Shown: positions 1 through 64,000 of the stretch, piece by piece
Layout: every line of letters begins with the position of its first letter
Position numbering within the stretch: position 1 is the stretch's first letter
NCBI RefSeq assembly: GCF_016861975.1
Contig: NZ_BOMB01000012.1
Span: 124,001-188,000 of the forward strand
Source: Actinocatenispora rupis
GTDB taxonomy: Bacteria; Actinomycetota; Actinomycetes; Mycobacteriales; Micromonosporaceae
Direction: 5' to 3'
DNA length: 64,000 bases
The notes under the pieces: model-generated
The model's input: only the letters and a program-made list of their open reading frames with translations
Told to the model about the DNA's origin: nothing
Databases searched by the model: none
Position numbers and translations under genes: made by a program

Positions 1-39
1 TCGGAAGACCGGGGCCGTGCCGTGTTGGTTCAGACCAGC

Positions 40-243
40 TCAGATGCCGCGAACGCGCTCGGCCTGCGGGCCCTTCGCGCCCTGCGTCACGTCGAACTCG
101 ACGCGCTGGTTCTCCTCAAGGTTCCGGTAGCCCGAGCCCTCGATGGCAGAGAAGTGGACGAAGACGTCCGGCTCGCCGCCGTCAGGCGTGATGAAGCCGA
201 AGCCCTTGTCCGGGTTGAACCACTTGACCGTGCCCTGTGCCAT
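40..243 (-). CDS. cspA: Cold-shock protein, CspA family
   Basis: A 67-residue single cold-shock domain that binds single-stranded nucleic acid and acts as an RNA chaperone. RNP-1 is seen as KGFGFI (residues 13-18) and RNP-2 as VFVHFSAI (27-34), and the length is standard for the family. The ATG at 243 is preceded by AAGGAGA (247-253 on the complement), which fixes the start although the frame stays open upstream. It is a monocistronic leftward gene. The family and role are secure; whether this copy is cold-induced or constitutive cannot be told. Confidence 0.96.
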
Positions 244-671
244 GACTCTCCTTGTGGAACGGACCGCGTCCACACCGCGTGGCCGCGTTGTTGCGGCGGG
301 AACCATCGACCCTTCGGAGAGATCTTCCCGAAAAACGAGACGCCCCGCTGTCACAAATCCCGCGTGCGCATCCAAACGTTCGGGGAAACAGACGACTGCA
401 ACACCGGAAGAATACACGACACCGGGCCGGGCGGGGTCGACCTGCTGTGACTCGGGCAACGGCGCGTGCCGCAAGTCGGGCGGACGGCGCCGTTCCCGCC
501 GCTACGCTCGTACGAGAGGTCGACCGGTGCGGACCGGTTCCGCCCGCCTCGCCCTCGAAGGCCGGCATGGCCGCCAACAGGTGGCCGCTCCACCAGGGCG
601 GGTGGCGCTCGATCGCCCGCCATGCTCCCCGGGGGCCTGTCCCCCGGCCGACGCGCGGGAAGGGCGGACTG
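244..671. other. Intergenic region between divergent genes
   Basis: About 430 bp without a convincing gene. The left part holds the ribosome binding site and probably the long 5' leader of the cold-shock gene, as is common for csp transcripts. I see no clear promoter hexamers, repeats or small ORF with a good ribosome binding site. Confidence 0.4.
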
Positions 672-896
672 ATGCCTGATGTGGAGATCGAACTCGTCGG
701 CGGACCCCGCGACGGGGAACGCATCACCGTACCGTTGGACGGCCGGATCCCGGCCCCCCATCTGGAGATGACCACCGTCGACAGCACCGTCGACGGCCTG
801 CCCGACATCTGGCGGCTCAACTACCGCCGCGACGACCAGCCGAGCGACGACGGCGCCCTGTGGCGCTACCGGTTTCTGTCCACCCAGAAGGGTTGA
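672..896 (+). CDS. Small hypothetical protein
   Basis: A 74-residue acidic soluble protein beginning MPDVEIELVGGPRDGERI. The GGPRDGE segment followed by a short beta-rich body resembles small actinobacterial or phage-type orphans, but I do not recognise a family. The ATG at 672 follows a GGGAAGGGCGG ribosome-binding-like stretch. No signal peptide or membrane segment is seen. It is flanked by leftward genes on both sides, so it is probably transcribed alone. Codon usage matches the neighbourhood, which supports a real gene. Confidence 0.6.
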   Translation: MPDVEIELVGGPRDGERITVPLDGRIPAPHLEMTTVDSTVDGLPDIWRLNYRRDDQPSDDGALWRYRFLSTQKG

Positions 897-905
897 GCCC
901 GACGG

Positions 906-2006
906 TCAGGCCGCGACCGGTTCCTCCGCGGACCGGCGCAGCCGGGCCAGCTCGGCGCCGACCACACCGAGCATCACCAGGTCCACCAGTACCGAGACGG
1001 TCGCCGCGAACTGCGTCACGTCGAACTCGAACACCCGGGTGAACAGCAGGTTCACCAGCAGCGCGCGGTGGAACCGGAGGAACCCGCGGTACCGGTCGCT
1101 GCGCAGCAGGCGCAGCCCGGAGATCACCAGTACCAGGCAGGCGATCGTGGACGCGAGGCCGAGGGCGAGCGGGATGGGGCCGGGGGGCAGGTCCCACGGG
1201 CCGGGGCCGGGCGGCGCGGTGATGCGCGTCAACAGCCGGACGCCGAACTGGGCGCCGGAGTACGCGATCTGGACGAGCAGGACGACACAGGTGATGGTGG
1301 GCAGAACCCGGGCCAGCCGACCGCGGCCGTGCACCTCCCGGCGCAGCCGTACCACCAGTCGGTGCGGGTTGACCAGGCGCAACGGGTCGAACAGCTCGAC
1401 CGGGTCCGCCGGGATCGCCGCGATCAGGGCGGCGGCCTCGGTGGTACCGGCCGCGTCGCCGGCCTGGCGGAGCTGCCGGCGGGCGGCGGCCCGGCGGGAC
1501 GGCGTGAACCCGCCGACGACCCCCGCGACGGCCTGGTCGACCGCGCCGGCCAGGTGTTCCGACGGGTGGTGCGGGCGCCGCCCGTGCACCGCGTGGATGA
1601 CGAGCACCAGGCACGCGAGCACCACGTACATGATGGCGGTGGCGGGGCGGTAGAAGTAGTTGTTGTCGCTGGTGACGAACTTGCCGACCTCGTCGATGAA
1701 CAGTCCGATGCCGATGCCGGCGAGCACCGCGGCGAGCGGCCGGATCACCGGCCCGGCGAACGACAGCAGCAGCACCAGGCCGACCATCATCAGCAGCCCG
1801 CCCCACAGCACGTGCGCGATGTGCAGCCCGCCGCCGCCGACCTGCGGGTACCCGGCGAGGGCGAGGCCACCGCGGACCAGCAGTACGGTGCTGACCGCGG
1901 CGACGAGCATCGCGGTCAGGTGCGGCGACGCGGACGGGTCCCGCGGCAGCCCGCGCACCAGCAACCAGCGCGACACGGGGTGACGGGGAAGGTTCGACAG
2001 CGCCAT
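906..2006 (-). CDS. Multi-pass membrane protein of unknown function
   Basis: A 366-residue integral membrane protein with four hydrophobic segments in the N-terminal 140 residues, a soluble alanine-rich middle (about 150-230) and further membrane segments in the C-terminal third. A GLFIDEVGKF motif sits between the third and fourth helices. I chose the ATG at 2006 (MALSNLPRHP); an in-frame ATG at 2042 would add 12 residues. No catalytic motif is recognised. The next gene downstream on this strand is distant, so it is probably monocistronic. Confidence 0.75.
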   Translation of the reverse strand: MALSNLPRHPVSRWLLVRGLPRDPSASPHLTAMLVAAVSTVLLVRGGLALAGYPQVGGGGLHIAHVLWGGLLMMVGLVLLLSFAGPVIRPLAAVLAGIGIGLFIDEVGKFVTSDNNYFYRPATAIMYVVLACLVLVIHAVHGRRPHHPSEHLAGAVDQAVAGVVGGFTPSRRAAARRQLRQAGDAAGTTEAAALIAAIPADPVELFDPLRLVNPHRLVVRLRREVHGRGRLARVLPTITCVVLLVQIAYSGAQFGVRLLTRITAPPGPGPWDLPPGPIPLALGLASTIACLVLVISGLRLLRSDRYRGFLRFHRALLVNLLFTRVFEFDVTQFAATVSVLVDLVMLGVVGAELARLRRSAEEPVAA

Positions 2007-2060
2007 GCCGGACACCCTAAAGGTGCGCCGCACCGCCGCCACGCAGCCGGTACGCGGGCG

Positions 2061-2741
2061 TCAGCGGCGGGTGAACCAGATCATCGGGTTGTGCCGCCCC
2101 GGGTGCACCGGGTCACCGAGCCCGAGGTCGGCCCGGCACTCCTGCACCAGCCGGTACGTCTGCGGCGCCCGCTTCGCCGACGCGGTGAACCAGCCCGTGT
2201 CCGCCGCGCGCAGCCAGCGCAGCAGCACCGAGCCCTCCGAGTACGGCTTGGCGCGGCGGCCGTGGAAGACGTCGTGCACGCTGACCGGCGTACCCGGGTC
2301 GAGGGTGGGCAGCAGCGCCCGGGTGTACCAGCGGGCGAAGCGGGCCGAGTGCGCCGCGTCCAGGAACAGGTAGTCCACAGTGGACGGGAGCCGCCGGGTG
2401 CGTACGTCGCCCTGGGTGAACGTCCAGCGGTCGGCCAGCTCGTCCGGCACGTTGCGCCGCGCGTGGTCGACGATGTCGTACGTGTGCAGCGCGCCCGCGC
2501 CGTTGTCCCGCAGCGCGCGCAGCTGCCAGCTCGTCGACCAGCCGTGCAGCGACCCGATCTCGACCACCGTGGTCGGCCGCCGGTCGCGCAGCAGCAGGTA
2601 CGTCACCTCCGCCTCGATGTCGTCGAGCTGCGCGCGCATCCCGGGCCGGGCGCGCAGCAGCGCGCGCTGCTCCTCCCGTACCTCGCGCAACTGCTCGTGG
2701 TGCTTGACGTACAGCTGGGTCACGTCGTCGACGGTGAGCAT
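2061..2741 (-). CDS. Class I SAM-dependent methyltransferase
   Basis: A 226-residue cytoplasmic protein with the SAM-binding motif I as VVEIGSLHGWST (about 59-70), motif II acid in TYDIVD and the post-motif YLFLDAAHS, as in the Methyltransf_24 / cephalosporin-hydroxylase-like (CmcI, RhlE-type) group. The charged N-terminal helix (residues 8-45) is typical of that group. The substrate is unknown; relatives modify sugars or natural products. It lies leftward beside the membrane protein with only about 55 bp between them, so co-transcription is possible. The codon run for STVD contains a 13-bp palindrome shared with five other genes in this window. Confidence 0.8.
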   Translation of the reverse strand: MLTVDDVTQLYVKHHEQLREVREEQRALLRARPGMRAQLDDIEAEVTYLLLRDRRPTTVVEIGSLHGWSTSWQLRALRDNGAGALHTYDIVDHARRNVPDELADRWTFTQGDVRTRRLPSTVDYLFLDAAHSARFARWYTRALLPTLDPGTPVSVHDVFHGRRAKPYSEGSVLLRWLRAADTGWFTASAKRAPQTYRLVQECRADLGLGDPVHPGRHNPMIWFTRR

Positions 2742-2989
2742 GGCCCGTCCTCCGGTACTCGTCGATCAGGTCGAGGCGGAAGCTACGGGCCCGGCCGGTA
2801 TGTCCCCATCACACGACGGAGCCAGGTCCGACCCCCTACCAGAGGCCGACGGGAGTCGTCCCGTAGGTGGAGCGCTGATGTTGACACGACCGGCTATGTT
2901 GGCCCGAAAACATGCGGGAGGGCGTCGATGCGTTGCGAGTCTGACCTGGTATCGGTCAGCGTCCGGACCCGTCCCCCGGCGGCGGCCCG

Positions 2990-4306
2990 ATGACCGCCCT
3001 CGCCTCCCCTCGCACCCCGGTCCTCGCCTCCGCCCGCCGCGGTTTGTCCGCCCGGGCCGGGAGTACGCCGGGGCGGTTGACGGGGTTGCTCGTCGTGGCG
3101 CTGCTGCTCGGGCTCGGCTTCGGGGTCGCCGCGGTGAGCGGGGTGCTCCAGCGGTCCGGGCTGGTCGACGACGTACGCACCCGCAGTGGCCCGCTGACCG
3201 TGCAGTCCCAGCAGCTCTACCGTGCGCTGTCGGACGCCGACGCCACCGCGGCCACCGCGTTCCTGTCCGGCGGGATCGAGACGCCGGCCGCGTCCCGGCG
3301 GTACCAGAAGGACATCGCGGCCGCGTCGAAGGCGCTGGCCACCACCGCCGGCTCGGGTGGCGCGGACGCCGACGCGGTCGAGCAGCTCACCACCCAGCTG
3401 CCCGTCTACACGGGCCTGGTCGAGACCGCCCGGGTGTACAACCGGCAGGGGTTGCCGCTCGGCGCGGCGTACCTGCGGGAGGCGTCCGGGCTGATGCGCG
3501 AGAAGCTGCTGCCCGCCGCGCAGCGGCTGTACCGGGCGGAGACCGCGCAGCTCGCCGACGACCGGGACGGCGCGGCGCTGTTCCCGTTCGTGGCGGTGCC
3601 GCTCGGGTTGCTGCTGCTCGCCGGGCTCGTGGTCGGCCAGGTCTGGCTGACCCGGCGCACCAACCGCCTGGTCAACCCGGGGCTGCTGGCCGCGTCCGTC
3701 GCCGCCGTACTCGGCCTGCTGTGGCTGACGGTCTCGTGGGGCGCGCTCGCCGCCGACCTGCGCGACGGCGAGACGCACGGTTCCGCGCAGGTGCAGACGT
3801 TCGCGCAGGCCCGGCTGCTCGCGTTGCAGGCACGGGCGGACGAGTCGCTGACCCTGGTCGCCCGCGGCAACGGCGCGTCGTTCGAGCGGGACTTCCAGCG
3901 GCGGATGACCGACCTGGTCGGCAGGGACGGCAAGGGCGGGCTGCTCGGCGCGGCGTACGACGGGGCCGACGCGGACATGCGGCGGGCGCTGGACGGCGCG
4001 GTCGCCGACGTCGCCGCGTGGCGGGGCGCGCACCGGCAGGTCCGCGCGCTCGACGACGGCGGGCGCTACCCGGAGGCGGTCGACCTGGCGATCGGCGCGG
4101 AGAAGGGCAGCGCGGCGACCGCGTTCGGTGCGCTGGACGACAGGCTCGGCGGCGCGATCGACGCGGCCAACGGCAGGTCCGGGCGCGCCGCCGACGCCGC
4201 CGACGGTACGCAGACCGGCGCGGCGGTCGGGCTCGGCCTGCTGACCGTGGTGGTCGTGGTCGGCGCCGCGGTGGGGATCCAGCGACGTGCGGCGGAGTAC
4301 CGATGA
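2990..4306 (+). CDS. glnX: GlnX-like membrane protein of the PknG system
   Basis: A 438-residue protein with an N-terminal membrane helix (about 29-50), a large alanine-rich helical extracytoplasmic region, a central membrane pair (about 203-255), a second helical extracytoplasmic region and a C-terminal helix (about 413-430). Two four-helix sensor-like domains between membrane spans match mycobacterial GlnX, which has almost the same length. GlnX is thought to relay ligand occupancy of GlnH across the membrane to PknG. The gene opens the operon and overlaps glnH by ATGA. The function is assigned mainly by size, topology and the glnX-glnH-pknG order. Confidence 0.8.
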   Translation: MTALASPRTPVLASARRGLSARAGSTPGRLTGLLVVALLLGLGFGVAAVSGVLQRSGLVDDVRTRSGPLTVQSQQLYRALSDADATAATAFLSGGIETPAASRRYQKDIAAASKALATTAGSGGADADAVEQLTTQLPVYTGLVETARVYNRQGLPLGAAYLREASGLMREKLLPAAQRLYRAETAQLADDRDGAALFPFVAVPLGLLLLAGLVVGQVWLTRRTNRLVNPGLLAASVAAVLGLLWLTVSWGALAADLRDGETHGSAQVQTFAQARLLALQARADESLTLVARGNGASFERDFQRRMTDLVGRDGKGGLLGAAYDGADADMRRALDGAVADVAAWRGAHRQVRALDDGGRYPEAVDLAIGAEKGSAATAFGALDDRLGGAIDAANGRSGRAADAADGTQTGAAVGLGLLTVVVVVGAAVGIQRRAAEYR

Positions 4307-5292
4307 ACGGGCGGGTGACGGTGCGCAGGATCGTGGCGGCACTGGGCGTGGCGGCGCTGCTCGCGGCGGCGGCCGGCTGCGGGTCGACGGAGCTGCCGAC
4401 GAGCCGGCAGGCGGCCGGTCCGCCGCGGCCCGCCGGCGTGCAGGACCCGGCGAAGGTACCGGCGGCGCCCGGCGACGACACGTCGTGCGGTGACCCGCTG
4501 GCCAGCTACCGGCCGGGGTCGCTGCCGTCGCCGGGACACATGCCGGCCGGCAGCACGATGGAGCGGATCCGCAAGCGCGGCCGGCTCGTCGTCGGCGTCG
4601 ACCAGAACACGTACCTGTTCGGGTTCCGGGATCCGGCCACCAACAAGATCCAGGGCTTCGACGTGGACATGCTGCGCGAGGTGTCGCGCGCGATCTTCGG
4701 CGACCCGGACCGCATCCAGTACAAGACGATCACGTCGGCGCAGCGCATCCCGGTGCTGCAGAAGCACGACGTGGACCTGGTCGCGGACGTCATGACCATC
4801 AACTGCGAGCGGTGGAAGGACGTCGCGTTCTCCACCGACTACTTCGACGCCGGCCAGCGGGTACTGGTGCTGAAGGACTCCACGGCGACGAAGCTGGGCG
4901 ACCTGGGCGGGCGGAAGGTGTGCGCGGCCAAGGGTTCGACGTCGATCCGGGCCATCGCGGCCGACCCGGCGAAGCCGGTGCCGGTGGCCGTCGACGACTG
5001 GACCGACTGCCTGGTGATGCTGCAGCAGCGGCAGGTCGCGGCGATCTCCACGGACAACGCGATCCTCGCCGGGCTGGCCAAGCAGGACCCGAACACCAAG
5101 GTGGTCGGCCCGCGCTTCACCAGCGAGCCGTACGGGATCGCGGCGAACTCGGCGGACACCGACCTGGTGCGGTTCGTCAACGGGGTGCTGGCGAAGATAC
5201 GCGGCGACGGTACCTGGAAGTCGATCTACGACCGGTGGCTGACGGTGCTCGGGCCGGCGCCGAGCCCGCCGGCCGCGCGGTACCGGGACTGA
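4303..5292 (+). CDS. glnH: GlnH-like amino-acid-binding lipoprotein
   Basis: A 329-residue family 3 extracellular solute-binding protein. The lipobox is AAAAGC with Cys26 as the lipidated residue, and the SBP_bac_3 fold starts at RLVVGVDQNTYLFGF, with FDVDMLREVSRAIFG and the RDGTWKSIYDRW-type end typical of polar amino-acid binders. The mycobacterial homologue (328 residues) binds aspartate/glutamate-type ligands and feeds PknG. No ABC permease or ATPase is nearby, which favours sensing over transport. The ATG overlaps the glnX stop by 4 bp. Confidence 0.9.
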   Translation: MNGRVTVRRIVAALGVAALLAAAAGCGSTELPTSRQAAGPPRPAGVQDPAKVPAAPGDDTSCGDPLASYRPGSLPSPGHMPAGSTMERIRKRGRLVVGVDQNTYLFGFRDPATNKIQGFDVDMLREVSRAIFGDPDRIQYKTITSAQRIPVLQKHDVDLVADVMTINCERWKDVAFSTDYFDAGQRVLVLKDSTATKLGDLGGRKVCAAKGSTSIRAIAADPAKPVPVAVDDWTDCLVMLQQRQVAAISTDNAILAGLAKQDPNTKVVGPRFTSEPYGIAANSADTDLVRFVNGVLAKIRGDGTWKSIYDRWLTVLGPAPSPPAARYRD

Positions 5293-5295
5293 GCC

Positions 5296-6507
5296 GTGCC
5301 CGTTCAGCCCATCCCGCGCGAGAGGGCCGACCAGCTGCTCGCCGACGCGGGCACCGCGTACGACAGGCTCGCCGGCACGATGTACGCGATCGACGCCCAC
5401 CCGGCCGTACTGCTGCTCCGCGGCGGCACGGTGACCGGCGTGACCCGGCGCCGCCGGGACGCGCTCGAACCGCGGATCACCGTGCTGTGGGCCCATTTCA
5501 GCGCGGTCGGTGACCTGCTGGAGGCGGCCCGCGGGGTGCGCGGACGGCGCGGCCGGCTCGGCGACGACGACCTGGTGGAGCTGACCGCGCTGCTGCGCGA
5601 ACCGGTCATCCCGCTGGACGCCGACGGCCTGCCCGCCGACGGTACGGGGCGGCCGGTGCACGAGCGGGTCTGCCTGGTCGACATGCTGCCCCGGCTCACC
5701 ACCGAGGCGGACGCGCTGCTGGCCGAGCTGTCCACAGTGGACGCCGCGGCCGCCGCGCTGGCCACCGCGCTCGCCCCGCTGTCCGACGAACTGGGCCGGA
5801 TCCGTTCCACCGCAACCGATCTGGGCGAGCCGGGGCTGGTCGCCGGCCCGGCCGCGGCGTACGAGGCGCTGCGCGACGAGATCCTGTCCGACCCGCTCGG
5901 CGCCGCACCGGACGGCACCCCACCGGCGTCGGTCACCGACCGGATCACCGCGCTGCGCACGGAACTCCACTCGGTACGGGCCGCGGTGGAACAGCTGGAC
6001 GCGCTGCGCGCGGGGTACCCGGCGGAACGGGCCCGGTTGACCGACCTGCTGGCGACCGTGGCCGAGGCGGAGACGGCGGCGGGCGGGGCGTACCGGGTGG
6101 TCGCGGAGAAGATCGCGGACCCGGGGCTGCCCGCGGCGCCGGCGTCGGCGGGGCCGCTGGGATCCCGCTTCGACGAGCTGGACCGGTTGCACGCGACCCG
6201 GTCCTGGCGCCGGCTCGGCGCGGCGGCGCGCGGGCTGGAGCGCGACATCACCGAGGCGCGTACCCGGGCGGCGGAGTTGCGGGCGGCGGCCGACGGGCTG
6301 CTCGCCCGGCGGGACGAGCTGCGCGGCCGGCTCGACGCGTACCGGGCGAAGGCGGCGCGGCTGGGGTTGCTGGAGGACACCGACCTGGCCCGGCGTCACA
6401 CCGCCGCGCAGACACTGCTCTACACCGCGCCGTGCGACCTGCCGGCCGCGACACGCGCGGTCTTCGCGTACCAGCAGGCGCTGTCCGCACCGAGGGAGGC
6501 CACATGA
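5296..6507 (+). CDS. Coiled-coil protein of unknown function in the PknG operon
   Basis: A 403-residue cytoplasmic protein with no signal peptide or membrane helix. It is almost entirely helical, with heptad-like Leu/Ala/Arg/Glu runs around residues 130-170, 215-270 and 300-370, so probably a coiled-coil scaffold. It starts at GTG 5296, three bases after the glnH stop, and its TGA overlaps the pknG ATG by 4 bp, so it is translationally embedded between sensor and kinase. Mycobacterial loci lack a gene here. I do not recognise a family; a link between GlnX and PknG is inference from position. Confidence 0.75.
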   Translation: MPVQPIPRERADQLLADAGTAYDRLAGTMYAIDAHPAVLLLRGGTVTGVTRRRRDALEPRITVLWAHFSAVGDLLEAARGVRGRRGRLGDDDLVELTALLREPVIPLDADGLPADGTGRPVHERVCLVDMLPRLTTEADALLAELSTVDAAAAALATALAPLSDELGRIRSTATDLGEPGLVAGPAAAYEALRDEILSDPLGAAPDGTPPASVTDRITALRTELHSVRAAVEQLDALRAGYPAERARLTDLLATVAEAETAAGGAYRVVAEKIADPGLPAAPASAGPLGSRFDELDRLHATRSWRRLGAAARGLERDITEARTRAAELRAAADGLLARRDELRGRLDAYRAKAARLGLLEDTDLARRHTAAQTLLYTAPCDLPAATRAVFAYQQALSAPREAT

Positions 6508-8792
6508 CCGGAACACCCTGCCAGCGCGGCGGCTGCCCGGGGCGGTACGACGCGGACGGCTACTGCGACCAGTGCGGGCACAAGGCGCCCGCGGTGCCGG
6601 CCGCCGGACCGGTGAGCGTGGCGACGGGGCCGATGACCGCCGGGTTCTCCGGGCGTACCGGGGCGGGGTTGGGTGGCACGGCGTCCGGCCTGACCGGCAC
6701 CCGGAGTACGCGGAGCCGGGCGTCGGCGCGGGGTCGGCTCGGCGCCGGGCTGGTGGACGTGCCGCCGGTGCCGCTGCGCAACCCGACGACCGCGGTGATG
6801 AGCGACCCGCAGGTACCGGAGCCCCGGCGGTACTGCGGGAAGTGCGACGAGCCGGTGGGGCGCGGGCGGGACGGGCAGCCGGGCCGGCCGGAGGGGTTCT
6901 GCCCGCACTGCGGGACGCAGTTCTCGTTCGTGCCGCGGCTGGCGACCGGCGACCTCGTCGACGGGCGGTACGAGATCCTCGGCTGCCTGGCGTACGGCGG
7001 GCTGGGGTGGATCTACCTGGCCCGGGACCGGCACGTCAGCGAGGGCGGCGCGGACCGCTGGGTGGTGTTGAAGGGCCTGATCAACACCGGCGACCCGCAC
7101 GCGATGGAGTCGGCGATGGCGGAGCGCCGGTTCCTGGTCGAGGTCGACCACCCGAACATCGTGAAGATCCACGACTTCGCCCGGCATCCGGACCCGAAGA
7201 CCGGCGAGCTGGTCGGCTACATCGTCATGGAGTACGTGGGGGGACAGTCGCTGAAGGATTTGGCGCTGGCGCACCGCGGGCCGACCGGGCAGCGCGAGCC
7301 GCTGCCGCTGCCGCAGGTCCTGGCGTACGCGCTGGAGGTGCTGCCGGCGATGGGCTACCTGCACGACCGCGGGCTGGTGTTCTGCGACTTCAAGCCGGAC
7401 AACGTGATCCAGGCCGAGGAGCAGCTCAAGCTGATCGACCTGGGCGCGGTGCGCCGGATCGACGACCAGACCGGCGCGATCTACGGCACCCCCGGCTACC
7501 AGGCGGCGGACGTGGCGACCCGCGGCCCGTCGATCGAGTCCGACCTGTACACGGTGGGTCGGGCGATGGCGGTGCTGAGCTTCCAGTTCACCGGCTTCTC
7601 GTCGAAGTACGCGGACTCGATGCCGGCGCCGGCGGACGTGGACCTGTTCGTCCGGGAGCCCTCGTACCACCGGCTGTTGACGCGGGTGACGCACCCGGAT
7701 CCGTTGCGGCGCTTCGCATCCGCGAGCGAGATGGCCGACCAAGTGCTCGGCGTGCTGCGCGAGGTACTGTCGGCGGCCGACGGGGTGCCGCGGCCGTCGA
7801 TGTCGGCACTGTTCACCGCCGAGCGGCGGGCGTTCGGGACGGCGGCGGGTGCGGTGCCGGACGACGGGCGCACCCTGTCGCCGCGCGAGGTGGTGACCGC
7901 GCTGCCGCTGCCGCTGGTCGACCCGACCGACCCGGCGGCCGGCTTCCTCGCCACGTTGAGCGCGGCGAACCCGGCCGAGGTCGTGGCCACCCTGCGCGCC
8001 GCGCCGAACCGTACCGCGGAGGTGACGTACCGGCTGGTCCGGGCGCTGGCGGAGGCGGGTGACGCGGCGGAGGCGCACACCGAGCTGGGCACTCTCGCGC
8101 CGGCCGACGCGGACTGGCGGCACGGCTGGCACAGCGGGCTGATCGGTCTGGTCGCGGGCCGGCCGCAGGAGGCGCTGGCGGCGTTCGCGTCGGTGGCGGA
8201 GGCGCTGCCGGGTGAGCCGGCCGCGCAGCTCGCGGAGGGTGTCGCGGCCGAACTGGCCGGGAACGCCGACCTCGCCATCGCCCGGTACGCGCGGGTCTGG
8301 CGCGTCGACCACGGGTACGTGAGCACCGCGTTCGGGCTGGCCCGGCTGCTGCTCGCGCGGCACGACCGGGCCGGCGCGATCGGCGTACTCGACGAGGTGC
8401 CCGACTCGTCGAGCCAGCACGTACCGGCGCAGATCGCGGCCGTGCGGGCCCGGATCGGCGACGCCGGCGCGGTGTCCGAGGCCGACCTGGTGGACGCCTC
8501 GACCCGGCTGGAGCGGCTGCGCCTCGACCCGGGCCGGCACGCGCACCTGTCGGTGGAACTGTTCACCGCCGCGCTGCGCTGGCTCGGCGTACCGCTGGAG
8601 GCGCGCGGGGCGACCGGCGCGCCGCCGCGGACCGGTACGGGCCGGCTGCTCGGCCGCCAGCTCACCGAGCGCGAGCTGCGGCTCGGGCTGGAGACCGGCT
8701 ACCGTGCCCTGGCCACGCAGGAACGTGACGCGTTCGCCCGCTACGCGCTGGTCGATCGCGCCAACGCGGTGCGACCGCGCACCCTGGTATAG
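6504..8792 (+). CDS. pknG: Serine/threonine protein kinase PknG
   Basis: A 762-residue soluble kinase with the full PknG layout. It has an N-terminal tail with an extra C/CxxC cluster (C6, C11, C21, C24), a rubredoxin-like metal site (C111, C114, C133, C136), a kinase domain from about 156 with Lys190, catalytic CDFKPDN (Asp295, Asn300) and IDLG (Asp312), and a TPR-rich C-terminus from about 480. As in the family, the catalytic loop lacks the usual HRD arginine. PknG phosphorylates FHA proteins of the GarA/OdhI type and so controls 2-oxoglutarate metabolism. An FHA gene and a phosphatase gene follow in the same operon. Confidence 0.96.
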   Translation: MTGTPCQRGGCPGRYDADGYCDQCGHKAPAVPAAGPVSVATGPMTAGFSGRTGAGLGGTASGLTGTRSTRSRASARGRLGAGLVDVPPVPLRNPTTAVMSDPQVPEPRRYCGKCDEPVGRGRDGQPGRPEGFCPHCGTQFSFVPRLATGDLVDGRYEILGCLAYGGLGWIYLARDRHVSEGGADRWVVLKGLINTGDPHAMESAMAERRFLVEVDHPNIVKIHDFARHPDPKTGELVGYIVMEYVGGQSLKDLALAHRGPTGQREPLPLPQVLAYALEVLPAMGYLHDRGLVFCDFKPDNVIQAEEQLKLIDLGAVRRIDDQTGAIYGTPGYQAADVATRGPSIESDLYTVGRAMAVLSFQFTGFSSKYADSMPAPADVDLFVREPSYHRLLTRVTHPDPLRRFASASEMADQVLGVLREVLSAADGVPRPSMSALFTAERRAFGTAAGAVPDDGRTLSPREVVTALPLPLVDPTDPAAGFLATLSAANPAEVVATLRAAPNRTAEVTYRLVRALAEAGDAAEAHTELGTLAPADADWRHGWHSGLIGLVAGRPQEALAAFASVAEALPGEPAAQLAEGVAAELAGNADLAIARYARVWRVDHGYVSTAFGLARLLLARHDRAGAIGVLDEVPDSSSQHVPAQIAAVRARIGDAGAVSEADLVDASTRLERLRLDPGRHAHLSVELFTAALRWLGVPLEARGATGAPPRTGTGRLLGRQLTERELRLGLETGYRALATQERDAFARYALVDRANAVRPRTLV

Positions 8793-8801
8793 GAGAGCGA
8801 C

Positions 8802-8915
8802 GTGCCGACCACCCCCGACCACCCGCTGCGAGGACCCCTGCCGGACATCCGCCCGACCACCCCTCCCCCGCCACTGCCGACCGGGTTCCGCGCCGGTCTC
8901 CGGCCCCTCGTCTAG
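8802..8915 (+). CDS. 37-residue proline-rich mini-protein
   Basis: A GTG at 8802 opens a 38-codon frame (VPTTPDHPLRGPLPDIRP and onward, with a TTPPPPLP stretch) closing at TAG 8915. The pknG stop supplies its ribosome binding site (TAGGAG at 8790-8795), and its own stop supplies the site for the phosphatase gene in the same way (TAGGAG at 8913-8918). This stop/ribosome-site arrangement on both sides is strong evidence for translation. Pro makes up about one third of residues and no fold is predicted. A coupling ORF or a small docking peptide are both possible. It is too short for most gene finders. Confidence 0.6.
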   Translation: MPTTPDHPLRGPLPDIRPTTPPPPLPTGFRAGLRPLV

Positions 8916-8925
8916 GAGTACTGAC

Positions 8926-9969
8926 GTGCCCACCAACCCGGCGACCGTGCGTACGGTCGACTGCCCGCGCTGCGGCGCGCCGGCGCTGTCCTCGTTCCGG
9001 TTCTGCGAGGCGTGCGGCGCCGCCCTGCGCGACGACGCGCCGCCCGCCCGGCGCGGCACCGACTGGGTGTCCTCGACCGCGCCGCCGGAGGAGTGCCCGG
9101 CCTGCGGCGGCACCGCGTTCAGCCCCGAGGGGTACTGCGAGGGCTGCGGCCAGCGCGGCCCCACCGGCCCGGACCGCTCGGCGTACGACCTGGGTCTGCT
9201 GGCCGGGGTGAGCGACATCGGCCACCGGCACCAGCGCAACGAGGACGCCATGGCCCTCGGCGTACTGCCGGGCACGGCGCTCGCGGTGGTGTGCGACGGG
9301 GTGTCGTCGTCGTCGCGCGGTGACGCCGCCTCGCACGCCGCGGTGGACGCCGCGCTGCCGGTGCTGCGCGACGCGGTACGGGACGGGGCGGGCGCGCAGA
9401 AGGCGATCGAGCTGTCCGCCGAGGCCGCCCGGGTCGCCGTCGCCGCCGCGGCCGGCCCGGAGACCGGCAACCCGCCGAGCTGCACGTACGTGGCGGCCGT
9501 GGTGACCGCGGGGACGGTGACCGTCGGCTGGATCGGTGACAGCCGCGCCTACTGGCTGCCGTACGGGGCGGCCCCGGTGTGCCTCACCACCGACGACTCG
9601 CTGGCCAACGAGCTGATCGCGGCGGGCACCCCGCCGGCGGACGCGTACGCGGCGCCGCACGCCGGGGCGCTCGTCCGCTGGCTGGGCGTGGACGCCGACG
9701 ACGGCCCGCCGAAGGTCGTGACGATCGCGCCGGAGACGCCGGGCCGCCTGATCGTGTGCAGCGACGGCCTCTCCCGGTACCGGTCGGCGCCGGCGGAGCT
9801 GGCCGCGTCGACCCCGCCCGGCGCGCCGCTGCCGGTGGCGCACCACCTGACGAAGCTCGCGCTGGACGCCGGCGGCGTCGACAACATCACCGTCGTCGTC
9901 GTGCCGTACCCGCCGGCGCAGTCCGGTACGACCCCGCAGCCCGACGCGCGCCCGGCCGAGCCGCGCTGA
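8926..9969 (+). CDS. PP2C-family protein phosphatase with zinc ribbons
   Basis: A 347-residue cytoplasmic metal-dependent Ser/Thr phosphatase. The N-terminus carries two CxxC...CxxC ribbons (C13, C16, C27, C30 and C57, C60, C71, C74). The PP2C domain starts near 85, with metal-binding Asp in RNEDAMAL, VVCDGVSSSSRG and IGDSRAYWL, and ends with DNITVVVV. It is likely the reversing enzyme for PknG phosphorylation. GTG 8926 is chosen because of the ribosome site made by the preceding mini-ORF stop. The sequence shows the operon; the substrate pairing is inferred. Confidence 0.92.
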   Translation: MPTNPATVRTVDCPRCGAPALSSFRFCEACGAALRDDAPPARRGTDWVSSTAPPEECPACGGTAFSPEGYCEGCGQRGPTGPDRSAYDLGLLAGVSDIGHRHQRNEDAMALGVLPGTALAVVCDGVSSSSRGDAASHAAVDAALPVLRDAVRDGAGAQKAIELSAEAARVAVAAAAGPETGNPPSCTYVAAVVTAGTVTVGWIGDSRAYWLPYGAAPVCLTTDDSLANELIAAGTPPADAYAAPHAGALVRWLGVDADDGPPKVVTIAPETPGRLIVCSDGLSRYRSAPAELAASTPPGAPLPVAHHLTKLALDAGGVDNITVVVVPYPPAQSGTTPQPDARPAEPR

Positions 9970-9994
9970 CCCACCGAGATCGAGGGGACCGCAG

Positions 9995-11281
9995 ATGACG
10001 CAGCCCGCGTTCACCGCCGACGTCTACCAGAACCAGTACCTCGCGGCCGGCGCCACCACCGTGGACGCCATGGTCACCGTGACCGCGACCGGCGACGGGA
10101 CCGGCGCCGTACCGGCGGGTGGTGCGCCGAGTGCCGCCGAGGTCATCATGATCGACTGCTCGGGGTCGATGGGATACCCGCGCAGCCGCATGACGGAGGC
10201 GATCAAGGCGACCGGCGTCGCGATCGACACCCTGCGCGACGGGGTGCTGTTCGCGGTGGTCGCCGGCCGCAGCATGGCCACCCAGGTGTTCCCGGGCAAC
10301 GGGATGGTGGCCGCGTCCCCGGAGACGCGGGCGGCGGCGAAGCAGGCGGTCGGCCGGCTCACGCCGGAGGGCGGCACCGCGATCGGCTCCTGGCTGAGCC
10401 TGGCCAACCGGCTGTTCGCCGGGGTGGACGCGCAGGTCAAGCACGCGATCATGCTGACCGACGGGCGTAACCAGCACGAGAGCCACGAGACCCTGATGCA
10501 GGTGCTGCGTACCTGCGAGGGGAAGTTCACCTGCGACAGCCGGGGCGTCGGCGGCGACTGGGTGGCCGACGAGCTGCGCGCCGTCGCCTCCGGCCTGCTC
10601 GGTACGGCGGACGGGTTGGAGGATCCGGCAGAGCTGCCGGCCGCGTTCCGGTCGATGACCGAGTCGGCGATGGGCAAGGCCGTCGCGGACGTACGGCTCC
10701 GGCTGTGGACCCCGGCCTCGTCCACCATCCGCTTCGTCAAGCAGGTGTACCCGCAGGTCGAGGACCTGACCGCGCGCCGGGTGGACGTCAGCCCGCGGAT
10801 CGGCGAGTACCCGACGGGGTCGTGGGGTGCGGAGAGCCGCGACTACCACGTCTCGGTACAGGTGGCGCAGGGTTCGGTCGGCGAGGAGCTGCTGGCCGCG
10901 CGGGTCAGCCTGGTCGACGGCGACACGGTACTGACCCAGTCGCTGGTGCTGGCCAACTGGACCGACGACGAGGCGCTGTCCACGCAGATCAACGACCGGG
11001 TCGCGCACTACACCGGGCAGGCCGAGCTGGCGTCGGCGATCCAGGAGGGTCTGGCGGCGCGCGAGGCCGGCGACGAGGACACGGCGACGGCGAAGCTGGG
11101 CCGCGCGGTGCAGCTCGCCACCGAGTCCGGGCACGAGCAGACCGCCAAGCTGCTGAACCGGGTGGTCGACGTCGTCGACGCCCCCACCGGTACGGTCCGG
11201 CTGCGGCGCGACGCGTCGAACGTGGACGCCGAGCTGACCAACGTACGGTCGGTCAAGACGATCCGCGTCAAGAAGTCCTGA
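9995..11281 (+). CDS. VWA-domain protein of the PknG operon
   Basis: A 428-residue cytoplasmic protein with a von Willebrand A domain from about residue 48. The metal-ion-dependent adhesion site is DCSGSMG (Asp54, Ser56, Ser58), with the downstream MLTDGRNQH Asp. The C-terminal third is a beta-sandwich plus helical region, as in stress-type VWA proteins encoded with kinases and FHA proteins. It probably acts as a metal-dependent protein-interaction scaffold or phosphorylation target. An upstream GAGGGGACC gives the ribosome binding site for ATG 9995. No membrane segment is present. Confidence 0.88.
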   Translation: MTQPAFTADVYQNQYLAAGATTVDAMVTVTATGDGTGAVPAGGAPSAAEVIMIDCSGSMGYPRSRMTEAIKATGVAIDTLRDGVLFAVVAGRSMATQVFPGNGMVAASPETRAAAKQAVGRLTPEGGTAIGSWLSLANRLFAGVDAQVKHAIMLTDGRNQHESHETLMQVLRTCEGKFTCDSRGVGGDWVADELRAVASGLLGTADGLEDPAELPAAFRSMTESAMGKAVADVRLRLWTPASSTIRFVKQVYPQVEDLTARRVDVSPRIGEYPTGSWGAESRDYHVSVQVAQGSVGEELLAARVSLVDGDTVLTQSLVLANWTDDEALSTQINDRVAHYTGQAELASAIQEGLAAREAGDEDTATAKLGRAVQLATESGHEQTAKLLNRVVDVVDAPTGTVRLRRDASNVDAELTNVRSVKTIRVKKS

Positions 11282-11307
11282 CGGCGCGCGAGAGGGGTTT
11301 GAGCGAG

Positions 11308-12087
11308 ATGCCCATCTGTCCGAAGGGACACACGTCCACCGCCGCGGACTACTGCGACGACTGCGGCGCCCCGATCGGCGGTGCCGCGGCGCCGGCCGCG
11401 ACGCCCGTGCCGGAGCCGGCCGCCCCGGCCGGCGGCGGGCCACAGACCTGCCCGCAGTGCGGGACGGCGCGGACCGGCCGGTTCTGCGAGGTCGACGGGT
11501 ACGACTTCGTCGCCGCCGACCTCGGCGGCGGACCGTCCACAGTGGACCCCGCCGACGAGGCCACCGGTACGCCGGGGCCCGACGGCCCCGAGCCCGAGTC
11601 CGCTGGGCCCGACCCGGACGACGCGGGATCCGACCCCGACCCGGGTACGGGCAGCGACGAGGCGGCGGCCACGCCCGCGGCGGGTACCGGGTGGCAGGTC
11701 GCGGTGACCGCGGACCACGAGTACCACAAGCGGGTGCTGTCGATGGGCGGGCCGGACGCCGACGCGATGGTCTTCCCGCAGTTCTTCCCGGAGCGGCGGT
11801 TCCGGCTCACCGGCGGCCAGGTGCTGATCGGGCGGCACAGCCGGTCCCGCGGGATCGATCCGCAGATCGACCTGTCCGGACCGCCGGAGGACCCGGGCGT
11901 GTCGCACTCGCACGCGCTGCTGGTCGCCGGCGAGGACGGCTGGTCGGTGGTCGACCTCGACTCGGCGAACGGCACGTACCTCAACGACGGCGCCGACCCG
12001 ATCGAGGCGAACGTACCGGTGCCGCTGCACGACGGCGACCGGGTACACGTGGGTGCCTGGACGACGCTGACCGTCGCCGCGTCGTGA
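11308..12087 (+). CDS. FHA-domain protein with zinc ribbons
   Basis: A 259-residue protein. Two ribbon-like Cys clusters (C4, C16, C19 and C48, C51, C60) are followed by a long acidic Pro/Asp/Glu linker (75-125) and a C-terminal FHA domain (about 165-259) with LIGRHSRSRG, the pS/pT-binding SHSHA and DLDSANGTYLNDG. FHA domains read phosphothreonine, and in relatives GarA/OdhI is the PknG target. This protein lacks a recognisable N-terminal GarA-type ETTS/ETTT phosphorylation motif, so it may be a reader rather than the metabolic switch. It starts at ATG 11308, with an in-frame TTG three codons upstream as alternative. Confidence 0.88.
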   Translation: MPICPKGHTSTAADYCDDCGAPIGGAAAPAATPVPEPAAPAGGGPQTCPQCGTARTGRFCEVDGYDFVAADLGGGPSTVDPADEATGTPGPDGPEPESAGPDPDDAGSDPDPGTGSDEAAATPAAGTGWQVAVTADHEYHKRVLSMGGPDADAMVFPQFFPERRFRLTGGQVLIGRHSRSRGIDPQIDLSGPPEDPGVSHSHALLVAGEDGWSVVDLDSANGTYLNDGADPIEANVPVPLHDGDRVHVGAWTTLTVAAS

Positions 12088-12614
12088 CGGCGCTGGCCGG
12101 GCGGTACCCGCGGCTGTTCGCGCCGACGCACTGGGCGTGGGGCGGTATCGACGCCGCGTTCACGGTCACGCCGATGCCCGACGAGCTGGTCACGAACGTG
12201 CACCTCGTCGGGTTCGTCGGCGCGGACGTGGTGATCTGCCGGGACGCGCCGGGCCACTGGTTCCTGCCCGGCGGTACCCGGGAGGCCGGTGAGACGGTCG
12301 ACGCGTGCCTGGCGCGCGAGCTGGTCGAGGAGGCGGGCGCCGAGCTGGCCGGACCGGTGCGGATCCTCGGCGCGCACGACTGCCACGACCCGAAACCCGA
12401 GCCGTACCGGCCGCACCAGCCGCATCCGCGCAAGGCGTGGCTGTGGTGCGCCGCCGACGTACGGCTGGTGGGTCCGCCGACGGTGCCCGACCACGACGCC
12501 GAACCGGTCGAGGAGGTGCGCGCGGCCCCGCTCGCCGAGGCCGCCGCGCTGCTCGCCCCGGGCGGCGACTGGCTGCCGGACCTGCTCGCCCTCGCCGCCG
12601 ACACCCGCCCCTGA
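12084..12614 (+). CDS. Nudix hydrolase
   Basis: A 176-residue hydrolase of nucleoside-diphosphate-linked compounds. The complete Nudix box is visible, from G264-type GGTREAGE to RELVEEAGAEL (protein residues about 62-86), giving the GX5EX7REUXEEXGU pattern. GTG 12084 overlaps the FHA gene stop by GTGA, so it is translationally coupled and the last gene of the signalling operon. The substrate cannot be deduced. An ADP-ribose or NAD-type substrate would fit a metabolic signalling operon, but that is speculation. Confidence 0.88.
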   Translation: MTALAGRYPRLFAPTHWAWGGIDAAFTVTPMPDELVTNVHLVGFVGADVVICRDAPGHWFLPGGTREAGETVDACLARELVEEAGAELAGPVRILGAHDCHDPKPEPYRPHQPHPRKAWLWCAADVRLVGPPTVPDHDAEPVEEVRAAPLAEAAALLAPGGDWLPDLLALAADTRP

Positions 12615-12641
12615 CGTCCGCGCCCCGCAGCGGCGACCGCG

Positions 12642-13796
12642 TCAGGTACGCGGGTAGGTGCGGCCCTTCCACGCCGCGTTCCGGCCCCGGGCGTACTGGA
12701 GCGCGGAGTCGACGGTCATCGCGCCGTACAGGGTGGCGATGAGCGGGAGCAGCACGGCGAGCGGCGCTGGCTGCCGGTAGTACCGCAGCATGGGCAGGAA
12801 GAGTGCGGCGGACAGCAACCAGCCGGCGCCACCGAGTACGAGGGTGGCGGTGGAGGCGGTGACGAGCCCGGCGACCACCGCGGCCGGCGGTACGAGGAAC
12901 AGCAGGGCGAGCCCGAGCACCGTGCCGGCGAGCAGCGGTACCGAGTAGTGCAGTTGCGGGAAGGCGCTGCGGGACACCATCCGCCACAGCGGCCCGAGCC
13001 CCGGGTACGGCCGGACACTGTGCACCAGATCGCCCAGCCCGAGCCAGATCCGCCCGCCCGCGCGCTTGACGGCGCGGCCGAGGGCGACGTCGTCGATGAC
13101 CGCGTCGCGTACCGCGGGGATGCCGCCGGCCGCGTCGAGCGCGGCGCGCCGGACGAGGACGCAGCCACCGGCCGCGGCGGCGGTCCGGGCACCCGGCCGG
13201 TTCACCCAGCGGAACGGGTAGAGCAGGGCGAAGAAGTACACGAAGGCGGGGACGACGAGGCGTTCCCAGCCGGTCTCGACGCGCAGCCTCGCCATCTGCG
13301 ACACCAGGTCGCGGCTGCCGGCGGCGGTGACCAGGGCGCGCAGCGAGCCGGGCCGGTGCGCAATGTCCGCGTCGGTGAACAGGAACAGCTCGGCGTCACC
13401 CGCCGCGCGTACGCCGGCGTGCAGCGCCCACAGCTTGCCGGTCCAGCCGGGCGGTGGCTCCCCCGGTTCGACGACGGTGAGCGGCAGCGGCGCACCGGCG
13501 GCCAGCGTACGGGCGACATCCGCGGTCCCGTCGGTCGAGCCGTCGTCGACGAGCACCACCCGCGCCACCCCCGGGTACTCCTGGTGCACGAGCGCCGGCA
13601 CGGTCGCGGCGAGCACGGCGGCCTCGTCCCGCGCCGGTACGACGACGGCGAGGTCCGGCCAGCGTTCCGGCGGCGTCGCGGCGGGCAGCCGCTGGTCGGT
13701 ACGCCAGTATCCGCCGCGCGCGACGGCGAGCCAGACCCACGCCGCGAGCGCCACCACGGTCACCACCAGCAGTATCACCGCCCGCACGGTACGCAT
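12642..13796 (-). CDS. Family 2 glycosyltransferase, membrane-bound (HpnB-like)
   Basis: A 384-residue GT2 enzyme with an N-terminal anchor (about 8-25), nucleotide-sugar binding VVVPARDEA, VLVDDGSTDGT, the DXD-like FTDADIAH, an acceptor-side DAVIDDVALG and four C-terminal membrane helices. Size and order resemble hopene-associated glycosyltransferase HpnB. ATG 13796 is chosen; ATG 13832 would add 12 residues and reach almost to the divergent gene. The true acceptor lipid is not shown by the sequence. It diverges from the beta-propeller gene with under 60 bp between starts. Confidence 0.82.
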   Translation of the reverse strand: MRTVRAVILLVVTVVALAAWVWLAVARGGYWRTDQRLPAATPPERWPDLAVVVPARDEAAVLAATVPALVHQEYPGVARVVLVDDGSTDGTADVARTLAAGAPLPLTVVEPGEPPPGWTGKLWALHAGVRAAGDAELFLFTDADIAHRPGSLRALVTAAGSRDLVSQMARLRVETGWERLVVPAFVYFFALLYPFRWVNRPGARTAAAAGGCVLVRRAALDAAGGIPAVRDAVIDDVALGRAVKRAGGRIWLGLGDLVHSVRPYPGLGPLWRMVSRSAFPQLHYSVPLLAGTVLGLALLFLVPPAAVVAGLVTASTATLVLGGAGWLLSAALFLPMLRYYRQPAPLAVLLPLIATLYGAMTVDSALQYARGRNAAWKGRTYPRT

Positions 13797-13854
13797 CCGC
13801 GCCGCTCGCCGCTCGTTGGACACCGTGATCATCTTCACGGAAGGGTGGTACGCG

Positions 13855-15135
13855 ATGCGCCGCCGCTGTCTTGTCCTGCTGGCCGCCGTCCTGGCCACCG
13901 TCCTCGCCGTCGTGTTCACCGCGACGCCCGCCGCCGCCACCGGCGCCCAGCCGCGCGTCGTGTCCGACCGGCCGGCGAGCTGGACCCCGCACGTCCTCGA
14001 CGGCACCGTGTACGCGATCGCCGTGGTCGGCACCGAGGTCGTCGTCGGCGGCGACTTCACCCGCGTCGCCACCGCCGACCGGTCGACGACGCTGAGCCGG
14101 CACGGGCTGTTCGCGTTCCGGCTCGGTACCGGGGAGATCTCGTCGTCGTTCACGCCGACCCCGGACGGCACCGTCCGCGCGCTCGCCGCCGGCCCCGACA
14201 ACACCGTGTACGCCGGCGGCGACTTCAGCACGGTCGGCGGCGCCGGTCACCGCGGCATCGCCCAACTCGCCGTCCCCTCCGGTACTCCCATCGCGGCGTT
14301 CACGTCGCCCGGCGTGGACGGCGGCGACGTCACGGCCGTCGCCGTCCACGGCAGCGCCCTGTACGTCGGCGGCTCGTTCACCGGCGTCGACGGTACGGCG
14401 CGGCCGGCGCTCGCGAAGCTGTCCGGAACCAGCGGCGCGCTCGACACGAACTTCAACGCCGGGCTCGCGCAGCAGCGCTCCGGCCGGCTGCGGCTGGAAA
14501 AGCTCGCCATCACCAACGACGGCGCCACCCTCGCCGCCGCCGGCACGTTCACCCGCGCCGGCGGCGCCGACCGCAACCAGCTCGCCCTGCTGTCCGCGGC
14601 CAGCGGCGCCGCCCGCAACTGGTACACCACCGCGTACGTGCCCGACTGCCACGCCGGCTACAACACGTACCTGCGCGGCGTCGACTTCGCGCCCGACGGG
14701 TCGTACCTCGTGGTCGTGACCACCGGGCACCAGGCCGGCGACAAGGCCATGTGCAACTCCGCCGCCCGCTTCGACACCGGCGGCACCGGCGCGCACGACG
14801 CCGTCTGGGTCAACCGCACCGGCGGGAACTCCCTGTTCGCCGTCGCCGTCACCGGCGCCGCCGTGTACGTCGGCGGCCACGAACAGTGGCTCGACAACCC
14901 GCACGGCGACAAGTCCGCCGGCCCCGGCGCCGTCTCCCGACCCGGCATCGGCGCCATCGACCCCACCACCGGCAAGGCCCTGGCCTGGAACCCCACCCGC
15001 AGCCGCGGCGTCGGCGTCCAGTCCATGGTCACCTACCCCGCCGGATCCGGGTACCCGGGCGGGCTGCTCGTCGGCAGCGACACCGACCAGCTCGGCCACG
15101 AGTACCACGGGCGGATCGGCGCCTTCCCCCTCTGA
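13855..15135 (+). CDS. Secreted beta-propeller (delta-60-like repeat) protein
   Basis: A 426-residue exported protein with a Sec signal peptide (arginines, hydrophobic 6-22, cleavage near ATPAAA). The mature part carries repeated blades with VVVGGDFTRV, VYAGGDFSTVGG, LYVGGSFTGVDG and AAAGTFTRAGG, a pattern of delta-60/beta-propeller surface proteins. No enzyme motif is seen. The last residues HGRIGAFPL and the stop codon lie inside a repeat that recurs at 17435-17502, so the 3' end may have been acquired from, or given rise to, that repeat. It probably acts at the cell surface. Confidence 0.8.
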   Translation: MRRRCLVLLAAVLATVLAVVFTATPAAATGAQPRVVSDRPASWTPHVLDGTVYAIAVVGTEVVVGGDFTRVATADRSTTLSRHGLFAFRLGTGEISSSFTPTPDGTVRALAAGPDNTVYAGGDFSTVGGAGHRGIAQLAVPSGTPIAAFTSPGVDGGDVTAVAVHGSALYVGGSFTGVDGTARPALAKLSGTSGALDTNFNAGLAQQRSGRLRLEKLAITNDGATLAAAGTFTRAGGADRNQLALLSAASGAARNWYTTAYVPDCHAGYNTYLRGVDFAPDGSYLVVVTTGHQAGDKAMCNSAARFDTGGTGAHDAVWVNRTGGNSLFAVAVTGAAVYVGGHEQWLDNPHGDKSAGPGAVSRPGIGAIDPTTGKALAWNPTRSRGVGVQSMVTYPAGSGYPGGLLVGSDTDQLGHEYHGRIGAFPL

Positions 15136-15176
15136 CCCCGCGCGACCGCAAACCCAAGCGCCGCAACACAACCAGC
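15106..15176 (+). repeat. Dispersed repeat of about 70 bp, copy A
   Basis: From CACGGGCGGATCGG through GCAAACCCAAGCGCCGCAA to AACCAGC this segment is nearly identical to 17435-17502, differing by a few substitutions and 1-3 base indels around the TCTGACC core. It spans the last nine codons and stop of the propeller gene. A 20-base partial third copy (GCGACACGGGCGGATCGG) sits at 15226-15245. Confidence 0.85.
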
Positions 15177-15534
15177 CCCCGCCGGCCCACCCCGCCAGAT
15201 CGGGTACGGGCCGGCGGGGCGCGGCGCGACACGGGCGGATCGGTGTGAGGCGGGTCGGGCGGCGCGGGAGGCGCGGCGCGGGAGGCGGGGCAACGGCGCA
15301 CGGAGCGAAGCAGCGCGGCACGGGGCAGGGCGGCTTGGGGCGGGACGGCATGGGGCGGGACGGCGCGCGGAGGGCGGGCGGCGACGTCGGCTACCTCCCG
15401 ACATCCGCACACGCGTCCTGAACCGACCGCGCGCCTTGGCTCGACCGGACAGACGGAGCAACGCGGACCGCCCCCTGCCTGACCATGACCAGGACTTCGA
15501 ACACGATCATCAGCGCAGATTGTCCAATTGTCTC

Positions 15535-15555
15535 ATTGTTCAATTGTTGAACAAT
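15535..15555. promoter_or_regulatory. Perfect operator-like palindrome
   Basis: ATTGTTCAA-TTG-TTGAACAAT, 9-bp arms and a 3-bp centre, in one of the few AT-rich patches of the window. The shape is like MarR/TetR-family operators. No obvious target gene starts next to it, so it may be left over from a lost regulator or oxidoreductase gene. Confidence 0.45.
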
Positions 15556-15801
15556 CGAGCGGGCGCTCGCCGAAGTTGATCATGGTGGCGATCCTGCCGT
15601 CCGCCAGCCCCGGATCCCGGGCAACGTTGCACCCCACTCGTCGCCAGCCCACTCGTCCGGAAACCACGGCGCAGCAACGCACACCATCGTCCGGCCGGGC
15701 TACGACTCCCGGAAAACGTTGCGCAGCAACCCAAACCGCCGCGACCATGCCCAGCTGGGATCGCTGCCGCCACACGGCGACCGATCGGCACCTGCCCCGG
15801 C

Positions 15802-15891
15802 CACGGACACGGACACAGGCACGGGTACGGGCACGGACCCGGGCACAGGCACACGCACACGCACACGCACAGGCACGGGCACGGGCACGGA
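15802..15891 (+). repeat. Hexanucleotide tandem repeat, 15 units
   Basis: Fifteen consecutive 6-bp units of the form CACGGA / CACGGG / CACAGG / CACACG, with one TACGGG and one CCCGGG. The period is exact over 90 bp. It would translate as Thr-Asp/Thr-Gly dipeptides, but no ribosome binding site or plausible gene surrounds it. Confidence 0.9.
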
Positions 15892-16028
15892 CGAAACGTT
15901 GCGACAGTGCTTTCGCCGCACCCCGTCGACCCCGCTCGGCCCGACCGGAGGGCGGCGCCCCACGGCAACGCAACCGAGACCGTCCCGACCCAGTACGACA
16001 GGGGAACGTTGCTGTGTAAGGGAACTGG

Positions 16029-16577
16029 TCAGGGGCGTAGGGCGGACAGGATGAGGTCGAGGGTACGTTCGCGCAGCGGATCGTCGTCGAGGTACGTGAC
16101 GGCGTGGGTGGCGGCGACGAGTAGCGCGAAGACCTGGCGTACCTCGATGTCGGTGCGGGCGGTGCCGGCGCGCTGGGCCTGATCGAGGAGGGTACCGACG
16201 GTGTTCGTGAGGCGCCCGCGGGCGGGGGCGACGGCGTCGCTGACGTCGACGCCGGCCCGTTGGAGCGCCTCGGCGAACGCCGTCTTGAGGCTCGACGCGG
16301 CCACCGCGGAGCGCATCAGCCGGTAGAGCCCGTCGCCGGATTCCCCTTGCGCGGCAAGGGTTTCGGCTTCGTCGGCGAGGGCGTCGAGGCGGGCGGCGAG
16401 TACGGCGGAGAGCAGGGCTTCCTTGGTCGGGAAGTGGCGGAACACGGTGCCGACGCCGACTCCGGCGTGCCGGGCGATCTGTTCGGTGGAGGCGCCGAGT
16501 CCGTGTTCGGCGAACACGGCGTGGGCCGAGTCGAGTACGCGGGCGCGGTTGCGGGTGGCGTCGGCGCGCGGCGTCAT
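16029..16577 (-). CDS. TetR-family transcriptional regulator
   Basis: A 182-residue repressor with an N-terminal helix-turn-helix: STEQIARHAGVGVGTVFRHFPTK-type recognition region at about 30-52, followed by a helical ligand-binding domain. It diverges from the SnoaL-like gene with 94 bp between starts, and that gap contains repeated TCCGTATTCT words, so it likely represses itself and its neighbour. The ATG at 16577 gives the usual family length. The ligand is unknown. Confidence 0.92.
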   Translation of the reverse strand: MTPRADATRNRARVLDSAHAVFAEHGLGASTEQIARHAGVGVGTVFRHFPTKEALLSAVLAARLDALADEAETLAAQGESGDGLYRLMRSAVAASSLKTAFAEALQRAGVDVSDAVAPARGRLTNTVGTLLDQAQRAGTARTDIEVRQVFALLVAATHAVTYLDDDPLRERTLDLILSALRP

Positions 16578-16609
16578 GCGGGCACCCCCTGGACAACCGG
16601 AGTGATCAG

Positions 16610-16646
16610 TCCGTATTCTCTAATCGGAGTCACGGCTCCGTATTCT
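16610..16646. promoter_or_regulatory. Probable TetR operator / divergent promoter region
   Basis: TCCGTATTCT occurs at 16610-16619 and again at 16637-16646, separated by CTAATCGGAGTCACGG, which itself pairs partly with the second copy (CGGAG / CTCCG). The words lie between the divergent tetR and SnoaL-like starts. They may combine -10-like TATTCT elements with the repressor site. Confidence 0.5.
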
Positions 16647-16671
16647 AGTCTCCGCACTCCGGGAGTTCACC

Positions 16672-17070
16672 ATGTCCGCACCCGCCACCCCGCGCCAGGT
16701 CTTCGAACGGCTCCTGCACGGCATCACCCACCACGACTTCGACGACCTCTGGCAGCTGTACGCCGAGGACTGCGTCGTCGAGGTCCCCTTCCAGCGCCCC
16801 GAACCCGCCAGGTACGAGGGGATCGCCACCATGCGCGAGCACTTCGCCAACCCGGCGACCCGCAGCATCGAGATCACCGCCGAGGACGTCGAGGTGCACG
16901 AGACCGCCGACCCGGAGGTGATCGTCGGCGAGTGGGTCTACCGGTTCACCGCCGGCGACCGCACCGCCGTGGCCCGCAACATCCAGGTCATGCGGGTACG
17001 CGACGGCAAGATCCAGTGGTCCCGCGACTTCCACGACCACACCGCCGTCGCCGCCCTCCTGGCCGCCTGA
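16672..17070 (+). CDS. SnoaL-like / NTF2-fold protein
   Basis: A 132-residue soluble protein with the cone-like NTF2 fold. It shows the helical start [29 protein letters not shown], the VEVPF strand, [12 protein letters not shown] and the strand-rich end with [15 protein letters not shown]. Relatives are polyketide cyclases, isomerases or small-molecule binders; the activity of this one is not predictable. It is divergent from, and probably controlled by, the adjacent TetR repressor, suggesting induction by a xenobiotic or metabolite. Confidence 0.85.
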
Positions 17071-17211
17071 CCAGCACGATCACCGCCCGACGGTACGCCG
17101 GGCCCGGCGTCACCGCGCCGGGCCCACGGTCACCGCGGCCCCGCGGCACGACCAGCGACCAGCGATGCGGCTCAGCGCCTGCGGCCAGCAACCAGCACCA
17201 CGGGCCAGGGC

Positions 17212-17260
17212 CAACGACCAACGACCAACGACCAACGACCAACGACCAACGACCAACGAC
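17212..17260 (+). repeat. 7-bp tandem repeat, seven perfect units
   Basis: CAACGAC is repeated seven times head to tail, flanked by decayed relatives (ACCAGCG). Being 7 bp long, it changes frame each unit and cannot be a coding repeat. Confidence 0.92.
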
Positions 17261-17434
17261 CAAACGAAACAGTGTCACGGCTCAGCGCCAATGGCCGGCG
17301 GCCGTGTGCCAGCGGCCTATGACCAGCGACCAGCACCACCGGCCAAGGCCGAGGGCCAGCGGCCGCACGACACGAGGCGGCGCGGGGCGGGCGGCACGGG
17401 GCGGCGCAGCGCGGCCCGGCGCGGAACGGAGCGA

Positions 17435-17502
17435 CACGGGCGGATCGGCGCCTTTCCCGTCTGACCGGCGCCCGCAAACCCAAGCGCCGCAACACAACCA
17501 GC
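17435..17502 (+). repeat. Dispersed repeat of about 70 bp, copy B
   Basis: Near-identical to 15106-15176 (shared CACGGGCGGATCGGCGCCTT, TCTGACC, CGCAAACCCAAGCGCCGCAA and CACAACCAGC). Here it lies in non-coding DNA between the SnoaL-like gene and dodecin. In both copies it is preceded by GC-only low-complexity sequence. Confidence 0.85.
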
Positions 17503-17584
17503 GCCCGTCGATCCGCACCCGTCGGGTACGGAACCCACGCGTACCGCGGCGGGAACGTGACCGGCGGCGGGTGCGACCCGGCCG

Positions 17585-17794
17585 TCAGTCCTCGATGCGG
17601 AAGCCGATCTTCATGCCGACCTGGTAGTGGGCGACCGCGCCGTCCTCGATCTGGCCGCGTACCTGGGTGACCTCGAACCAGCTGACGTGCCGCAGCGTGG
17701 TCGAGGCGCGCCGGATGCCGTTGTTGATGGCGTCGTTGATCGACTCGGTCGACGTACCCACGATCTCGGACACCCGGTATGTGTGATTCGCCAT
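17585..17794 (-). CDS. Dodecin family flavin-binding protein
   Basis: A 69-residue protein that should form hollow dodecamers storing flavin or flavin-derived compounds. YRVSEIVGTSTESINDAI and VSWFEVTQVRG (with the flavin-stacking Trp and Gln) match dodecins in order and length. The ATG at 17794 gives the usual N-terminus (MANHTYRV). It is leftward and single-gene. Confidence 0.93.
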   Translation of the reverse strand: MANHTYRVSEIVGTSTESINDAINNGIRRASTTLRHVSWFEVTQVRGQIEDGAVAHYQVGMKIGFRIED

Positions 17795-17862
17795 GCCCCA
17801 CGATGGCACGGCAGGGCGCCCGACGCGGCCGGAACCGCGCAGCTGCCCCGTTTCCGGGTACG

Positions 17863-18720
17863 TCAGCGCAACCCGAGCGCGTCGCGTACGTCGGGGAGCG
17901 CGGCGAGCAGTCGCGGGTCGCCGGGGCGTGGCGTGATCAGTGACAGCTTCAGCGGCGTACGGAACGGCAGCGGCTCGATCCGTTCGTCGGGGCGCGGGTC
18001 GGCCGCGACGGCGGAGCGGGGCAGGACGGCGAGGTGGCCGCTGCGGCGCGCCATGCCGAGGGTGGTGGCGAGCGTCGCGCCGAGCCGTACGTCGGCGCCG
18101 AGCCGTTCGAGCCGTCGCCGTACCTCGGCGAGCCGCAGATCGTACGTGGCGAGCACGACGTGGCGGCCGCGCAACGGCTGGCGGCCGGCGCGTACCGCGG
18201 GGACGCCGGGGACGCGGAGGAACACCAGCTCGTCGGCGCCGACGGGGTGCGCGCGCAGGCCGCGGGGCAGCGCGATCTGGTCGGCGATGGCGACGAACGC
18301 GGCGTCCATCGTGCCCTCCGCGACCCATTCGACGAGCAGGTCGCCGTGGTCGACGCGCTGGTCGACGGCCACGTCCGGCAGCGCGTCGAGTACCGGGAAG
18401 AGGGAGGCGGCGAGGCTGGCGAACGTGCCGACGACCAGCGGCCGGCCGGCGCCTGCCGTCCGCGTGTCGGCGAAGACCCGGTCGAGGTGGCCGAGGATGT
18501 GCGCGGCCTGCCGGGACAGTTCCGCGCCGGCCGCGGTCGGTCGCGCGCCGGTGGTGTCCCGCTCGAACAGGCGTGTCCCGACGCCGCGTTCCAGCCGGGA
18601 CAGCCGGGCGCTGGCGGCGGGCTGGCTGACCCGCAGCGCGCGGGCGGCGGCGCCGATCGACCCGGTACGCGCGATCTCCGCGACCAGCTGCAGGTCATCG
18701 ACTCCGGGACGGGTGGCCAT
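17863..18720 (-). CDS. LysR-family transcriptional regulator
   Basis: A 285-residue regulator with a winged helix at the N-terminus (LVAEIARTGSIGAAARALRVSQPAASARLSRLE, about 12-44, in the usual LysR position) and a periplasmic-binding-like effector domain from about 92. It diverges from the MFS transporter gene with 64 bp between starts, so it most likely regulates that exporter. The effector is unknown. Confidence 0.93.
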   Translation of the reverse strand: MATRPGVDDLQLVAEIARTGSIGAAARALRVSQPAASARLSRLERGVGTRLFERDTTGARPTAAGAELSRQAAHILGHLDRVFADTRTAGAGRPLVVGTFASLAASLFPVLDALPDVAVDQRVDHGDLLVEWVAEGTMDAAFVAIADQIALPRGLRAHPVGADELVFLRVPGVPAVRAGRQPLRGRHVVLATYDLRLAEVRRRLERLGADVRLGATLATTLGMARRSGHLAVLPRSAVAADPRPDERIEPLPFRTPLKLSLITPRPGDPRLLAALPDVRDALGLR

Positions 18721-18784
18721 AACGCGATTCTATGAGCCGCGCACCGTTTCCCGCGGCTACCGCCCCCGCCGGTACGGCCCGACG

Positions 18785-20011
18785 ATGGTGCCCGTGCGTA
18801 CCAGACGAGACGTAGCGATCATGTTGTCCACCACGTTCGTGGTGTGGTGGGGGCAGCGGATGACCGCGGTGGCGATGCCGCTGGTCGCCCTCGCCGCCAC
18901 GCACTCCCCGTGGGCCACCGGCCTGGTCGGCGGGATGGCCGGCCTGCCGCTGGTCACCTCGCCGTGGTGGGCGCGCCGCGGCTGGCAGCGCCTCATGTCC
19001 GGCCGCGCCGTCGCCCTGGTACTCGTCGCCCAGGTGCTCGGCCTGCTGATCGTCCCCGGTACGGCACTGGCCGGTCCGGTACGGTGGCCCGCGCTCGCCG
19101 CGACCGGGCTGGTGTCGGGTGCGGCGAGCGCCCTCGCCGGCCCGGCGCAGCGCGGCCTGCTCGCCGAGATCGCCGAGCCGCTCGGCCCGTACGCCGCGGC
19201 CCGCGCGCTGGCGTGGCAGGACTTCGCGCACCGCGCGTCGATGATCGTCGCCCCCGCCCTCGGCGCCGTCGCCGTCACCGCGTGGGGTCCGGTACCGCTG
19301 CTGTGGTGCGAGGCGGCCGGCGTGTCCGTCGGCGCCATCCTGATCGCGACCGTACGCGGGCGGGTCCGGCACGTCCCCGGAGCCGCGAAGGCCGAGCCCG
19401 GGCCGACGATGCGCGCGGTGCTGCGCCGGTATCCGTCGATCGCGGTGGCGGTCGCCATGGACGGGATCGGCGGCCTGGTGTGGTTCGCGTTCACGCTGGG
19501 CCTCGCCGTACGCGGGGCCGAGTCGCACCAGCCGGGCGCGCTGATCGCCGCCGGCATGACCGGGTACGGCGTGACCTCGGTGATCGCCGCCCTCGTCTGC
19601 CCGCGGCTGCTGCACCGGCTCCCGTGGCTCGCGACCACCGCCACCGCGTACGTGGTGCTCGGGTCGACGTTCGCGGCGCTCGCCGTCTGCGGCCCGTCCG
19701 TACCGGTGGTGGCGGCGGTCGCCGCGGTCGGCGGCTGCCTCACCCCGTTCGGGAACGCCGCGCTGGACGCGCTGATCAGCGCGCGTACCTCGGGTGCGGA
19801 GCGGCGGACCGCGTTCGCCGCGTCGGCGTTCGTCCACGACGGGGCGGTGTCCGTGGGACTCGTCGCCGGCGGCACCGTCATCGGCCTGGCCGGATCGACC
19901 GCCACCCTCGCCGTCGCCGGCGTACTCCAGGTCGCGGCCGGTCTCGCCGGCCTCGGCTGGCGCCTGCACCGCCGTACGAGCCGGCGGCGCGTCGCCCCGG
20001 TGCTGCCGTGA
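18785..20011 (+). CDS. MFS transporter
   Basis: A 408-residue major facilitator with about 12 hydrophobic segments, a short cytoplasmic N-terminus (MVPVRTRRD) and charged loops RGRVRHV and LHRLP in the middle. It resembles enterobactin-exporter/DHA3-type efflux proteins. The ATG at 18785 is the first start after the divergent LysR gene. The transported compound is unknown; the regulator next door suggests inducible efflux. Confidence 0.85.
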   Translation: MVPVRTRRDVAIMLSTTFVVWWGQRMTAVAMPLVALAATHSPWATGLVGGMAGLPLVTSPWWARRGWQRLMSGRAVALVLVAQVLGLLIVPGTALAGPVRWPALAATGLVSGAASALAGPAQRGLLAEIAEPLGPYAAARALAWQDFAHRASMIVAPALGAVAVTAWGPVPLLWCEAAGVSVGAILIATVRGRVRHVPGAAKAEPGPTMRAVLRRYPSIAVAVAMDGIGGLVWFAFTLGLAVRGAESHQPGALIAAGMTGYGVTSVIAALVCPRLLHRLPWLATTATAYVVLGSTFAALAVCGPSVPVVAAVAAVGGCLTPFGNAALDALISARTSGAERRTAFAASAFVHDGAVSVGLVAGGTVIGLAGSTATLAVAGVLQVAAGLAGLGWRLHRRTSRRRVAPVLP

Positions 20012-20067
20012 GCGGCCCGGGAGTACCCGGGGATCGGCTCAACGGCAACGATCCCGAGCGGGACCGG

Positions 20068-20673
20068 TCAGAGGACGGCGCCGTCGGTGTGCAGCCACTC
20101 GGCCCACGCCTCGGCCACGTCGACCGCGCAGCCCAGCAGCTCGTCCAGCAGCGCCTCGTGCACGCCGGGGACCAGCGGCACCTGCATCTCCGCGTACAGC
20201 GGGAGTCGGCCCGAGTCGGTCGGCTCCCCCAGGTACGCCTTGAGGAAGCGCCGGTCGTGGTTCCACGCGTTGACCGCCGGGTACGCCCGGTCGGCGAAGT
20301 CGGCGGGAACGGTGCCGTGCGCGCGGGCCCGCACCATGAGGATGTCCCGGTCGGGGCCCTCCAGCGCGAACATCACCGCGTGCCGCTCCCACATCGCGAC
20401 CAGGTTGCCGGATGCGGGATCGGTCAGGAAGTAGACGTCGATGCGGCGCAGCGCGTCGGCCAGCCGCGGCGCGGTGACCGGGCTCGGGCCGGCGCTCGCC
20501 GCCTTGAGCAGCGGCATCAGGTCGTGCGTGCCGGTACGCACGGCCGGGATCGGCGGGTTCATCGTGGCCGCCTCGACGTCGGCGAATCCGTCGAATCCGC
20601 CGGCGTTGCGGCTGGTGTTCGTACGACCGGCGTCGTTGTTCCGGCCGTCCTGGCTCCTGCGCCACCAAGGCAT
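20068..20673 (-). CDS. YbjN-domain protein
   Basis: A 201-residue soluble protein. After a polar N-terminal tail (to about residue 60) comes the compact YbjN/type III chaperone-like fold, with RRIDVYFLTDPASGNLVAMWERH and DFADRAYPAVNAWNHDRRFLKAYL-type segments. The ATG at 20673 is chosen because AGGGGAC precedes it; an ATG 45 bp upstream is in frame but lacks such a site. The role is unknown (sensory-transduction-regulator label in the family). Confidence 0.75.
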   Translation of the reverse strand: MPWWRRSQDGRNNDAGRTNTSRNAGGFDGFADVEAATMNPPIPAVRTGTHDLMPLLKAASAGPSPVTAPRLADALRRIDVYFLTDPASGNLVAMWERHAVMFALEGPDRDILMVRARAHGTVPADFADRAYPAVNAWNHDRRFLKAYLGEPTDSGRLPLYAEMQVPLVPGVHEALLDELLGCAVDVAEAWAEWLHTDGAVL

Positions 20674-20917
20674 CGCGTCGTCCCCTGCTCGCTGTCGGGA
20701 GGTCTCGACCGCGGGCACACACCCGCCTGAGCGCCCGGAGGAGTGAGCCGCGGCTGACGCCGGCTCACCACCCGTCTGCTACCGGGCGCGGTCGATGTGG
20801 TTGTGGGTGAGCCGACCGGTGGGACGCCGGTGTGGGGGGCTCCGAGCCGACGGTACCGGCGTCGGAGGGCAACGGCGATCGTGCTGTTGGCCACATCACC
20901 CGTCACCGAGTGTGATG

Positions 20918-21535
20918 TCAGCCGCCGTTCAGGGGATCAAGGGTCAGCCCGGCGGCGCTCCGGTACCAGGCGGTCCCGAACCGGCCGTGCGCGGCCAACC
21001 AGGGACCGACCGTACTGAAACGGACGGGGTCCGGGCCGACGAAACCCATGCGTACCAGGGCGGTGACGACACGGGTCGGTACCGCGATGTCCGGTTCACC
21101 CGGGGTGTGCAGGGTCAGCGCCACGTGGTCCAGCAGCGCGTCGCGCAGCCGCCGCTCCCCCACGCCGCGGCCGGTCGACTGGCGCAACGTGGCCGCCGCC
21201 GCGTCGGCGATCCGACGGACCTCGGCGGCGGGCACCTCGTCGCGGACCGCGCCCGCCGGCGGGGGCAGCGCGCCCCGCCAGTCGGCGTCCCGGCGCGCCG
21301 GAAGCGGGCCGTCCGGCAGCGCCGCGAGCAGCTGCCCGGCCCGTACGGTGGCGTCGTCGGTGAACTCGCCGCGGACCGTGCGGGACACGAGTACGTCGAA
21401 GGGCAGGCGCGCCCACAGCGTCACCAGGTCGGGGCGCCCGTCGACCGGGCGCAGCCGGACCAGCGCGGCGGGGTCGAGCCGGACCAGCCGGGCCAGGAAC
21501 GCGCCGGTGTCGGCCACCGAGTCCGGATGGATCAC
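20918..21535 (-). CDS. Hypothetical protein coupled to thioesterase
   Basis: A 205-residue Ala/Arg-rich soluble protein with no recognised domain. It starts at GTG 21535, which overlaps the thioesterase TGA in a GTGA junction, so it is translated with that gene as the last member of the EttA operon. The sequence is mostly helical, with the conserved-looking RVVTALVRMGFVGPDPVRFSTVGPWL near the C-terminus. Its constant company with a hotdog thioesterase is the only clue to role. Confidence 0.7.
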   Translation of the reverse strand: MIHPDSVADTGAFLARLVRLDPAALVRLRPVDGRPDLVTLWARLPFDVLVSRTVRGEFTDDATVRAGQLLAALPDGPLPARRDADWRGALPPPAGAVRDEVPAAEVRRIADAAAATLRQSTGRGVGERRLRDALLDHVALTLHTPGEPDIAVPTRVVTALVRMGFVGPDPVRFSTVGPWLAAHGRFGTAWYRSAAGLTLDPLNGG

Positions 21536-21939
21536 GCGTCGTCCCGCCAGCGGTTCAGGAACTCCCGCTCGGCCGTACTCAGCCGGCGCGGGTGCCCGCC
21601 GTCCAGGTCGTACGGCGCGAGCACGGACGTGGCGCGGCTCGCCAGCCGCCCGTCGTCGAACAGCTCGTACGACACGCGGAACGACGCGTTGCGGATGTCG
21701 GCGATCCACAGCTCGATGCGTACCGGGTCGCCGAAGTCGACCTGGCGCAGGTAGTCCACCTCGTGCCGGACGATGACCGTGCCGGCCTCCAGCGTGGTGA
21801 TGCCCTCCCGCCGCGCGGCCAGGAACATCACCGCCGCGCGCGCCTCCTCGTACAGGGTGAGGAAGCGGGCGTTGTTGACGTGCCGGTACGCGTCCAGGTC
21901 GGACCAGCGGATCGGGCAGTCGTACTCGAATCGCGCCAC
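21532..21939 (-). CDS. Acyl-CoA thioesterase, hotdog (4HBT) fold
   Basis: A 135-residue hydrolase of acyl-CoA or acyl-carrier thioesters. The N-terminal IRWSDLDAYRHVNNARF carries the catalytic Asp and His/Asn pattern of the 4-hydroxybenzoyl-CoA thioesterase/YbgC group. It follows a second copy of the same family 61 bp upstream and overlaps the next gene. The chain-length preference is unknown. Confidence 0.9.
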   Translation of the reverse strand: MARFEYDCPIRWSDLDAYRHVNNARFLTLYEEARAAVMFLAARREGITTLEAGTVIVRHEVDYLRQVDFGDPVRIELWIADIRNASFRVSYELFDDGRLASRATSVLAPYDLDGGHPRRLSTAEREFLNRWRDDA

Positions 21940-22000
21940 GCATCGCCTCCCGTGCCGGGCGCCCGCCGCCGGTCCGCGGACCGCGACGGCGCCGCGTCCC

Positions 22001-22407
22001 TCACGCCTCCAGGTACGACGACCAGAAGGCGCGCTCGTCGTCGCCCAGCGGCCGCGGCTTGGCGTCGACGTACGAGTAGGCGACGAGGATGCACTCGCAG
22101 CGCGCGACCGGGGTGTCCCCGTCGGACAGCGTCGCCTCCAGCGTCCACGACGTCGTGCCGACCCGCGACACCCACGTCTCCGCCCGCAGCGACAGGCCCG
22201 GCCGGTACAGCACGGGCGCGAGGTAGTCGACGGCGACCCGGGCCGCGATGCAGCCCCGGTCGTCCGGCGAACCCGGCATCCCGCCCGGGGACTCGGCCAG
22301 CAGCGCCATCCGCCCGTCCTCGAACAGCGACAGGTAGCGGGCGTGGTTGACGTGCCCCAGCGTGTCGGCGTCGACCCAGCGCAGCTGGACGTGGTGCGTC
22401 GCGCGCA

Positions 22408-22408
<1 letters not shown>
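22001..22408 (-). CDS. Acyl-CoA thioesterase, hotdog (4HBT) fold, second copy
   Basis: A 135-residue paralogue of the neighbouring thioesterase, with LRWVDADTLGHVNHARYLSL giving the same Asp/His/Asn site. It is directly coupled to the EttA gene (TGATG, one shared base). Two divergent copies side by side suggest an old tandem duplication with different acyl substrates or a heteromeric enzyme. Confidence 0.9.
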
Positions 22409-24102
<1,694 letters not shown>

Positions 24103-24420
24103 GGTGGCCACAACCTCCGCACGAGAACTCTGGACTCAGCAACTCCGAACTCAGCGACTCCGAGCCCGGCGACCGGCCCGACGCGTACGCCGACCCACGA
24201 CCCGTAATCGTCTCAGGTCGCCCGTTATTCCGTGTAGCCGGGATGGCGCCTCGCGGCGAGCTGCCGGCACCGTACGACGAGATGACGACGAGGTAACGAC
24301 GGTTGCCCGCGCGTTACGGCTCCGATGGGATGTGTATCACCCCGAACGCGGGCCCTGGACGGTTGACTCGACCGGGGCGAACTGTACGCGTTCGTCTCAA
24401 GTCAGAAGGAGCAGCCAAGA
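24103..24420. other. Divergent promoter region of ettA and the ABC importer
   Basis: About 310 bp without a gene. It contains the GGAGG for ettA at its left end, and an inverted repeat GTAACG (24293-24298) / CGTTAC (24312-24317) about 105 bp upstream of the binding-protein start that could be a regulator site. TTGACT at 24363 may be a -35 element for the importer, but no good -10 follows at standard spacing. Confidence 0.4.
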
Positions 24421-25740
24421 ATGCGCATCAAGCGTTCGATGGCACGCCGCGCCGTCGCAGTACTCGGCGCGCTCGCCCTCGCCGGCGGCGTCGCCGCCTG
24501 CGGGAGTTCGGACAACAACTCCTCGGCCGGGTCCAAGCCGGGCAAGCTCGACGGCGTCGGCCCGATCACGCTCGCCACCGGCAAGGACACCACCGGCACG
24601 CTGAACTCGATCCTCGACGAGTGGAACAAGGCGCACCCGGACCAGAAGGTGACGCTGACCGAGCTCCCCGAGGACGCCGACCAGCAGCTCCAGCAGATGG
24701 TGCAGAACGCGAAGACGAAGTCCGACGCGTTCACCGTGCTGAACCTGGACGTGGTGTGGACCAGCGAGTTCGCCGCGAACGGCTGGGTCGAGCAGCTGCC
24801 CGAGGACCAGTTCCCGATGGACCGGTACCTGCCGCCGGTCATCAAGACCGCGCAGTACTTCAAGAAGCTGTACGCGGCGCCGTACGCGTCCGACGGCGGC
24901 ATGCTCTACTCCCGCTCCGACCTGCTGAAGCAGGCCGGCATCGCGAAGCCGCCGACCACGTGGGCGGAGATGACCGCCGACTGCAAGAAGGTACTCAAGC
25001 TGCCGGCCGGCAAGGGCATGTCCTGCTACGGCGGCCAGCTCGACAAGTACGAGGGCCTGACGGTCAACTTCTCCGAGGCCGTGAACTCGGCCGGCGGCCA
25101 GGTCGTCGGCTCGGACGGCAAGCCGAACGTGAACACCCCGGACGCCAAGAAGGGTCTGGACTTCCTCGTCAACGGCGTGAAGGACGGCACGATCCCGAAG
25201 GACGCGCTGACCTGGAAGGAAGAGGAGTCGCGCCGCGGCTTCGAGGGCGGCCACGTGGTGTTCCTGCGGAACTGGCCGTACATCTACGCGCTGATGGGCG
25301 ACAAGAAGGACAGCGCCAACAAGGTCGCCGGCAAGTACGAGGTGTCCCCGCTGCCGGGCCTGTCGGGCATCGGCAAGTCGAGCCTCGGTGGCCACAACCT
25401 GGCGATCAGCAAGTTCGGCAAGAACAAGAAGACCGCGCTGGACTTCATCAAGTGGTTCACCAGCGAGAAGAACGAGCGGGTCTGGCTGACCAAGAACTCG
25501 CAGGCCCCCGTGTACGGCTCGCTGTACGACGACCCGGCGCTGCAGAAGCAGTTCCCGTACCTGCCGACGCTGAAGAAGTCGATCGAGAACGCCGAGCCCC
25601 GGCCGGCGATCGTGAACTACGGCGACGCGACGGCGGCGATCGAGGAGCAGGCGTACGCCGCGATCAGCGGTAGCAAGACGAGTGACCAGGCGCTGAAGGA
25701 CCTGCAGGCGAACCTGGCGAAGATCGTCAAGAACCAGTAG
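24421..25740 (+). CDS. Sugar ABC transporter substrate-binding lipoprotein
   Basis: A 439-residue family 1 extracellular solute-binding protein. The lipobox is GGVAAC with Cys27, followed by a Ser/Asn linker. The mature domain shows WNKAHPDQKVTLTELP, the sugar-contact-type WTSEFAANGWVEQLP and a long C-terminal helical lobe, much like LpqY/ThuE trehalose-binding proteins. It is the first gene of an importer with two permeases. Trehalose is the likeliest ligand given otsA downstream, but this is inferred. Confidence 0.88.
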   Translation: MRIKRSMARRAVAVLGALALAGGVAACGSSDNNSSAGSKPGKLDGVGPITLATGKDTTGTLNSILDEWNKAHPDQKVTLTELPEDADQQLQQMVQNAKTKSDAFTVLNLDVVWTSEFAANGWVEQLPEDQFPMDRYLPPVIKTAQYFKKLYAAPYASDGGMLYSRSDLLKQAGIAKPPTTWAEMTADCKKVLKLPAGKGMSCYGGQLDKYEGLTVNFSEAVNSAGGQVVGSDGKPNVNTPDAKKGLDFLVNGVKDGTIPKDALTWKEEESRRGFEGGHVVFLRNWPYIYALMGDKKDSANKVAGKYEVSPLPGLSGIGKSSLGGHNLAISKFGKNKKTALDFIKWFTSEKNERVWLTKNSQAPVYGSLYDDPALQKQFPYLPTLKKSIENAEPRPAIVNYGDATAAIEEQAYAAISGSKTSDQALKDLQANLAKIVKNQ

Positions 25741-25784
25741 CGGGTGGCCGGCCGGTTCCCTGCCCGGCCGGTACCTCTCCCGAC

Positions 25785-25816
25785 GCCGGGCCCGGCATCC
25801 CCCCGCCGGGCCCGGC
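25785..25816 (+). promoter_or_regulatory. Tandem GC palindromes between binding protein and permease
   Basis: GCCGGGCCCGGC occurs twice (25785-25796 and 25805-25816), together able to form a long stem upstream of a CCCCCCTTTC stretch. Such hairpins after binding-protein genes often stabilise that part of the mRNA or cause partial termination, raising binding-protein output over permease output. Confidence 0.55.
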
Positions 25817-25854
25817 CCCCCTTTCTTGCCCGAGCTCCCACTCGGAAGGCACAC

Positions 25855-26820
25855 ATGACCACCACGGTCCAGGCGCCGAGGAAACCGGCGACAGCCGGGC
25901 GCGCCCGCAAGAACCGCCGGAACGCCGGCACCGGCCGGTTCGCCGCGCTGCTGCTGTCCCCCACCGTGCTGGTACTCGCGCTCGTCATCGGGTACCCGAT
26001 CGTCTCCGCGGTCCGGCTGTCGTTCCTCGTGACGCACAACGGCATCAACCCCACCACCGGCATGGTGGAGAACACGACGCACGTCGGCGTGGACAACTAC
26101 GCCGCGATCTTCTCCGGCGACACGGCCAGCCAGTTCTGGAACGCGTTCTGGAACACCACGACGTTCACCGTCGCCGGCGTGTTCGTCGAGACCGTCCTCG
26201 GCGTACTGATGGCGCTGATCATGAACCGGGCGTTCCGCGGCCGCGGCCTGGTCCGGGCCAGCGTGCTCGTCCCGTGGGCGATCCCCACCGCGATCTCCGG
26301 CCTGCTCTGGAAGTGGATCTTCCAGTCCGAGGGCATCGCGAACACGCTGCTGCACACGCACATCCTGTGGACCACCGAGGGCTTCCACGCCTGGGTCGCG
26401 GTACTGGTCGCGGACGTGTGGAAGACCGCGCCGTTCATCGGCCTGCTCGCGCTCGCCGGCCTCCAGATGATCCCCGGCGACGTGTACGAGGCGGCCAAGG
26501 TCGACGGTTCCGGCCCGTGGCGTACGTTCTGGCGGATCACGCTGCCGCTGGCGCGCCCGGCGCTGGTCGTCGCGGTGCTGTTCCGGATGCTCGACGCGCT
26601 GCGCATGTTCGACCTGCCGTTCGTCCTGATCGGCGCGCACAAACACTCGGTCGAGACGCTCTCCACCTTCGCCTGGTACGAGGCGTCGAACCTGCGGTAC
26701 GGCTCGGCCGCCGCGTACTCGACGGTGCTGTTCCTGTACATCGCGCTCGTCGCGTTCGTGTTCGTCAAGGTCCTCGGCGCCGACCTCGTCGGCCGGGGCG
26801 TCTCCGGGAGGAAGTCATGA
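25855..26820 (+). CDS. Sugar ABC transporter permease, MalF/SugA type
   Basis: A 321-residue inner-membrane permease with six helices after a basic cytoplasmic N-terminus. The cytoplasmic EAA loop is EAAKVDGSGPWRTFWRITLPL (about 211-231), which docks the ATPase. The start at ATG 25855 has GGAAGG upstream. It overlaps the second permease by 4 bp. No ATPase gene is nearby; actinomycetes commonly share one MsmK-type ATPase among such importers. Confidence 0.92.
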   Translation: MTTTVQAPRKPATAGRARKNRRNAGTGRFAALLLSPTVLVLALVIGYPIVSAVRLSFLVTHNGINPTTGMVENTTHVGVDNYAAIFSGDTASQFWNAFWNTTTFTVAGVFVETVLGVLMALIMNRAFRGRGLVRASVLVPWAIPTAISGLLWKWIFQSEGIANTLLHTHILWTTEGFHAWVAVLVADVWKTAPFIGLLALAGLQMIPGDVYEAAKVDGSGPWRTFWRITLPLARPALVVAVLFRMLDALRMFDLPFVLIGAHKHSVETLSTFAWYEASNLRYGSAAAYSTVLFLYIALVAFVFVKVLGADLVGRGVSGRKS

Positions 26821-27683
26821 GCGCGGTCACGGCCACCACCCCCGGCAAGCGGGGCGCGCCGCGCGTGAAGACCAGCCCCTTCTCGTACGTCGGGATCGCG
26901 CTGATCGTCGTCTACTGCCTGGCGCCGTTCTACTGGATGGTCGTGTCGGCGCTGCGCCGGCCGGCCGACCAGTTCTCGAACAAGCTGATCCCGTGGCCGA
27001 TGTCGCTGGACAACTTCGTCTCGGCGTTCAAGCCGGCGAACGGGTTCACCCGGGCGCTGCTCAACTCGCTGATCGTCGCCGGTACGACGACGGTGCTGAC
27101 GCTGATCATCGGCATCACCGCGGCGTACGTGCTGGCGCGGCTGGAGTTCCGGTTCAAGAACGTGATCCTGGCGGCGATCATCGCCACCTCGATGTTCCCC
27201 GGCATCTCCCTGCTGGTACCGCTGCTGGAGCTGTTCGTGTCGATCGACTGGATCAACACGTACCAGGCGATGATCGCGCCGAGCATGAGCTTCGCGCTGC
27301 CGCTGGCGGTGTTCAACCTGACGGCGTTCTTCAAGCAGATGCCGTTCGCGTTGGAGGAGGCGGCGCAGATCGACGGCGCGTCGCCGATGCAGGCGTTCCG
27401 CAAGGTGATCCTGCCGCTGGCCGCGCCGGGCGTGTTCACCACCGCGATCCTGACGTTCATCGCGGCGTGGAACGAGTTCATCATCGCGCTGTCGGTGACC
27501 AACAAGCAGTCGATGCGCACCGCGCCGGTCATCACCTCGCTGTTCACCGGCCAGTACGGCTACGACCAGCCGTTCGGTACGCAGATGGCGGCCGGCGTCG
27601 TGGTGACCGTGCCGCTGGTGATCCTGGTGCTGTTCTTCCAGCGCCGCATCGTCGAGGGGCTGACCGCCGGTGGCGTGAAGTAG
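26817..27683 (+). CDS. Sugar ABC transporter permease, MalG/SugB type
   Basis: A 288-residue permease partner with six helices and the EAA loop EEAAQIDGASPMQAFRKVI near residue 180. The N-terminal helix ends in the family's YWMVVSALRRP. It is the last gene of the importer operon, followed 15 bp later by a strong terminator, so the ATPase is definitely not in this transcript. Confidence 0.92.
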   Translation: MSAVTATTPGKRGAPRVKTSPFSYVGIALIVVYCLAPFYWMVVSALRRPADQFSNKLIPWPMSLDNFVSAFKPANGFTRALLNSLIVAGTTTVLTLIIGITAAYVLARLEFRFKNVILAAIIATSMFPGISLLVPLLELFVSIDWINTYQAMIAPSMSFALPLAVFNLTAFFKQMPFALEEAAQIDGASPMQAFRKVILPLAAPGVFTTAILTFIAAWNEFIIALSVTNKQSMRTAPVITSLFTGQYGYDQPFGTQMAAGVVVTVPLVILVLFFQRRIVEGLTAGGVK

Positions 27684-27697
27684 CCCCGACCTCCGCC

Positions 27698-27749
27698 GAC
27701 CGGGCGGTACCGCGCGCGTGTCGCGAGCGGTGCCGCCCGGTCGCTTTTG
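27698..27749 (+). terminator. Rho-independent terminator after the ABC importer
   Basis: A 16-bp stem GACCGGGCGGTACCGC (27698-27713) / GCGGTGCCGCCCGGTC (27727-27742) with one mismatch and a 13-base loop, followed by GCTTTTGC. It separates the importer operon from otsA. Confidence 0.85.
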
Positions 27750-27886
27750 CCCCACCGACTCACCGAATGTGACGAGTACCGCGCGATCAGTGCCGTTCCA
27801 GAGATCGCCGACCGCCGATCTTCAGTACGCTCGTACCACACGGCCCGCCGCCCCCGGGCCGGGCGTACGACGAGGAGGACGACGGC

Positions 27887-29362
27887 GTGACGACGCGCAG
27901 CCCGTTCGTGGTGGTGGCCAACCGACTCCCGGTCGACGAGGTGAAGCTGCCCGCCGGCGGACGCGAGTGGCGGCGCAGTCCCGGCGGCCTCGTCACCGCA
28001 CTGCACCCGATCATGCGCGCCGAGCACGGCACCTGGATCGGCTGGGCCGGCGGCAGCGGACCGGCGGCCGACCCGTTCGAGCTGGACGGGATGCGGCTGC
28101 ACCCGGTCAGCCTGTCCGACGACGAGATCGAGAAGTACTACGAGGGCTTCTCCAACTCCTCGCTCTGGCCGCTCTACCACGACGCCGTCGAACCCCCCGT
28201 GTACAAGCGGGACTGGTGGGACAGCTACCGCGAGGTGAACGAGCGCTTCGCCGCGGCCGCCGCGGAGGTGGCCGCACCCGGCGCCGTGGTGTGGGTGCAG
28301 GACTACCAGCTGCAGCTCGTCCCCGCCCTGCTCCGCGAACTGCGCCCGGACCTGCGGATCGGCTTCTTCCTGCACATCCCGTTCCCGCCGGTCGAGCTGT
28401 ACATGCAGCTGCCGCGGCGGGTGGAGATCCTGCGCGGGCTGCTCGGCGCGGACCTCGTCGGCTTCCAGCGGCCGCTCGCCGCGCAGAACTTCCTGCGCCT
28501 CACCCGGCACCTGCTGGGCCTGCACCCGAAGGGCCTGGAGGTCGAGATCGACGGCCGTACGGTCCGGGCGGCGGCGTTCCCCATCTCCATCGACGTCGGC
28601 GAGATCGAACGGCTCGCCGCCAGCGAACCCGTCCGCGCCCGCGCCGCCGAGATCCGCCACGAGCTCGGCGACCCGAAGCACGTGATCCTCGGCGTCGACC
28701 GGCTCGACTACACCAAGGGCATCGACCGGCGGCTCACCGCGTTCGAGGAACTGCTGGAGGAGGGGCGCCTCGCCGTACCGGACGCGGTGATGGTGCAGGT
28801 CGCCACGCCCAGCCGGGAACGCGTCGAGCACTACCAGACCCTGCGCGACGCGGTCGAGCTGCAGGTCGGGCGGATCAACGGCGACCACGCCCGGGTCGGC
28901 GTACCGGCGGTGCACTACCTGCACCAGTCCGTCGACCGCGCCGAACTCACCGCCCTGTACTGCGCGGCCGACGTGATGATGGTGACCCCGCTGCGCGACG
29001 GCATGAACCTCGTCGCCAAGGAGTACGTGGCGGCGCGGGTGGACCTGGGCGGCACGCTGATCCTCAGCGAGTTCGCCGGGGCCGCGTCCGACCTGCACCA
29101 GGCGTACCTGGTGAACCCGCACGACGCCGACGGGCTCAAGGAGGGTCTGCTGCGGGCCCTGGCCGAGGACCCGACCGAGGCGGCGCGCCGGATGCGGGCG
29201 ATGCGCCGCTACCTGCGCGGCCACGACGTGGACCGGTGGGCCCGCTCGTTCCTGACCACGCTCGGCGTACCGGAGGCGACCGACGCGCTCGCCGCGGTCA
29301 TCAACCCGGACGGGCCGGCGAAGCCCCGGCCGAAGCGACCGCGCCGCACCGACCAGCACTGA
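27887..29362 (+). CDS. otsA: Trehalose-6-phosphate synthase OtsA
   Basis: A 491-residue GT20 enzyme that joins UDP-glucose (or ADP-/GDP-glucose) and glucose-6-phosphate. It shows [19 protein letters not shown], the WIGWAGG loop, [36 protein letters not shown] and [15 protein letters not shown], all standard. GTG 27887 has GAGGAGG (27872-27878) upstream. No trehalose-6-phosphate phosphatase gene follows, so OtsB must be elsewhere. It probably contributes osmoprotection together with the ectoine operon 900 bp away. Confidence 0.96.
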
Positions 29363-29366
29363 CCCG

Positions 29367-29972
29367 CTACTGCGCGGGCGCCACGGCGCGCCGCACGAGC
29401 AGGCCGCGGAGCCGGGCCACGCCGTACAGCAGGAAGCCGACGGCGGTGAGGGCGACGAGGAACGAGCCGACGACCGTGGGGAAGTCGGGGGCGGCGGGGT
29501 CGAGGAACCCGTACAACCGCTGCCCGTACGCGACGTAGAAGCCCAGGTACGCCAGCGGCGGCAGCAGCCAGGTCAGCGGGTACCACCACCTCGTGCGGGC
29601 CTGGCTGGAGCCGACGGCGACCCAGTCGACCACGACCAGGACCGGCGTGAGGAAGTGCGCGAGCTGGTCGCGCAGGTGGCTCAGGTCGCCGCCGAGCATC
29701 GTCAGGTACGTGACGCAGATGAGGATCATCAGCAGCGCCGTCGCGCCGCGCACCCAGCGCCGCTCCGGCTCGAACCGGCCGGTCACCAGCGGATAGCCGG
29801 CGAGCACGAGGAACACCACGCCGGTCGCCAGGTTCCCCTGGTTCGTCAGGTACGCGAAGTCGGCGAAGCCGCCGCCGGTCGCGAGGATCAGCCCGAGCCC
29901 GGTGAACGCGCTCGCGGCGACGGCCAACCGCCAGATGCTGACCCCGATCAGCGCTGCCCGGCTCTGCGACAT
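29367..29972 (-). CDS. Pr6Pr-type membrane protein
   Basis: A 201-residue integral membrane protein with six predicted helices, including ALLMILICVTYLTML, the HFLTPVLVVVDWVAVG helix with a polar His/Asp pair and WLLPPLAYLGFYVAYG. The pattern matches actinobacterial Pr6Pr/FAR-17a-like proteins of unknown function. The ATG at 29972 is preceded by GGGAGGAG on the complement. It converges on otsA with only 4 bp between the stops. Confidence 0.8.
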   Translation of the reverse strand: MSQSRAALIGVSIWRLAVAASAFTGLGLILATGGGFADFAYLTNQGNLATGVVFLVLAGYPLVTGRFEPERRWVRGATALLMILICVTYLTMLGGDLSHLRDQLAHFLTPVLVVVDWVAVGSSQARTRWWYPLTWLLPPLAYLGFYVAYGQRLYGFLDPAAPDFPTVVGSFLVALTAVGFLLYGVARLRGLLVRRAVAPAQ

Positions 29973-30058
29973 GTGGTGCGCTCCTCCCGGTTCCGGTGCG
30001 CGCCGATCGTGCCAGACGAGCGCAAGGCGGCGCGTGCCGTACCGGAGGGGCGGCGGCC

Positions 30059-30217
30059 TCAGCGGGTGAGGCCGGAGGCCATGACGGCGCCGACCAGGCA
30101 CGCCACGACCATCAGAGATCCGATCACCACGAACATCACGCGCACCGAACCGGCGCCGTGACGCGCCGGCCGGGCGTCCTGTTCGGACGGCCCGGCCGGT
30201 TCCTCCTGTCCCATCAT
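30059..30217 (-). CDS. Small single-pass membrane protein
   Basis: A 52-residue frame starting MMGQEEPAGPSEQDARP, with a polar N-terminus and one C-terminal membrane helix (VMFVVIGSLMVVACLVGAV, about 28-46). Residue composition is unlike a random GC-rich frame, and the gene fits exactly between the ectoine hydroxylase and Pr6Pr genes on the same strand. The second ATG (30214) is an equally good start. No function is known. Confidence 0.55.
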   Translation of the reverse strand: MMGQEEPAGPSEQDARPARHGAGSVRVMFVVIGSLMVVACLVGAVMASGLTR

Positions 30218-30269
30218 CGGATCAGCATGACCGATGCGGGCATCCGCGCGCCACAGCGATATCGGCCGG

Positions 30270-31172
30270 TCAGGGGACCGGAGTGAAGTCGCGGCTGGCG
30301 ATGAACGGCGGCCGGCGGTCCGGCGCCGCGAACGGGTCGACCGGCGTGTTGTCCACGCTGTTGAACACCACGAAGATGTTCGACCGCGGCCACGGCGTGA
30401 TGTTGCCGTTGGAGCCGTGCATGCAGTTGCAGTCGAACATGACCGCCGACCCCGCCCGGCCGGTGAACTGCTCGATGCCGTGCTTGTTCGCCAGCAGCCG
30501 CAGGCTGTCCTGGTCGGGCGTGCCGATCTCCTGTTCCTTCAACGACTGCTTGTAGTGCTCGGCCGGCGTCTCGCCCACGCACGACACGAACGTACGGTGC
30601 GAGCCAGGCATGATCATCAGGCAGCCGTTCTGCGCGTAGTTCTCGGTCAGCGCGATCGAGATGCTGCACGCGCGCATCGCCGGCATGCCGTCCTCGGCGT
30701 GCCACGTCTCGAAGTCCGAGTGCCAGTAGAACGAGCCGCCGCCGAAGCCCGGCTTGTAGTTGATCCGGCTCTGGTGCACGTACACGTCGGTGCCGAGGAT
30801 CTGGCGGGCGCGGCCGACGACCCGCTCGTCGGCCACGAGCCGGGCCACCAGCTCGCTGATCTTGTGTACCTCGAAGATCGAGCGGACCTCGTTCGACGAC
30901 TTCTCCACCACGGTGCGCTCGTCCGCGCGTACCGCCGGGTCGGCCGCCAGCCGGTCCAGCTCGGCGGAGTACGTGGCGACCTCGGCGTCGGTGAGCAGCT
31001 GGTCGACACCGAGGAAACCGTTGCGGTCGTACGATTCCAGCGTCTCGGCGTCGATCGGTCCGGCCGCCGCGGTGGACCACACGACCGGGTCGCGGCGGAA
31101 GATCAGGCTCGGGGTGGGCCGCTTCCGGGTCGGGTACTCGTCGGGCACCGTCGTGGGCAGCGTGGCGGTCAT
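30270..31172 (-). CDS. ectD: Ectoine hydroxylase EctD
   Basis: A 300-residue non-haem Fe(II)/2-oxoglutarate dioxygenase making 5-hydroxyectoine from ectoine. The signature [17 protein letters not shown] is present, with iron ligands His and Asp from HSD and the distal His in [10 protein letters not shown]. It is the last gene of the ectABCD operon and overlaps ectC by 4 bp. Length is standard. Confidence 0.97.
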
Positions 31173-31573
31173 GCCGAAACCTCCTCGTCCTCGGCGATCA
31201 GCGGATAGACGCCGTCGGCGTCATGTACTTCCCGGCCGGTCACCGGCGGGTTGAACACGCAAATCGTACGTACGTCGGTAATCGGGCGCATGACGTGATG
31301 TTCGTGCCCGTCGAGCAGGTACATGGTGCCCGGGGTGATGTGGTGGACCTCGCCGGTCTCGGCGTTGGTCAGCTCGGCCTCGCCCTCGACGCACAGCACC
31401 GCCTCGATGTGGTTCGCGTACCACATGTGGGTCTCGGTGCCGGCGTACATGACGGTCTCGTGCAGGGAGAAGCCGACCCTCTCCTTGGCGAGGACGAGAC
31501 GCTTGCTGCGCCACGTCTTCGTCTCGACGTCCCGGTCGGTGCCGGTCACGTCGGCCAGGGAACGGACGATCAT
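31169..31573 (-). CDS. ectC: Ectoine synthase EctC
   Basis: A 134-residue cupin that cyclises N-gamma-acetyl-diaminobutyrate to ectoine. It has [12 protein letters not shown] at the start, the metal-binding cupin region with [20 protein letters not shown], and the conserved [12 protein letters not shown]. It lies 18 bp after ectB and overlaps ectD. Length is normal. Confidence 0.97.
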
Positions 31574-31591
31574 GGTTGTCCTCCAGGATGT

Positions 31592-32839
31592 TCAGCGTGC
31601 GGCGGCGACCGCGTCGGCCAGGATCGACAGGCCCTCGGCGAGTTCGTCGTGGCCGATCGTCAGGGCGGGCATCAGCTTCGCCACCTCGCCCTCGCTGCCG
31701 GCCGTCTCCACCAGCAGGCCGCGGTCGAACGCGGCGGTCGCCACCTTCGGCGCGATGGACGGGTCCTCGAACGCCAACCCCCACGCCAACCCACGCCCGC
31801 GTACGGACGCGCCCAGGTCGGCGTGCTTCGCGGCGATCGACGTCAACGCGTCCCGTACGACATCGCCCTTGGTCGCGGTCTGGGCCGGCAGTAGGTCGTC
31901 GGCCCAGAACAGTTCCAGCGCGCGGGTCGCCGTGACGAACGCCGGGTTGTTGCCCCGGAACGTGCCGTTGTGCTCGCCCGGCTCCCACACGTCCAGCTCC
32001 GGCCGGAGCAGCGTGAGCGCCAGCGGCATGCCGTACCCGCCGATGGACTTCGACAGGCACACGATGTCGGGCGTGATGCCGGCGATCTCGAAGCTGAAGA
32101 ACGGCCCCGTACGCCCGCAGCCCATCTGCACGTCGTCGACGATCAGCAGGATGCCGTGCCGGTGACACAGGTCGGCCAGCGCGCGCAGCCACTCCGCCCG
32201 CGCCACGTTGATGCCGCCCTCGCCCTGCACCGTCTCGACGATCACCGCCGCCGGCGTGTTCAACCCGCTGCCGCTGTCGTCGAGCAGCCGTTCGAACCAC
32301 AGGAAGTCCGGCACCTGGTCGTCCAGGTAGTGGTCGAACGGCATCGGTGTCGCGTGTACCAAGGGAATCCCGGCACCGCCGCGTTTCATCGAGTTGCCCG
32401 TCACCGACAGCGAGCCGAGGGTCATCCCGTGGAACGCGTTGGTGAAGCTGACGACCGACTCGCGTCCGGTCACCTTCCGCGCCAGCTTCAGCGCCGACTC
32501 GACCGCGTTGGTACCGGTCGGGCCCGGGAACTGCACCTTGTAGTCCATGCCGCGCGGCGCCAGCACGTACTCCCGCATCGCGGCGAGCAGGTCCCGTTTC
32601 GCCACGGTCTGCATGTCCAGCCCGTGCGTCACCGAGTCCCGCTCCAGGTACGCCAGCAGCGCACGTTTCAGTTCCGGATGGTTGTGTCCGTAGTTGAGCG
32701 CTCCCGCGCCCGCGAAGAAATCGATGTACGAACGACCGTTCTCGTCGTACATCCGGCTGCCGACGGCACGGTCGAATACGACCGGCCAGGTCCGGCAGTA
32801 GCTGCGTACTTCGGATTCGATTTCGGCGAAGAGATTCAT
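31592..32839 (-). CDS. ectB: Diaminobutyrate-2-oxoglutarate aminotransferase EctB
   Basis: A 415-residue class III PLP aminotransferase converting aspartate-beta-semialdehyde to 2,4-diaminobutyrate with glutamate. It shows GAGALNYGHNHP, PTGTNAVESALKLARK, the PLP-ring Asp in IVDDVQMGCGRTG and Schiff-base Lys in CLSKSIGGYG. GGAGG abuts ATG 32842, so the next codon, ATG 32839, is the likelier start. It is the second gene of the ect operon. Confidence 0.97.
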   Translation of the reverse strand: MNLFAEIESEVRSYCRTWPVVFDRAVGSRMYDENGRSYIDFFAGAGALNYGHNHPELKRALLAYLERDSVTHGLDMQTVAKRDLLAAMREYVLAPRGMDYKVQFPGPTGTNAVESALKLARKVTGRESVVSFTNAFHGMTLGSLSVTGNSMKRGGAGIPLVHATPMPFDHYLDDQVPDFLWFERLLDDSGSGLNTPAAVIVETVQGEGGINVARAEWLRALADLCHRHGILLIVDDVQMGCGRTGPFFSFEIAGITPDIVCLSKSIGGYGMPLALTLLRPELDVWEPGEHNGTFRGNNPAFVTATRALELFWADDLLPAQTATKGDVVRDALTSIAAKHADLGASVRGRGLAWGLAFEDPSIAPKVATAAFDRGLLVETAGSEGEVAKLMPALTIGHDELAEGLSILADAVAAAR

Positions 32840-32890
32840 CATCCTCCGTCAAGTGTTCAGTTGTCGTCCCGGCGCGGGAATCGCCATCGG

Positions 32891-33457
32891 TCAGTCGGTC
32901 GCCGTCGGTAGCGGACCGATCCGGTAGAGCACCTCCTCCGCGTGCGAGTCGCCGGGAAACCGTTCTTCGGTAAACAGGGATTGGGTCGTCAGCGAGGCGC
33001 CCCGCCCTCGGGCGAAACCAGCGAACAGACGCGCCGAGGGCACGTTGTCGGGTGTGACCGTGGCTTCCACGTACGCCACGGTGTGCTGCCTCGCGACCTG
33101 GTCGACCAGCGCGTCCAAGGCGCGCCTGGCCAGCCCGCGGCGCCGGTGTGCGGCATCCACCGCCACCTGCCAGACGAACAGCGTGTCCGGCGCGCCGGGG
33201 CGCAGGTACCCGGTGACGAACGTGACCACCGGGTCGCCCGCACAGCCGACCACGCTGGTGTCCGCGAAATCGCGGCACCAGAGCAGATAGCTGTACGGGG
33301 AATTGACGTCGAGCGTGCCGGAATCGGCCGCCAGCCGCCACATCCGCGCGCCGTCCGCGATGTCGGGTGCGCGGAACATGACCGGTGCGCCGATTTCCGA
33401 CCGCCCGTTCGGCGTTCCCGCCACGGTGTCGGAGAAATCCTTCGGCTGCCCAGTCAT
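32891..33457 (-). CDS. ectA: Diaminobutyrate acetyltransferase EctA
   Basis: A 188-residue GNAT enzyme that acetylates L-2,4-diaminobutyrate. FRAPDIADGARMWRLAADSG, the substrate-loop NSPYSYLLWCRDFADTS and acetyl-CoA binding VDAAHRRRGLARRAL are typical of EctA. ATG 33457 gives a standard length. It is the first gene of the operon; a promoter-like region with a palindrome sits about 100 bp upstream. Confidence 0.96.
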   Translation of the reverse strand: MTGQPKDFSDTVAGTPNGRSEIGAPVMFRAPDIADGARMWRLAADSGTLDVNSPYSYLLWCRDFADTSVVGCAGDPVVTFVTGYLRPGAPDTLFVWQVAVDAAHRRRGLARRALDALVDQVARQHTVAYVEATVTPDNVPSARLFAGFARGRGASLTTQSLFTEERFPGDSHAEEVLYRIGPLPTATD

Positions 33458-33549
33458 GATTTGGACCTTAGCGGCACCCCACCGGAGGCTCAACCGGAAG
33501 TGCACAGACCGCGGCCGGATTCCCAGTAGCCACAACGTATTCAGGAAAA

Positions 33550-33584
33550 CTGTGGCATAATCCACAGAAATCAGAACGAAACAA
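33550..33584 (-). promoter_or_regulatory. Candidate ect operon promoter with operator palindrome
   Basis: Read leftward: TTGTTT (33584-33579), 16-base spacer, GATTAT (33562-33557), about 100 bp before ectA. The -10 lies in an inverted repeat CTGTGG-CATAAT-CCACAG (33550-33567). The patch is unusually AT-rich for this genome. A repressor or activator acting on ectoine synthesis would fit, but its identity is unknown. Confidence 0.5.
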
Positions 33585-33589
33585 ACCCT

Positions 33590-34113
33590 GGCCATCCGGC
33601 ACCGACTTCGGTAAGGTGCGCGCCCCGCGCCTCCCCGCCTCGCGCGGTACGCCCCCGACGCGTGCGCGGCGCCGGGTTCCCTGTCACCGCACCGTTTCCG
33701 GACACGCGGGCCGTCGCGGAGCGTGGCATTCCCCGGCGCCGCGGCACTTCCGCGCCGCGACACCGCCCAACCGCGCCGCGTCACCCGGCACCGCAACGCT
33801 TTCCGCCGTCGCGGCGTCTCCCACCAACGGCGTTCCCCGTCGCCGCAACGCTTTCCGGCGACGCCGCGTCGTGGAGGTTCCCCAACGCGGCCGGGTCTCC
33901 AGCACCGGAGCACAACGTTTCCCGGCACCGCCGCGTCGATCCAGGCGCGCGTTTCCTTGTGTCGCAACGACTCCGGCGTCTCTGACCACGGCAATGCACG
34001 TCAGGTACTTGTGTCGCAACGACTCCCGCGCCCCTGACGATGGCCACGCGCGCCAGAGTCCTTGCGTCGCAATGGTTCCGGCACCCCGGACGATGGCGAC
34101 GCGTGTCAGGGCA
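33590..34113. repeat. Degenerate tandem repeat array, period about 52 bp
   Basis: The word CGCAACGNTTCC, or a decayed form, recurs with its AACG at 33795, 33847, 33914, 33966, 34018 and (as AATG) 34071. Weaker versions occur near 33691 and 33743. Steps are 52, 52, 52, 67, 52, 52 and 53 bp. The last three units (33956-34007, 34008-34060, 34061-34113) are the best preserved, each starting CTTGYGTCGCAAYG. The final unit enters the 3' end of the siroheme synthase gene. The stretch 33600-34105 holds no convincing gene. Confidence 0.75.
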
Positions 34114-35377
34114 GGGCGGTGACGACATCCCCGAGTACGACGATGGCGGGGGCGGTGATGCCGGCGGCGGTGGCGATGTCGGCGATGGTGTCGAGCGTGC
34201 CGGTGACCGTACGTTGGTGCGCGGTGCCGCCCTCCTGGACGACCGCGGCCGGGGTGTCGGCGGGGCGGCCGAGGCGTACCAGGGTGGCGGAGATGGCGGG
34301 CAGGGTACGGACGGCCATGAGCAGTACGACGGTGCCGCGCAGCCGGGCGAGCGCGGCCCAGTCGACGAGCGAGTCCGGATGGTCCGGCGGCACGTGGCCG
34401 GAGACGATGACGAGTTCGTGCGTGACACCACGGTGGGTGACGGGGATGCCGGCCAGCCCCGGTACGGAGATCGCGCTGGTCACCCCCGGCACCACCTCCA
34501 CCGGTACGCCGGCGGCAAGGCACGCGTCGGCCTCCTCGCCGCCGCGGCCGAACACGAACGGGTCGCCGCCCTTGAGGCGCACCACGTACCGGCCGGCCAG
34601 GGCGTGCTCGACGATCGTGGCGTTGATGGCCTCCTGCGCGAGCTGCCGGCCGTGCGGGATCTTGGCCGCGTCGACGACCTCGACGTCCGGGCGCAGCCCG
34701 TCGAGCAGCAGCTGCGGCGCGAGCCGGTCGACCACGACGACGTCGGCCCGGCCGAGCAGCCGCCGGCCACGTACGGTGATGAGCTCGGGGTCGCCGGGGC
34801 CGGCGCCGACCAGCGCGACCCCGGGTACGGGGCGGGGATCGGCGGGGCGCAACACGCCGGGCCGGTCCGGTGGCGGATCGGCGTGGCGGTCGCGGTCGGG
34901 GCGGCGGAACCGCGGCGCGTCGAGGTCGCCGTCGGCGAGCCCCGCGGCGATCCGGTCCCGCAGCCAGGCGGCGCGTCGCGGGTCGCCGCCACCGAGTACG
35001 GCGACGGTCACCTCGTCGTGCCGGGCGACGGCGGGCGTCCACGCGGTCGCCGCGTCCGCATCGTCGGCCCGTACGCAGAAGGTGCGGGCGGACTCGGCGG
35101 CGCGGGACGCATCGGCGTTCGCGGCGGGGTCGTCGGTGGCGGCCACAACCAGCCACGCACCGTCCACATCGGACGGTACGAAAGCCCTTCGCTCCCAACG
35201 GATCCGGCCGGCCGTCGCCAGATCCTCCAGAGCCGGCGTGACCTCCGGCGCGACCAGTACCACGTCCGCGCCGGCGTCCAGGAGCACCGGCACCCGGCGC
35301 TGCGCGACCGTACCGCCGCCGGTGACCAGGACGCGCCGCCCGGCCAGCCGCAGCCCGAGCGGGTACAGGGCGCTCAT
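34106..35377 (-). CDS. cysG: Bifunctional siroheme synthase / uroporphyrinogen-III C-methyltransferase
   Basis: A 423-residue fusion. The N-terminal Rossmann domain (VLVTGGGTVAQRR, about 16-28) is precorrin-2 dehydrogenase-like. The C-terminal domain from about 188 (VALVGAGPGDPELITVRG, with KGGDPFVFGRGGEE) is SAM:uroporphyrinogen-III C-methyltransferase, which makes precorrin-2 for siroheme or cobalamin. It is slightly shorter than enterobacterial CysG, mostly in the middle domain. The ATG at 35377 overlaps the cobC stop by 4 bp. CobA-only function with a vestigial N-terminus is possible. Confidence 0.93.
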   Translation of the reverse strand: MSALYPLGLRLAGRRVLVTGGGTVAQRRVPVLLDAGADVVLVAPEVTPALEDLATAGRIRWERRAFVPSDVDGAWLVVAATDDPAANADASRAAESARTFCVRADDADAATAWTPAVARHDEVTVAVLGGGDPRRAAWLRDRIAAGLADGDLDAPRFRRPDRDRHADPPPDRPGVLRPADPRPVPGVALVGAGPGDPELITVRGRRLLGRADVVVVDRLAPQLLLDGLRPDVEVVDAAKIPHGRQLAQEAINATIVEHALAGRYVVRLKGGDPFVFGRGGEEADACLAAGVPVEVVPGVTSAISVPGLAGIPVTHRGVTHELVIVSGHVPPDHPDSLVDWAALARLRGTVVLLMAVRTLPAISATLVRLGRPADTPAAVVQEGGTAHQRTVTGTLDTIADIATAAGITAPAIVVLGDVVTALP

Positions 35378-36438
35378 CGGGCCACCGCCAGTACGCCGGA
35401 GAGCGCGGCGACGAAGCGGTCGGTCGTCGCCCGGTCCCGCACTGCGATCCGCAGCCAGTCCGGCCCCAGCCCCGGGAACGTGTCGCCGCGGCGCACCGCG
35501 TACCCGGCGTCGCGCAGGGCGAGCCGCACCCGGTCCGCGCCCGGCAGCCGTACCAGCACGAAGCACGACGCCGGCGTGCCCGCCACCGGCACACCCACCG
35601 CCGCCAACCGCTCCACCAGGTACTCCCGGTCCCCCGCCAGTTCCACCGCGATCCCGTACTCGGCGGCCACCGCGCGCGGCGTACCGAGTACCTCCGCGGC
35701 GGCGAGCGCCGGGGCCGACACCGGCCAGAGCGGCTGCGCGGCGGCACACCGGGCGACCAGGGCCGCGTCGCCCAGCAGGTACCCGACGCGCAGGCCGGCG
35801 AGCCCCCACGTCTTGGTGAAGCTGCGCACCACGACCAGCCCCGGCAGGTCCCGCCGCGCCGACAGCGAGGCCGGCTCGCCCGGCACGGTGTCCGCGAACG
35901 CCTCGTCGACCACCACCGTGCGCCCCGGCCGGCACAGCGCCGCCAGCGACTCCGCCGGATGCAGTACCGAGGTGGGGTTGGTGGGGTTGCCGACCATCAC
36001 CAGGTCCGCGTCGTCCGGCACCAGGGCGGCGTCCAGCACGAACGGCTCCGGGAGTACGACCCGGTCGACGGTGTGGCCGGCGGCCAGCAACGCAGCCTCC
36101 GGCTCGGTGAACTGCGGGTGCACCACGACCGCGCGGCGGGGCCGCAGCACCCGGGCGAGGAGGACGAACGCCTCCGCGGCACCGGCGGTGAGCAGGACCT
36201 CGTCGGCCGGGCGGCGATGGCGGGCGGCCACCGACGCGCGCGCCGCCGACGGATCCGGGTAGCGGGACAGATCGGCCACCGCACCGGAAATCGCCGCGCG
36301 GAGCCAGTCCGGGCCCGGCCCCGACCGTACGTTCACGGCCAGGTCGACCAGCCCCGGTGTCGCCTCGACGTCACCGTGATGGTGCAGCCCGGCCGTCGTG
36401 ACTACGCTTCCCGGAGGCCCACCACCGCAGATGTCCAT
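35374..36438 (-). CDS. cobC: CobC/CobD-type PLP enzyme (threonine-phosphate decarboxylase-like)
   Basis: A 354-residue fold-type I aminotransferase-like protein. It has VGNPTNPTSVLHP, VVDEAFADTVPGE and the PLP Lys in RSFTKTWGLAGLRVGYL. Such proteins in cobalamin loci supply (R)-1-aminopropan-2-ol phosphate from L-threonine phosphate, and are often mislabelled as histidinol-phosphate aminotransferases. Coupling to the siroheme/CobA gene supports the cobalamin role. Confidence 0.88.
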   Translation of the reverse strand: MDICGGGPPGSVVTTAGLHHHGDVEATPGLVDLAVNVRSGPGPDWLRAAISGAVADLSRYPDPSAARASVAARHRRPADEVLLTAGAAEAFVLLARVLRPRRAVVVHPQFTEPEAALLAAGHTVDRVVLPEPFVLDAALVPDDADLVMVGNPTNPTSVLHPAESLAALCRPGRTVVVDEAFADTVPGEPASLSARRDLPGLVVVRSFTKTWGLAGLRVGYLLGDAALVARCAAAQPLWPVSAPALAAAEVLGTPRAVAAEYGIAVELAGDREYLVERLAAVGVPVAGTPASCFVLVRLPGADRVRLALRDAGYAVRRGDTFPGLGPDWLRIAVRDRATTDRFVAALSGVLAVAR

Positions 36439-36563
36439 GCCGTCATTCTCACAACCACACGAACGGCCGAGTGCCCACGGGGCTCGCCTGTCCTAGTGTG
36501 CCCGCTGGACCGTGACACCACCGGTACGAGTCGTGCCCAGCGCGGTACGGGGAGGATTCAGCG

Positions 36564-37472
36564 TTGACGTCTCCGCAGAACACACCGCCGGAGAACCCCA
36601 GCGCCGCGGCACGATCGCGCGGCCGGCACCGGTCGGAGCCGGTCGCGCCACCGCAGTACCCCGCTCCGCCCCAGTTCCAGGGGCCGCCGCAGTCCGGGCC
36701 GCAAGGCCAGCCGCCGCAGTACCCGGGGCAGCCGGGGCAGCCGCCGTACCAGGGGCAGCCCGGGTCGCCGCAGTACCCGGGGCCGGCGCCGCAGCCCGGG
36801 CCGCCGCCGCGGGATGCCGACCGTTTCAACGGTTTCGTCCCCACCGGCAGCGCACCGACCCCGCCCGCCGACAGCGGCTACCGGTCCCTCGCCGACCTGT
36901 CCGCCGAGCGCCCCACGCCCGCCCCGGCCACCGCGCCGGACCCGTTGCGCGGCCTGCGGCACACCGCGGAACCGGCGCCGACCAGCCGGTGGACGCGTCG
37001 CCGGGTCACCATCCTCGGCATCGTCGGCGCCGTCGTACTCGCCGTCCTGATCAGCGGCGGCTACGCCGGATACCGCTACCTCGGCCCCTACTACGGCCTC
37101 GGGTACGTCGCGGGCCGCTCCACCACCGTCGACGGCCTCACCCTCACCACCGACTCGGTGAAGTGCGGGCTGGACACCGCGCCGTTCGGCAACAGCGGCA
37201 CCCCGCGCGGCCTCTACTGCGCGATCGTCGTCGACGCCCGCAACCACGGCGACTCCACCGCGTCCATCGACCTGCGTACCTGGACCGCGGACCTCGACGT
37301 CGGCCTCACCGGCGTCGCGCCGGTCTCCGACTGGCTCGCCCTGCGCAACGAGATCGTCGAACCGGGCAGCAGCGCCACCTTCCGCCTGGCGTACGACATT
37401 CCGCGCGGGGCGCGGCTGACGAAGCTGCACCTGGCCATCGACGACAAGTCCGGCGTCATCGCCACCACCTGA
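36564..37472 (+). CDS. Membrane-anchored protein with proline/glutamine-rich N-terminus
   Basis: A 302-residue protein starting at TTG 36564 with GGGGAGG (36549-36555) eight bases upstream. Residues 25-85 are Pro/Gln/Gly repeats (QPGQPPYQGQPG type), cytoplasmic, followed by one membrane helix (about 150-172) and an extracytoplasmic beta-rich domain with Cys pair (KCGLD ... LYCAIV) of DUF4352/telomeric-repeat-like type. The role is unknown; the layout is common in actinomycete envelope proteins. Confidence 0.78.
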   Translation: MTSPQNTPPENPSAAARSRGRHRSEPVAPPQYPAPPQFQGPPQSGPQGQPPQYPGQPGQPPYQGQPGSPQYPGPAPQPGPPPRDADRFNGFVPTGSAPTPPADSGYRSLADLSAERPTPAPATAPDPLRGLRHTAEPAPTSRWTRRRVTILGIVGAVVLAVLISGGYAGYRYLGPYYGLGYVAGRSTTVDGLTLTTDSVKCGLDTAPFGNSGTPRGLYCAIVVDARNHGDSTASIDLRTWTADLDVGLTGVAPVSDWLALRNEIVEPGSSATFRLAYDIPRGARLTKLHLAIDDKSGVIATT

Positions 37473-37487
37473 CCGCTTCGGCGGTCA
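37470..37487 (+). terminator. Tetraloop hairpin at the stop codon
   Basis: TGACCGC-TTCG-GCGGTCA, a perfect 7-bp stem closed by a stable UUCG loop, begins at the stop codon of the membrane-protein gene. There is no U-tract, so it may be a mycobacterial-type tail-less terminator or an mRNA end stabiliser. Confidence 0.5.
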
Positions 37488-37495
37488 GCTGCACG

Positions 37496-37609
37496 GGTCA
37501 GCTGGCGCCGCGGAGGTCCGGCGCGATCGGATGTTCAGCCCGCGTCCCGCCACGCTGGCGCGCACGTCCGAACTGCAGGACGCGGCGGTCAGCTGGCGCC
37601 GCGGAGGTC
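37496..37609. repeat. 23-bp direct repeat bracketing the GNAT gene end
   Basis: GGTCAGCTGGCGCCGCGGAG followed by GTC occurs at 37496-37518 and 37587-37609. The second copy contains the stop codon and last codons (LRGAS) of the GNAT gene; the first lies 91 bp outside it. It looks like a partial duplication of the gene's 3' end. Confidence 0.85.
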
Positions 37610-38170
37610 GGCCGGGACCAGCGACCAGACGCTCAGGTCGACCCGGCCGGACTCGACCGTCCCGGCGTTGCGCAGCAGCCCCTCGTACACGAAGCCGGCC
37701 TTCTCGGCGACCCGACGGGACGCCACGTTACCCGCGGCGACGCGCAGTTCGAGCCGCTGGAAGCCGTGCTCCAGGATCAGGTCCACGGCGAGCGCGTCGG
37801 CCGCCTCCGCCGTGTACCCGAAGCCGCGGGCGTCCGGGGCCACCGCGTACGAGATCTCGGTGCTCATGGTGGCCCAGTCGGTGCGCTTGGTCCACACGAC
37901 GCCGAGCAGCCGGTCGTCGTCCCGGTGGACGATGCCGTAGTGGTCACCGTCGCCGCTGGTACGGCGCTCGGCGGCCATCCACGTGCACCACATCTTCGCG
38001 TCCGACTCCGTGTACGGAGTGGGCAGCGACATCCACCGGCGCGTCTGCCGGTCGTCGAACACCGCCGCCACTCCCACGGTGTCGTCGGCGGTCAGCGGCC
38101 GGATCACCAGCCGTGGCGTCACCACCGTCAACTCCGGGAACCGGGCAGGCGCAGCCGTCTGCGCGGTCAT
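37589..38170 (-). CDS. GNAT-family N-acetyltransferase, RimJ/RimL-like
   Basis: A 193-residue acetyltransferase. It opens with VVTPRLVIRPLTADDT, and the acetyl-CoA region is AVAPDARGFGYTAEAADAL, followed by RLELRVAAGNVASRRVAEKAGFVYEG, the classic RimJ/L ending. Targets may be protein N-termini or small amines. ATG 38170 gives the usual length. Confidence 0.9.
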   Translation of the reverse strand: MTAQTAAPARFPELTVVTPRLVIRPLTADDTVGVAAVFDDRQTRRWMSLPTPYTESDAKMWCTWMAAERRTSGDGDHYGIVHRDDDRLLGVVWTKRTDWATMSTEISYAVAPDARGFGYTAEAADALAVDLILEHGFQRLELRVAAGNVASRRVAEKAGFVYEGLLRNAGTVESGRVDLSVWSLVPADLRGAS

Positions 38171-38257
38171 GGAACTGCCTCCGTCATACCGCCCCCGCGG
38201 GACCAAAGCACGTCAACAGTACTCACGCATCGTGCGGACCACAAAGCGCCCGGGAGA

Positions 38258-39661
38258 TCACCCGATCGCCGCGACGAACCGGCTGGCCATCTCGGGATAA
38301 CCGGCCCAGTGTACGTTCAGGAACGAGGCGTGGACCCGGCGCCAGATGAAGCCCTCCGGACGGCCGCCCTGCCACTGCCAGGCGGCGTTGTCGCCGGCCC
38401 GCGGCGAGACCATCGTCCGGTGGTGCTTGTGCCCCAGCACCCGCGAACCCACCTTCACCGTCGAACTCGACGCCCGCGCCGTCGCCTCCCGGTATCCCAG
38501 GACGAGCATGTTGGTGGTCTGCGCGGACGCGTCGAACACGCCGCACATCTCGCGGCCGTCCAGATCCTTCACCAACCAGAGCAGACCGGCGTTCTCGGCG
38601 TAGATCGGGCCGTTGGCGCGGGCCAGCGCCACCACCTCGTCGCGCAGTATCCGGTTGGCGGACAGCTCGTCGGCGAACGCCTCCGGGAAGCCGCCGCCCA
38701 CCACCATCGCCCGGGTGCCCTCCGGCAGCCGCTCGTCGCGCAGCGGATCGAACGTGACGACCCGGGCGCCCGCCGCCGTCAGCAGCTCCGCCGTCTCCGG
38801 GTACGAGTACGCGTACTCTCCGGCGCCGGCGAGCGCCACCACCGGCGGCTCACCCGGCAGCGACTCCGTCGCGTACCCGGTGGCGTCGGAGGGGGCGGGC
38901 GAGGTCGGCGCGTCGGACCGGCCGCCCACCGCCTGCTCCGGCGACCAGCGGTCCGCCGTCAGCGGCGGCGCCGACCGGGCCAACGCCAGGATCCGGTCCA
39001 GGTCCAGGCGGTCCATCATCCGCTCACCCAGCCGGCGTACGGCGCGGACGGCGTCGACGGCGCGGTCGACCACCGGCACCAAGCCGTGCTGGCGGGGCGG
39101 CAGCGGGCTGAGATCGTTGCGGCGCAACGCACCCAGCACCGGCACGCCGATCTCCTCCAGCGCCGCGCGCAGGATCTGCTCGTGCCGGTCGGACGACACC
39201 CGCGTCAGGACGACGCCGCCCAGCCACAACAGCTCGTCGTACGCCCGGAAGCCGTGCACCAGGGCGGCGACCGACTGGCCCATCGCCGCGGCGTCGACCA
39301 CCAGCACCACCGGCGCCCGCAGCATCCCGGCCACCTGCGCCGTGTTCTCCTCGTCGGAACGCCCGGAAAGCCCGTCGAACAGGCCCATCGTGCCCTCGAC
39401 GACCGAGACGTCCGCACCGGCCGCGCCGTGCAGGAACAGGCCCGGCAGCGTGCCGCCGCCGACCAGCCGCGGGTCCAGGTTGCGCCCGGCGCGGCCGCTC
39501 GCCAGCCCGAGATAGCCGGCGTCGACGTAGTCCGGACCGATCTTGAATCCGCCGATCGTGAGGCCGCGGGCGGCCAGCGCCGCGATCAGTCCGACGGCGA
39601 CCGCGGTCTTGCCGTGCCCGGACGAGGGCGCGGCCACCACGAGACGGGGCGTTCCGGTCAT
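38258..39661 (-). CDS. cobB: Cobyrinate a,c-diamide synthase CobB
   Basis: A 467-residue glutamine amidotransferase that amidates cobyrinate (or hydrogenobyrinate) at a and c. Its N-terminal ATPase domain has VVAAPSSGHGKTAVAVG and FKIGPDYVDAGYL, and its C-terminal class I amidotransferase-like domain contains VGGGFPEAFADEL and the active-site nucleophile region PIYAENAGLLWL. In this protein the Cys usually found as YAECGG is replaced by Asn (YAENAG), which should be checked since it may remove glutaminase activity. ATG 39661 overlaps a tiny leader ORF. Confidence 0.9.
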   Translation of the reverse strand: MTGTPRLVVAAPSSGHGKTAVAVGLIAALAARGLTIGGFKIGPDYVDAGYLGLASGRAGRNLDPRLVGGGTLPGLFLHGAAGADVSVVEGTMGLFDGLSGRSDEENTAQVAGMLRAPVVLVVDAAAMGQSVAALVHGFRAYDELLWLGGVVLTRVSSDRHEQILRAALEEIGVPVLGALRRNDLSPLPPRQHGLVPVVDRAVDAVRAVRRLGERMMDRLDLDRILALARSAPPLTADRWSPEQAVGGRSDAPTSPAPSDATGYATESLPGEPPVVALAGAGEYAYSYPETAELLTAAGARVVTFDPLRDERLPEGTRAMVVGGGFPEAFADELSANRILRDEVVALARANGPIYAENAGLLWLVKDLDGREMCGVFDASAQTTNMLVLGYREATARASSSTVKVGSRVLGHKHHRTMVSPRAGDNAAWQWQGGRPEGFIWRRVHASFLNVHWAGYPEMASRFVAAIG

Positions 39662-39699
39662 GTCACCGGCTCCGCGGTGACGGCTACGTCGGTGCGCAT
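39658..39699 (-). CDS. Possible 13-residue leader peptide of cobB
   Basis: ATG 39699 with TAGGAG seven to eight bases upstream opens MRTDVAVTAEPVT, whose TGA overlaps the cobB ATG (ACATGACC). The ribosome site is better than that of cobB itself, so the mini-ORF may couple translation into cobB. No cobalamin riboswitch B12-box was seen in the same leader. It is only sequence-based. Confidence 0.35.
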   Translation of the reverse strand: MRTDVAVTAEPVT

Positions 39700-39817
39700 G
39701 AGGGGCTCCTACCTCGGCGAAAGGGGCAATGATCCACCGACAGTCTGCGGAACCCGCGCAACCCCGGCCGCACCGCCCCCACCGCCACGCGCGCCGGCGG
39801 GTCGGTAGCGTGGAGCC

Positions 39818-40906
39818 GTGCCCGACCCAGGCCAGGCCCGGCCCAACGTACTCGGTGTGCTCCGCACGCCGCGGTGGCTGCTGTTCGGCCTGATCGCCAT
39901 CGGCCTCGCCGTCACGATGATCTTCCTCGGCATCTGGCAACTGCACCGGTACGAGCTGCGCAGCGGCATCAACGCGCGCATCGACGCGCACGCCAAGGCC
40001 GCTCCCGTACCGGCGGAACGGGTGCTGCCGGTGGGTCGCGCACCCGCCGACGCCGACGAGTACACGCGGGTCACCGTGACCGGGCGGTACGACGCGGCCC
40101 GCACGATGCTGGTGCGCGCCCGCACCGTCAACGGCAACGTCGGGTACGAGGTGGTCACGCCGCTGCGGCGGGCCGACGGCACCGCCGTGCTGGTGGACCG
40201 CGGCTGGCTGCCCCCGGGCGGCAGCGACACCGTGTCCGAGCCGAAGGTCCCGGCCGCGCCGACCGGCCAGGTCACCGTCGTCGGTCAGGTACGGCTGCCG
40301 GAGAGCGGCGCCGGACCCGTCGCCTGGCGCAACGGGCACGTCGAGGTGCGCCGCATCGACCCGCGGAAGCTCGCCACCGCCCTCCCCTACCCCGCCACCG
40401 GCGGGTACGTCACGCTCACCCACCAGACACCCGCCGCCGCCGGCACCTTCGTCGCGATCCCGATCGACCACGAGAACGCCGCGATGAACCTGTCGTACAT
40501 CGTGCAGTGGTGGCTTTTCTCCGGGATTGCGCTCGTGGGCTACGGGCTGCTGATCCGGTGGGAGTCCCGCAAGCGGGTCGGCCTGTCCGTCCCCGGCAGC
40601 CCGCGTACGCCCCGCCCGCAGGCCCGCCCCCGCACCGACCGCCTCTCCGACGACCGCCTCTCCGACGACCGGGTACCGGAGCGTCGGGCGCCGCGCTCGG
40701 ACGACCGCGTCCCCGAAGACCGGGTACCTGAGGACCGAGTGTCTGACGACAGGGTTCCCGAGGACCGCGTTCTTGAGGACCGCGTTCCCGAGGACCGGGT
40801 GCCTGAGAACCGGGTGTCCGAAAGTCGGCGGGTGTCTGACGACCGCGTGCCCGAGGATCGGGTGCCAGACCGGGTGCCCGAGGATCGGGTGCCGGACCGA
40901 CCGTAA
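39818..40906 (+). CDS. SURF1 family protein with repetitive charged tail
   Basis: A 362-residue cytochrome c oxidase assembly factor. The first helix (about 22-42) is followed by FLGIWQLHRYELR, then the extracytoplasmic domain with VTVTGRYD, GYEVVTPL and VDRGWLPPG, and a second helix (about 230-250). These are all SURF1 hallmarks. Residues 272-362 are an unusual cytoplasmic tail of about fifteen degenerate DRVPE/DRVSD units, absent from typical SURF1. It starts at GTG 39818. Confidence 0.9.
   Translation: MPDPGQARPNVLGVLRTPRWLLFGLIAIGLAVTMIFLGIWQLHRYELRSGINARIDAHAKAAPVPAERVLPVGRAPADADEYTRVTVTGRYDAARTMLVRARTVNGNVGYEVVTPLRRADGTAVLVDRGWLPPGGSDTVSEPKVPAAPTGQVTVVGQVRLPESGAGPVAWRNGHVEVRRIDPRKLATALPYPATGGYVTLTHQTPAAAGTFVAIPIDHENAAMNLSYIVQWWLFSGIALVGYGLLIRWESRKRVGLSVPGSPRTPRPQARPRTDRLSDDRLSDDRVPERRAPRSDDRVPEDRVPEDRVSDDRVPEDRVLEDRVPEDRVPENRVSESRRVSDDRVPEDRVPDRVPEDRVPDRP
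40632..40903 (+). repeat. Coding 15-bp repeat in the SURF1 tail
   Basis: GAGGACCGGGTGCCC-type units (with GACGACCGCGTC variants) are repeated in frame and encode EDRVP/DDRVS pentapeptides. Third-base differences among units show some age, but the array is a plausible site of copy-number change. Confidence 0.8.
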
Positions 40907-40909
40907 CGG

Positions 40910-41863
40910 TCAGGTGGCGTTGGCGCGCAGCCGGTCGGCGAGCGCGCAGACCTCGGCGGCGAGTTCGGTGGGGTGCTCGATGCGGAACGGCCAGCCGAGG
41001 CCGGCGAGCATCTGCGCGGCACCGTCCAGATGTTCGGCGCGGGTGACCAGGCGTACTCCGTCGGGCAGTTCGGTCAGCGTGCCCACGGACGGCGGGATCC
41101 GGTGCCGGGCCTCGGCGAGGCTGGTACGCAGCACCACCGACACCTCGTACTTCCACGGCACGGCGGCGAGGCCGGCCAGTACGGTCGCGGTGGGTTCGAA
41201 GCCCTCGGGGATCTCGAACGTGCCGGTGCCCGCGGCGACGGCGGTGATCCGGTCGACCCGGAAGGTACGCACGGCGGCGCGGTCGTGGTCGAATCCCGTG
41301 ACGTACCAGCGGCCGGCGTGGAACACCAACCCGTACGGGTCGAGCCGGCGCTCGCTGACCCGGCCCTGCCACGACGTGTACCCGATGGTGACGGGGTGCC
41401 GGGCGCGGGCGGACTCGGCCAGGTCCGCGACGGCCGCCAGCCCGGTCGGCGGCGCGGTACGCCGGGGCGCGGTGAGCTCGACGGTGGCGAGCAGCGAGTC
41501 GACGCGGCGGGCGAGCGCGGCCGGGAGTACGCGGCGGAGCTTGGCGGCGGCGCCCTCGGCGGCCACCCCCTCGCCCGCGGTGAGACCGGTCCGCTCGCCC
41601 GCGACCAGGCCCAACGCCAGCGCGACGGCCTCGTCGTCGGTCAGCATCAGCGGCGGCAGCCGGTAGCCGGGCGCGAGCCGGTAGCCGCCGTACCGGCCGC
41701 GGCGCGACTCGACGGGGACGCCGAGGTCGGCGAGATGCCCGACGTAGCGCCGGACGGTGCGCTCGTCGACGCCGAGCCGGCGGGCCAGCTCGCCGACGGT
41801 GAACGCGGCGCCGGTCTGCAGGATCTCCAGCAGCGCCAGGACTCGTGTGGTGGGGCGGGTCAC
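40910..41863 (-). CDS. WYL-domain transcriptional regulator (YafY/DeoR-like)
   Basis: A 317-residue regulator. It has an N-terminal winged helix (LLEILQTGAAFTVGELARRLGVDERTVRRYVGHL), the RRGRYGGYRLAPGYRLPPLMLTDDEA linker typical of the group, a WYL domain (RRLDPYGLVFHAGRWYVTGFD) and a C-terminal extension. Target genes are unknown; the adjacent divergent hydrolase is a candidate. WYL regulators often bind nucleic-acid or small ligands. Confidence 0.92.
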   Translation of the reverse strand: MTRPTTRVLALLEILQTGAAFTVGELARRLGVDERTVRRYVGHLADLGVPVESRRGRYGGYRLAPGYRLPPLMLTDDEAVALALGLVAGERTGLTAGEGVAAEGAAAKLRRVLPAALARRVDSLLATVELTAPRRTAPPTGLAAVADLAESARARHPVTIGYTSWQGRVSERRLDPYGLVFHAGRWYVTGFDHDRAAVRTFRVDRITAVAAGTGTFEIPEGFEPTATVLAGLAAVPWKYEVSVVLRTSLAEARHRIPPSVGTLTELPDGVRLVTRAEHLDGAAQMLAGLGWPFRIEHPTELAAEVCALADRLRANAT

Positions 41864-41917
41864 CGCTCTCCCTCAACCGGGCGGGAACTGTCCGGTATTC
41901 ACCGTAGCGTGGCCGGC

Positions 41918-42628
41918 ATGACGACGTTCGTACTCGTACCGGGGTTCTGGCTCGGCGGCTGGGCCTGGCGACCGGTCACCGACACACTCCGCGCCCACGG
42001 CCACGACGTGTACCCGCTCAGCCTCACCGGCCTCGGGGACCGCGCCCACCTCGCCCGCACCGACACCGACCTCGACACCCACGTCACCGACGTGCTCAAC
42101 CTGCTCACCTACGAGGACCTGCACGACGTCGTACTCGTCGGCCACAGCTACGCCGGGTCCGTCGTCACCGTCGCCGCCGACCGGATGCCCGAGCGCGTCA
42201 GCCGCCTCGTGTACGTCGACACCGGCCCGCTCCCGGACGGCGCCACCCAGCAGGACTTCGCCGCCGACCAGGCCGCGACCCCCGACGCCGACGGGCTGCT
42301 GCCGCCCCCGGACTGGGCCGCCCTCGCCGCCGACGTGTCCACAGTGGACGATGCCGCGGTCGCCCGGCTGACCGCGCTCTCGGTCGGCCACCCGGCCGCC
42401 ACCGCCACCACTCCGATCCGGCTCACCGGAGCCTGGGAACCCTTGCCACGCCTGGGAATCCTGTCCAGCTTCACCGCCGACCAGGTACGCGCCATGGCCG
42501 CGAACGTACCGCTCATGCGCCACATGGCCGGCGAACGCTGGCAGTACGAGGAGCTGCCGACCTGGCACTGGCCCATGATCAGCCGCCCCGCCGACCTCGC
42601 CCGCATCCTCCACGAAAGCACCCGCTGA
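41918..42628 (+). CDS. Alpha/beta hydrolase
   Basis: A 236-residue hydrolase. It has the oxyanion strand LVPGFWLGGWAWRP, nucleophile elbow GHSYAG (Ser at about 78) and the late catalytic His in LPTWHWPM. It is similar to the hydroxynitrile lyase/methylesterase (EstC, SABP2-like) subgroup. The natural substrate is unknown. It diverges from the WYL regulator with 54 bp between starts. Confidence 0.9.
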   Translation: MTTFVLVPGFWLGGWAWRPVTDTLRAHGHDVYPLSLTGLGDRAHLARTDTDLDTHVTDVLNLLTYEDLHDVVLVGHSYAGSVVTVAADRMPERVSRLVYVDTGPLPDGATQQDFAADQAATPDADGLLPPPDWAALAADVSTVDDAAVARLTALSVGHPAATATTPIRLTGAWEPLPRLGILSSFTADQVRAMAANVPLMRHMAGERWQYEELPTWHWPMISRPADLARILHESTR

Positions 42629-42642
42629 GCGGTCAGCCGTCA

Positions 42643-42668
42643 ACCGGCGGGCGCCGTCGCCCGCCGGT
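42643..42668. terminator. Bidirectional terminator hairpin
   Basis: A perfect 11-bp stem ACCGGCGGGCG-CCGT-CGCCCGCCGGT between the convergent hydrolase and DNA ligase genes. It lacks a U-tract on either side, as is usual in this GC range. Confidence 0.7.
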
Positions 42669-42713
42669 ATCGGAGGGATCCTGCACGGCACCAACCGCTC
42701 AGTGGGGCGGCCG

Positions 42714-44273
42714 TCAGCCGCCGGGCACACCGCCGGGCTCGCCGTCGCCTCCCGCCGCGCGCCAGATCGCGCGCACCGTGTCGATCGTGTCCGCCTCCGC
42801 CGCCGACTTGTCCTCCCGGTACCGCAGGACGCGGGCGAACCGCAGCGCCATGCCCGCCGGGTACCGGGGACTGGTCTGCACGCCGTCGAACGCGATCTCG
42901 ACCACCAGCTCCGGCCGCACGTACACGACGTGGGCGTCGCGGCGGACGGCGAGCTGCTGCAACCGCTCCGTCTGCCACGCCAGCATCGCGTCGGTCAGAC
43001 CCTTGAACGTCTTGCCCAGCATCACGAACCCGTCCGGCCCGGCCGCGCCCAGGTGCAGGTTCGACAGCAGGCCGCGGCGCCGGCCGTGCCCCCACTCCAC
43101 CGCCAGTACCACCAGGTCGAGGGTGTGGCGCGGCTTGACCTTGAGCCAACTCCCGCCTCGCCGGCCCGCCTCGTACGCCGCGGTCGGCGACTTGATCACC
43201 ACGCCCTCGTGCCCCGCCGCCAGCACCGCGGCGAACCGCTCCGCCGCCGCCTCCGCCGTCCCCACCATCCGACGACCGACCCGCTGATCCCCCGGTACGA
43301 CCCGGTCCAGCTCCGCCCAGCGTCGCGCCGCCGGCTCGTCGAGCACGTCCGCGCCGTCGATGTGCAGCAGATCGAAGAAGTACGGCCGGAGCGGCAGCAC
43401 CTCGGCGCCCGGCGACCGGCGCCCCACCCGGCTCGCCGTCACCTGGAACGGCACCGGCCGGCCAGACTCCGTCAGCGCCAACGCTTCCCCGTCGAGTACG
43501 GCCGAGTCGACGGGGAGCGCGCGGACCGCGGCGACCAGCTCCGGCACCCGGGAGGTGATGTCGTCCAGGCTGCGGGTGAAGATCGCGACGTCGGCACCGT
43601 CGCGGTGCGCCTGCACGCGCACGCCGTCGAGCTTGTCGTCCACCGCCACCTCGGCGCCGTCGGCCGCCAGCCGGCCCACCGCGTCGCCGATGTCCGTCGC
43701 GGGCTGCGCCAGCATCGGCGACAGCGGCCGACCCACCGCCAGCCGGAACTCCGCCAACTCGGCCGCACCACCGCGCAACGCCGCCGCCGCGACCGCCCGC
43801 AGATCACCCGACAGCAGCACCGCGCGGCGCACCGTCGTACCCGCCACGTCCGCCGCCCGCGCCACCGCATCGGTCATCACGCCGGCCAGCGCACCCTGGC
43901 GTACCTCACCGGTGATCAGGCCGGCCAGAAGCCGCCGCTCGTCCTCGGTCGCCGCGCCGAACAGCTCCGCCACCAGCGCCCGCCGGCGACCCGCCGACCC
44001 CGCGCCCCGCTGCTCACCGATCCGTTCCAACGTCGCGTCCACCGCCGCGACCGACAACGTCGGCTCGGTCGCTGCCGCCGGCAGCTCCCGCAGACCCGCC
44101 CAGCCCACACCGATCTGCCGCTGCCGCAACTCACCCGACAGGTACGCCACGCCAGCCGCCACCTCGTCCGGCTCCAACCGGCGCAGACAGTCTGCCAACA
44201 GATCGATCTTGGCAAGCCGCGACCGGGTCGCGGCCACCCCGGCCGAGACCGCCGCGAGATCGGCGAACAGCAC
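42714..44273 (-). CDS. ligB: ATP-dependent DNA ligase, LigB type
   Basis: A 519-residue ligase (mycobacterial LigB is 507). The N-terminal DNA-binding helical domain (1-190) is followed by the adenylylation domain with nucleophile Lys214 in DDKLDGVR, motif III/IIIa-like [10 protein letters not shown], motif IV EGVVIKS and motif V SWLKVKP, then an OB domain. GTG 44273 ([20 protein letters not shown]) matches the family start; an ATG at 44351 would add 26 unlike residues. It probably acts in repair rather than replication. Confidence 0.93.
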
Positions 44274-45290
44274 GCCCCCATCCTGCCCGCTCGGTACGAC
44301 AGTCCGGCCAGGTTCGCCGGTGGTCATCGATGGGACGGCCGCGTGGCGCATGCCGGGGCAGCTGCCGGTCGGCGCTACTGCCCGAGCGCAGAGGGCGGTT
44401 TCACTGCCGCTCTCAGACCGCGTTGACGGCCGCGCATCACCGGGGTTGCGGCCCTACGGTCCTTGCGGCCCTTCGGTCGTAGCTGGGTTGCTGCCCTTCG
44501 GTCGTGGCCGGGACTGCTGCCGCTCGGTCGTGCCTGGCGTTGCTGCCCTTCGGTCGTGTCTGGAGGTCGTGGCCGGGGTTGCTGCCGTTCAGTTGTGCCT
44601 GTGTCGCTGCCGTGCCGTTGTGCCTGGGGTTGCTGCCGTTTGGTGGCGGCCACGCGGTCGCGGTTACTCCCGATGGCCCGTGTGGTGGCCTGCGCGTGCC
44701 TGGTTTGTTCAGCCGCTGGTCGCCGGATGGGCTCAGGCCGCAGCTGCCCACGGTTGGGGTTCCTGCGCCATGGTCATCACCGCTTATGGCTGAGGGGCTC
44801 CCCGCGTTGGGGTTCTTGTCGCCTGTGGTGCGGCTACCGCGCTGTGGGCGTTGCCGCGCGTGGACGGGGCTACTGCGTCGAGGATGTTGCCGCTCGTGGA
44901 TGGGGTTACTGCCAACCTCGCCGTCCTAGGAAGCTGGACCGATATCTGTCGGCGTCGGGAGGATGCCGGCGCGCCGCCGGGCCAGGCGACGGATCGGCAA
45001 GCGGCTGCGCTGACACCCGGAATGGTCCCTGCGCGCGTTGGCGGCACCGGCGGCGCCGCGGGATGACCCCGGGGTGCGTTGGTGGCGCCGGAGGCGCGGC
45101 GCCGGACTGTCCGCTTGTGGGCGCCGGCCACGGCGAGCGCCGACGGTGCCCGGGAGTACCGAAAAGGGGAAGTGGCACCGGGGCGAGAGGTGTGGGACGG
45201 GTGGCGAGGGTCGGATACCGGACGGGGGGAACGTCGTACCCATCTGGCACAGTGATGGCCACGGTTGATCAAGGGACGCGGGAGGCCGTG
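44274..45290. other. Repeat-rich region between ligB and DUF457 gene
   Basis: About 1 kb without a convincing gene. 44443-44670 carries about eight degenerate 26-bp units around GTTGCTGCCCTTCGGTCGTG; from 44780 to 44925 looser GGGGTTACTGCC/GTTGCCGCTCGTGGA words continue the pattern. Frames through it encode SNPGHDRRAATQ-like low-complexity peptides with no start signals. The rest (44930-45270) shows nothing recognisable. Confidence 0.5.
44443..44670 (+). repeat. Degenerate tandem repeat, period about 26 bp
   Basis: About eight head-to-tail copies of GTTGCTGCCCTTCGGTCGTG plus a variable GCCTGG/GGCCGG spacer. One unit carries an extra GGTCGTGGCCGG. The units are 24-38 bp and mutated, so the array is old. 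It is non-coding by my reading. Confidence 0.7.
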
Positions 45291-46109
45291 ATGGTGATGG
45301 GGCCGACACATGCGGTGTCGGGTGCCGCTGCGTGGCTGGCGGGATGTTGGGCCGCCGGGCACTGGTGGCACTACCACCCGGGCCCCGTCGAGCTCGGCGT
45401 CGGTGCCGCGGTGTGCGCCGGTGCCGCGCTGCTGCCCGATCTCGACCTGTCCGGCCGGGTCACGGCGAACAAGGGCGGCGCGACGGTGGCGCACACGTTC
45501 GGCGTGGTGTCGCTGTTCTTCGCCGAGTGCGTGGAGAAGTTCTCGCTCGGGGTGTACAAGCTGACCCGGATGAAGCGGGATCCGCAGCGGCACAACGGAC
45601 ACCGCACCCTGACGCACACGTGGCTGTTCAACATCGGTCTCGGGTTCGGCGTGGGCGCGCTGTGCACGCGGTTCGGCAAGTGGGCCGTGATCGGTGTGCT
45701 GTTCGTGATGTTCGGGCTGGCGATCCGCGGTGTGCTGGCGGAATGGGCGAAGAAGCGCGGCTGGCTGATCACGACGCTGCTGTCCGCGGCCGCCGCCTTC
45801 GTGGCGTACGCGTTGCTGCCGGCGGGTCGCGGTTATCCGGTGATCGGCGCGGCGATCGCCGCGGGCGGGATCGTGCACACGTTCGGCGACATGATCACGA
45901 AGGCCGGGTGTCCGATCCTGTGGCCGCTGCCGACGGGGCGGCGCACCTGGCGCGAGTTCGGCATTCCGGACGCCATCGCGGTCGAGGTGGGTGGCGGTGT
46001 CGAGCGGCGACTCCTGCTGCCGCTGTTCGTGATCGTCGCGATCGTGGCCGGGATCGCCGTGGCCGCACCGGATGTGGTGCAACGCGTCGTGCAGGCGGCG
46101 CTCGCCTGA
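45291..46109 (+). CDS. DUF457/YdjM-type membrane-bound metal-dependent hydrolase
   Basis: A 272-residue membrane protein. It starts VMGPTHAVSGAAAWL, with the metal-site residues in LLPDLDLSGR, HNGHRTLTHTW and VHTFGDMITKAGCPILWP, and at least five hydrophobic segments. This is the LexA-binding/YdjM metal-dependent hydrolase family of unknown substrate. GGAGG at 45281-45285 fits ATG 45291; an in-frame ATG at 45254 also exists. Confidence 0.85.
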   Translation: MVMGPTHAVSGAAAWLAGCWAAGHWWHYHPGPVELGVGAAVCAGAALLPDLDLSGRVTANKGGATVAHTFGVVSLFFAECVEKFSLGVYKLTRMKRDPQRHNGHRTLTHTWLFNIGLGFGVGALCTRFGKWAVIGVLFVMFGLAIRGVLAEWAKKRGWLITTLLSAAAAFVAYALLPAGRGYPVIGAAIAAGGIVHTFGDMITKAGCPILWPLPTGRRTWREFGIPDAIAVEVGGGVERRLLLPLFVIVAIVAGIAVAAPDVVQRVVQAALA

Positions 46110-46125
46110 GCCGGGCCGCGCCGGG

Positions 46126-46401
46126 TCAGTAGACGTTGCGGTAGGCGCCCTTGGCGTTCGCGACGATGTTGCCGATGATCGTCAGCGCGGCGATCACGAT
46201 CGCGATGATGCCGAGGGTGGGCTGCCGGCCGACCCGGCGCGCGTTCATCAGGCTGAGCACGCCGAACACGACGCCGAGCGGGCCGCAGCACAGGGCGAAG
46301 ATGATGCCGAGCACGCCCCACATCGTCGTACGGTCCTTGCCGACGGCCGGGCCGACCGGCTGCTGCGGGCCCGGCTCGTACGGCGGAGGTGTCGTCGCCA
46401 T
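46126..46401 (-). CDS. DUF4190-type small membrane protein
   Basis: A 91-residue protein with a proline-rich N-terminus (TPPPYEPGPQQPVGP) and two membrane helices, GVLGIIFALCCGPLGVVFGVLSL and LGIIAIVIAALTIIGNIVA, the layout of DUF4190. It ends close to the DUF457 gene on the opposite strand. No function is known. Confidence 0.8.
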   Translation of the reverse strand: MATTPPPYEPGPQQPVGPAVGKDRTTMWGVLGIIFALCCGPLGVVFGVLSLMNARRVGRQPTLGIIAIVIAALTIIGNIVANAKGAYRNVY

Positions 46402-46468
46402 CGACCCCCCTCATCGCCGAGTTGCACCGATGGTAGGTGAGCCGACGACGCGTGGTGACGCGAATCGT

Positions 46469-47230
46469 TCAGGTCCAGAAGCGGAACAGGTGGTCGCCGT
46501 AGAAGATCGCGGCCTGCGGCACGCCGAGCCCGCCGCTGATCGCGTCCACCAGGCCGAAGAACAGCGCGTTCACCCGCGGCTCCCACAGCAGCGCGAACAC
46601 CAGCAGGATCCCGTACGGCTGGATCATCCGGGCGCCGCGCCGCCAGTGCGCCGGCAGCCACGGTTCGAGGATCCCGTACCCGTCGAGGCCGGGCATCGGC
46701 AGCAGGTTCAGCACGCTCGCGGTGATCTGCAGGAAGCACAGGAACGCCACCGCCGACCAGAAGTCGACGTGCCGCGACGCCGACAGGTCCTGCCAGAACG
46801 GTACGGCGAGCGCGATCACGAACACCACGTTCATCGCCGGGCCGGCCGCGGAGATCAGGCTGTTCCGCAGCCGGCCGCGGATCCGCGAATGGTCCACCCA
46901 GACCGCGCCGCCCGGCAGGCCGAACCCGCCGAGCAGCACGAACACCAGCGGCAACACCAGGGACAGCAACACGTTCGAGTACTTGAGCGGGTTGAGTGTC
47001 AGGTAGCCGCGCTCGGCCACGCCGTCGTCGCCGAACCGGAACGCCAGGTAGGCGTGCCCGTACTCGTGCAGGCACAGCGAGACGAGCCAGCCCGCGGCGA
47101 CCATCAGGAACGCGTCGACGCGGACGTTGCCGAACCCGGCCCAGGTCATCCAGCCGGACACCAGCAGCAGCGCCACGAGGCCGAGGAAGATCGCGGACGG
47201 GCGGCGCTGGGGATGGGTCGCGGGGATCAC
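46469..47230 (-). CDS. Site-2-protease-like M50 metallopeptidase
   Basis: A 253-residue intramembrane zinc protease. It has His55, Glu56 and His59 in LCLHEYGHA and the second metal motif NLLPMPGLDGYGI, with about six hydrophobic segments. It lacks CBS and PDZ domains, like Rv2625c-type short members. GTG 47230 overlaps the M20 stop by 4 bp, so both peptidases are co-translated. The substrate is unknown. Confidence 0.88.
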   Translation of the reverse strand: MIPATHPQRRPSAIFLGLVALLLVSGWMTWAGFGNVRVDAFLMVAAGWLVSLCLHEYGHAYLAFRFGDDGVAERGYLTLNPLKYSNVLLSLVLPLVFVLLGGFGLPGGAVWVDHSRIRGRLRNSLISAAGPAMNVVFVIALAVPFWQDLSASRHVDFWSAVAFLCFLQITASVLNLLPMPGLDGYGILEPWLPAHWRRGARMIQPYGILLVFALLWEPRVNALFFGLVDAISGGLGVPQAAIFYGDHLFRFWT

Positions 47231-48585
47231 CGGTCCGCCGGGGCCAATCTCGCCAACAGCAGCGCCTCGGCGAGGCACGCGCGACGCCACTCGCCGAGGT
47301 GCAGGCTCTCGTTGGCCCCGTGCGCGCGGGAGTCGGGGTCCTCGACGCCGGTGACCAGGATCGCCGCGGACGGGAACGCGTCGGCGAACTCGGCCACGAA
47401 CGGGATCGACCCGCCGATGCCCATGTCCACCGGCGCCGCCCCGTCCCACGCGGTACGGAACGCGTCGCGGGCCGCCTCGTACGCCGGGCCCGTCGCGTCG
47501 ATCTGGTACGGCGCGCCGACCTCACCGCGCGTCACGGTCACCGTCGCGCCCCACTCGCCGCGCGCTTCGAGGTGCTCGACCAGCGCGGTCAGCGCGGCCT
47601 CGGCGTCCTGGCCGGGCGCCAGCCGCAGGCTGACCTTGGCGCGGGCGGCCGGTACCAGGGTGTTCGACGCGTCCTTGACCGTGGGGCAGTCGATGCCGAT
47701 GACGCTGATGGCCGGCTTGTTCCAGTTGCGTTCGGTGATGGAGCCGGAGCCGATCAGCTCGACGCCGGGCAGTACGCCGGACTCGGCGCGCAGCCGCTCC
47801 TCCGGCATCTCCACGCCGGTCGGGCCGGCGTCGTGCAGGCCGGCGACGGCCACGTTGCCCGCGTCGTCGTGCAGCGTGGCGAGCAGCCGGCACAGCCCGG
47901 TCAGCGCGTCCGGCACCACCCCGCCGAACATCCCGCTGTGTACGGCGTGGCTCAGCGTGCGCACCTCGACGTAGCAGTCGACCAGGCCGCGCAGCGACGT
48001 GGTCAGCGCCGGGGTGCCGATGTCCCAGTTGCCCGAGTCGGCCAGCACCAGCACGTCCGCCGCCAGCAGATCCGAGTACTCCCGGAGGAACTTCTCCAGC
48101 GTCGGCGAACCGCACTCCTCCTCACCCTCGATGAACAGGGTGACGCCGACCGGCGGCTGCCCGTCGTACGCCCGGATCGCGGCGAGGTGCGCGGTCACGC
48201 CGGCCTTGTCGTCGGCGGCACCCCGCCCGTACAGCCGGTCGCCGTCCTCGGTCGGCTCGAACGGCTCGGTACGCCAGTCGCTCGTGTCGCCGACCGGCTG
48301 CACGTCGTGGTGCGCGTACAGCAGGACGGTGGGGGCGCCGGGCGGGGCCGGAATGCGCGCGACGACGGCCGGCTGGCCGCCCTCGACGGTCAGGATCTGC
48401 ACGTCCGGCACGCCCGCCGACCGGCACAGCTCCGCCACCATCTCGGCCGACCGGCGTACCTCGCCGTGGTCGAAGCCCGGGAACGCGACACTCGGCACCC
48501 GGACCAGCCGCTCCAGGTCCCGCCGTACGTCGGGGAGGACCCGGTCGACGGCGGCCCGGATCTCCGCATCGGTGCGCGGGCTCAT
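47227..48585 (-). CDS. M20-family dipeptidase
   Basis: A 452-residue zinc peptidase. It has the metal ligand region LLYAHHDVQPVG, GRGAADDKAG with the bridging Asp, the catalytic EGEEECGSP and the dimerisation domain with SHAVHSGMFGG. It resembles PepV/CNDP-like dipeptidases and is cytoplasmic. It is coupled to the M50 gene downstream. Confidence 0.93.
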   Translation of the reverse strand: MSPRTDAEIRAAVDRVLPDVRRDLERLVRVPSVAFPGFDHGEVRRSAEMVAELCRSAGVPDVQILTVEGGQPAVVARIPAPPGAPTVLLYAHHDVQPVGDTSDWRTEPFEPTEDGDRLYGRGAADDKAGVTAHLAAIRAYDGQPPVGVTLFIEGEEECGSPTLEKFLREYSDLLAADVLVLADSGNWDIGTPALTTSLRGLVDCYVEVRTLSHAVHSGMFGGVVPDALTGLCRLLATLHDDAGNVAVAGLHDAGPTGVEMPEERLRAESGVLPGVELIGSGSITERNWNKPAISVIGIDCPTVKDASNTLVPAARAKVSLRLAPGQDAEAALTALVEHLEARGEWGATVTVTRGEVGAPYQIDATGPAYEAARDAFRTAWDGAAPVDMGIGGSIPFVAEFADAFPSAAILVTGVEDPDSRAHGANESLHLGEWRRACLAEALLLARLAPADR

Positions 48586-48672
48586 GCCGCACCTCCGGCG
48601 AGGTGCGACGGGGCAGGGCTCGGCTGGTGGCAGGGGTGCGTTGTCATGAGCCGGATCGTATGCGCGCCCAGG

Positions 48673-49827
48673 TCAGTCGTCGTCACCACCCGGGTCCTCG
48701 CCGCGCCGGGCGTCGCCCGCCACCCAGGCACGGAACTTGTCCGCGCCGGCCTTGGCCCAGTCACCCGCCACGTTCGCCCCGTCACCGAACCGGCGCAGCA
48801 GCCCCGCCAGCGGGTCCTGCGAGCGCGCGAACGCGTCCCGGTACGACTTCGCCGCGGCCTTGACCTCCTCGCTCACCGAGGCGTCCGCGTCGTCCTCGCG
48901 GCGCGCGTAGTCCCCGGACAGGATCCGCCGGTACTCCCCCGTCTCGACCCAGTGCCGCAGCTCCGCCGCGCGCGCCACCGGCATCGGGTGGGTCGCCGCC
49001 TCCAGCAGCATCAGCTTGATGAAGCTGTCGCGCAGGTCGCCGTTCGCCCGGTCGTACTCGTTGGCCTGGGCGAGGAACGCCGCCGTGTCGATGTCCGACA
49101 GGTCGCCACCGCCGGCGAACTTCATGTGCACCCGCAGCGCCGCCGCCGGGTCCTGTCCCGCCAGCAGTCCGGCCCGGTCGGACGACAGCTCGGCCTTCCG
49201 GTACCACTCCATCAGCGCGGCGACGATGCCGCGCAGCGCCAGCGCACCCAGCGGGATCCAGTTGAGCCCGCGTACCAGCTCGACCAGCCAGACCAGCAGC
49301 GTGTGGTAGACGGCGTGGCCGGACCGGATGTGGCCCAGCTCGTGGCCGAGCACGAACCGCAGCTCGTCGTCGTCCATCATCTGCACGGTCGCGCTGTTGA
49401 CCACGATGAACGGCTTGTCCATACCGAACGCGCCCGCGTTGGCGAACGGCGTCTGCGAGACGTACAGCTCCGGCAGGTCGGCCGGCTCGCCGAAGTCCAG
49501 CGCCGCCGCGGCCTCCAGGTAGATGCCGTGGACCCGCGAGTACTGCCAGCCGTTGGCCCGGATCGCCGAGCCCAGGTACTTCATCCGGAAGTACCGCTCG
49601 TTGAACAGGCCGAAGAACTTGCGCAGGATCTCGTCGAACCCGCGCAGCTCACGCAACGCCACCAGGGCGCCGCGGTCCGCGGGGTGCTCCCAGGCGCGCG
49701 AGCTGATCCCGGTCAGGGTCAGCCGGCGGCGGGTCGGCTGGTTGCCGCCCTGCGATCCGGTCGAGTCCGACCGGCCCTCGCCCCCGCCGGCACCCCCGTC
49801 CGGTCCGCGTCCGGTGGAATCGGTCAT
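48673..49827 (-). CDS. M48-family metallopeptidase
   Basis: A 384-residue zinc protease. HELGH (His162, Glu163, His166) sits in VLGHELGHIRSGH, with a hydrophobic hairpin at about 171-205 and the third ligand in KAELSSDRAGL. The Gly/Ser-rich N-terminus is cytoplasmic. It resembles HtpX/Oma1-like quality-control proteases, but the classical N-terminal HtpX helices are missing. Confidence 0.9.
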   Translation of the reverse strand: MTDSTGRGPDGGAGGGEGRSDSTGSQGGNQPTRRRLTLTGISSRAWEHPADRGALVALRELRGFDEILRKFFGLFNERYFRMKYLGSAIRANGWQYSRVHGIYLEAAAALDFGEPADLPELYVSQTPFANAGAFGMDKPFIVVNSATVQMMDDDELRFVLGHELGHIRSGHAVYHTLLVWLVELVRGLNWIPLGALALRGIVAALMEWYRKAELSSDRAGLLAGQDPAAALRVHMKFAGGGDLSDIDTAAFLAQANEYDRANGDLRDSFIKLMLLEAATHPMPVARAAELRHWVETGEYRRILSGDYARREDDADASVSEEVKAAAKSYRDAFARSQDPLAGLLRRFGDGANVAGDWAKAGADKFRAWVAGDARRGEDPGGDDD

Positions 49828-49917
49828 CGTGCCCCTCCGTCTGCTCGCCTCGGGTTCTGCTCCTACGCTAGGTCGTTCCGGCCACCGTCGGCCTGCTTCC
49901 CGGCCCGCAACCTTCCC

Positions 49918-52356
49918 TTACGGGCAACCCCGGGCGGGTGCCCGATCGGGATTGATCCGGACAAACTCCGATGTCGGGCTGTGCGCTGTGCGGGGATCTC
50001 CGTCCACCAGGACGTCGACGTGGGCGTTGGTCCGGTCGGCGGCGAAGTGCACGTCCTCGTCCTGCATCCACCGGGTCCAGTCCGGCACCACGCCGGGTCC
50101 GTCCCGGCTGACCCCGCGGTCGAACCGGGTCCGGCGGGCCACCTGCACGAACACCGACCTCGACAACTCCGGCCGTACGATCGCGCGCGCGGTCGTCACC
50201 CCCTCCAACACCAGCACGTCGGGGAGCCCCACCTCCACCCGTTCGGTACGGAAGCGTCCGGCGTGCCAGTCGAAGCGGTGGTAGCCGGCGGGCTTGCCGC
50301 GGCGCAGCGGTGCGAGTACCCACTCCTCCAGGCGGGGCCAGAACGTCACGATGTCGAGCCAGCCCTGTAGCAGGTCGTCGGTGTGGATCAGCTCGGTACG
50401 CGCGCCGCGGTGGGTGAGCGCCTCGGTCAGTCGGGCAGCGAACGTGGTCTTGCCGGAGCCGGCGCGGCCGTCCACCGAGACCAGTCGTACGGGGCCGAGG
50501 TGGGGCGGAGCGGTGAGGATCTCGTCGGCCAGCCCGGCGTACGTCTCCACCGTCGGGCGGCCGCTGATCCACGGTTCCGGCGGCCGGGCGGGTGGTGGGC
50601 CGGCGGCGAGCGGGTCCGGAGTCTGGCCGGCGAGTACCGCGATGGTGTCCGTCGCCGGGTCGGTCGCGCCCGGACCGTCTGCGGTTGGCTCAACCGGGCC
50701 GGGTTGGACGCTGCCGTCAGAGGTCGGAGGCACGGCCGCGGCGTTGTCGGCAGGAGATGCGGTCGTGGGACCGGAGACGGATTCGTGCTCCGGGACAGCG
50801 CCGTCGGCGGACGGGTCCGGCGGGGCGCCCGGGGGTACGAATGGGAGCGTGGCGGGCGGGCCGCAGCGGATCAGGTCGGTCAGCGCGGTCGTGTCCAGGT
50901 GGTGCTCGACGAGGTCGCCGAGCCGGTCGAGGGAACGCTCGCGCAGCGCCCGGAAGTCGGTGTCCAGCGCGACCTCGAACCCGCGCCGCCCGGCGAGTCC
51001 GGCGATCTCGGTGAGGAACCGCCGCCGGAACTCGTCGCACTCGAACGCACCGTGCCAGTGCGTACCGAACACGGCGCCGGAACGGCAGCCTTCCGGCGCA
51101 CCGTCGGCGCTGGTGAGGAACGAGGGGTGCGCGTCGTCGTACCGGACGGTGGCGCGGCCATGGTGGATCTCGTAGCCGGTGACGGGGGCGCCGAGGGCGG
51201 TGCCGTGCGGTCGGGCGAGCGTCTTGTCCGGCTCGAACACCACGTCGACCGGCAGCAGCCCCAGCCCGTCGACGCGCCCGGCGCCGCTCTCGACCGGGTC
51301 GTCCAGGGTCTCGGCGAGCATCTGGTACCCGCCGCACAGGCCGAGCACGGGGCGCCCGGCGGCGGCGCGCGCCCGTACGGCGTCGGCCAGGCCACGGCGG
51401 CGCAGCCAGTCCAGATCGTCCACAGTGGACTTGCTGCCCGGCAGGACGACGAGGTCGGCGTCGATCAGCTCGTCGGGCGAGGCGGTCAGCCGTACCAGGA
51501 CGCCGGGTTCGGCGGCGATCGCCTCGACGTCGGTGGCGTTGGAGATGCGCGGGAGCCGGACGACCGCGACCCGCAACGGTTCGCTGCTGCGGGGCGCGGC
51601 GGGGCGCCCGACGAGCCGGCCGTCGGTGTACCCGAGCGAGTCCTCGGTGTCCAGCCAGAGATCCGGCTCGTACGGCAGGACGCCGAGGGTGGGGCGTCCA
51701 GTGAGACCGGTCAGCATCTCCAGACCGGGCCGGAGCAGTTCGCGGTCGCCGCGGAACCGGTTGACCACGAACCCGGCCACCAGCGCCTGGTCCGCGGGCG
51801 ACAGCAGCGCGAGCGTCCCGTACGCCGAGGCGAAGAACCCGCCGCGGTCGATGTCCCCCACCACGATGGTGGGCAGTCCCGCGGCGCGGGCGAGACCCAT
51901 GTTGGCGAGGTCGCCGGCGCGCAGGTTGATCTCGGCCGGGCTGCCGGCGCCCTCGCACACCACCACGTCGTACTCCGCGCGCAGGTCGGCGAGGGTGGCG
52001 GCGACGGTGTCGGCCAGCCCGGCTCGGACCTGTCGGTAGTCGCCGGCGCCGGTGTGGCCCCGGGCGTGGCCGAGCACGACGACCTGGCTGCGGCCGTCCG
52101 AGCCGGGTTTGAGCAGCACGGGGTTGAACCGGACGCTCGGCTCCAGGCCACAGGCGGCGGCCTGCATCGCCTGCGCGCGGCCGATCTCGCCGCCATCCGG
52201 GGTGACGGCCGAGTTGTTCGACATGTTCTGCGCCTTGAACGGCGCGACCCGTACGCCCTGCCGGTGCAGCCACCGGCAGATCCCGGCGACCAGCGTGCTC
52301 TTGCCGGCGTCGGAGGTCGTACCGGCGACGAGCACTGCACCGCGCAGCGTGCTCAC
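49918..52356 (-). CDS. cobQ: Cobyric acid synthase CobQ fused to a P-loop uridine-kinase-like domain
   Basis: A single 812-residue frame. Residues 1-495 form CobQ, with a synthetase-type P-loop [24 protein letters not shown], amidotransferase Cys341 in [10 protein letters not shown] and His433 in THWHG; it adds four amides to adenosylcobyrinate a,c-diamide. A Pro/Asp-rich linker (500-598) joins it to a kinase-like domain (600-790) with Walker [12 protein letters not shown] (629-639), HTDDLLQGW and VLVLEGV. Standalone relatives of that domain are called uridine kinase-like. The fusion is not usual for CobQ. GTG 52356 overlaps cobD by 4 bp. Confidence 0.9.
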
Positions 52357-53363
52357 CGCGACCGCCGCCGGGTGCGCAGGTAGCGGACGAGGGCGCGGCG
52401 GGCCGGGGCGGCGACGGCGTGCCCGACGGTGAGCGCGACGGCGGCCACGCCGATCGCCCGCGACAGCGTCGCCGCCCGCGATACGTCCTCGACGGTGGGC
52501 GCCCGCCCGGTGCCCAGGACGGGCCGGTCCTCGACCCGCCCCGCGTACACGTTGCGGCCACCCAGCCGTACTCCGAGGGCGCCGGCCATCGCCGCCTCGC
52601 ACTGGCCGGCGTTCGGGCTCGGGTGGCGGTGTCCGTGCCGCAGCCAGGTGCCGAGCGCGGCCCCTCTGCCGCCCCCGGCCGTCGGCGCCAGCGCGACCGT
52701 CAACACGGCACTGAGCCGCGACGGTACGAGGTTGGCCAGGTCGTCCAGCCGCGCCGCCGCCCACCCGAACCGTTCGTACCGCGGGGAACGGTGGCCGACC
52801 ATCGCGTCGAGCGTGTTGACGGCGCGGTACCCGACGAGGCCGGGCAGGCCGGCCAGCGCGCCCCAGCACAGCGGCGCGACGACCGCGTCGGAGGTGTTCT
52901 CCGCGACGGATTCGACGGTGGCGCGGGCGATCCCGGCCTCGTCGAGCGCGGCCGGGTCGCGCCCGCACAGGTGCGGCAGGCGGTCCCGGGCCGCGGCCAG
53001 GTCACCCTCGGCCAGCGCCGAGCCGAGCAACCGTGCCTCGCGCCGCAGCGACGTACCACCGAGAACGGTCCAGGTGGTGACGGCGACCGCGGCGGCGCGG
53101 GCGACGGGTCGGTCCCGGGTGGCGAGGGTGACGGCGGCCGCGGCGGCGACGGGCAGCCCGACAGCCGCGGCGACGAAGCCGATCCCGGCGGGCCGGTTCG
53201 GCTGGTACAGCCGGTGTTCCAGCCGGTTCGCGAGCGTGCCGAACGCCGCCACCGGGTGCAGCCGGCGCGGGTCGCCGAGCAGCGCGTCGAGCGCCGCGCC
53301 AACAGCGAGCCCGGCGCCGTTCGCCGCCGCCGTACGCCACGCTCTGCCGGCACGTCCGCCCAT
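52353..53363 (-). CDS. cobD: Adenosylcobinamide-phosphate synthase CobD/CbiB
   Basis: A 336-residue membrane protein that attaches aminopropanol (phosphate) to adenosylcobyrate. It has [19 protein letters not shown] at the N-terminus, [44 protein letters not shown] and [23 protein letters not shown], all standard. GAGGGG precedes ATG 53363 by six bases. It is coupled with cobQ downstream. Confidence 0.95.
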
Positions 53364-53411
53364 CGTCAACCCCTCCCCGAGAACCCGTCCACGCGCGAGC
53401 CTATGCGCCGG

Positions 53412-53972
53412 TCACGCGGCACCCGGCAGCGCGTCGTCCGCAGCCGCGCCCGCGGTCACCGGTACCGGACGGGGCTGGTCGAGGTCGAGCGGCGTGACGG
53501 TGGTTGCCGGGTCGCCCTCGTCGAGCGGCATCAGCGCGGAGCCGAGCGACAGCACGAACCCCTCCACCCGGTCATCCTCGTCGGGCACCGGATATCCGTT
53601 GGTACCGAAGGGAACCCGCTCGAACGTGGCGGTGCCACGGCTCAGGTCCGGCCCGACCGACGCGGCGTCGATCTCGTACGCCCAGCGGCGGGTGCCGTCC
53701 TTCCCCTGGTACGAACGGCTCGACAGGTTGCCCGCGACGACGACGGGATCGCCGCGCCGCACCGAGACCGACACGTTCTCCCCGAGGCGGCGCCAGCAGA
53801 CGACCCGCAGGTAGAGCGAGTTGCCGTCGACCCACTGCGCCTTCTCCCGGTTGAACGTGCGGGCCGTGCTGCCGAGGTGGAAGCTGGCCAACGGCACGTT
53901 TCCCTTCCTGGTACGCAGGAAGCGCACGTCGCTGGTGACCGTCCCGACGACGGTCGTCCGGGTCTCGAACAT
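53412..53972 (-). CDS. ssb: Single-stranded DNA-binding protein
   Basis: A 186-residue protein with one OB fold (1-115). MFETRTTVVGTVTSDVRFL, ASFHLGSTARTFNRE, LYLRVVCWRRLGENVSVSVRRGDPVVVAG and SYQGKDGTRRWAYEIDA are typical of an SSB. The C-terminus is proline-rich and lacks the acidic DDDIPF tip used to recruit repair proteins, so it is probably an accessory SSB rather than the essential one. ATG 53972 has AGAGGG upstream. Confidence 0.88.
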   Translation of the reverse strand: MFETRTTVVGTVTSDVRFLRTRKGNVPLASFHLGSTARTFNREKAQWVDGNSLYLRVVCWRRLGENVSVSVRRGDPVVVAGNLSSRSYQGKDGTRRWAYEIDAASVGPDLSRGTATFERVPFGTNGYPVPDEDDRVEGFVLSLGSALMPLDEGDPATTVTPLDLDQPRPVPVTAGAAADDALPGAA

Positions 53973-54204
53973 CGCTGAAGATCCCTCTCGTGTCGGCGGA
54001 CCGGCGTACGGCCGGTCGAAGCTGCACGGCCACCCTCGCCCGGATCCGGGGCCGCCGCCACCGCCTGTGGACGACGGAAAAGTGCCTGTGGACAACCCCC
54101 GCGTACGGCCGGATCCGTGCTATGGAGCCATGTCCGGTAGCGTCGGTGCACACAGTCGTCAGCGCAGGTGGGAAGGGCCGGTGGGCGGGACGAGGAGCGG
54201 GCCG

Positions 54205-55218
54205 GTGACCGTGCACGACGTGGCGGTCGCCGCGGGCGTGTCCCGGCAGACCGTCTCGAACGTGCTCAACGCCCCCGAACGGGTCAACCCGACCACCCGC
54301 GAGCGGGTCAAGGCCGCCATCGCCGCCCTCGGCTACCAGCCGAACCGCGCCGCGCAGGCACTCCGCGCGCACGCCTCGCGACTCATCGGGTACCGGATCC
54401 GGCCGAACAGACCGGACGCGCTCGTCGCGATCCTGGACCGGTTCCTGCACGCGTTCTCCGAGGCGGCGCGCGCGGTGGACCACCACCTGCTGCTGTTCGC
54501 GGCGGACGACGCGGACGAGGTGGCGGCCTGCGGGCGGCTGCTGTCCGGCGGCGCCGTCGACGGTTTCGTACTCTCCGACATCGACTACCGCGACCCGCGG
54601 CCGGCGGCGATCGCCGCGCTGGGCGCCCCGTTCGCGTCGTTCGGGCGGACCGGCGACGACCATCCGTGGGTCGACATCGACAACGCCGCCGGTACGGAGG
54701 CGGCCACCGCGCACCTGATCGCCGCGGGCCACCGGCGCATCGGCTACGTGGGAGTACCGGCGGGTGACCGGATCGGCGACGACCGGCACACGGGGTGGCT
54801 GCGCGCGATGTCGGCGCACGATCTCGACCCGGGACGGATCCGGCGGGTGGCCGACAGCATGGCCGCCGGCGACCGGGCCGCGGCCGAACTCCTCGCCGAG
54901 CCGCACCCGCCGTCCGCGATCGTCGCCGCCACCGACGTGTTCGCGGTGGGCGCGTGGCGCGCGGCCGAGCGGCGTGGCCTGCGCCCCGGCCGCGACCTCG
55001 CGATCACCGGCTTCGACGACACCCCGACCGCCGAGGTACTCGGCCTGACGAGCGTGCGGCAGCCGGTGGAGGCCGTGGCCCGGGCGATGATGGCGGTGCT
55101 GCTGCCCCAGTTGCCCGGCGCGCCCGCGGACGTGGCACCAGCGCCGACCGCCGGTCGACTACTCGCCCCGGAACTGGTCGTGCGCGCGTCCAGTACCGGT
55201 CGGTCCACTGTGGACTGA
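54205..55218 (+). CDS. LacI-family transcriptional regulator
   Basis: A 337-residue sugar-type repressor. The N-terminal helix-turn-helix is VTVHDVAVAAGVSRQTVSNVLN with hinge GYQPNRAAQALRA, followed by a periplasmic-binding-like effector domain with VDGFVLSDID, GHRRIGYVGVP and ITGFDDTPTAE. GTG 54205 is chosen on the GAGGAG at 54192-54197; ATG 54130 would add 25 residues. Target genes and ligand are not evident from neighbours. Confidence 0.92.
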   Translation: MTVHDVAVAAGVSRQTVSNVLNAPERVNPTTRERVKAAIAALGYQPNRAAQALRAHASRLIGYRIRPNRPDALVAILDRFLHAFSEAARAVDHHLLLFAADDADEVAACGRLLSGGAVDGFVLSDIDYRDPRPAAIAALGAPFASFGRTGDDHPWVDIDNAAGTEAATAHLIAAGHRRIGYVGVPAGDRIGDDRHTGWLRAMSAHDLDPGRIRRVADSMAAGDRAAAELLAEPHPPSAIVAATDVFAVGAWRAAERRGLRPGRDLAITGFDDTPTAEVLGLTSVRQPVEAVARAMMAVLLPQLPGAPADVAPAPTAGRLLAPELVVRASSTGRSTVD

Positions 55219-55222
55219 CCGG

Positions 55223-55753
55223 TCAGAACGTGTGCCAGATCCCCTGACGGCGCACCAGCAGGTGCCGGCTGAGCAGGTTCTCGTGGCCGGCGAAGAAGAT
55301 CCGCTCGCAGGCCCGGTGGATCTTCTCCAGGCCCGCCTGCGACTTGCTGCCGGTCACGAACATGACGTCCCGGGCCGGCACACCGACCACGATCTCGCCC
55401 TCGACCTGCGCCTCCAGGCTCGACCAGACCTCGTCGGAGGTGAGCAGCGCGGCCTCCAGGCCGTCGAACGACAGCGTGAACACCGGCGGCAGGCCGTGGA
55501 CGTCGACGCGGTCGAGCTGCTTCTCCAGGTTCTCCGCGGCGGTACGCCGCAGCGAACGCGGGCGCATGTCGAGCGCCTCCAGGTCCCCGGTGGTGATGAG
55601 CCGGTCGCCGAACTGCGGGAGGAGCAGGAACCCGACCACCAGATCGGCGTACCACTCCTCCAGCAGCGGCGCGTCCGGCCCGACCGCCGGGTGTTGCTCG
55701 GCGGCGTCGCGGGACATCGGCATGGGAATTATCGCGGACAGAGTCGGCTGCAC
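55223..55753 (-). CDS. DUF1444/YtpQ-like protein
   Basis: A 176-residue soluble protein. VVGVPARDVMFVTGSKSQAGLEKIHRACERIF and LEEWYADLVVGFLLL resemble the YtpQ/UPF0354 family, which is uncharacterised. No signal or membrane segment is present. It converges on the LacI gene with only 4 bp between stops. Identification rests on the pattern alone. Confidence 0.6.
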   Translation of the reverse strand: MQPTLSAIIPMPMSRDAAEQHPAVGPDAPLLEEWYADLVVGFLLLPQFGDRLITTGDLEALDMRPRSLRRTAAENLEKQLDRVDVHGLPPVFTLSFDGLEAALLTSDEVWSSLEAQVEGEIVVGVPARDVMFVTGSKSQAGLEKIHRACERIFFAGHENLLSRHLLVRRQGIWHTF

Positions 55754-55814
55754 GAAGGAAACGTACTGCGTGCGTCCAAGTGTTGCGAACAGCCCCCCGG
55801 ACCGTGTTGCCGTG

Positions 55815-56282
55815 CTATGACCGGTTCCCGGCCACCATCAGCCGCTTCTCCAGCCAGTGCGTCGCGGACGGATTGTCGTTGTAGCGCGGGATCTCGACGA
55901 ACCCGTGCCGCAGGTAGAGCCGGTACGCCTCGGGCAACCGGTCACCCGCCGTGTCCAGCCGCAGCACCGTACAGCCCAGCCTTTCCGCTGCCTGCTCGGC
56001 GACCTCGATCAGCCGCCCGCCCAGGCCCGCACCGCGCGCCGTGGGCCGCACGTACATCCGCTTGATCTCGCCGATGCCGGGGGCGATCTCGCGGACCGCG
56101 AGGCAGCCGAGCGGCGTGCCGTCGTCGCCGCACACCACGATCATCGTGCCGTCGCGCGCCTCGACGTCCGGGTCGGCCCCGCCGCCGTCGAACCCGTCGA
56201 CCCGCCGCGCCACCTCTGCCATGTACTCCCGCAGCAGCTCGGCCGCCGGCCCGTACGCCTCGGTTCCCGTCAGTGTCTTCAT
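55815..56282 (-). CDS. GNAT-family N-acetyltransferase
   Basis: A 155-residue acetyltransferase. The acetyl-CoA loop is EIKRMYVRPTARGAGLGGRLIEVAEQAAERLG and the final strands are LYLRHGFVEIPRYNDNPSATHWLEK, the YncA/PhnO-like ending. It diverges from the TetR gene across only 27 bp, so both share a control region. The substrate is unknown. Confidence 0.9.
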   Translation of the reverse strand: MKTLTGTEAYGPAAELLREYMAEVARRVDGFDGGGADPDVEARDGTMIVVCGDDGTPLGCLAVREIAPGIGEIKRMYVRPTARGAGLGGRLIEVAEQAAERLGCTVLRLDTAGDRLPEAYRLYLRHGFVEIPRYNDNPSATHWLEKRLMVAGNRS

Positions 56283-56309
56283 CGTACGACGTACGGTACG
56301 CTGTACGGC
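56283..56309. promoter_or_regulatory. Divergent operator between GNAT and TetR genes
   Basis: The 27-bp gap contains GTACGACGTAC-G-GTACGCTGTAC, a near-palindrome with two mismatches between arms, typical of TetR-family sites. With so little space, a bound repressor would block both genes. Confidence 0.65.
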
Positions 56310-56924
56310 ATGCCGACGCAACGGCTCACCCCCGACCGCATCACCAGCGCGGCCCTCGACCTGATGGACACCGCCGGGCTCGACGCGCTGACCATGCGCG
56401 CCCTCGCCGACCACCTCGGCGTCGGCACCATGACCCTCTACGGCTACTTCCGCTCCCGCGACGACCTGCTCGACGCCGTCGTCGACGCCGCCACCGCCCG
56501 CGCCGTCGAACGCCACCGCCCCGACGACGACCCGCGCGCCTCCCTCACCGCCCTGTTCACCGCGCTGCACACCACGCTCGCCGAACACCCCGGCCTGTAC
56601 CGGATCCGGATGTCCCGCCCGTTCCTCAGCCCCGGCGTCCTGCGTCTCGCCGACCGCGCCGTCGGCCAGCTGCGCGCCACCGGACTCGACGACACCGCCG
56701 CGATCCGCGCCTACCGCACCCTCTACCTGTTCACACTGGGCTGCGTGACGTACGCCCGGCAGGACCCCGCCGACACCCGACGCGCGCTCGCCGCGCTCCC
56801 CGACGGTGACTTCCCTTACCTGAACGCCACGGCGCCGGCAATGATCGCAACCGCGGGCGCCGACGACGAGTTCCAGTACGGTCTCCGCACGCTCGTCGCA
56901 ACCCTTACCGAACTGAGAACTTAA
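56310..56924 (+). CDS. TetR-family transcriptional regulator
   Basis: A 204-residue repressor. The helix-turn-helix is LTMRALADHLGVGTMTLYGYFRSRDDLL (about 27-54), with a C-terminal ligand domain of the TetR_C type (HTTLAEHPGLYRIRMSRPFLSP). It probably regulates itself and the divergent GNAT gene through the palindrome between them. The ATG at 56310 gives a canonical N-terminus. Confidence 0.92.
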   Translation: MPTQRLTPDRITSAALDLMDTAGLDALTMRALADHLGVGTMTLYGYFRSRDDLLDAVVDAATARAVERHRPDDDPRASLTALFTALHTTLAEHPGLYRIRMSRPFLSPGVLRLADRAVGQLRATGLDDTAAIRAYRTLYLFTLGCVTYARQDPADTRRALAALPDGDFPYLNATAPAMIATAGADDEFQYGLRTLVATLTELRT

Positions 56925-57017
56925 GGGGCTGGCGTCACGCTCCCGACTCCGCCAAGATGAGCCCTGGCCCGATCACGGTAGCCTTCACCAGCGCGCTGAT
57001 CCCCTCAGCGAGCCCCA

Positions 57018-57093
57018 GCGCCCGTAGCTCAGCGGATAGAGCAGCTGCCTTCTAAGCAGACGGTCGTAGGTTCGATCCCTACCGGGCGCACCA
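57018..57093 (+). tRNA. tRNA-Arg (anticodon UCU)
   Basis: A full cloverleaf: acceptor GCGCCCG / CGGGCGC, D-arm GCTC/GAGC, anticodon loop CTTCTAA (UCU, reads AGA), T-arm with GGTTCGATCC, discriminator A and encoded CCA (57091-57093). One anticodon-stem end pair is mismatched (G27-A43), which is tolerable. Confidence 0.95.
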
Positions 57094-57360
57094 ACAAAAC
57101 CCCTGTTCAGCGGCCGACCCGCGGCGCACAGATCGCAAAGCCCGCTTCTCCAGTAGCAGCGCCAGTAGCAATGAGGGCCGCGATGGCATCATTAACGGGG
57201 CACTCCAGCAGTGGCCTCTTGGGGATGTCGCCGGGTGTCACTGCCTCAACGCGGTCAAGAGCCGGCGCTGGCGTTGTACCGGCGGAGCCTGGCAGCAGAG
57301 GGACCGACATGGACGAACCGCGCGTGATGTTCAACCGCGTCTGCCAAACGTGCCACAGCT

Positions 57361-57534
57361 GATCACCGTGGCCTTGTACAGCGCCAACGGCAAGACGCCG
57401 ACACCGGCAACGCCGCAGGCCAGAAACCCGGGGCCGGGCAGACGAGCAACCAGGATGCGCCGAGCCTGAAGACCGATGGCATGCCCGCGAAGTTCACGTG
57501 CAAGGTGACCGACATGACCCGCAGCGAGCTGTAG
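57361..57534 (+). pseudogene. 3' stub of an unidentified gene
   Basis: A frame ending ...QDAPSLKTDGMPAKFTCKV then TDMTRSEL and TAG (57532-57534), with the preceding part TGNAAGQKPGAGQTSN. No start or upstream domain is intact, and the frame appears to change near 57400. The perfect terminator 14 bp downstream suggests that it was once the end of a functional gene. The family is not recognised. Confidence 0.35.
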
Positions 57535-57547
57535 GGGCCAGCGATAC

Positions 57548-57588
57548 GAACGGCCCGGTAGAGCCGATCTGGCTCTACCGGGCCGTTC
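57548..57588 (+). terminator. Strong perfect hairpin terminator
   Basis: An 18-bp perfect stem GAACGGCCCGGTAGAGCC / GGCTCTACCGGGCCGTTC with loop GATCT, followed by TG. It is the best stem-loop in the window and now follows only a gene stub. Confidence 0.9.
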
Positions 57589-58015
57589 TGCGGAGGCAGT
57601 GATGTTACGGCTTCAGCATCACAGAGCCAACCCTGGCCGGCCGCATCAACCGAACCGCGATCGATTCCGGGCTCGGCCGGCCGGCCTCGCACCTTCTCCA
57701 GCGGCTCTTGCAGCCGCCGTTCAGCGTCCCGACCTCTCGACGTCGATAGGTCGGACCCTGCGTGCGCAGCCTGCACGAGAGGCTCGGCTACCGCGAGTAC
57801 GGCCGATGGACCTCGACCTGGAAGTCGGGTGCCCGAAGCACCACTCAGCGAGACGCGCCGATGTGTATCTGGACGAGCCGCCCCGATCTTCAAGGTCGGC
57901 CTGAATCAGCCAGTCCTTAACACACCTTGATGCCAGTAGTTCAACCAATAGGCAGGTACATCAGTGTTCGAACGGGCGACTGGCAGAGCCTGGCTGAGTT
58001 TGGCGGAGAGTGAAG

Positions 58016-58089
58016 TGGGGCGGGTGGGGCTCGAACCCACGGCCAAGGGATTATGAGTCCCCTGCTCTAACCAGCTGAGCTACCGCCCC
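58016..58089 (-). tRNA. tRNA with CAU anticodon (Ile2 or elongator Met)
   Basis: The cloverleaf read leftward has acceptor GGGGCGG / CCGCCCC, D-arm GCTC/GAGC, anticodon loop CTCATAA within GGGGA/TCCCT, T-arm GTGGG/CCCAC with TTCGAGC, and discriminator A. CCA is not encoded. The GACTCATAATC context resembles tRNA-Ile2, which TilS would lysidinylate, but elongator Met cannot be excluded. Confidence 0.92.
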
Positions 58090-58224
58090 GGCGGCCGTCA
58101 GCCTATCCGACCGGCCCGCGCGGGAACCGCCCGGCGGTACCCAAAACCCCGCCGACCTGCGTCCCGCGGACCGCGCTCCGCGGGACGCGGACGTCGCGCA
58201 GGTTCCCGTGGTGGCGAACCCGAC

Positions 58225-58563
58225 GCTGCGCCGGGTGTGGCCCGCTTCGCCGCCTCGTACCTGGGTGACGGGTGGCCGCGGTCGCGGTGGCCTCGCAGAC
58301 CATCCTGGATGCGGGGCCCTCGCCGACGAGCTGGCCGGCGCCGGTGGGCTGGCCGCGGAGCTCGCGAGAAACCGCGCCGGGAGACCACCAACGCGGTCGT
58401 GCTGGCCGACCGGGATGCCGCGCCGATCGGGTGCTGCGGGCCGTGGCCGAGCGCGTTCCGGGACGGCTTCGGGCGCATCCAGGACGTGGTCATCGCCGTC
58501 GGGCTGGATTCGCTCGGCGACGCGTACCGGCGGACCTCCTGGTACGCCGCACGACCGGGCTGA
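58225..58563 (+). pseudogene. Probable frameshifted remnant of an unidentified gene
   Basis: Protein-like segments are spread over more than one forward frame: ARFAASYLGDGWP (near 58243), VAVASQTILDAG (near 58284), DELAGAGGLAAELARN (near 58328) and TTNAVVLADRDAAPIG followed by DVVIAVGLDSLGDAYRRTSW ending at TGA 58563. No single frame joins them, so at least two indels are implied. The original family is not recognised. It lies just upstream of the UvrA-like gene, in the region 58090-58632, which otherwise shows no gene. Confidence 0.4.
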
Positions 58564-58632
58564 CCGGCCGATACGCTGAGCGTCGGCGCGTCGCACCGCG
58601 CCGGGTACCTCGAACGGGCAGGAGCGGCGCCG

Positions 58633-61143
<2,511 letters not shown>

Positions 61144-61392
61144 GCCCATCGCGCTACACACAACACGATCAAACACTCTGACACCTGGGAGTCCGGGCCG
61201 CTCAGGCGAGGCAGGCCGAAGCCTCGCGCCGGGCCGCCGAGCGGCGGGCTGGCACTGCCTGTACCACAAACAGCGACTCTTGGTCGATCATCTGTCGGGA
61301 AGCCGCACATCCACCCATCGACCTTGATCAATGAATTGGGACCCTCTACCGTCCGGTTCTGGTTGGTCACCTTCCGCGCACAGGGAGGTTCG

Positions 61393-62190
61393 ATGGGCAC
61401 CTCGGCGAGCTACCCGGGACCGGTAGGCGGGAGCAGCGCGGACAACAGGACGTGGAAGCGCACCCGACAACGCTTGACGGCTCTTGGCAAGCAACTCGAC
61501 AAGGTCCTCCACGGACCGGGAGGCGTCAATGCCGCGCAACAGTTGCTGCGAGACCGCCAGGACGACATCGCCGCCGACTTGGCCACCGGCCTGCGCCTCC
61601 ACCCGAGCCGAGTACTTCTGGCCGAGCCCATCACCGCCCGTGCCCGCGCACTGGTCGACACGCTGGATCGACTACAGCTCAACGGGCTGGCCGGGATCGG
61701 CGTTGTCGGTGCATCACCGGACGAGCGCGAACTCCAGTTCATGGCCGCCTTTCTCGGCGACAGGTCTACCGGCACCGTCCCCGATTACGCTGTACGGCGC
61801 GGTCTACGAAGCACCATCGATACCGCGCTCCGGGACAATGCGCCGCTTCGCCAGGCCGTTCGGAGCGGCAATGCGGGCTATCGGCCGCCGCGTGATCTGT
61901 TCTGCGCGATCTTCCAGATGTTCTTCGCCGATGCCGTACGCGCGTACCTGCGCACCGTCGTCGCCGAACATCTCAAGATCGCCCTACCGGTGCTGTACCT
62001 CGACCCCACTGGGCTGATCGCTGACACGGCGGCGAAGAAGCTGGTCAGCCTGGTTCCCAACCCGTGCGAGGAAGAGCACCGCCGGGCGGGCCCACACCAC
62101 GACAGCCTCGCGGGTACGGCGCGTTCGTTGGTCGTCCGAGCGGTCTCGCAGATCCTCGACCTCGACGAACCAGGCGTGGAGGCGGCATGA
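61393..62190 (+). CDS. qatB: QatB-like anti-phage protein
   Basis: A 265-residue soluble protein starting MGTSASYPGPVGGSS, an N-terminus shared by QatB-type proteins of the QatABCD defence system. The rest is helical, with no enzyme motif that I recognise. GGGAGG precedes ATG 61393, and its TGA overlaps the qatC ATG by 4 bp, so the two are made together. QatB is essential in known Qat systems but its biochemistry is unclear. Identification rests on the N-terminus and the partner gene; a homology search would settle it. Confidence 0.65.
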   Translation: MGTSASYPGPVGGSSADNRTWKRTRQRLTALGKQLDKVLHGPGGVNAAQQLLRDRQDDIAADLATGLRLHPSRVLLAEPITARARALVDTLDRLQLNGLAGIGVVGASPDERELQFMAAFLGDRSTGTVPDYAVRRGLRSTIDTALRDNAPLRQAVRSGNAGYRPPRDLFCAIFQMFFADAVRAYLRTVVAEHLKIALPVLYLDPTGLIADTAAKKLVSLVPNPCEEEHRRAGPHHDSLAGTARSLVVRAVSQILDLDEPGVEAA

Positions 62191-63452
62191 GCTTCCGGTA
62201 CGACATCGACAACTCGCCCAGAGGTGAGGCACCCCGCCGTGGCTGGGAACGGCTTCCGCTGAAGCAACTTCGCGCCACCATGGCCACCATCGAGGGCATG
62301 GCAGCTCCGGCGGGGCGCGACACCCAGCACTGGGGCGACGACATGTTTCTGGTTGCCCGCGCCGTCTACCTCGCCGACCGGATGTCGGATCGCCGGTCGA
62401 CCACTGACCGGTGGACCCGAGCCATCGAGCTCCAGATCCCCGTCGTCGAGTACGACCGCTGGACCTCCGTCGTGGTGGGCACGCTGCATGAGTTGCTGTC
62501 CCTGCTCACCGGTGATCACTGGACCGTGACGATCAGGCCGAGCAGCCGCGCCTACACCCTTGACGACATGCTCCCCCTGCCAGTCATCGGCGGCCGCCAG
62601 GCAGAGGAGATCGCGCTGTTCTCCGGTGGGCTGGACTCGGCGAGCTATGCCGCTCGATCGGTGTACCGGAACACGAAGACCGCATACATCGGCTACGCGC
62701 ATCCGAACCTAAAGGGTCGAGTGAGTGAGGTCTTCCGTCGCCTTCGGATGCCCGAACACTTTCACCCAGTACCCCTCGATGTCTTCAACCCCAAGGACAT
62801 GACGTTCCGCAGCAGAGGGTTCCTGTTCGTCGGTACCGCAATCCGCGCCGCGTCGGCGTACGAGGCACGTCGAGTGGTTGTGCCGGAGAATGGGCAGCTC
62901 GCGCTGAACCCGCCACTGACCGACGCGCGAGCGGCGTCTTGCTCGACCAGGTCGGTACACCCGCGCACGCTGTACCTGTTCAACCGGCTCCTGGCCGAGC
63001 TTGAGATGCCCGTGGCGGTCGTCAACCCGTTCGAACGGCTGACGAAGGGCGAGGTCTGCCGGTCAGCGCTGGACGCCGGAGCCGATGCGGAGACCCTGTT
63101 CCGGACCATCAGCTGCGGTCACCCGCCGATCGAGCGGGGCAGGTCGACCAGCGGGCATTGCGGGCGCTGCTTTCCCTGCCTGGTAAGGCGTTCAGCGCTG
63201 CTGGCAGCGCTCGGCAGCGACCGTTCCGACTACCAGTACGACTACGGAGGCCCGGGCGCCGACGTACTCGCGTTGCGACGGTGGCTGGGTACCCGGTTCA
63301 TGCTCACCGACCTGCTGGCGGACACGCCGCTGCCGGCGACCACCGGCCTGCTAGACGCGTACGAGACGGTCGTTCGCGGCAGGCAAGAGCTGGCGCGGCT
63401 GTTCCAGTCCCTCCCCCACAACCACGACCTCTACCTCGACGCCGCTGCCTGA
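62187..63452 (+). CDS. qatC: QatC-like (QueC-related) anti-phage protein
   Basis: A 421-residue protein with a PP-loop ATP-pyrophosphatase motif FSGGLDSASYAARS (about 148-161), VVVPENGQLALNPPLTDARA, STRSVHPRTLYLF, and a Cys-rich zinc site C-G-H ... GHCGRCFPCLVRR near 355. This is the QueC (7-cyano-7-deazaguanine synthase)-related branch used as QatC in Qat defence, not housekeeping QueC (about 230 residues). It is translationally coupled to QatB. Neither QatA ATPase nor QatD TatD-nuclease genes flank it. Confidence 0.75.
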   Translation: MSFRYDIDNSPRGEAPRRGWERLPLKQLRATMATIEGMAAPAGRDTQHWGDDMFLVARAVYLADRMSDRRSTTDRWTRAIELQIPVVEYDRWTSVVVGTLHELLSLLTGDHWTVTIRPSSRAYTLDDMLPLPVIGGRQAEEIALFSGGLDSASYAARSVYRNTKTAYIGYAHPNLKGRVSEVFRRLRMPEHFHPVPLDVFNPKDMTFRSRGFLFVGTAIRAASAYEARRVVVPENGQLALNPPLTDARAASCSTRSVHPRTLYLFNRLLAELEMPVAVVNPFERLTKGEVCRSALDAGADAETLFRTISCGHPPIERGRSTSGHCGRCFPCLVRRSALLAALGSDRSDYQYDYGGPGADVLALRRWLGTRFMLTDLLADTPLPATTGLLDAYETVVRGRQELARLFQSLPHNHDLYLDAAA

Positions 63453-63487
63453 CCGGCGATGGCGTTCATCGGCGGATCAGTTGCGGA

Positions 63488-63580
63488 CTAGGTGTTGCGG
63501 TTCATGAGGTTGGTGACGCTGGCGGGGTAGGGCAATGACAGGGACGGGTCTCCCACCGGCAGGATGTGAAGTGGGACCAC
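63488..63580 (-). pseudogene. Possible C-terminal remnant of an IS481-like transposase
   Basis: A leftward frame ends GDPSLSLPYPASVTNLMNRNT and TAG, similar in style to the tail of IS481-family transposases. Upstream of it the frame turns into the antisense of the opposite transposase N-terminus, so only the last 20-30 codons are present. Confidence 0.35.
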
Positions 63581-63609
63581 ACGTCCTGATGACCCGGAGG
63601 AGACCCGTC
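63543..63609. repeat. Inverted repeat at transposase remnant
   Basis: GACGGGTCTCC (63543-63553) and GGAGACCCGTC (63599-63609) are perfect inverted arms around 45 bp. They lie immediately upstream of the IS481-type start codon. They may be part of an IS end or an mRNA structure covering the ribosome site. Confidence 0.6.
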
Positions 63610-63777
63610 GTGGGCCACCGTAACGCCCCGCTGACACCGGCCGGCAGGTTGCGTCTGGTCCAGCGCTGCCAGACCCGCCCGATCGCGCACGTCGCAGCCG
63701 AGGCCGGCATCTCCCGACAATGGCTCTGTCGAAATGGGTAGGCCGGTGGCGACAGGCCGGGGAGAGGATGCCTTCCC
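63610..63777 (+). pseudogene. Truncated IS481-family transposase
   Basis: GTG 63610 opens VGHRNAPLTPAGRLRLVQRC followed by QTRPIAHVAAEAGISRQ, the typical IS481 helix-turn-helix N-terminus. The frame then stops (WLCRNG) but continues one base out of register as LSKWVGRWRQAGERM, so a single-base insertion or substitution-indel has occurred near 63721. After about 50 codons the transposase similarity ends abruptly. Confidence 0.75.
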
Positions 63778-63779
63778 AG

Positions 63780-63910
63780 TCGGAGGGCAATCGAGTTGGA
63801 GTTGCGCGATCAACGGTCCAGTCCGCGCTGCGGCTACTCGCCGCCTCGGGTCTGATCGTGTTTCGGCAAGGCACCCGCATGTTCGTCGCAGACGCCCAAC
63901 CCACCGAAGC
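63780..63910 (+). pseudogene. GntR-type regulator fragment joined to the transposase remnant
   Basis: Directly after the transposase stub the same frame reads GNRVGVARSTVQSALRLLAASGLIVFRQGTRMFVADAQP. This is the second half of a GntR winged helix (recognition helix and wing) with no start or effector domain. It shows a deletion joining IS481 and GntR sequences. The remaining bases to 64000 show no recognisable gene. Confidence 0.6.
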
Positions 63911-64000
63911 TTGGCACGGCAGAGGAAGGCAGTGTCAAACGTTCGGCGTAGCTCGGGGTTGGGTGGGTTACTTGGTACACGCTCTGGCGGGCTCACGCCG

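Follow-up and report, generated by a model that had tools for sequence, protein, structure and literature searches.

Two overlapping genes of Actinocatenispora rupis probably constitute a minimal anti-phage unit of natural origin, a stand-alone QatBC whose QatC would modify the N-terminal glycine of QatB. They lie in the 64,000-nt stretch of DNA that was analysed, called hereafter the window. According to the main text of Gao et al. (PMC13279940), QatB and QatC of P. aeruginosa and E. coli form a 1:1 complex, QatBC without QatA and QatD gives full protection against lambda, and defence is abolished by the QatB G2D mutation as well as by mutations in the QatC SGGxDS motif or in T278/T280. The same text (Gao et al. 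2026) leaves the reaction and the substrate of QatC unidentified. Since the window pair has the parts needed by this published QatBC model, a stand-alone immune unit is proposed.

The qatB-like gene (61393..62190, + strand) encodes a 265-aa protein with an MGTS start (MGTSASYPGP...), the putative QatC substrate protein, and the qatC-like gene (62187..63452, + strand) a 421-aa QueC-family ATP-pyrophosphatase. The two frames share an ATGA (4-nt overlap), in agreement with the earlier note, which had described two coupled genes at these positions, the first with this start and the second QueC-related. A cassette (61283..63480, + strand) is common to the window and to genome G004 of the same genus, with 80.5% DNA identity over a 2203-bp alignment; homology begins about 110 bp ahead of QatB and runs on for about 28 bp past QatC. 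Outside the cassette, the only match between window positions 45000–64000 plus the next 12 kb and the 60 kb surrounding the pair in G004 was a 75%-identical 258-bp stretch (63489..63737), and the flanks are called unrelated for these compared stretches. Because the flanks differ in G004, the unit was delimited as the two genes plus some 110 bp of preceding DNA. A possible promoter, TTGATC - 17 nt - TACCGT (61324..61352, + strand), was spotted by eye, and its hexamers and spacing are the same in G004. An automatic scan for sigma-70 promoters and terminators gave no match, and an Rfam scan gave one tRNA gene (58016-58089, - strand, RF00005, 72.4 bits) and no other match.

The upstream neighbour is a UvrA-like gene of 836 aa (58633..61143, + strand), as previously noted; it scores 858 bits against TIGR00630, for a cut-off of 729.8. 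A partnership of B and C with this protein had been suggested and was rejected: the same cassette of about 2.2 kb occupies an unrelated site in the sister genome G004, and no recurrent UvrA neighbour was seen in the neighbour clusters of the 34 related loci described below. The limits of the cassette in G004, together with the G+C content of the pair (67.0% for QatB, 66.7% for QatC, versus 75.2% for the UvrA-like gene), therefore indicate that UvrA is a chance neighbour, outside the system. The downstream transposase and GntR remnants of the earlier note are recognisable by eye only, Pfam being blank for the two short stretches that were searched. By eye, the 63489..63737 segment resembles the start of an insertion-sequence transposase; its counterpart in G004 is about 12 kb away from the pair, and it is likewise judged outside the system.

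Identification of the second protein as QatC relies on several profiles. The PADLOC QatC model matched it at 7e-62 and the NCBIfam QatC model at 1.6e-69, yet with 234.7 bits, below the curated cut-off of 280. At E <= 0.1, the PDB yielded two sequences and no more, the QatC chains 9vlk_A (2.7e-35) and 9zee_B (3.3e-34). The protein contains SGGLDS (146-151), R208, R210, F214, the segment ENGQLALNPPL, T254, S256, H258 and P259, the register of the substrate site being taken from the alignment to PDB QatC, and four putative zinc cysteines, C310, C325, C328 and C331. In all 33 aligned QatCs of the pair group (see below), SGG.DS, R208, R210, E234-N235-G236, H258, P259, the four cysteines and R334 are kept. 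The earlier note had taken the intact look of the PP-loop and zinc site as arguing against pure decay.

The substrate loop is more distinctive. QatCs of QatABCD systems usually have STRTTHP, TTRSTHP or STRSTHP, whereas the signature of the pair group is ST[RK]SVHP or SSRSVHP. Positions 256-257 are S-V in the 33 pair-group rows; in 23 QatABCD rows, position 256 is T (14) or S (9) and position 257 is T (21) or A (2). Position 254, equivalent to T278 of P. aeruginosa, is T in 30 pair-group rows and S in three. T280 of P. aeruginosa corresponds to S256 in the window QatC, which has kept the first (as T254) but not the second of the two substrate-site threonines (T278, T280) described as invariant. 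The occurrence of serine at the second position in 9 of the 23 rows of the other group shows that threonine is not strictly invariant among QatCs. AlphaFold2 models built from two-row alignments had mean pLDDT values of 46.2 (QatB) and 45.6 (QatC), too poor for use.

The first protein is far more divergent. Window QatB had no match in PADLOC, Pfam or NCBIfam (E <= 1), and none in the PDB as a lone query. Profile-profile comparison by hhalign of 31 pair-group QatBs with 18 QatBs of the other group (mostly QatA-linked, plus plasmids) gave a probability of 97.9 and an E-value of 3.6e-13, and still 89.3 and 2.1e-6 when the first 45 residues were removed, versus 4.2 and 0.0099 for a control with reversed sequences. 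A smaller comparison (19 versus 5 sequences) gave 51.5 and 1.5e-4. When a mixed profile was searched against the PDB, the two best matches were the QatBs 9zee_A (1.2e-4) and 9vll_A (0.058), the latter labelled DUF5610 but sharing the 9vll entry with a QatC chain; a profile of pair-group QatBs alone retrieved no QatB from the PDB. Identity between QatA-linked QatBs and the core of window QatB is 13-20%. Of the 34 pair loci, 32 had an ORF starting with xGTS at the position of QatB, as did 18 of the 23 QatABCD loci; these counts are successes and no test of invariance, because the ORF search demanded the motif. Given the profile-profile comparison and the mixed-profile PDB matches, we accept the first ORF as a true, if remote, QatB. 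No unrelated family fitted both proteins better than QatB and QatC in PADLOC, Pfam, NCBIfam, PDB or profile-profile comparisons, which disposes of an objection foreseen in the earlier note.

Profiles of QatA and QatD made from relatives had no match in the window, nor in a further 40 kb that was fetched and extends to window position ~96000 (about 32 kb beyond the window); the intact qatA and qatD genes that might have been sitting just past position 64000 are thus not seen in that interval. Across 33 pair genomes, the PADLOC QatA model gave partial matches only (43.7 bits in the window genome, G000, 45.3 in G217 and 57.2 in G215), compared to 150-209 bits at best for three QatA positive controls. 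In the window genome, the protein partially matched is large and encoded on contig C52; the Pfam KAP model detects it too. Absence of QatD in pair genomes was scored near the loci (from the window to ~96000 for the window genome).

With profile P0003, a QatC-type protein was detected in 39 genomes out of 354 in the family to which the window belongs, in 7 of 396 drawn across the phylum and in 21 of 392 of genus g50. Sixty-three QatC-type loci were fetched and scored against a pair-group QatC profile. At 34 loci scores were 383-686 bits, and none had a QatA or QatD match. The other 29 scored 79-255 bits; 19 had QatA upstream and QatD downstream, one had QatD only and nine had neither. The 34 pair loci consist of one from Actinomadura (L002, Thermomonosporaceae), 21 from family f1 and 12 from family f4, which we take to be Micromonosporaceae and Streptomycetaceae, respectively. 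An intact pair, with an ATGA/GTGA overlap and an open QatC frame, is present at 30 of them. No QatB ORF was found at L049, cut upstream by the contig end, or at L053, and QatC is frameshifted at L054 and L055; at L134, a contig end leaves little of the downstream side visible. Clusters common to many of the 34 loci were B, C, metabolic genes bound to the site, small regulators and pgl, and no third conserved gene emerged among them.

In an unrooted tree of 63 rows, including four plasmid QatCs (L055, L070, L071 and L094 were dropped as short), a branch with support 99/98 separated the 33 pair-group QatCs from all other rows, several of which are on long branches. The rows nearest to the pair group, L056, L057 and L066 (genomes G325, G348 and G073), are QatC-like, with no QatB ORF found. 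Their substrate loops look broken (e.g. GIRAAHP, VPRPANP), and L066 also deviates from SGGxDS. The dN/dS ratio between the window and G004 was 0.263 for QatB and 0.223 for QatC, and 0.17-0.31 in four other species pairs: the pair is under purifying selection. Distance matrices of QatB and QatC correlate (r 0.93, n=31), as expected for any co-inherited genes. Two pattern scans of IMG/VR viral contigs found no relatives. Among phage records, two from Listeria were found at 29%, and 142 plasmid records all share less than 60% identity, the four examined showing the order NTPase-B-C-TatD.

At 13 of the 34 loci, type 2 BREX (Pgl) genes lie beside or around the pair, and PADLOC names these neighbours PglW, BrxC/PglY and PglZ; there are none at the window, where no Pgl profile match was obtained down to ~96000. 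At eight of the 34 loci (L038-L041, L089, L125, L131, L132), PglY and PglZ are divergently upstream and PglX lies 6.7-10.6 kb downstream; five more (L042, L045, L047, L050, L054) have PglW upstream. PglY is found in 84 of the 354 family genomes, namely in 11 of 21 pair genomes (one a fragment) versus 73 of 333 others (Fisher p 0.003, relatedness ignored). Such figures favour a pair that works with host or BREX type 2 proteins, for instance as a protein-modifying accessory, solo copies being leftovers or having another partner. We consider this unlikely, however: the p value ignores relatedness, defence genes cluster anyway, a whole pgl gene adjoining the pair is missing at 21 of the 34 loci, and PglY is absent from the window genome, G004, G003, G005 and G339. 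Moreover, only PglW/PglY scraps lie beside the intact pairs of L043 (at ~-944 from QatC) and L046 (~-934 and ~-3513), which we read as BREX type 2 having decayed while the pair stayed. In our reading, the pair has docked repeatedly in defence clusters, and its presence at Pgl loci is no sign of dependence.

That the pair is a decaying remnant of a QatABCD operon, left after loss of qatA and qatD in the lineage, would fit the absence of both genes, the broken state of some relatives (L053, L054, L055) and, as in mobile, unstable DNA, the lower G+C content and the adjoining insertion-sequence-like remnants. It is nevertheless very improbable, as the same state recurs at 34 loci forming one group in the tree, the catalytic and zinc residues are intact, dN/dS is well below 1 and the cassette has limits of its own. 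The same observations, with the 4-nt overlap kept at 30 of 34 loci, speak for one of the earlier note's alternatives, a reduced system using B and C alone, and against the other, a deletion remnant, as far as recent decay is meant. A non-defence function, in which modification of QatB by QatC would serve housekeeping or development in actinomycetes, is just as hard to credit. It could account for the vertical inheritance of the pair within one genus at a constant chromosomal site, beside ordinary metabolic genes (L042-L055), and for the lack of members on IMG/VR contigs, but not easily for the patchy occurrence (21 of 354 family genomes, 12 of 392 of genus g50, and two of four in the window's genus, congeners G003 and G005 having no QatC) or the unrelated sites in sister genomes. 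Proximity to BREX, and the fact that the relatives are defence proteins, also count against it.

Under the stand-alone QatBC reading, QatB and QatC would be translated as a coupled pair and associate in a complex. Once its start methionine is removed, QatB would present G2 of MGTS, on a flexible tail, to the active site of QatC. With ATP, the enzyme would adenylate a carboxylated small molecule and join it to the N-terminal glycine of QatB, and modified QatB would restrict the phage without QatA or QatD. We infer that the actinomycete pair acts like QatBC, and in the same manner the chemistry and the way in which modified QatB stops phage.

The nature of the small molecule was considered from the gene content of the hosts. 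Cap9 uses 7-carboxy-7-deazaguanine (CDG), the making of which needs QueD and QueE (main texts of PMC13279940 and PMC13329287). The assembly of the window genome (96.8% complete, 81 contigs) had no match to the QueD models TIGR03367 and PF01242, nor to a QueE profile, a narrow one made from five sequences of queE-containing loci. PF01242, the QueD family, was absent from 9 of 33 tested pair genomes (G000, G004, G339, G136, G137, G893, G844, G900, G1049) and from 4 of 18 tested QatABCD genomes (G073, G787, G378, G695). The other 24 pair genomes have a PF01242 protein; in nine it scores 94-138 bits, whereas the remaining ones, of unclear role, score about 75-88 bits. A strong QueE match was obtained in 5 of 22 tested genomes, and a weaker one in G137 (86.6 bits). 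We tentatively suggest that host-made CDG is not used, that another carboxylated metabolite is placed on the N-terminal glycine of QatB, and that the two-gene unit is a complete immune system. If true, this would be a protein modification not yet described. A non-CDG substrate is plausible, rather than shown, because of the lack of QueD-family or QueE matches in the genomes named and the Thr/Ser nucleobase site; counter-points are the PF01242 and QueE matches of other pair genomes, the narrow QueE profile and the chance that CDG comes from outside. Since the pair occurs in genomes without detectable CDG-making genes, the published CDG working model may not hold for QatC.

Compared to qatABCD of P. 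aeruginosa and E. coli (main text of PMC13279940), the pair group shares the MGTS start of QatB, the order B-C with overlapping frames, and SGGxDS, RxRxxxF, HP and the four zinc cysteines of QatC. It differs by very divergent QatB cores and by the absence of QatA (a KAP NTPase, upstream in QatABCD) and QatD (a TatD-like nuclease, downstream), so that the window has the QatC and the QatB homologue of QatABCD but neither of the other two. Features of the QatBC core, SGGxDS, R210, F214 and the four cysteines, are all present. The QatBC-only constructs of the same paper also consist of B and C only, and full lambda protection is reported for them; they are truncations made by the authors from proteobacterial systems, whereas the pair group is natural and actinomycete. 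Deazaguanylation by Cap9 in type IV CBASS (PMC11996544, PMC13279940) is alike in the proposed chemistry, a QueC-family enzyme acting on the N-terminal glycine of a partner. In contrast to the window QatC with its 421 aa and Thr/Ser, Cap9 has a median length of about 185 aa (main text of PMC13329287), a CD-NTase partner and Tyr/Asp nucleobase contacts; the window partner has no Pfam or NCBIfam match and aligns with QatB. Canonical QueC has the PF06508 fold, SGGxDS and the zinc site in common with window QatC, which differs by scoring only 18 bits against TIGR00364 (cut-off 150.3) and by a genome with no queD/queE match. No queC, queD or queE gene neighbours were found at pair loci.

Natural QatBC-only loci were not described in the literature found by our search or in the main texts of PMC13279940, PMC13329287, PMC12839542 and PMC10482375, and the main text of the BREX survey (PMC12839542) contains no occurrence of QueC or Qat. 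In the main text of PMC13329287, qatA is near 34.3% and qatD near 33.6% of the QatC cluster; QatCs without qatA or qatD are therefore numerically not rare, which lowers the novelty. With a natural B-C-only group, the minimal unit is more than a product of truncation in the laboratory. The host and several relatives are seemingly unable to make the presumed substrate, and the pair may therefore help to reveal the true activity of QatC; pair genomes without detectable CDG genes are backgrounds for direct substrate tests. Finders requiring QatA or QatD would miss such loci, whose repeated location among type 2 BREX genes offers another lead.

Other QatC-type loci also depart from the usual arrangement. 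A distinct QatC lineage (L068, L069, L093, in G351, G038 and G541) has a short xGTS QatB of 223-230 aa and no QatA or QatD match, and L068 and L069 share an uncharacterised gene ahead of QatB; the lineage may represent a further Qat type, reduced or with other equipment. In G094-G098, all of one genus (L070 and L071 are from this set), the QatC match spans only the C-terminal third, the zinc-site part. In G004, a Schlafen group 3 helicase protein (L036:7528-9333; PF09848, 273 bits) adjoins the pair on the opposite strand. Past the end of the window, from about window position 72391, the - strand encodes a 1167-aa protein (L034:16392-19895) whose start looks, by eye, like a caspase-like peptidase (FSGHG...).
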